Origin: a virus
Direction: 5' to 3' (one strand)
Length of the DNA: 20,266 nucleotides
IMG/VR virus record: IMGVR_UViG_3300020020_000532
Coordinates: 1-20,266 of that record
The translations under genes and the position numbers were made by a program. The first letter of the stretch is position 1; every line of letters starts with the position of its first letter. Of this stretch, positions 1 to 20,266 are shown piece by piece. Below the pieces are notes generated by a model, which ran no database searches, had not been told where the DNA came from, and saw nothing but the letters and a program-made list of their open reading frames with translations.

Positions 1-228
1 AAAAAAAAAAAAAAATAATACACCCTACCCCCTCCTCCATTCCGATCAGCGACGGTCGCATACGCCTCGCTCTGCACAGCCCCTGAGTCGGTCAGCGACC
101 ATTCCCGACCACTACTGATCCCTCCTGTCCAGACCTCACTCACCAGTTACCAGCGACTCACGAGTACCAATAGACTACGCTAGTACGTGAACGCATAAAT
201 TGGGCAAAACCTAGCAAAACATACAGTT

Positions 229-248
229 TTTCCGCACCGGAAATTTTT
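229..248 (+). terminator. Small hairpin with T-tract (weak terminator candidate)
   Basis: TTTCCG (229-234) pairs with CGGAAA (238-243) around a 3-base loop, followed by TTTTT (244-248) on the plus strand. The form is that of a minimal intrinsic terminator for rightward transcripts. No rightward gene lies upstream in the window, so its use is unclear and it may be incidental. Confidence 0.25.
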
Positions 249-315
249 CCCGTTCACTTCCCTTCCCGACGCTGACTGCACACGTCCAAACCACTCCTAG
301 TGCACACGGAGCCTC

Positions 316-370
316 CCAGAAACGCCAAAAGCCCGACACGCCGAGTCTCCTCGTGCGTGCCGGTTTCTGG
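316..370 (-). terminator. Structured hairpin / probable terminator of the leftward operon
   Basis: Read on the minus strand, an 8-bp stem (355-362 with 334-341, one G-U pair) is followed by a bulged A (354). A further 4-bp stem (350-353 with 342-345) is capped by GAGA, a GNRA-type tetraloop (346-349). After the stem comes GGCTTTTGGC with a short U run. An outer 8-bp arm, CCAGAAAC with GTTTCTGG (363-370 and 316-323), encloses the whole. The element starts about 13 bases after the stop of the last leftward gene, as expected for an operon terminator. The U-tract is only four bases, so an mRNA-stabilising 3' structure is the alternative. Confidence 0.6.
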
Positions 371-383
371 CATGGACTATTCT

Positions 384-623
384 CTACTTCGTGGCCCCTT
401 TCGCAGCCCGTAGGATGTCGATGGCTTGTTCACGGTTGCATCCCAACAACCGAGTACATTGTTCAATTGCTCTTTCGTCCGGAGTCCAGGTGGACTTCTT
501 ACGACCCTTTCCGCTTCGCAACCCATGTTCGGCACGGTTTAGCGCGTCTGTGAAGTCGTTGAAACTCCAGTGACTTTCTACGAGCGGAAGCTGACGGTGT
601 GTTTTGTGTTTCGACTCTGCCAT
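384..623 (-). CDS. Small protein of unknown function, last gene of leftward operon
   Basis: A basic 79-residue protein that I do not recognise. The second half (from about residue 45) reads as two or three helices containing RLLGCNREQAIDILRAAKG. This resembles the C-terminal part of the 186-codon gene at the other end of this leftward cluster (SLLGCSIEVALEKVKELQG), suggesting a shared small helical fold of UBA-like appearance. The ATG at 623 has no Shine-Dalgarno upstream. An 18-bp inverted-repeat arm (648-665) lies 25-42 bases before the start. The position in a short leftward cluster of small genes, opposite the structural operon, suggests an early or host-interaction role, but this is inference. 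Confidence 0.65.
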   Translation of the reverse strand: MAESKHKTHRQLPLVESHWSFNDFTDALNRAEHGLRSGKGRKKSTWTPDERAIEQCTRLLGCNREQAIDILRAAKGATK

Positions 624-647
624 GTTTCATTTCGGTTATGTGGTTTG

Positions 648-665
648 ACCTCTAGGATGAAAGGT
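648..665. repeat. Arm A of 18-bp perfect inverted repeat
   Basis: ACCTCTAGGATGAAAGGT is the exact reverse complement of 1195-1212. Both copies lie in gaps just upstream of leftward genes (starts at 623 and 1174) and bracket the two genes at 702-1174. They could be operator half-sites, or could pair in the transcript. Confidence 0.85.
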
Positions 666-701
666 AGATGCGGAGGGATTGGACCTCCGCGCTACTAAGG
701 T

Positions 702-947
702 TTACAACGCCTTCGCGACTTTGGCTTCGTGGATGTTGTACTCGTTCGAGTACTCGACCCGGACCTTCAACTCCGCCGTGGCGATGACAATTTCGCTGTT
801 CATTGCGCTCTTGTCGGGGTTGGGAACAACCCGGAGTGACAGGCTCGAGATCTTGTGGCGGCGGACAAGTTTGTCCTCCAGCACATTCTGCAGAGCCTGA
901 TGGTACATGCCTTCGAGGCAACCGTTGGGAACGTCTTGGTATCTCAT
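702..947 (-). CDS. Small protein of unknown function, leftward operon
   Basis: An 81-residue protein, not recognised. The first third is probably helical (LEGMYHQALQNVLED). The rest looks like beta strands rich in alternating hydrophobic and charged residues (SEIVIATAELKVRVEYS), ending in a short helix. No membrane segment or catalytic motif is visible. Its ATG overlaps the stop of the preceding gene in the ATGA form (944-947), so the two are translationally coupled and probably act together. There is no Shine-Dalgarno. The two-gene unit is bracketed by the 18-bp inverted repeat. Confidence 0.65.
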   Translation of the reverse strand: MRYQDVPNGCLEGMYHQALQNVLEDKLVRRHKISSLSLRVVPNPDKSAMNSEIVIATAELKVRVEYSNEYNIHEAKVAKAL

Positions 948-1174
948 GGTAGTGTGATAAGGTGGTTTGTGACTTTGATTTGGCCGGACTTCTTCAGCGC
1001 TTCGATTATCGCCATGTAGGTGTCGAGCTGGAGCCCGAAACCGTTCAGCGTTGCGTACAAGTGCCCCGAAGGAATACCCTTCAGAACCGAGGTCTTGTCG
1101 GCCTCCTTGACCGCTTCGAGGATTGCACTTACAATCACTCTCAGCACCGTTCTAGCTTTGTCGATGTCTGTCAT
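944..1174 (-). CDS. Small putative winged-helix-like protein, leftward operon
   Basis: A 76-residue protein. After an N-terminal helix (about residues 3-28) comes IPSGHLYATLNGFGLQLDTY, then a helix (AIIEALKKSG) and a terminal strand-like segment (IKVTNHLITL). The helix-helix-hairpin order and the PSGHLYA start resemble small phage winged-helix-type proteins, so DNA binding is possible; this is pattern recognition, not proof. The start codon lies 21 bases from the inverted-repeat arm at 1195-1212, which would suit autoregulation. It is coupled by ATGA to the following gene. Confidence 0.6.
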   Translation of the reverse strand: MTDIDKARTVLRVIVSAILEAVKEADKTSVLKGIPSGHLYATLNGFGLQLDTYMAIIEALKKSGQIKVTNHLITLP

Positions 1175-1194
1175 AGTTTTACAGTGGTTTATCC

Positions 1195-1212
1195 ACCTTT
1201 CATCCTAGAGGT
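1195..1212. repeat. Arm B of 18-bp perfect inverted repeat
   Basis: ACCTTTCATCCTAGAGGT is the exact reverse complement of 648-665. The identity continues for ATC after one mismatch on the left side. It lies between the first leftward gene and the coupled pair, and about 20 bases upstream of the ATG at 1174. Confidence 0.85.
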
Positions 1213-1247
1213 ATGGACTCAATGAGGGACTCGCGCGGTGGGTTTAC

Positions 1248-1790
1248 TTACTCCTGTTCGTCTTCGCTGCTGTCGCTGTCGTTGTCGTCTTCCACGTCCT
1301 CCTGCGGGGTGATACCCTGCAGTTCCTTGACCTTCTCCAAGGCCACTTCGATGCTGCATCCCAGTAGGGACGCGATTTTCTTTGCGGCTTCCATCGCCGG
1401 GTCAGCCTTGGTCTTCCCGACCTTGGTGTAGTCGTGTGTGTACACGAACTCGTCCAGTTCCTCACGGGTGATTTCACCCTTCGCGAACTCGAGCACCTTT
1501 GCCACCGTAGCCGTGGAGCCTTGGTGCTGCAGGAGCTGACTTGCGATCAGCCTGCACACCCCGCCGAGGGACTTGAACTCAGCCATGTCGGAGTCGAGTT
1601 CATCGAGGGTTTCGATCAAATCGTATCCGAACAAGGCCAAGACCCAGTTGATCAGGTCCAAGATTTCCACCGAATTCGTGACCGTGACCTTCACGTTCTT
1701 CACGATTTTCTTGTTTTCCACCTTGACACCGTTTTCCTTGGTATCCCATTCCACCTTCTGCGCCTTCTTGAGCTTGCTAATGGTTTTCAT
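1248..1790 (-). CDS. Acidic-tailed protein of unknown function, first gene of leftward operon
   Basis: I chose the ATG at 1790 (180 residues); extending to 1808 would need a TTG start. The N-terminus is Lys-rich with several beta-like runs (VKVENKKIVKNVKVTVTNS). A hydrophobic helix follows (ILDLINWVLALFGYDL, about residues 43-58), then a helical middle part. A C-terminal helical motif with SLLGCSIEVALEKVKELQG resembles the end of the gene at 384-623. It finishes in a very acidic Asp/Glu/Ser tail (about the last 20 residues), a feature often seen in DNA mimics or proteins that contact basic partners. No catalytic motif is seen. As the first gene from the divergent control region it is probably the most strongly expressed early gene. 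Function unknown. Confidence 0.7.
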   Translation of the reverse strand: MKTISKLKKAQKVEWDTKENGVKVENKKIVKNVKVTVTNSVEILDLINWVLALFGYDLIETLDELDSDMAEFKSLGGVCRLIASQLLQHQGSTATVAKVLEFAKGEITREELDEFVYTHDYTKVGKTKADPAMEAAKKIASLLGCSIEVALEKVKELQGITPQEDVEDDNDSDSSEDEQE

Positions 1791-1860
1791 AGTTGATATA
1801 ACTTTCAATTTCGTTGTACCGCTACGAGTCCCTTATAGAGCCCATACCATTTTTGTGGAT

Positions 1861-2043
1861 TTACGAGTACTCGGCGACATTTGGTAAAGCGTGACATTGC
1901 ATTGCTGGCTCTGCTCGTTCTTGATCGTCATCTAAGTAGAGTGTAAGAGAGTAGGGCCTGATGCATCATTGCTTTGCGGCTAGAGTTTATCGGTATACCG
2001 ATTTTAGACTCACCACTTACCAAATGCCGCGGGGTACTCGTAA
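1861..2043. repeat. 27-bp imperfect inverted repeat pair
   Basis: The left arm 1861-1887 consists of TTACGAGTAC, seven bases, and CATTTGGTAA. The right arm 2017-2043 is its reverse complement: two perfect 10-bp blocks and 4 of 7 matches between them (24 of 27). The arms are 129 bases apart and the intervening DNA contains the 14-bp palindrome at 1989-2002. Equal spacing of the two blocks in both arms means the unit is a real two-block site present twice in opposite orientation. Confidence 0.8.
1989..2002. promoter_or_regulatory. 14-bp perfect palindrome, candidate operator
   Basis: ATCGGTATACCGAT is fully self-complementary and is followed by TTT. The lack of a loop fits a site for a dimeric DNA-binding protein better than an RNA hairpin (5-bp stem, TATA loop). 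It lies in the divergent control region, 14 bases from one arm of the long inverted repeat. Confidence 0.5.
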
Positions 2044-2215
2044 TTCCTTATTCAGCCAGAGTCGTTCTCTTGTAGCCTAGTAGGAGAGTAGATCGTCCTC
2101 GGCGAGTAAATCGGCCGGCGCGGTTTTTACGCATTGCGCTTTTGCTTCGATGCCATTGGGGTTCTCGTGTGGACCCAACCGCTTTCTATTTCGTATCAGC
2201 AAGAGTGCTCGGGTA

Positions 2216-2243
2216 CTAACCATTCTGCATCTCTCTAACCATT
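2216..2243. repeat. 9-bp direct repeat CTAACCATT x2
   Basis: CTAACCATT occurs at 2216-2224 and 2235-2243, with starts 19 bp apart (nearly two helical turns). Paired sites of this kind can bind a regulator or replication initiator. Chance occurrence cannot be excluded for a 9-mer. Confidence 0.45.
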
Positions 2244-2483
2244 GAGGAAAACCGGCGAGAGTGGAAATCCGAAGGGGTACCCTTGCCCAAGGGGATGGTC
2301 TGCAATACCCTTATAACAGCCTCGCGCGAATTTACGTTTTGAATGCCTCTCGTTTACCCTTGATCGCCAATGGGAAAGGGAGAAGTGGGGAACAGGGTGA
2401 GTAAGATATATCTCCTTTACTTCGTAAAGCTGACACCATTTGCCTGGCGGCACTGGAGTAGGCGTTTCCCTGAATCGCTCGAC

Positions 2484-2511
2484 TTGACTTGTGCTACCGA
2501 TATGCTATAGT
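2484..2511 (+). promoter_or_regulatory. Sigma-70-type promoter of the rightward operon, likely leaderless
   Basis: TTGACT (2484-2489), a 16-base spacer and TATAGT (2506-2511), with TG at 2503-2504 making an extended -10. The -10 box ends six bases before the ATG at 2518, so transcription should start at or within a base or two of that ATG. The transcript would then begin with a start codon (leaderless). It is the best promoter match I see and sits exactly ahead of the long rightward gene block. Confidence 0.7.
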
Positions 2512-2517
2512 GCAGGC

Positions 2518-2613
2518 ATGAACTCCACTATTCCGTCCCCGCCTCCAGTCATCGTGGCGGAGCCTCGTCCAGTCATTCTGCAGCCAACGGATTCGTCCTT
2601 CACCATCCGCTAA
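2518..2613 (+). CDS. 31-aa leader ORF coupled to the small terminase candidate
   Basis: A 31-codon ORF, Pro-rich at the start (STIPSPPPVIVAEPRPVI), with no recognised domain. Its ATG lies six bases after the -10 box of the promoter, so it would be read from a leaderless mRNA. Its stop overlaps the ATG of the next gene as TAATG (2611-2615). The arrangement suggests that its translation loads ribosomes for the downstream gene, which has no Shine-Dalgarno of its own. Whether the peptide itself has a function is unknown. Confidence 0.55.
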   Translation: MNSTIPSPPPVIVAEPRPVILQPTDSSFTIR

Positions 2614-3173
2614 TGCCAGACTTAGCCACAGCCGTCAACAGGTTCCTTCAACCGTCCATGCCAGAGAATGGCTCGAACGGGAATATCATTCCGTTTAAGG
2701 AAGCGAAGGAATCGAGCTTGATGCGGACTGTTGGCTTCATGGCGTTACAGGGGATGGGTGCGAACCAGATTGCGTTCGTGTTGAAACAGCCTGAGGACAA
2801 GATCCAGGCGATGTTTGAAGATCCTACGTTGCAGGAAATGTTTGCACGTGAGATCGAAGCTCGTGGGAAGTATGCGCTGAAGCAGCTCGCGAGTGGTATG
2901 GCAGTCGACGTGATGTTGGCGCTGCATAAGATCGTGCTGGACCCGGCAGCTAAACCTTCGGAGAGAATTAATGCAGGCAAGGAAATTCTGGACCGAGCGT
3001 TCGGACGTCCTACGCCGGCCAACAAGAACGGCGATGCTGACGGTGACGAAGGCTTCGTTGGTGCAAATCCTGAGGAAACTCTAGCGAAGCTGGAAGCAGA
3101 ACTGGAGGCCAAACTTCAGGAGAGAGAAAAACGGCGCGCTGCGCTACAAACCGACAATACTCAAAGACCATGA
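2613..3173 (+). CDS. Putative terminase small subunit
   Basis: A 186-residue protein. Residues about 38-70 (MALQGMGANQIAFVLKQPEDK and following) read as a helix-turn-helix. Residues 118-133 contain RINAGKEILDRAFGRP, a motif common near the end of phage small terminases and related DNA-packaging proteins. The tail (about 150-178) is a Glu/Lys/Arg coiled coil (LEAELEAKLQEREKRR), suited to oligomer formation. Small terminases recognise the phage DNA and stimulate the large subunit. It starts in TAATG overlap with the leader ORF and ends in ATGA overlap with the next gene. An internal ATG at 2658 (MPENGSNG) is an alternative start. The large subunit is 5 kb away, which is unusual, so the assignment rests on motif and length. 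Confidence 0.65.
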   Translation: MPDLATAVNRFLQPSMPENGSNGNIIPFKEAKESSLMRTVGFMALQGMGANQIAFVLKQPEDKIQAMFEDPTLQEMFAREIEARGKYALKQLASGMAVDVMLALHKIVLDPAAKPSERINAGKEILDRAFGRPTPANKNGDADGDEGFVGANPEETLAKLEAELEAKLQEREKRRAALQTDNTQRP

Positions 3174-3616
3174 CCCCGCTCACCACTACCCAATCCGGCC
3201 CCAACGACAAGCGGGCCAACCCACTCGCGGATGCCTTCAGTGACATCCTTGACTTGTTCTCCGGAGACGTCAAAGACGGCACAGCCGTTGCGACGGCCGA
3301 CGGACTCACTACGGGAATCCTCGACGATTCGCTTGGCTTCGTGGCCGTTACGTCCGCAAGTGCCAACAACATCGTCACGCTTCCCGTTCCTCGTCCAGGT
3401 CGCTTCTTGCTCGTCTCTGTTGGGGCGAACGGCTGCGAACTGAGAACCACCGATCCGACCACAATCGGAATCAATGGCGGTGTCGGAGCAGCCGCGGAAT
3501 CCGCCCTGGCTGCCAACGTCTGTGCGATTTTGTACGGCGTGTCCGCCACTGCCTGGCGTGGATTCCAGCAGACCTCTGCTGGTGTCCTCACACTCGTGGA
3601 AGTTGCTGCTCCTTAA
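3170..3616 (+). CDS. Putative virion protein (fibre or decoration-like)
   Basis: 148 residues, rich in Ala, Thr, Val and Gly and poor in charge. It reads as alternating beta strands (FVAVTSASANNIVTLPVP, RFLLVSVGANG, VCAILYGVSATAWRGF) after a 35-residue polar N-terminus. The pattern matches small beta-sandwich proteins on phage heads or tails, but I do not recognise a specific family. Coupled to the previous gene by ATGA, and followed by an 80-base gap with a 13-bp hairpin. Its place before two further beta-rich proteins suggests a fibre or decoration module. Confidence 0.6.
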   Translation: MTPLTTTQSGPNDKRANPLADAFSDILDLFSGDVKDGTAVATADGLTTGILDDSLGFVAVTSASANNIVTLPVPRPGRFLLVSVGANGCELRTTDPTTIGINGGVGAAAESALAANVCAILYGVSATAWRGFQQTSAGVLTLVEVAAP

Positions 3617-3635
3617 TTCCCGCTCGCCAGCGGAA

Positions 3636-3682
3636 CGTTGCTGCTCAGTGTTTATCATAGCCTGTAGACCTGGGCAGCAACG
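3636..3682 (+). other. Intercistronic 13-bp hairpin
   Basis: CGTTGCTGCTCAG (3636-3648) pairs with CTGGGCAGCAACG (3670-3682) with one G-U pair and a 21-base loop. It fills the gap between two virion genes, ending 14 bases before the next ATG. No T-tract follows, so it is more likely an mRNA processing or stability element than a simple terminator. GTTGCTGCTC also occurs at 3602-3611, giving the right arm a second possible partner. Confidence 0.6.
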
Positions 3683-3696
3683 AAACCTTTCCAACC

Positions 3697-4386
3697 ATGC
3701 TTACCACATTCGATATCTTCAATCGCAGTGTTGAAGTGCAGGACCGGATTCTTATCCGTTCTGGTTTCGAGTTGGCTCGAACGAAATTGACGAACGATGG
3801 TTCGACGTACGCACTTGGTGCAGGTGAAGCACTGAACTTGGTTCTCAAGCCGAAGAACAAGTTCGACTCGGCTAACTCAGTTGTGGTTAATTTGGCAAAC
3901 ACGGATCTGCACGTGGGATCGAGTGAGTATCGGAAAGAGTTCGGGACTAATACCGCCGGCGTTCTTGCTGAGCTGAAGTCCAACGCAAACCCTTCCGACG
4001 ATTTACCTGAAGCGTTGTTCTCAGCGACCTGGGTGTGGCGCAATGCTGGCGACACGGTTCAACGTCCGTCAGCGACGTTCGACCTAGTGATCATTAACTC
4101 CGCATACGATGGAGTGATCACCACACCTGAGGTCCCTTCAGGTTTCCACAACCCAGGCTACTGGACTTCCATCGACGACGGCTCGCCTACCGCGTTGAAC
4201 GCGATCATTACCGTCGGTGGTGCGTTGCCACTGATGACGGTCATCTTCACCGCAATTGGTGGAGTGTTCAACGTCTGGCAACTTCAGACCAACACTGGTT
4301 TGATCGCCTCGGACGGCGTGAACTTCCAACGTCCACTCGACTACAACGCAGTCGGAAACAATGTCATTTGGGTCAGAATCGCGTAA
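3697..4386 (+). CDS. Putative virion protein, unknown family
   Basis: 229 residues, beta-rich, without membrane segment or signal peptide. The first part has alternating strands (NLVLKPKNKFDSANSVVVNLANTD). The C-terminal half is Gly/Val/Ile rich (ALNAIITVGGALPLMTVIFTAIGGVFNVWQL) and ends in strand-like segments. The motif content fits a structural protein such as a fibre base or a small tail protein, but I cannot assign a family. It starts with CCAACCATG without a Shine-Dalgarno, 14 bases after the hairpin. It ends four bases before the fibre gene. Function is inferred only from its neighbours. Confidence 0.6.
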   Translation: MLTTFDIFNRSVEVQDRILIRSGFELARTKLTNDGSTYALGAGEALNLVLKPKNKFDSANSVVVNLANTDLHVGSSEYRKEFGTNTAGVLAELKSNANPSDDLPEALFSATWVWRNAGDTVQRPSATFDLVIINSAYDGVITTPEVPSGFHNPGYWTSIDDGSPTALNAIITVGGALPLMTVIFTAIGGVFNVWQLQTNTGLIASDGVNFQRPLDYNAVGNNVIWVRIA

Positions 4387-4390
4387 TCAC

Positions 4391-6283
4391 ATGAAAGCAT
4401 ACAGCTTAACTCTGTTGTTTCTTTTCACCCTTGTCGGCGGACTCTCCGCGCAGACGAGCTTCGAGGACATTCGCAAGAATGGGGTCACCAATGAAGTGAC
4501 CGAGAGTTTCAAGATCGGGGCTGGAACTACGCTGGACATTCTCAATCTGGGAAGTCTGGCGTTTGCTACAGGCTATGTGTGGAACATCGACGGCACTGTG
4601 GTGAGTGTGACTGGTGTGGAATTGAACCACCTCGTTGGTGTCAGTTCGAACATCCAGACTCAGTTGAACACCAAGCAGGACGTCACCACAATCCTCACTG
4701 AGTTCTTGAGTCTCGTGCCAGCTGCTGACAGGTTGCCGTACTTTGACAGTCCTACCACAATGGACACAACGGCGTTCACTCCACTGGCCAGGTCTCTGTT
4801 GGACGACGTTAGTTCACCTGATATGCTTGACACGTTGGGTGTTCATGCGTTCATTCAAACGATGCTCAATGACCCGGACGCTGCAACTGCACGTGGTACC
4901 ATTGGAGCTCTTGGAACTAGTGGAACCAACACGAACAGTGGAGAATTCGTCAACACCAACACGACTAACGCCACTACAAGCGACGGCACCACAGGAGCCA
5001 TTCGCACCCTTGGTGGTATGAGTGTTGCACAGAACTCTCGTGTGGGAGGCGCTTTGATTGTGGTTGGCAATATTTCCGCAGGCCCTCAGATTGGTGCAAC
5101 AGATCTATTTGCAACCGATGACGTACAAGCCTTCGATGATGTAATCGCCAACGATGATGTCGTTGCTGCTGGTTCAGTTATTGGTGCAGAAATCATTGGA
5201 GACTTGGCCCAGGACGGTTACATTCATGGGTTGCGAATGGTAACGAACGCTACAGACCCCGCCAACGACATTGATGTTCTCACAGGACTAGCTAGCAGTG
5301 CTGGCTCATTTAACTCACAGTCAGGCTTCGCTGTACTTCCCACTCCAGCAGTTATTAAGTCTATGCACTGGACAGGTTTCAGTCCTGCAGCAAACACCGA
5401 CCGCTCCTTGACCAAGCGTATTGACGTCAACTGGGTCCAAGGAAACAACAATGGAATGCTGGACAACGGTTCCATCGCCAACGGAACCTACCACATTCAC
5501 GTAATCAAGAACCCCGCGACTCCCAGATCAGACATTCTTGCATCTTTATCCCACGATGATGTTGAGTACGTATCAATCACCATTGCAACGCCCGCAGTCG
5601 TCACTTGGGGCACCACCGGCAACGGCCATGGACTAGTCGCCGGCTCGAGTGTTCGTTTCTACAACGATGGCACTCTGCCCACAGGCATTTTGGAAGACAC
5701 GGACTACTGGGTGATCGCAGCAGGACTTACCGAAACCCAGTTCCAAATCTCCACAGTCCTAGGCGGCGCTGCGGTTAACACGTCAGGCAGTATCACTCAA
5801 ACCACCTACTGCCAAGCGCGCCCAATCCTCCCTACTGGTTACACACACTTCAGACGAATCGGATCAATCGTTCGTGTCGGCGGTTCAAACCTTGCCTTCC
5901 GTCAAGTCGGCGACAAGTTCTTCTTGTCCACTCCAACTCTGGACCTGGACACGACCGCAGTTACCACAGCGCGCACCACCGCAACCCTGTCAGTCCCGAA
6001 AGGCATCGTCGTTGACGCCATGGTACGCTGCCTAGCTTCCAACGCAGCTGCTGGTGTGTTAGTCAACATCGGACCAACACTCGACGCCGACGTCGCACCT
6101 AGCATTACGGCAGTACCGGGCACAACTCTTCGTACTCAGGTTGCAGCGAGTGTAGTGCACGGCGGTCCCGAACAAATTACGACTGACACCCTCGGGCAAG
6201 TTTACGCGAGGAGTTCAGCCGCAACCACAACCGTCCGAATCTTCACTCTCGGTTGGATCGATAACAGAGGACAAATCCGATAA
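4391..6283 (+). CDS. Tail-fibre-like protein with Sec-type signal peptide
   Basis: 630 residues from the ATG at 4391; an upstream ATG (4361) would overlap the previous gene and bury the signal. Residues 1-20 are a classical signal peptide: Lys2, hydrophobic core LTLLFLFTLVGG, LSA before Gln21. Then come ELNHLVGVSSNIQTQLNTKQ, a repeat typical of phage tail fibres, and a Thr/Asn/Gly-rich shaft (about 180-290). The C-terminal half holds a widespread fibre domain (KRIDVNWVQGNNNGMLDNGS, later GYTHFRRIGSIVRVGG). It is interrupted at about 395-470 by another known fibre module (GHGLVAGSSVRF, GILEDTDYWVIAAGLTETQF). The role is probably receptor binding. A signal peptide on a phage fibre is unexpected: it could be exported to the host surface or be a relic of an acquired adhesin. 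Confidence 0.75.
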   Translation: MKAYSLTLLFLFTLVGGLSAQTSFEDIRKNGVTNEVTESFKIGAGTTLDILNLGSLAFATGYVWNIDGTVVSVTGVELNHLVGVSSNIQTQLNTKQDVTTILTEFLSLVPAADRLPYFDSPTTMDTTAFTPLARSLLDDVSSPDMLDTLGVHAFIQTMLNDPDAATARGTIGALGTSGTNTNSGEFVNTNTTNATTSDGTTGAIRTLGGMSVAQNSRVGGALIVVGNISAGPQIGATDLFATDDVQAFDDVIANDDVVAAGSVIGAEIIGDLAQDGYIHGLRMVTNATDPANDIDVLTGLASSAGSFNSQSGFAVLPTPAVIKSMHWTGFSPAANTDRSLTKRIDVNWVQGNNNGMLDNGSIANGTYHIHVIKNPATPRSDILASLSHDDVEYVSITIATPAVVTWGTTGNGHGLVAGSSVRFYNDGTLPTGILEDTDYWVIAAGLTETQFQISTVLGGAAVNTSGSITQTTYCQARPILPTGYTHFRRIGSIVRVGGSNLAFRQVGDKFFLSTPTLDLDTTAVTTARTTATLSVPKGIVVDAMVRCLASNAAAGVLVNIGPTLDADVAPSITAVPGTTLRTQVAASVVHGGPEQITTDTLGQVYARSSAATTTVRIFTLGWIDNRGQIR

Positions 6284-6285
6284 TA

Positions 6286-6501
6286 ATGAAACCCGAAGTC
6301 ATTATTCTTGCTGTCTTGACCTGCATCTGCACGTCCTGCAGCCTGCTTGGGAGCAAAACTCCCACCATGAAATCCGTCACAGAGCATCACTCCGTCGACG
6401 GCGCTGTCACAACGACCACTACGGAAGTCCCGTATGTCGCTCCACCAACCGTTCAGGAAACATCCCACGCGGAGGCAACGGTCAAGTTGTTTGCTGAATG
6501 A
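6286..6501 (+). CDS. Small putative lipoprotein
   Basis: 71 residues. A hydrophobic stretch (VIILAVLTCIC) is followed by TSC-S at Cys18, a plausible lipobox with Ser at -1. The mature part is short, Thr/Val-rich and contains VPYVAPP. Such small phage lipoproteins next to lysis genes are often outer-membrane spanins (Rz1 type) or exclusion proteins. Here the proline content is modest and Glu4 in the n-region is atypical. It starts two bases after the fibre stop (TAATAATG) and overlaps the next gene by ATGA. Assignment as lipoprotein is fair; the exact role is inference. Confidence 0.6.
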   Translation: MKPEVIILAVLTCICTSCSLLGSKTPTMKSVTEHHSVDGAVTTTTTEVPYVAPPTVQETSHAEATVKLFAE

Positions 6502-6905
6502 AAGGATTTTCTTACCTTCTTGCGCTTTGTCTGTGCTGCTGCACTACACGTCCCAAGGTGACGTACGTCGATCCTGCAACAGGCCAGACAGTCAGTGTTG
6601 ACCTCGGAGGCACGTTTGGTGCTGAGGCCGACGGAATTCTCGCCTCCGTGGAACTTCCCAACGGAACCAAAGCGAAGTATTCAGCCATTCGTGAGGACTC
6701 CACAAAGGTCCTCGGACAAGCAATTACAACCGGTGGTGCGGTCGCAGGTGGAATCATCCTAAATCGGGGTGAGGAAATCCGCGAAGTTGGTGCCACAAAA
6801 CGGCACGCAATTGACAGCGCCACCACACTGGGGCTGGACAAAGGTGTGACGGAAAGGGCAACCTTCGTCCCGACAGTTACTCCACCCGCTCAAGTTGCAC
6901 GCTAA
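6498..6905 (+). CDS. Putative lipoprotein
   Basis: 135 residues. The N-terminus (KGFSYLLALCLCCC) is a short signal with a cluster of Cys at 11, 13, 14 and 15, one of which should be the lipid-anchored residue. The mature part has YVDPATGQTVSVDLGG, a Gly-rich hydrophobic segment (about 73-89, GQAITTGGAVAGGIILN) that might insert in a membrane, and a polar tail. Not recognised as a family. ATGA overlap with the preceding lipoprotein suggests the two act together, in the envelope. Next to a membrane coiled-coil protein and an endolysin, a part in lysis is plausible. Confidence 0.55.
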   Translation: MKGFSYLLALCLCCCTTRPKVTYVDPATGQTVSVDLGGTFGAEADGILASVELPNGTKAKYSAIREDSTKVLGQAITTGGAVAGGIILNRGEEIREVGATKRHAIDSATTLGLDKGVTERATFVPTVTPPAQVAR

Positions 6906-6906
6906 C

Positions 6907-7344
6907 ATGCACCAATTCTCACAGCCGTGGCTCAATGATTTTTACTTTGTATGCAGGGACCTAGGGTTCCCTATTGTGGTTGCGGCTGTGGTGATTGGGT
7001 GCATTGTAATGGGGGTGAGGGCGGTGTGGAATAAGCTCTCACCCTTGTATGTGGATCTTCTGATTGCGTCGAGAGAACGAGAAGAGTCCAGGAAGCAGGA
7101 GCATAAGGAACAGACGCATATCATGAACCAGTTAGCAGAGAAGACTTTGGCCATTTCGGAGTCTACTCATGTTGCAGTGAAGCAAGCTTTCGGTTTGTCT
7201 CAGAAGATGTACGTGCTTCTGGAGAGAATGACAGGCGTTAGTGAACGAGCCACTGACGTTGCGGCAACGGCTGCTGAGACTGCTGCAATCGCGGCAGGTG
7301 TTATTCCGGTAACCAATAAAATGTATAAAGGTGGGCAGCAGTGA
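6907..7344 (+). CDS. Membrane protein with coiled coil (spanin-like candidate)
   Basis: 145 residues from the ATG at 6907; the upstream in-frame alternative is a TTG. A single transmembrane segment lies at about residues 20-40 (FPIVVAAVVIGCIVMGV). It is followed by a long charged helix (about 50-105, SREREESRKQEHKEQ and on) and an Ala-rich helix (ATDVAATAAETAAIAAG). The architecture is that of an inner-membrane spanin (Rz type), and lipoproteins lie upstream, but the order is reversed relative to lambda and no sequence similarity is evident to me. The gene is markedly G-rich compared with its C-rich neighbour upstream. It could also be an unrelated membrane structural protein. Confidence 0.55.
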   Translation: MHQFSQPWLNDFYFVCRDLGFPIVVAAVVIGCIVMGVRAVWNKLSPLYVDLLIASREREESRKQEHKEQTHIMNQLAEKTLAISESTHVAVKQAFGLSQKMYVLLERMTGVSERATDVAATAAETAAIAAGVIPVTNKMYKGGQQ

Positions 7345-7423
7345 TCCATACGAAGCAATTCGAAAGTCTCGAAGAGGGAAGCCACGCCTCGAACAGTGGG
7401 TAACCATTAAAACAGTAAGTATC

Positions 7424-7657
7424 ATGTTGAAGAACTCTTCATGGAAAACGTCAATCGCTGGCGCGGGTGCAATCTTTGGCGCACTTGGTGCCATCCTGGT
7501 GGAAGTCTCCACCGGCGGTGACAATGGCAAGCTGGACATGGAGCTCGTGCTCGCAATGTTCGGCATCGTGAGTGCAGGGGTTGGCAACCTGTTCTCGAAG
7601 GACAAGGACAAAACCAACGCTCCAAGTCCGGGCGTTACCAAACAAACCGACAAATGA
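7424..7657 (+). CDS. Holin-like small membrane protein
   Basis: 77 residues from the ATG at 7424; a GTG at 7331 would add 31 mostly polar residues and overlap the previous gene. Residues 5-28 (SSWKTSIAGAGAIFGALGAILVEV) and 40-62 (LVLAMFGIVSAGVGNLFSKD) form two hydrophobic stretches with a short Gly/Asp-rich turn, then a charged tail. This matches the pattern of small phage holins in which W-K-T-x-I-A-G opens the first helix and a GLF-x-K/R-D motif closes the second. Holins form the membrane lesion that lets the endolysin out. It overlaps the endolysin start by ATGA. Confidence 0.65.
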   Translation: MLKNSSWKTSIAGAGAIFGALGAILVEVSTGGDNGKLDMELVLAMFGIVSAGVGNLFSKDKDKTNAPSPGVTKQTDK

Positions 7658-8112
7658 GTGACCAGGTCAAACTCCTACGTCATGCTCGCACGTTCCTGGG
7701 TCAAGGGATACGTGAAGTTCCGGGAACTAAGTCCCATCCTCAGATTGCAGCTTGGATTGCTCGTACGGAGAAGGAGAATCCAACCGATCTGAATCGTGAC
7801 GACTCGCGCTATTCGTGGTGCGGCGTCTTCGTCGGGTGCATGTGCTTGGACGTGGGATTGCCTGTGCCGGACTTGTTCCAGCGCGCAATCAAATGGGCTC
7901 AGTGGGGCGATCAGGTGCTCCTTAAGGATCGTGAGCCAGGTGATGTGATGGTGTGGCAGACTGGTGCGAACCAGTTCCACGTCAACATCTACGTCCAGGA
8001 CGTGATCACCCACAAACTGTTTGAGTGTCTGGGAGGCAATCAGTCTAACTCACTGAACCTTCAGAACTTCAAGTCTGACATCTTCATCGCCTGTCGGCGA
8101 TTCTACGCTTAA
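7654..8112 (+). CDS. Endolysin, TIGR02594 family (NlpC/P60-CHAP-like peptidase)
   Basis: 152 residues, the usual length for this family. Visible landmarks in order: GIREVPG at 18-24, WCGVFV with Cys56 as probable nucleophile, WAQWG at 81-85, EPGDVMVW at 94-101, FHVNIY with His109 as probable base, and CLGGNQSN with Asn129. These match the TIGR02594 pattern, a cysteine peptidase fold related to CHAP and NlpC/P60 that cleaves peptidoglycan peptides. No signal peptide, so it needs the holin just upstream, to which it is coupled by ATGA. It ends the first rightward gene block and is followed by a large hairpin. Confidence 0.85.
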   Translation: MSDQVKLLRHARTFLGQGIREVPGTKSHPQIAAWIARTEKENPTDLNRDDSRYSWCGVFVGCMCLDVGLPVPDLFQRAIKWAQWGDQVLLKDREPGDVMVWQTGANQFHVNIYVQDVITHKLFECLGGNQSNSLNLQNFKSDIFIACRRFYA

Positions 8113-8114
8113 CA

Positions 8115-8184
8115 TGGAAGAGCCCTTAGTCGTTTTCGGGTTGTCTGACGGTCCTCCCCGTCGGGTCTTCTGAGGGCTCTTCCA
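8115..8184 (+). other. Large nested hairpin between endolysin and TerL
   Basis: A 15-bp stem (8115-8129 with 8170-8184, one G-U pair) begins three bases after the endolysin stop. Inside it is a second 7-bp hairpin (8145-8151 with 8158-8164, loop TCCTCC). The 3' side is followed by AGCAGTTTATATG, without a proper U-tract. TerL starts ten bases later. It could be a partial terminator, an RNase processing site or a translation regulator. A 19-codon ORF (8114-8173, TAACATG junction) runs through it. Confidence 0.7.
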
Positions 8185-8193
8185 GCAGTTTAT

Positions 8194-9792
8194 ATGAACA
8201 AGGATGTAATCAACAAGATCCGTGAGAAACAGCGCATGCTTGCTCTGTTGGATCAGGAGACTATTATCCTTAAATCGGACGGACTGAAGTATTACCGTCC
8301 AGCAGGTTGGAAGCACGACCTGTTCCATCGTAAAGGACACTACAAATACCGTTACCTGCGCACGGGTAACAGGTTCGGGAAGTCGGAGTTGGGTGTTGTT
8401 GAGGACATTGCCTGGTGCCGAGGCGAGCGTTCGTGGTACAACGAAACCGACCCGGCGAGATACTCGGGAATTCCCAAAAGGCATGTGCGCATTTTGCTGA
8501 TCGTTGAAGACTGGGGCAAGTCGGATGACGTGTTCACCAACCTCGAGAATGGTAAGTTCTGGAAGTACATTCCGAAAGACGCCTTTGCAGGGTACGATGT
8601 TGGACCGAGCGGCGACATTGATACGATCAAGATCAAGAGTATCTGGGGCGGAACCAGTGTGATCAAGATCCAGACGATCGCCTCGTTCAAACAGTCACCC
8701 CAACGCGGTGAGTCCTCTCAATGGGACGCCATTCATGTCGACGAACCGTGCCCAGAAGCACTGTGGACTGCAGTGAGTCGTGGTTTGATGGACACTGGCG
8801 GCTCTGCTTGGTTCACCTGCACGCCGCTTATCCATCCCTGGATCAATCGGTTCTTCATTCCACGTGGAAAAGCCGTCACGGAGAAGACCGATCCGTTCGA
8901 AAACGAGAAGAAGTTCGTCATCTTGGGCTCGTCCTACGACAACAAGATGTTGACGAAGGAGCACATTGACGACTATGCGAAGACCCTCAAGAAAGAGGAA
9001 CGAGCAGCTCGCATTACGGGCATTCCTTCAGGTGCTGGTGGGTTTGTTTACGATGAGTTTGACCGTAACATCCATCTCTACACTGAAGACGATCTCAAAA
9101 TTATGGGTTGGGCCGGGTTGAATGACCCGCCAAGGACCGTTTGGGACACGGACGCAGAGGGAAATCAGTATGTGAAGAAGCCTGGGTACATGATTCGGGC
9201 TGCAATTGACACGCACGAACGCACACCGCAGGCAGTATTGTTCGAGGCCACCATTGGGACTGGCGACGAGTGCTACATTTTCTACTTTGCTGAGCTGTTT
9301 GAGACCCGAATCATCGCAACGACTGCGAATCTGTTCAACGAAGTCGTCCAGGGTCGCAATTTGTTCCAGACTCTCATCGATCCGCGTGCATACATCGAGT
9401 CTCCAATCGACCAATCTACGCTTGCGGGTGAGTTTTTGAACCACGGCATCATTGGTGAGAAGGCTCCCAAGGACTTGAAGCGTGGAATTCTGAAAGTCAA
9501 GGAATACTTGACGAAGCGCGACAGTAAAGGACGCCCAGTCGTGCAGTTCTCAGAGAATTTACGGGAAACTCTCTTCGAATTCGAAGAATACATGTGGGAT
9601 TTGAAAGATCCTGACAAGCCGATTGACGAAAATGACCACATGATGGAAAACTTGTACCGTTTGATGTCAACACACCCCGGTTACGTGGACCTGGACGAAA
9701 AGACCAAGGCCCATTTCGGTCAGAGGGAGGTTTTCGAACCTCAGGACATGGACATTGAAGTCTCACTTGAAGTTGATGGCTATGATGACTGA
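8194..9792 (+). CDS. Terminase large subunit
   Basis: 532 residues, normal for TerL. ATPase: Walker A GNRFGKS at 58-64, Walker B IHVDE at 180-184 (Asp183, Glu184), coupling motif FTCTP at 207-211. Nuclease (RNase H-like): Asp339 in AAIDTHERTPQA, Asp396 in LIDPRA, and Asp478/Asp481 in the DENDHMMENLYRL region. This is the motor that translocates and cuts phage DNA during packaging at the portal. The GNRxGKS form is typical of T7 gp19/terminase_6-like enzymes. It starts ten bases after the large hairpin, without a Shine-Dalgarno, and overlaps the portal gene by 11 bases. Confidence 0.93.
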   Translation: MNKDVINKIREKQRMLALLDQETIILKSDGLKYYRPAGWKHDLFHRKGHYKYRYLRTGNRFGKSELGVVEDIAWCRGERSWYNETDPARYSGIPKRHVRILLIVEDWGKSDDVFTNLENGKFWKYIPKDAFAGYDVGPSGDIDTIKIKSIWGGTSVIKIQTIASFKQSPQRGESSQWDAIHVDEPCPEALWTAVSRGLMDTGGSAWFTCTPLIHPWINRFFIPRGKAVTEKTDPFENEKKFVILGSSYDNKMLTKEHIDDYAKTLKKEERAARITGIPSGAGGFVYDEFDRNIHLYTEDDLKIMGWAGLNDPPRTVWDTDAEGNQYVKKPGYMIRAAIDTHERTPQAVLFEATIGTGDECYIFYFAELFETRIIATTANLFNEVVQGRNLFQTLIDPRAYIESPIDQSTLAGEFLNHGIIGEKAPKDLKRGILKVKEYLTKRDSKGRPVVQFSENLRETLFEFEEYMWDLKDPDKPIDENDHMMENLYRLMSTHPGYVDLDEKTKAHFGQREVFEPQDMDIEVSLEVDGYDD

Positions 9793-11665
9793 GAAAATCA
9801 AGAAACTCCTCAAAGAAGAGCACCTGGACGAGTGGCACGGTAAGCTGCTCGGCAAGGTGAAGGGACTCGTTGCGAAAAGTCGCGCGGATATGTCCAACTA
9901 CTACTCGGTGTGGGACGAGCGTCACCGCACGTACCGGGCTGAGAAACTTCGCGATCGTAAGGACCGCAAGGCTGCGGAAGTCAAGGATCCTGTCAAACAG
10001 GTGGTACCTCTCAGTTACGCCCAAGTCGACACCTTCGTGGCATTCGGGTTGATGACCCTGATGCAACGGAAGTACGTCTATGAGTTGGATTCCACGGGAG
10101 CAGAAGACTTCCAGAAGGCCACTCCAGCTGAGATGCTCGTTGATCGCGACATGCGCAACAGCAAGCAGACCCAGTTGCTCTATCAATTCCTTCTGGATTG
10201 CGCCAAGTTCTCTCTCGGTGCCATCAAATGCTGCTGGGTGGTTGAGTATGACTGGATTCCGATGCAGGTTCCGGACAAGCCACCCGTGGTCATTAACGGC
10301 GTGACTACTGAAGAAGGCACGACCAAAATTGAATGGAAGAAAGTGGTCACGTGGAGAGGCAACAAGCTCTACAGCGTGTCCCCATATCGTGTCTTTCCTG
10401 ACACTCGCATCCCGTTGACGCGCTATCAAGAAGGTGAATTCCTCGCGACTGAAGAGGAAACCACGTTCAACCACATGCGCAAACAGGAGAAGTTTGGAGT
10501 CTTCGCCGGCACCAAGCACGTGCAGCCTTACAAATTGGGGGACTTCGCCAAACGTGGCGTCACCAAGACCCAGTTCATGAAGGGTGATGACGACAAGGAG
10601 AACGTGATTCTCACTGAAGTCTATGTCGACCTCATTCCGAAAGACGTCGAGTTGCCTGGTGACGAGAAACTCGGCGAAGAAGACTTCCCAATTCGCTACG
10701 TTGTCACCTACGCCAACGACAGCCGCATCGTCCGTCTCGAACCCTACGGCTACCTGAGCCGCGTGTTTCCAGTGTTTGTGCAGCAGTTCAACCCGGACAT
10801 GCACGAACTCATCAACCAGTCCCTGGCTGAGATCGTTGGTAAACTCCAGGAAGTGGCTGACTGGTTCTTCAACAGCCGTGTTGCCTCAGTTACCCGCACA
10901 CTCGACAACCAGATGGTGGTTGATCCGTCAGGTGTGGATATGGCAACGGTCAACATCAAGTCTCGCGTCATCCTCCTGAAGAAGAACGCAGCACGTCAGG
11001 ATCCTCGCAAGTTCGTGCACCAACTCTCCGTCACCGACGTCACTGCACGCCACTTGGAGGATATGAACACGGTGGCTGGTTTGATGCCGCAGATCACCGG
11101 GGTTTCCGAGAACTCCATGGGCGTGGCAACGCAGGGTCGCCGAAGTGCTTACGAAATGCGTGCAGTTTCTCAAGGCTCGACGGCGCGCATTCGCAAAGTC
11201 TTCTCCCTCATGTGGGAAGGCGCGCTGGCTCCAATGGGACAGACGATGATTACCAACCAGCGCCAAGGTCAAGACTTCACCACCTTTCAGCTCGTCGTTG
11301 GTCAAGACGCCACTCCAGAGGCGTTTGCAGAGTTCAAGGGAACTCCCGAGGAACTCGTCCAGAACAACGACCTCATTGTCTTCGATGGTACATTACCATC
11401 AGACAAGCTCTACCTTGCTCAGTCTCTTCAGGAAATCTTGACAGTGCTCCTGTCCAATCCTGAAGCGGCCGTGCAATTCAACCTCGATCCGAAGGCTGTA
11501 ATGGAGGAAATGTACAGACTTCGCGGCGTGACCAAACTCCAACGATTCGCTTTCCAAGGAGAGAACGCAATGCAGCAGATCGCCAACCTAGTAGCACAAC
11601 AACTAGCAGCCCAAAATGGACAACCCGCTGGACAGTCAGGAGGAAACCCCGGACCTCAAGTTTAA
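9782..11665 (+). CDS. Portal protein
   Basis: 627 residues from ATG 9782 (9785 is equally possible; both overlap the TerL stop). The N-terminal part is helical and charged; then SPYRVFPDTRIPLTRYQEGE, a segment common in portals of podo-like phages. Next is PVFVQQFNPDMHELINQSLA with a long helix (the usual stem region, about 330-375). Later come ITGVSENSMGVATQGRRSAYE, a typical portal signature, and a Gln/Ala-rich C-terminus. Portals form the dodecameric ring through which DNA enters and leaves. Position straight after TerL supports the call. No protease or fusion domain is seen. Confidence 0.85.
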   Translation: MMTEKIKKLLKEEHLDEWHGKLLGKVKGLVAKSRADMSNYYSVWDERHRTYRAEKLRDRKDRKAAEVKDPVKQVVPLSYAQVDTFVAFGLMTLMQRKYVYELDSTGAEDFQKATPAEMLVDRDMRNSKQTQLLYQFLLDCAKFSLGAIKCCWVVEYDWIPMQVPDKPPVVINGVTTEEGTTKIEWKKVVTWRGNKLYSVSPYRVFPDTRIPLTRYQEGEFLATEEETTFNHMRKQEKFGVFAGTKHVQPYKLGDFAKRGVTKTQFMKGDDDKENVILTEVYVDLIPKDVELPGDEKLGEEDFPIRYVVTYANDSRIVRLEPYGYLSRVFPVFVQQFNPDMHELINQSLAEIVGKLQEVADWFFNSRVASVTRTLDNQMVVDPSGVDMATVNIKSRVILLKKNAARQDPRKFVHQLSVTDVTARHLEDMNTVAGLMPQITGVSENSMGVATQGRRSAYEMRAVSQGSTARIRKVFSLMWEGALAPMGQTMITNQRQGQDFTTFQLVVGQDATPEAFAEFKGTPEELVQNNDLIVFDGTLPSDKLYLAQSLQEILTVLLSNPEAAVQFNLDPKAVMEEMYRLRGVTKLQRFAFQGENAMQQIANLVAQQLAAQNGQPAGQSGGNPGPQV

Positions 11666-11666
11666 C

Positions 11667-11981
11667 ATGAGTGCCGCGCAGGCACGAGAACGGCTCGAGA
11701 CTGCACGAACATTCATCATGACCGAAGCCTATCTAGACTTCAAAGAGGAATTCGGTTCAATCGTACTTGGTGCAGACGCCGTAATCGACGCAGCACCTGA
11801 GAGTTTTCAAAATTTCGTCAACCGTGAACAAGCAATCGGTGAGAGGCGCATCGCTAAACAAGCCATCGAATACTTCGACGACTACATCAAAACGATGCGA
11901 GTGCTTTTGGACCAGATAAACGCCGCAACGGTGGCCGAGTCTGAACCCGAGAACCCAGAGACAGCCCAAGACCAACAATGA
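11667..11981 (+). CDS. Small helical protein between portal and scaffold
   Basis: 104 residues from the ATG at 11667 (TAACATG after the portal stop). An ATG at 11616 would give 121 residues and a 50-base overlap. The AGGAGGA at 11638-11644 is about 22 bases from the chosen ATG, too far for normal use. The protein is mostly helix (AAQARERLETARTFIMTEAY, ERRIAKQAIEYFDDYIKTM) with an acidic Glu/Pro/Gln tail. Small helical proteins at this place are common in podo-like phages, but their function is usually unknown. Ends in ATG overlap with the scaffold gene. Confidence 0.6.
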   Translation: MSAAQARERLETARTFIMTEAYLDFKEEFGSIVLGADAVIDAAPESFQNFVNREQAIGERRIAKQAIEYFDDYIKTMRVLLDQINAATVAESEPENPETAQDQQ

Positions 11982-12700
11982 ACACTGACACAAATACCAA
12001 CGTAGCCGCTGGTGACACCACCCAGACACCGCCGGCATCCCCGTCCTACAGCCCAGAGGACATCGCCAACGCAGTTCGCGGCGTCATGGACGAACGCGAA
12101 TCGCAGCAGAACCAGCCCCCGGCCGAACTCTCACCCGAACAGCGTGACCAGTTCATGAAGGTCTGGAACCCTGACGACAACTTCCACAACTCGTGGAACC
12201 AAGCCTTCGCTGAAGGTGCAACGCCCGAACAACGCAACGCGGCTTTCGTCGCCCTGCGCTCGGGAATGATGCAGCAGGCCCAACGCTACTCCGACCTGTT
12301 GGTCGATCACCGCATGAATGCGCTGCTTCAGCGTTTCGAGCCGGTGATGAAACACTACCAGGACACGCAACGCCAGACGGTCGAGAATACCTTCTACGGG
12401 GAGTACCCCGCGCTGAAGGAATTCCCCGAGATCGTTCGCGCCGTGGCCGCGGACTTGGCGTCCAAAGGGACGACAGCCGAAACGCCTGCAAAGGCGCGAC
12501 AGATTATTGCGAAAGGAGTCGAGACCGTGCTCAAGAAATTGAACCCCGGTTTCACACTCCCCATGCAAGAAACGCAAGAGAAACCCGTAAACAATCCAGG
12601 AGGAATGCCACCAATGGCTACTCTTTCAGGTGGAGGAAACGGCGGCGGCACCAAACCAACCAACGGTGCGGTCGACGAATTCTCCATTTGGAAGAAATAG
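11978..12700 (+). CDS. Putative scaffolding protein
   Basis: 240 residues, very rich in Gln, Asn, Glu and Pro. The N-terminal 50 residues are disordered (TDTNTNVAAGDTTQTPPASP). The middle is helical with LSPEQRDQFMKVWNPDD and FEPVMKHYQDTQRQTVENTF. The tail is Gly/Pro-rich, ending DEFSIWKK, a short terminal helix of the kind that binds the capsid protein in scaffolds. No signal or membrane segment. Position directly before the major capsid gene is the standard place for a scaffold, which directs procapsid assembly and leaves before DNA enters. Family is called from context and composition, not from a motif. Confidence 0.7.
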   Translation: MNTDTNTNVAAGDTTQTPPASPSYSPEDIANAVRGVMDERESQQNQPPAELSPEQRDQFMKVWNPDDNFHNSWNQAFAEGATPEQRNAAFVALRSGMMQQAQRYSDLLVDHRMNALLQRFEPVMKHYQDTQRQTVENTFYGEYPALKEFPEIVRAVAADLASKGTTAETPAKARQIIAKGVETVLKKLNPGFTLPMQETQEKPVNNPGGMPPMATLSGGGNGGGTKPTNGAVDEFSIWKK

Positions 12701-12745
12701 TCGGTCAGGAGCATTGCTAAGCACCCCAAACCCAAATAATAAACC

Positions 12746-14131
12746 ATGAGCCTACTCGGTCTCGTCTCTGGCGCGACATTCGCCACTGAAGGATTCCGTG
12801 CCAACAACCACAGGCGCGAGGTGTTTCACCAATTCCCAAATGGTGCAGCAACCTTGACCGGTCTTCTGTCGTTGATGGAAACGGAAATGACGGACCACCC
12901 GGAGTTCGGGTGGTTCGAGAAACGCTGGCGTTCCGTCCAGACGCAACTCACGGCGCCAGGTGGCGTCTTCCCCATCTCCCTTTCTGGGGGTGATACGGCG
13001 GTTGCGTCTCCGGCAACACTAACTCAAGGAACAGTCTACCGCCTCAAGGTGGCCTCGTCCGCGGAATTCCGCGTCACGCAGGTGCTGCTCCTTCAACGGG
13101 TTCCCACGTCCAACACGACCTTCGTTGAAGTTCGTGGAGTCGTGGTGAACGTGCCCTCGGCGGATCGCGTCGAGATCCGTGTCCTCGAAACTGTGACGGG
13201 CGTTCTCAACAGCGCCAACAACACGACCGATGCCACCAAGGGGCCTGTCAACGTGTATGCCATCGTCATCGGCACTGCCAATGAAGAAGGTTCCAACTCG
13301 GTCGGTAACGGCCGTTTGATCCTTCCGTGCAATCCGATGAACTACACGCAGATCTTCCGCACACCGTTTTCGTTCACGAACACGGCGCTTGAAGAACCTG
13401 CTACCTTCGACAAGACCGGTATCTACCGTGAGAAGTCGACGGACAACTGCATCGACCACATGACCGAAATCGAGAAGGCGTTCCTCTTTGGCACGCGTTC
13501 GACACAGATGGTCAACAACGGTGAAGGTGAAGACGTGCCCCTGCGCACGTGCGGTGGCATCGAGTGGTACCTGCGCAAGTACGAGGAAGCGAACTCAATC
13601 TACCGTGGCACCGGTTCTCCGGCCATCACGTTGGATGCCGATCCGGACAAGCGCATCATCACCAACTCGACCGGCACCATGACCAAGAGGACTTTCAACG
13701 GCTACATGCGCCGTGCCTTCAAGGTCACCAACAACAAGACCTACGAAAAGTTGGTTTTCTGCGGCGGCAACGTCCTGACGACCATCAACGATATGGTCGA
13801 GTCGCGTATCGTGATCAACAAGAACATGAAAGCCGAGGACACCTTCGGCATGAATGTCACCACGATCGAGACGCCGCACGGCATCCTGCACTTCAAGTCG
13901 CACCCGCTGTTCAACGAGAACCCCGTTCTCGAGTCCGCGATGCTGATCATCGACGTGCAGAACATGCGGTATCGCCCCCTCGGGAAACGCGATACCAAGC
14001 TCAAGAAGCTGATCCAAAACAACGGTGCGGATCGCCGTAAGGATGAGTGGCTTACGGAAGCCTCCCTCGAAGTGCGCAAGCCCGAGGCGAACATGCTCAT
14101 CTACAACTTCAACGAGGTCACCCTGACCTAG
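12746..14131 (+). CDS. Major capsid protein (SU10/DUF5309-like)
   Basis: 461 residues. Features seen: PFSFTNTALEEPATFDKTG, then HMTEIEKAFLFGTRSTQM (about 239-256) and RTCGGIEWYLRKY (about 268-280). Near the end come TTIETPHGILHFKSHPLF, SAMLIIDVQNMRYRPLG, and EWLTEASLEVRKPEANMLI. The EIEKAFLFG...GG order and the late E-x-SLEV segment match the SU10/DUF5309 group of HK97-fold capsid proteins. A beta-rich part at about 85-180 is extra and may form a surface protrusion. Preceded by the scaffold with a 45-base gap (ATAATAAACCATG, no Shine-Dalgarno). This protein builds the icosahedral head. Confidence 0.85.
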   Translation: MSLLGLVSGATFATEGFRANNHRREVFHQFPNGAATLTGLLSLMETEMTDHPEFGWFEKRWRSVQTQLTAPGGVFPISLSGGDTAVASPATLTQGTVYRLKVASSAEFRVTQVLLLQRVPTSNTTFVEVRGVVVNVPSADRVEIRVLETVTGVLNSANNTTDATKGPVNVYAIVIGTANEEGSNSVGNGRLILPCNPMNYTQIFRTPFSFTNTALEEPATFDKTGIYREKSTDNCIDHMTEIEKAFLFGTRSTQMVNNGEGEDVPLRTCGGIEWYLRKYEEANSIYRGTGSPAITLDADPDKRIITNSTGTMTKRTFNGYMRRAFKVTNNKTYEKLVFCGGNVLTTINDMVESRIVINKNMKAEDTFGMNVTTIETPHGILHFKSHPLFNENPVLESAMLIIDVQNMRYRPLGKRDTKLKKLIQNNGADRRKDEWLTEASLEVRKPEANMLIYNFNEVTLT

Positions 14132-14180
14132 TTGGCAACCGTGTTGGGAGGAAGTTACTAACTCTCTTCACAATCAAACG

Positions 14181-14186
14181 AAAGGA
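14181..14186 (+). promoter_or_regulatory. Weak Shine-Dalgarno-like AAAGGA
   Basis: AAAGGA lies 11 bases before the ATG at 14198 in an A-rich leader. It is the only plausible Shine-Dalgarno-like site I see at a gene start in the rightward block, and the spacing is long. Confidence 0.3.
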
Positions 14187-14197
14187 AAACAAACACA

Positions 14198-14401
14198 ATG
14201 TCCAGTGAGAAACTTCGCAAGTCGGGCGGTGTCGGGATGGATTTCGACGGCACCGAAGGTGAGGCACCCTATCAACAGGGGTCCGCGCTCGCCAAAGAAC
14301 ACCCTCCGCACGTGAGTGGTGAAAACAAAATGGGACAGGAAGTGATCTCCAAGAAGCCGACGACCGGCACTCTCGGCGATCGCGGTGTCCAGGGAAGCTA
14401 A
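14198..14401 (+). CDS. Small protein after the major capsid gene
   Basis: 67 residues, polar, Gly/Lys/Ser-rich, with no clear secondary structure and no recognised domain (MDFDGTEGEAPYQQGSALAK). Preceded by a 66-base A-rich leader with a weak Shine-Dalgarno-like site. Its place directly after the capsid gene could suit a head decoration or minor head protein, but its length and disorder-like composition give no real support. The start is well defined because there is no nearby alternative. It is probably expressed with the head genes. Confidence 0.5.
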   Translation: MSSEKLRKSGGVGMDFDGTEGEAPYQQGSALAKEHPPHVSGENKMGQEVISKKPTTGTLGDRGVQGS

Positions 14402-14444
14402 ACCAGCTTCTTCAACCGTTCATGCCAGACTCTGGCCCTAACCT

Positions 14445-15227
14445 ATGCCTGCCGATCTAACGCCGATCCTGAGTGCAGTCAAGCTGTATCTCCAAGTAAA
14501 TTACCCGGAAGTCTCAACAGGACCTGCGGGAAGTCAAGGTGGAGCTGCTGTTACTGAAGCTGCATTTCAACAGCTCTGCATGCTCGCGTTAAACAACGCA
14601 AGAAAGTTTGCGGAGTTGCAACACGACTGGCGATGTGAGGAGGTCCGGGTTAGGGCCACTATTCCGGCGAATTCCAAGGTGCCGATGACGGCCTTGGTTG
14701 ATTACTGGAATGCAGAAGAGACGTGGGATATTAAATCCCTTCAGAGCGCGTATATCGTTGTCGATGACGTCACGCCTGAGTCCCTACGGCCGATTGAAAT
14801 TACAACGGCGAAATCGTGGGCACGGAAGCAGATGGATATTGATGACGCGTATGCGGAGTCGGAGTTCGAGACGCGGTATCGCGGAGAGGCTATTTCGGAC
14901 TTCAATAGCCGACTGTCGCAGTTGATCATTATGGGTGATGACATGTTCCTTTATCCAGCGGTGGATGAAGATGTGGACATCGTCCTGGATGGGTATAAGT
15001 GGTTGGCTGAGTATGAGAAGTCAACCAGTGTGGATTTCTTCACACAACGAGGCACTGCGTATTTGCAGTTCGCCGCAATTTGCGAGGCCAACCTTCTGGC
15101 CAAGACTTTTGTTATGAGACAAGAAGGAAACATTGCCCCTCCCACACGTGAGCGTGATGAGAACTTGGCGGTTCTTATCAACCATGACAGCTATTCGGTG
15201 GAAGGTGGCGCAGTCCAGGACCTCTAA
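14445..15227 (+). CDS. Putative head-tail adaptor protein
   Basis: 260 residues, mostly helical. ALNNARKFAELQHDW (about 49-63) and the later LYPAVDEDVDIVLDGYKWLAEYE (about 168-190), followed by DFFTQRGTAYLQFAAICEAN, resemble adaptor proteins of SU10-like podoviruses. These close the gap between portal and tail. The protein is hydrophilic, without membrane parts. It follows the capsid module directly, the usual place for head completion genes. A 12-codon ORF (14422-14460) overlaps its start in another frame. It ends in TAATG overlap with the next gene. The + strand turns G-rich here compared with the capsid gene. Confidence 0.65.
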   Translation: MPADLTPILSAVKLYLQVNYPEVSTGPAGSQGGAAVTEAAFQQLCMLALNNARKFAELQHDWRCEEVRVRATIPANSKVPMTALVDYWNAEETWDIKSLQSAYIVVDDVTPESLRPIEITTAKSWARKQMDIDDAYAESEFETRYRGEAISDFNSRLSQLIIMGDDMFLYPAVDEDVDIVLDGYKWLAEYEKSTSVDFFTQRGTAYLQFAAICEANLLAKTFVMRQEGNIAPPTRERDENLAVLINHDSYSVEGGAVQDL

Positions 15228-16333
15228 TGAGTATCGGAAGCGGCAGTGCAGAGTTCACACCATTGCAGGCCATGTCGAAAGACGGCCCGCCATTGATGCA
15301 CTACGAGTATGTACCACAGATCCAGCAATATGTCAGGAAGTGGGAAGGGTCGATCCCGAATGCAGATACTTCACCGGCCCAGCGTTTTGGAGACATTTTC
15401 GTTGAAATCAAAAACGAACGTAATCGTAAGGAAAGTCGGATTAGTTTGTCAACGGTTATTACGGGCACCTCAACTTCAGGGACGTTCGTTTCGAGGGTTA
15501 ATAAGGTTAATGAGCTTGCACTCGAGAAGCTCATGCCGTATATCGCGACGATTACTAAGACGACGCAGGTTGTGCCTGCTGGAACAAGTCCTGATGCCCT
15601 TAGCTTTACAAGATTGAGGTCTGAGGTGCTGTACTTTGATACGGTGCACGCACAGAAGGAGACCTGGGACGTTACTGGGTTTATCACGTTGACTGGGTCG
15701 AAGAGCGATCCAGAGACGGATTTTCCTGTGGTTATTGTTAGAGAGGTGTTCGCGACCAATCCTGGGAATTCGAGCTCGGCGGGTATTGAGGATGAGGTTG
15801 AACAGGTTGATGAGTTTCACTGGCTAAGAACCAGGAACACGATCAGCTCTGGTGCGACGGTTGTGTCGTATGACAACATCCGATACACGTTCCCGAGGTT
15901 ACTGACTGGCTGGTCGTTCGACAGCATCTTCTTGGAAGCGCAGGGGAGGACTTATCCGATCTTTGAACCGCTCCTCCGTGAGGAAGAGACGAAGATCACA
16001 GTGGCCAAAGTGACGACGACGTTTCATAGTACAGTGCAGGTTCCTCCGGTGCTGTACTCGTTTAAGACCGAGCCTCTTCGCTACGACGGGATCATCTTCA
16101 ATGTGGACCTTCCTGCGGTGTTGAGAAACACTGGTTCGTTGTTTGTTACCACGCATGAGGAAGATTCGTACTATGGACCTCTGATTGGTGAAAGTTTCAC
16201 GTGGGGCTCAACCAACATAACAGCCTCGCAGTATTTAGGGTCCATTGGGCAGTTGAAGGTCGTTGGGTTTACCAGTGTTCCGTGGCGGTATAACCTGTTC
16301 AAGACGGTGAAAACCGAGATCACGTTGGAATGA
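15227..16333 (+). CDS. Putative tail or virion structural protein
   Basis: 368 residues. I do not recognise the family. Beta-rich throughout (VLYFDTVHAQKETWDVTGFITLTG, TKITVAKVTTTFHSTVQVPP) with a more polar N-terminus (PLMHYEYVPQIQQYVRKWEG) and no signal or coiled coil. The size and position after the adaptor fit a tail tube, nozzle or baseplate-type component of a short tail. TAATG overlap with the previous gene and ATGA overlap with the next show a tight unit of three. The region is G/T-rich on the coding strand. Confidence 0.6.
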   Translation: MSIGSGSAEFTPLQAMSKDGPPLMHYEYVPQIQQYVRKWEGSIPNADTSPAQRFGDIFVEIKNERNRKESRISLSTVITGTSTSGTFVSRVNKVNELALEKLMPYIATITKTTQVVPAGTSPDALSFTRLRSEVLYFDTVHAQKETWDVTGFITLTGSKSDPETDFPVVIVREVFATNPGNSSSAGIEDEVEQVDEFHWLRTRNTISSGATVVSYDNIRYTFPRLLTGWSFDSIFLEAQGRTYPIFEPLLREEETKITVAKVTTTFHSTVQVPPVLYSFKTEPLRYDGIIFNVDLPAVLRNTGSLFVTTHEEDSYYGPLIGESFTWGSTNITASQYLGSIGQLKVVGFTSVPWRYNLFKTVKTEITLE

Positions 16334-16911
16334 AGCACTACAACAATGATGCCTATGAGTCTACAGTTTGGAGGGACCCAGACAAAACGGTCTCTCGTAG
16401 AAAGAGGCACGTGCAGAAGAATGTAGTTAGCTGCCCGATCTTACCTAACTCGGTTTACATTAAGATTTCGAACTTTACCAGCTTCTGGATCACTCCTGGA
16501 TATTCAAACGGACAGCTTGCTACGTATCTTGGAAGTGCAATTTCTGTGGTGACAGAGTTCAAACTTGGTTTGCAAATTCCCTTGGAGTGGAAAGGGCACG
16601 GTCTTTGGGTTGGATTGTGGCCGGTTATCACCAGTGGTGACCCGTTCTTCATCATCGACCCTGCAAGTCCTTGGGTCTGGGCGATTTACAACGAGGACTT
16701 GGATACGTCAATCGGAGATCCTCCAGGTGGAGGCGGACCTGAGGGTGTGAGAGTTTTCAAGAACTACAACCAAGCGTTCTTCAGGAGCGAGGTTCCGGAC
16801 GATCCTGAATATCAGTTTCTAAGAGCTGCAGGGTATGGGAACTTTAGAGTTTACACTCCAGTAGATAGTTCAAGCTACGTGCAGTATGATCATCACCAAA
16901 ACTATCCCTAA
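16330..16911 (+). CDS. Unknown protein in the tail module
   Basis: 193 residues, rich in aromatic residues (FTSFWITPGYSNG, GLWVGLWPVITSG, ASPWVWAIYNED), basic at the N-terminus (RRKRH) and with a PPGGGGPEG linker at about 135. Not recognised. The aromatic beta-like composition fits a structural tail protein that packs against another. It starts in ATGA overlap with the previous gene and overlaps the following gene by 26 bases. Confidence 0.6.
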   Translation: MKHYNNDAYESTVWRDPDKTVSRRKRHVQKNVVSCPILPNSVYIKISNFTSFWITPGYSNGQLATYLGSAISVVTEFKLGLQIPLEWKGHGLWVGLWPVITSGDPFFIIDPASPWVWAIYNEDLDTSIGDPPGGGGPEGVRVFKNYNQAFFRSEVPDDPEYQFLRAAGYGNFRVYTPVDSSSYVQYDHHQNYP

Positions 16912-17551
16912 GTTTCGTGAAGCTTCTGGGCGGGTTTTATCAAGGGCCGCAAAGAAGGGATTCAGGACTGTCACTACCTGGGTTGACCCTGATGGAGACC
17001 CGGCTTACAGGATGGTTCCAGTTTTGGAAGGCAATGGATACAACAAGTTCACAGGAATGGGGATCACGTGTCCGACTCCATTCGTGCAGGATGCCACTGT
17101 GTTTGCTCCTCAGGCAACAAAGACATTTGATGATGTGGTGTTAAATCGTGAACGTGCTCGCTGGCTATTCCCCTTCGATTTGCTAAATGAATTCGGTTTC
17201 GCTACTTTCTACCTGCACATTGCATTCACGTTTGTTTACGATTGGTCACAGCCAGACTCAGAACTGCCTCCTGAAATTCACGAAATCGGCATTCAGAACC
17301 TGATTGCAGAAGTGGTCGTAAACGGAACGCCGGGACCTCCAGTTGTATACGGACAAACATTACCAGGACTCGCTGGAGTAACGTCAACCAGCGCCACGGA
17401 CTTTTCAATCGTGATTGGCACTTGGCAGTCTGGACGTAGCTCAGGTGTCAGAGTTGATCAGAAGTTTGTAGGAAATCCAAGTCTTTCATCATTTGTTACC
17501 GATGACGGTGACGAACTGACCATTCCATCATTCACCTTCTACCTCGCGTAA
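16886..17551 (+). CDS. Unknown protein in the tail module
   Basis: 221 residues from the ATG at 16886, whose reading frame overlaps the previous gene by 26 bases; the next ATG would remove over 40 residues. The N-terminus is basic (KTIPKFREASGRVLSRAAKK), followed by beta-like segments with many aromatic residues (ATFYLHIAFTFVYDW) and a Ser/Thr-rich end (TDFSIVIGTWQSGRSSG). No domain recognised. The overlap with its neighbour and the similar style suggest that the two are partners in the tail. The coding strand is less G-rich at its end than at its start. Confidence 0.6.
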   Translation: MIITKTIPKFREASGRVLSRAAKKGFRTVTTWVDPDGDPAYRMVPVLEGNGYNKFTGMGITCPTPFVQDATVFAPQATKTFDDVVLNRERARWLFPFDLLNEFGFATFYLHIAFTFVYDWSQPDSELPPEIHEIGIQNLIAEVVVNGTPGPPVVYGQTLPGLAGVTSTSATDFSIVIGTWQSGRSSGVRVDQKFVGNPSLSSFVTDDGDELTIPSFTFYLA

Positions 17552-17555
17552 AGCC

Positions 17556-18650
17556 ATGGCTCTTAAAAAGAAACAACCGGAAAAGCAAGATCCTCGTGCA
17601 GCGAAGCTCCAGCAATTGAGCCAGCTGCAGGGAATGACGCCTGATCCAAGTCAAACCTTCGGTGTCCTTGAGGCGCTGAGTGGTATTAACGCACGTCAGG
17701 CAGGTGTCGACGCAGAGCAGGCAATGCGCCCGCAGGAATTGCGCCGTGCAACTCTCACCAACAACCTTATGGAGCAATTGACTCCGTTTCAGGTGCTTGG
17801 TGCAAGCAAAGGTGAGGAGCAGAGGCTGTTCGAAAACAGCTTGAAAACCAACCAGGACATTCGTGAAGGCAATCAAGATGTCCGCTTGGGCTCACAAGAA
17901 GAGCGGTTGCAGAAACTGTTCCCTTATCAGGAACTCGAGGCGAGTAAGAATGAAGAACAACGCTTGTTCAACAATCAACTCCTCACCAATCAAGACCTTC
18001 GTGAAGGATCAGTCGAAAGTCGTGCTGCTCGCATGTTCGCCCCTCAGCTCGAAATGGCTGAACTCGGCCCACAGGCAGCTCTCATGGACATGATGTTCCG
18101 TGGTGAGCAGGTGCGTGGTGCTGCGCGTGAGAACTCACTCGGCGACGAATTCGGACGCGTCAAGACCATCTTCGAGCTCCTGGGACAGAATGCCCAGATC
18201 GAGCACCTGACTCGCCCTCCATTCGACCCTCGTGCTGCACTTCTAGGTGGCGCTGGTGCAACAGGTGTTGGCACTGGAACCGACTACGACGCCGAAACCC
18301 AAGCCATTCTCGACGATCCCAACACTCCTGAAGCCACCAAACGAGGGGTTCGCAGACTCCGAGGGAAACCCGTACCATCCTCCGCCGGGGAAGACGCCCC
18401 TCGTAGTGGCCTCGGCCCTGCGTCAGGTGGAGCCTTCGGAGACGTCCTCGGAGCCTTGTCCGCGGGAACCCTCACCAGTCCGCACTTTGGACCAACCCAG
18501 AAGAAGGACGTCTACGATCCTGACAAACCCGTGGACGCCATGACTGAGGGTGTCGCCGCGTTCCTGGAGAAAATCTTCGGCACCACGCCCACGCGTGAGA
18601 GAGCCAAACAACGTGCTGCTGAGCGCAAAGCACGAGCTGAAGCCAAGTAA
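17556..18650 (+). CDS. Coiled-coil protein with internal duplication (ejection protein candidate)
   Basis: 364 residues. Lys-rich start (ALKKKQPEKQDP), then a Gln/Arg/Leu-rich helical part. Two copies of one unit are clear: residues 75-105 (LTPFQVLGASKGEEQRLF...) and 121-151 (LFPYQELEASKNEEQRLF...), 46 residues apart, both ending NQD(I/L)REG. The middle becomes disordered (Gly/Thr/Asp, 225-300) and the C-terminus is a basic helix (RERAKQRAAERKARAEAK). No catalytic motif. Repeated amphipathic helices and the position late in the structural module fit an internal virion protein injected with DNA, but this is inference. Confidence 0.6.
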   Translation: MALKKKQPEKQDPRAAKLQQLSQLQGMTPDPSQTFGVLEALSGINARQAGVDAEQAMRPQELRRATLTNNLMEQLTPFQVLGASKGEEQRLFENSLKTNQDIREGNQDVRLGSQEERLQKLFPYQELEASKNEEQRLFNNQLLTNQDLREGSVESRAARMFAPQLEMAELGPQAALMDMMFRGEQVRGAARENSLGDEFGRVKTIFELLGQNAQIEHLTRPPFDPRAALLGGAGATGVGTGTDYDAETQAILDDPNTPEATKRGVRRLRGKPVPSSAGEDAPRSGLGPASGGAFGDVLGALSAGTLTSPHFGPTQKKDVYDPDKPVDAMTEGVAAFLEKIFGTTPTRERAKQRAAERKARAEAK

Positions 18651-18673
18651 TCACTCATTAACACCCTACCTAT

Positions 18674-19510
18674 ATGGCAGCAATTACTGCGCAAGCATTC
18701 TGGAACAGTCCCATTGGACAGCTCCTCGCACAAGCCTTCAGTGGCGGTCAAACCGCTACGGGAAGGACACCGGTTGATGCACCTGCAACGGGGCCTCAAC
18801 AAGCACCTGGACCACAACAGAACTCCATGGCAGAAACTGTCAACGCACTGATGGGCACTCAGCTCCAGCAGCAACAGGCCAACCTTGGATTCCTGCGTGA
18901 GCGGCCCAATACCAGCACTCCTGAAAACCCTGGAGCCAAACCCTACCACGGACTCAACGAACTCTACAAGATGAACCCGCAACTCGGCGGTCTCATCATC
19001 GACGAGAACGGCGCGTCCTTGTCAGGTGGCGGCGAAGCGTCTGCACGTCCCAGCGCTGAAGCACGGTTCAACCAGGGTGTCTGGGGCAATCCCAACGGAC
19101 GGACCATCGCACCACCTGCACAGGGCACTCAGATCGTCAACGGTAAGCCGGTCGAAATGTCCGGTGCTGAGATCTTCCAGCAGATGAGCCAGACCAACCA
19201 GCAACCCGCAATCCCGCTTAACATGACACCGGGACTCCGCGGCGGTGCCACGACGGGTGGAGTTCCACAAGGACCTTCAACCACCACAGTCAACGGTCTG
19301 CAAGTCCCCATGCAGTCCTTCCTTCAGGGTGCGAACAACCTGCAACCCGGTCAGCCCTCAACCTCCTACCAAATGGGCCTTGGCAATGATGCCATCGCTG
19401 CGTTGATGGCGAACGCCGGGTTCGGCAAGACTGGTGGACAGACTCAGCCCACACCCTATCGCCCGCCGGTTGGTTCCAAGGCGGTGAAGCCCAGAAACTC
19501 ATTCTATTAA
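18674..19510 (+). CDS. Gln/Pro/Gly-rich low-complexity virion protein candidate
   Basis: 278 residues, mostly low complexity: PATGPQQAPGPQQN, MGTQLQQQQANLGF, a Gly-rich middle and a Pro/Thr tail (TQPTPYRPPVGSKAVKPRN). A short hydrophobic helix opens the protein (AAITAQAFWNSPIGQLLAQAF). No domain recognised. Such proteins are seen beside internal virion proteins in podoviruses and may be flexible cargo or ejection partners. The start has no Shine-Dalgarno (CTACCTATATG). C-rich on the coding strand. Confidence 0.6.
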   Translation: MAAITAQAFWNSPIGQLLAQAFSGGQTATGRTPVDAPATGPQQAPGPQQNSMAETVNALMGTQLQQQQANLGFLRERPNTSTPENPGAKPYHGLNELYKMNPQLGGLIIDENGASLSGGGEASARPSAEARFNQGVWGNPNGRTIAPPAQGTQIVNGKPVEMSGAEIFQQMSQTNQQPAIPLNMTPGLRGGATTGGVPQGPSTTTVNGLQVPMQSFLQGANNLQPGQPSTSYQMGLGNDAIAALMANAGFGKTGGQTQPTPYRPPVGSKAVKPRNSFY

Positions 19511-19513
19511 CCG

Positions 19514-20266
19514 ATGCCCTCACCATCCTACGGACAGGTCGTAGCGTTGCACAAAACGCTACAAGAGACCGACCCTCGTTACAAGAACGTTACCCTTGAC
19601 CAATACGTCAAGGGCAAGCCTGGTTTCGAGAAGGCGGTCAGTGGTGCTGCTATTAAGGCACCAGCTCGTTTCATGTCGAGGTTGGTTGAGGAAACTGGAA
19701 TCCCCTCCGGACTCGGCGACACGTTCTCCACCCTAGCGGGCAAATTCGACGACCCAGGTTCCACGCGCTACAGTGACATGTATCGCAACGTGGGTCGTGG
19801 AATTGGCCACGGCATTCCACAGATCGCCATGATGTTTGGCGGCGGTTGGGGTGCCCTGGCCGCAGGTGCTTTGTCAGGGGGTCAGTCTTACGAGCAAACT
19901 GGTAACCCCGGACAAGCAACCTTCCACGCGCTGTCCACCACAGCCTTCCCATACGCAGCAGGCCTGGGCGGTAAAGCGGGTGTCGCAGCACTTAGCCGAG
20001 CAGCACCCAAGCTCACCCCACGTCTCGCTCAAGACACCATGTTGAATCGGTTGACAAACGTCGCCGGTTCTACAGTCGCAGGCGCAGGTTTAAACGTCGG
20101 CACGGACCTATACGATCGCTTCAATCTCGGTGACAAGCCGGGCATGAGTGACGGCCAGGGCGGTGACATGTCCACGATGGAATACCTTGCAATGCAGGGT
20201 GTCTCCCAAATTCCATTCTCCGCTCTCGACGTCCCACGCCTTCGCCCCGGATTCAAGGGCAACTTC
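19514..20266 (+). CDS. Partial Gly/Ala-rich protein, runs off the right edge (ejection protein candidate)
   Basis: Open for 251 codons from the ATG at 19514 to the last base, with no stop, so the gene continues outside the window. It starts three bases after the preceding stop. The N-terminus is polar and basic (LHKTLQETDPRYKNVTLDQY). Then come Gly/Ala-rich, weakly hydrophobic segments (IAMMFGGGWGALAAGALSGG, PYAAGLGGKAGVAAL, GSTVAGAGLNVG), as in large internal virion proteins that form a membrane channel during DNA ejection. No lytic motif is visible in this part. It may be the first third or less of a very large protein. Confidence 0.7.
   Translation, partial: MPSPSYGQVVALHKTLQETDPRYKNVTLDQYVKGKPGFEKAVSGAAIKAPARFMSRLVEETGIPSGLGDTFSTLAGKFDDPGSTRYSDMYRNVGRGIGHGIPQIAMMFGGGWGALAAGALSGGQSYEQTGNPGQATFHALSTTAFPYAAGLGGKAGVAALSRAAPKLTPRLAQDTMLNRLTNVAGSTVAGAGLNVGTDLYDRFNLGDKPGMSDGQGGDMSTMEYLAMQGVSQIPFSALDVPRLRPGFKGNF

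Follow-up and report, generated by a model that had tools for sequence, protein, structure and literature searches.

A predicted Sec signal peptide on a tail fibre-type gene in the lysis region of an environmental PaP2-like podovirus

Is a phage tail fibre whose gene opens with an export signal still a part of the virion? Cytoplasmic assembly is generally assumed for tail fibres, and annotation pipelines consequently assign fibres to virions. The question is raised by IMG/VR virus record IMGVR_UViG_3300020020_000532, the 20,266 bases of which form the window analysed here, and in which a sequence-only reading had noticed a fibre gene beginning with a Sec signal peptide. Judged from its sequence, export of this fibre is likely, and the protein thereby deviates from the usual state of phage fibres, which are signal-less cytoplasmic proteins.

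The record carries a single late gene block on the plus strand (Table 1). A terminase small subunit (TerS)-like gene is followed by two small orphan genes (at 3170 and 3697), the fibre gene, two lipoprotein genes, genes for a transmembrane (TM) protein, a holin candidate and an endolysin-like protein, and the large terminase (TerL) gene. Downstream of TerL lie the portal, scaffold and major capsid protein (MCP) genes and the tail genes, the last gene being cut by the record end. From the gene preceding the fibre to the TM protein, the genes are tightly packed, with intergenic gaps of -4 to 4 bases. On the basis of its MCP relationship, the phage is classed as a PaP2-like podovirus; MCP, portal and TerL are homologous and in the same order, the MCP having been compared with isolates and the portal and TerL with IMG/VR relatives of the same MCP group. 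The PaP2-like podoviruses (Fredfastierviridae, Jamesmcgillvirus) have a related MCP (about 26% to PaP2) and the order terminase-portal-MCP in common with this phage, but a signal-bearing fibre was absent from PaP2 and the other cultured relatives in the stretches read (Tiera, Kuura, Mel-JY34 and VS-ABTNL-3), and likewise from those of the sequence-only EBPR podovirus 3 and Desulfofustis phage MD01. A host search of bacterial genomes yielded a single weak match, to a Rickettsiales MAG contig, and no host is claimed. None of the late-block genes (2613-20266) has a recognisable Shine-Dalgarno sequence, unlike genes of relatives L227, L235 and L274, which hints at a host using Shine-Dalgarno-independent initiation.

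Table 1. Features of the late gene block in the window
Feature	Position	Strand	Basis or remark
TerS-like gene, opens the late operon	2613..3173	+	Homologues 5' of TerL in relatives
Fibre gene with Sec/SPI signal peptide, 630 aa	4391..6283	+	PHROG, tblastn, AlphaFold2 fold of C-terminal half
Signal peptide MKAYSLTLLFLFTLVGGLSA, predicted cleavage A20/Q21	4391..4450	+	Rule-based caller, background tests
Fibre repeat module (ADRLPYF...LLDD...ATARGTIG)	4688..4918	+	47% and 39% identity to phage fibres
C-terminal fibre domain (RRIGSI...QVGD.F...GWID.RG)	5645..6280	+	15 relatives in other viral contigs, mostly signal-less fibres
Small lipoprotein gene, 71 aa, lipobox CTSC	6286..6501	+	Lipobox-like N-terminus
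Lipoprotein gene, 135 aa, lipobox CLCC	6498..6905	+	Homologue L109:1991-2389 (31%, E 4e-7)
145-aa protein, one N-terminal TM segment	6907..7344	+	KD19 2.66 at residue 19
Small two-segment hydrophobic protein, holin candidate	7424..7657	+	Peaks at residues 11 and 39; precedes endolysin
Endolysin-like protein	7654..8112	+	CHAP/NlpC-P60 below cut-off; phrog_1259 tail lysozyme domain
Large terminase	8194..9792	+	phrog_10250 (2.5e-4); bait for relatives L092-L171
Major capsid protein	12746..14131	+	phrog_1328 (1e-25); relatives L008-L087

The fibre open reading frame starts with MKAYSLTLLFLFTLVGGLSA followed by Q, which is the standard pattern for Sec export and cleavage by signal peptidase I (SPI). 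Among the initial residues, MKAYSLTLLFLFTLVGGLSAQTS, M1-K2 provides a positive n-region, LTLLFLFTLVGGL a strong hydrophobic core and L18-S19-A20 a cleavage motif with a small residue at -1 before Q21, and both a lipobox Cys and twin Arg are absent. The signal described in the sequence-only reading (Lys2, hydrophobic core and LSA/Q) was thus confirmed, and our rule-based caller also assigned the N-terminus to SPI. This caller was calibrated on eight E. coli signal peptides, all of which it recognises, and gave false positives for 3 of 652 terminase, portal, capsid and scaffold proteins (three near-identical proteins with the same wrong upstream GTG) and for 13 of 3,045 internal-Met pseudo-starts. 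Among 100,000 shuffles of the fibre's own composition, 270 (0.27%) matched its hydrophobicity and also had a cleavage site.

The start at 4391 lies 4 nt past the preceding stop, a spacing like that of other operon genes. There is an in-frame ATG 30 nt upstream, at 4361, the use of which would merely extend the n-region, and the signal is contained in the product of either start; the Shine-Dalgarno sequence is unable to choose between them because no gene in the window carries one. An internal start downstream of the signal, which had been named as a possible refutation, is unlikely from the sequence since the next in-frame ATG after codon 1 is codon 124.

By homology, in both sequence and predicted fold, the protein is of the phage tail fibre or tailspike type. 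It matches PHROG tail fiber profiles (1.3e-6 and 7e-4) and, in tblastn searches, fibres of Rhizobium and Pseudomonas phages and a protein of Microcystis phage Mwe-JY13; repeat modules are common to the window fibre, the fibres of Rhizobium phages RHph_N3_13 and Palo and the tailspikes of phages X14 and PBR31. Fibre repeats had been placed directly after the signal; fibre-type modules do follow it, but the repeat region proper lies further on, and the better phage-fibre matches start at aa 58-94. Relatives of the repeat module are encoded in 246 viral-contig stretches. The AlphaFold2 model of the C-terminal half has a confident beta-rich core (pLDDT about 90 there), for which the best viral matches in BFVD include annotated tail fibres and the PDB offers weak fold matches, the best of them carbohydrate-binding-module-like. 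The C-terminal domain is probably the receptor-binding tip. No Pfam match and no solved structure matching by sequence were found for the fibre, nor did our searches find a close relative of the whole protein; scans using the fibre, the MCP or TerL as a lone protein query detected no close relatives among IMG/VR viral contigs, whereas alignment queries did find relatives there. Phage tail fibres and tailspikes have a predicted C-terminal fold similar to that of the window fibre, but those whose N-termini were read lack a signal peptide.

These phage-fibre matches leave the proposed capture of the gene from a host adhesin unsupported. It is also decidedly improbable that the fibre is a moron, that is, a captured or domesticated surface adhesin or lectin that alters the stickiness of the infected cell and is unlinked to receptor blocking or virions. 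Some signal genes of relatives do have adhesin or lyase domains of a general kind (TIG, Big_5, He_PIG, LamG and PcRGLX), as a moron would, but the window gene is made of phage-fibre modules and has a tip domain common to ordinary phage fibres.

The two lipoprotein genes noted directly 3' of the fibre gene both encode lipobox-like N-termini. A homologue search with the 71-aa lipoprotein found none, and the homologue of the 135-aa lipoprotein, in L109, likewise adjoins TerL. The TM protein, for which the PHROG match was limited to a weak tape-measure hit, is holin- or i-spanin-like; together with the two lipobox genes, it might form a two-gene spanin of a lipobox o-spanin and a coiled-coil TM i-spanin. 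The endolysin-like protein has homologues in L114, L124 and L097, with TerL adjacency seen in the latter two. Of the suggested exported cassette, the adjoining exported genes hold good, but they mostly constitute a lysis module of two lipoproteins, holin-like genes and an endolysin. Between the endolysin and TerL genes, a hairpin (8115-8182) forms a long stem with an inner stem (-37.4 kcal/mol, z -5.6; equally stable shuffles, 0 of 200; T run absent) and is possibly a terminator or processing site separating lysis from packaging genes.

For the role of such a protein, we tentatively favour the reading that a receptor-binding fibre is exported by Sec late in infection and acts as a free protein on the host surface, by receptor masking or polysaccharide trimming. 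The fibre would pass through the host Sec translocon instead of remaining cytoplasmic, SPI would cut off residues 1-20, and the mature protein would fold in the periplasm. It would then cross the outer membrane to the cell surface or the medium, at the latest upon lysis by the adjoining holin, endolysin and lipoprotein genes, where it might mask the phage's receptor or trim surface polysaccharide. As a result, rival and sister phages would be kept off the infected cell and progeny would not stick to debris. This reading draws on the low false-positive rate of the signal peptide, on the virion-fibre modules of the mature part and on the close packing of the gene with lipoprotein and lysis genes in one operon; the need for a route across the outer membrane counts against it.

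That an exported phage protein may block a receptor has a precedent in T5 Llp, a lipoprotein that effects receptor-blocking superinfection exclusion (PMC9586334), and by analogy the window fibre would likewise target the receptor of the infected cell. Llp, which targets FhuA, is a small lipoprotein, whereas the window protein is large, fibre-like and of the SPI type with no Cys at the cleavage site, and thus falls outside the small outer-membrane or periplasmic lipoproteins of the Llp/Cor type. Another likeness is to WceF of Pantoea stewartii, an exported trimeric, phage-tailspike-like glycanase that acts on surface polysaccharide (PMC7949094); WceF differs in being encoded by a bacterial gene, in having a Tat signal instead of a Sec signal and in its role in the host's own biofilm. 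A limited search of the open-access literature turned up no account of tailed-phage fibres with signal peptides: in a DGR survey, the targets reported to have such peptides are cellular, not viral (PMC8144416), and the phiCbK head-filament paper describes no signal-peptide fibre (PMC3556154).

The relatives analysed, all from IMG/VR, comprised MCP relatives and two sets of TerL relatives. Baits for the first and second searches were picked regardless of signal peptides, and the signal rate of the third set is biased upwards because its TerL baits came from records already known to carry signal genes. Among non-core genes of at least 200 aa on the late strand of these MCP- or TerL-similarity-selected relatives (automatic ORF calls, rule-based predictor), a signal was carried by 42 of 264 genes on the TerL/lysis side, but by 2 of 322 located after the MCP and 1 of 164 in the portal-MCP interval (Fisher p about 1e-13), these automatic counts still including wrong starts, lysin N-termini and lipoproteins (L031, L121, L139, L140/L145/L146, L010 and L186, not used as examples). 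Counted by family, the figures were 42/206, 2/135 and 1/39, respectively. Of the post-MCP cases, L031 probably has a wrong start and L039 looks real. At least one signal gene of at least 150 aa was found in 11 of 49 TerL clusters (90% identity) of the window's clade, including the lysin N-termini of L121 and L139, and in 17 of 40 of a second clade, including some lipoproteins. Signals therefore lie on the TerL/lysis side and not in the structural block, a lysis-linked location that argues for secretion.

Fibre modules are present in several of these signal genes: GDTMTGPL (L129), WGSITGTL..QTDL with phrog_25379 (L132) and GVTSNIQSQI (L077), together with profile matches to tail-spike phrog_4636 (L171) and tail-fiber phrog_9017 (L168) and phrog_28473 (L086). 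Further signal genes encode domains that would suit surface-acting proteins (beta-helix, laminin-G-like, Ig-like, TIG or PcRGLX lyase-like), and several records (L129, L086 and L225) have runs of three to five adjacent signal-bearing genes; both features support secretion. Fibres with a predicted Sec signal are a recurrent class, not a one-off, and the dozens of unrelated fibre-like genes that bear a signal in uncultured relatives suggest secretion of fibres by some phages, in place of simple assembly into particles inside the cell. This recurrence makes it extremely improbable that the signal is an artefact, whether a chance hydrophobic N-terminus, an assembly chimera or a wrong gene start. 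The fibre comes from a single record, without close relatives or Shine-Dalgarno sequences fixing its start, but the signal has a low chance rate, the operon layout of the window resembles that of relatives, and 42 TerL-side families of long genes have signals.

Most fibre-like genes at the TerL-side locus of relatives are without a signal, and signal-plus and signal-less versions exist. The alignment of the signal-less fibre L235:8275 (Shine-Dalgarno sequence AGGAGG) with the signal-bearing L227:3320 and L266:3-1262 (the G008 gene) starts at the first residues of the former and at the mature N-termini of the latter two, L235 and L227 having their fibres at the same locus between TerL and portal. 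In L274, MKKLLFALLMALACVAHA followed by S precedes an N-terminal domain that opens the signal-less tailspikes of Shewanella phage X14 and Xanthomonas phage PBR31 and homologous proteins of Vibrio phages 1.184 and FGH and Thalassomonas phage BA3, and the C-terminal domain of L274 is that of the window fibre. In both comparisons, the signal lies ahead of the start of the signal-less protein. The complete gene start could be read in 13 of the 15 other viral contigs with the window's C-terminal domain; 11 are signal-less (the N-termini of L282 and L285 being T7-gp17-like by eye, without a Pfam match) and two (L272 and L274) bear signals. Among 63 distinct complete fibres with the window's repeat module in all of IMG/VR, one (L327) has a signal.

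The prevalence of signal-less genes at the locus, the persistence of signal-less alleles, which must be functional enough, and a GTG at codon 36 would fit a cryptic or partly used signal, with most of the fibre made from a later start or left uncut in the cytoplasm, and with no role for the hydrophobic N-terminus. We regard this as quite unlikely: besides the position of the first in-frame ATG, Shine-Dalgarno-like sequences stand immediately 5' of the codon at which the signal starts in L227, L274 and L327, and in two signal-bearing families the signal sequence varies while its hydrophobicity is kept and the first mature residues are conserved, which also argues for secretion.

A serious rival to secretion, if a somewhat doubtful one, is unusual assembly, in which the virion's receptor-binding fibre is exported, matures in the periplasm and joins finished particles there or outside after lysis. 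No other long fibre gene was found in the late operon of the window or in relative G002, and the fibre with the signal may accordingly be that of the virion itself. The sharing of one syntenic locus by signal-plus and signal-less alleles (L227 and L235), the retention in L274 of the domain that opens cultured tailspikes, in combination with the window fibre's C-terminal domain, and the conserved N-termini and variable C-termini, which look like a virion-attachment architecture, also speak for unusual assembly or against secretion, as does the absence of any detected decoy copy of a virion fibre's own tip in the same genome. P22 tailspikes are able to bind tailless heads in vitro, which would be compatible with late attachment. 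Against unusual assembly stand the runs of signal genes, some with enzyme-like domains, the lack of a precedent in tailed phages in the literature searched and, in favour of secretion, an additional separate signal-less fibre-like gene after the MCP, in the tail block, in G001, G003 and G004. It is unlikely that a class of environmental podoviruses routes real virion fibres through Sec, cleaves and matures them in the periplasm and attaches them during or after lysis, having no receptor-binding virion inside the cell. In the window, two orphan late genes (16330-17551; 193 and 221 aa) occupy the tail-block position of the signal-less gene of G001, G003 and G004, and it is possible that these orphans, at 16330 and 16886, are unrecognised virion receptor-binding proteins. 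The virion fibre could be either of them or a gene past the record end.

Recurrent Sec-tagged fibres and tailspikes would mean either that surface-acting fibres have repeatedly been secreted, for receptor masking, depolymerisation or a changed surface of the infected cell, or that virions are finished outside the cytoplasm. In consequence, the use of receptor-binding genes for host-range prediction from metagenomes would be altered.

Some signal-bearing fibre genes of relatives have neighbours of note. In L039 (11716-16363), genes resembling, by eye, those for a sulfotransferase, a radical-SAM/B12-type enzyme and glycosyltransferases lie between the MCP and the signal-bearing fibre, and in L266 (1291-3341) two glycosyltransferase-like genes, also identified by eye, adjoin the signal-bearing fibre gene. 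Finally, L013 encodes a signal-less 556-aa protein with a glycosidase/LamG-like look and, directly 3' of its TerS-like gene (1077-1457), a small exported-type fibre-like protein of 126 aa, which is the syntenic position of the window fibre.
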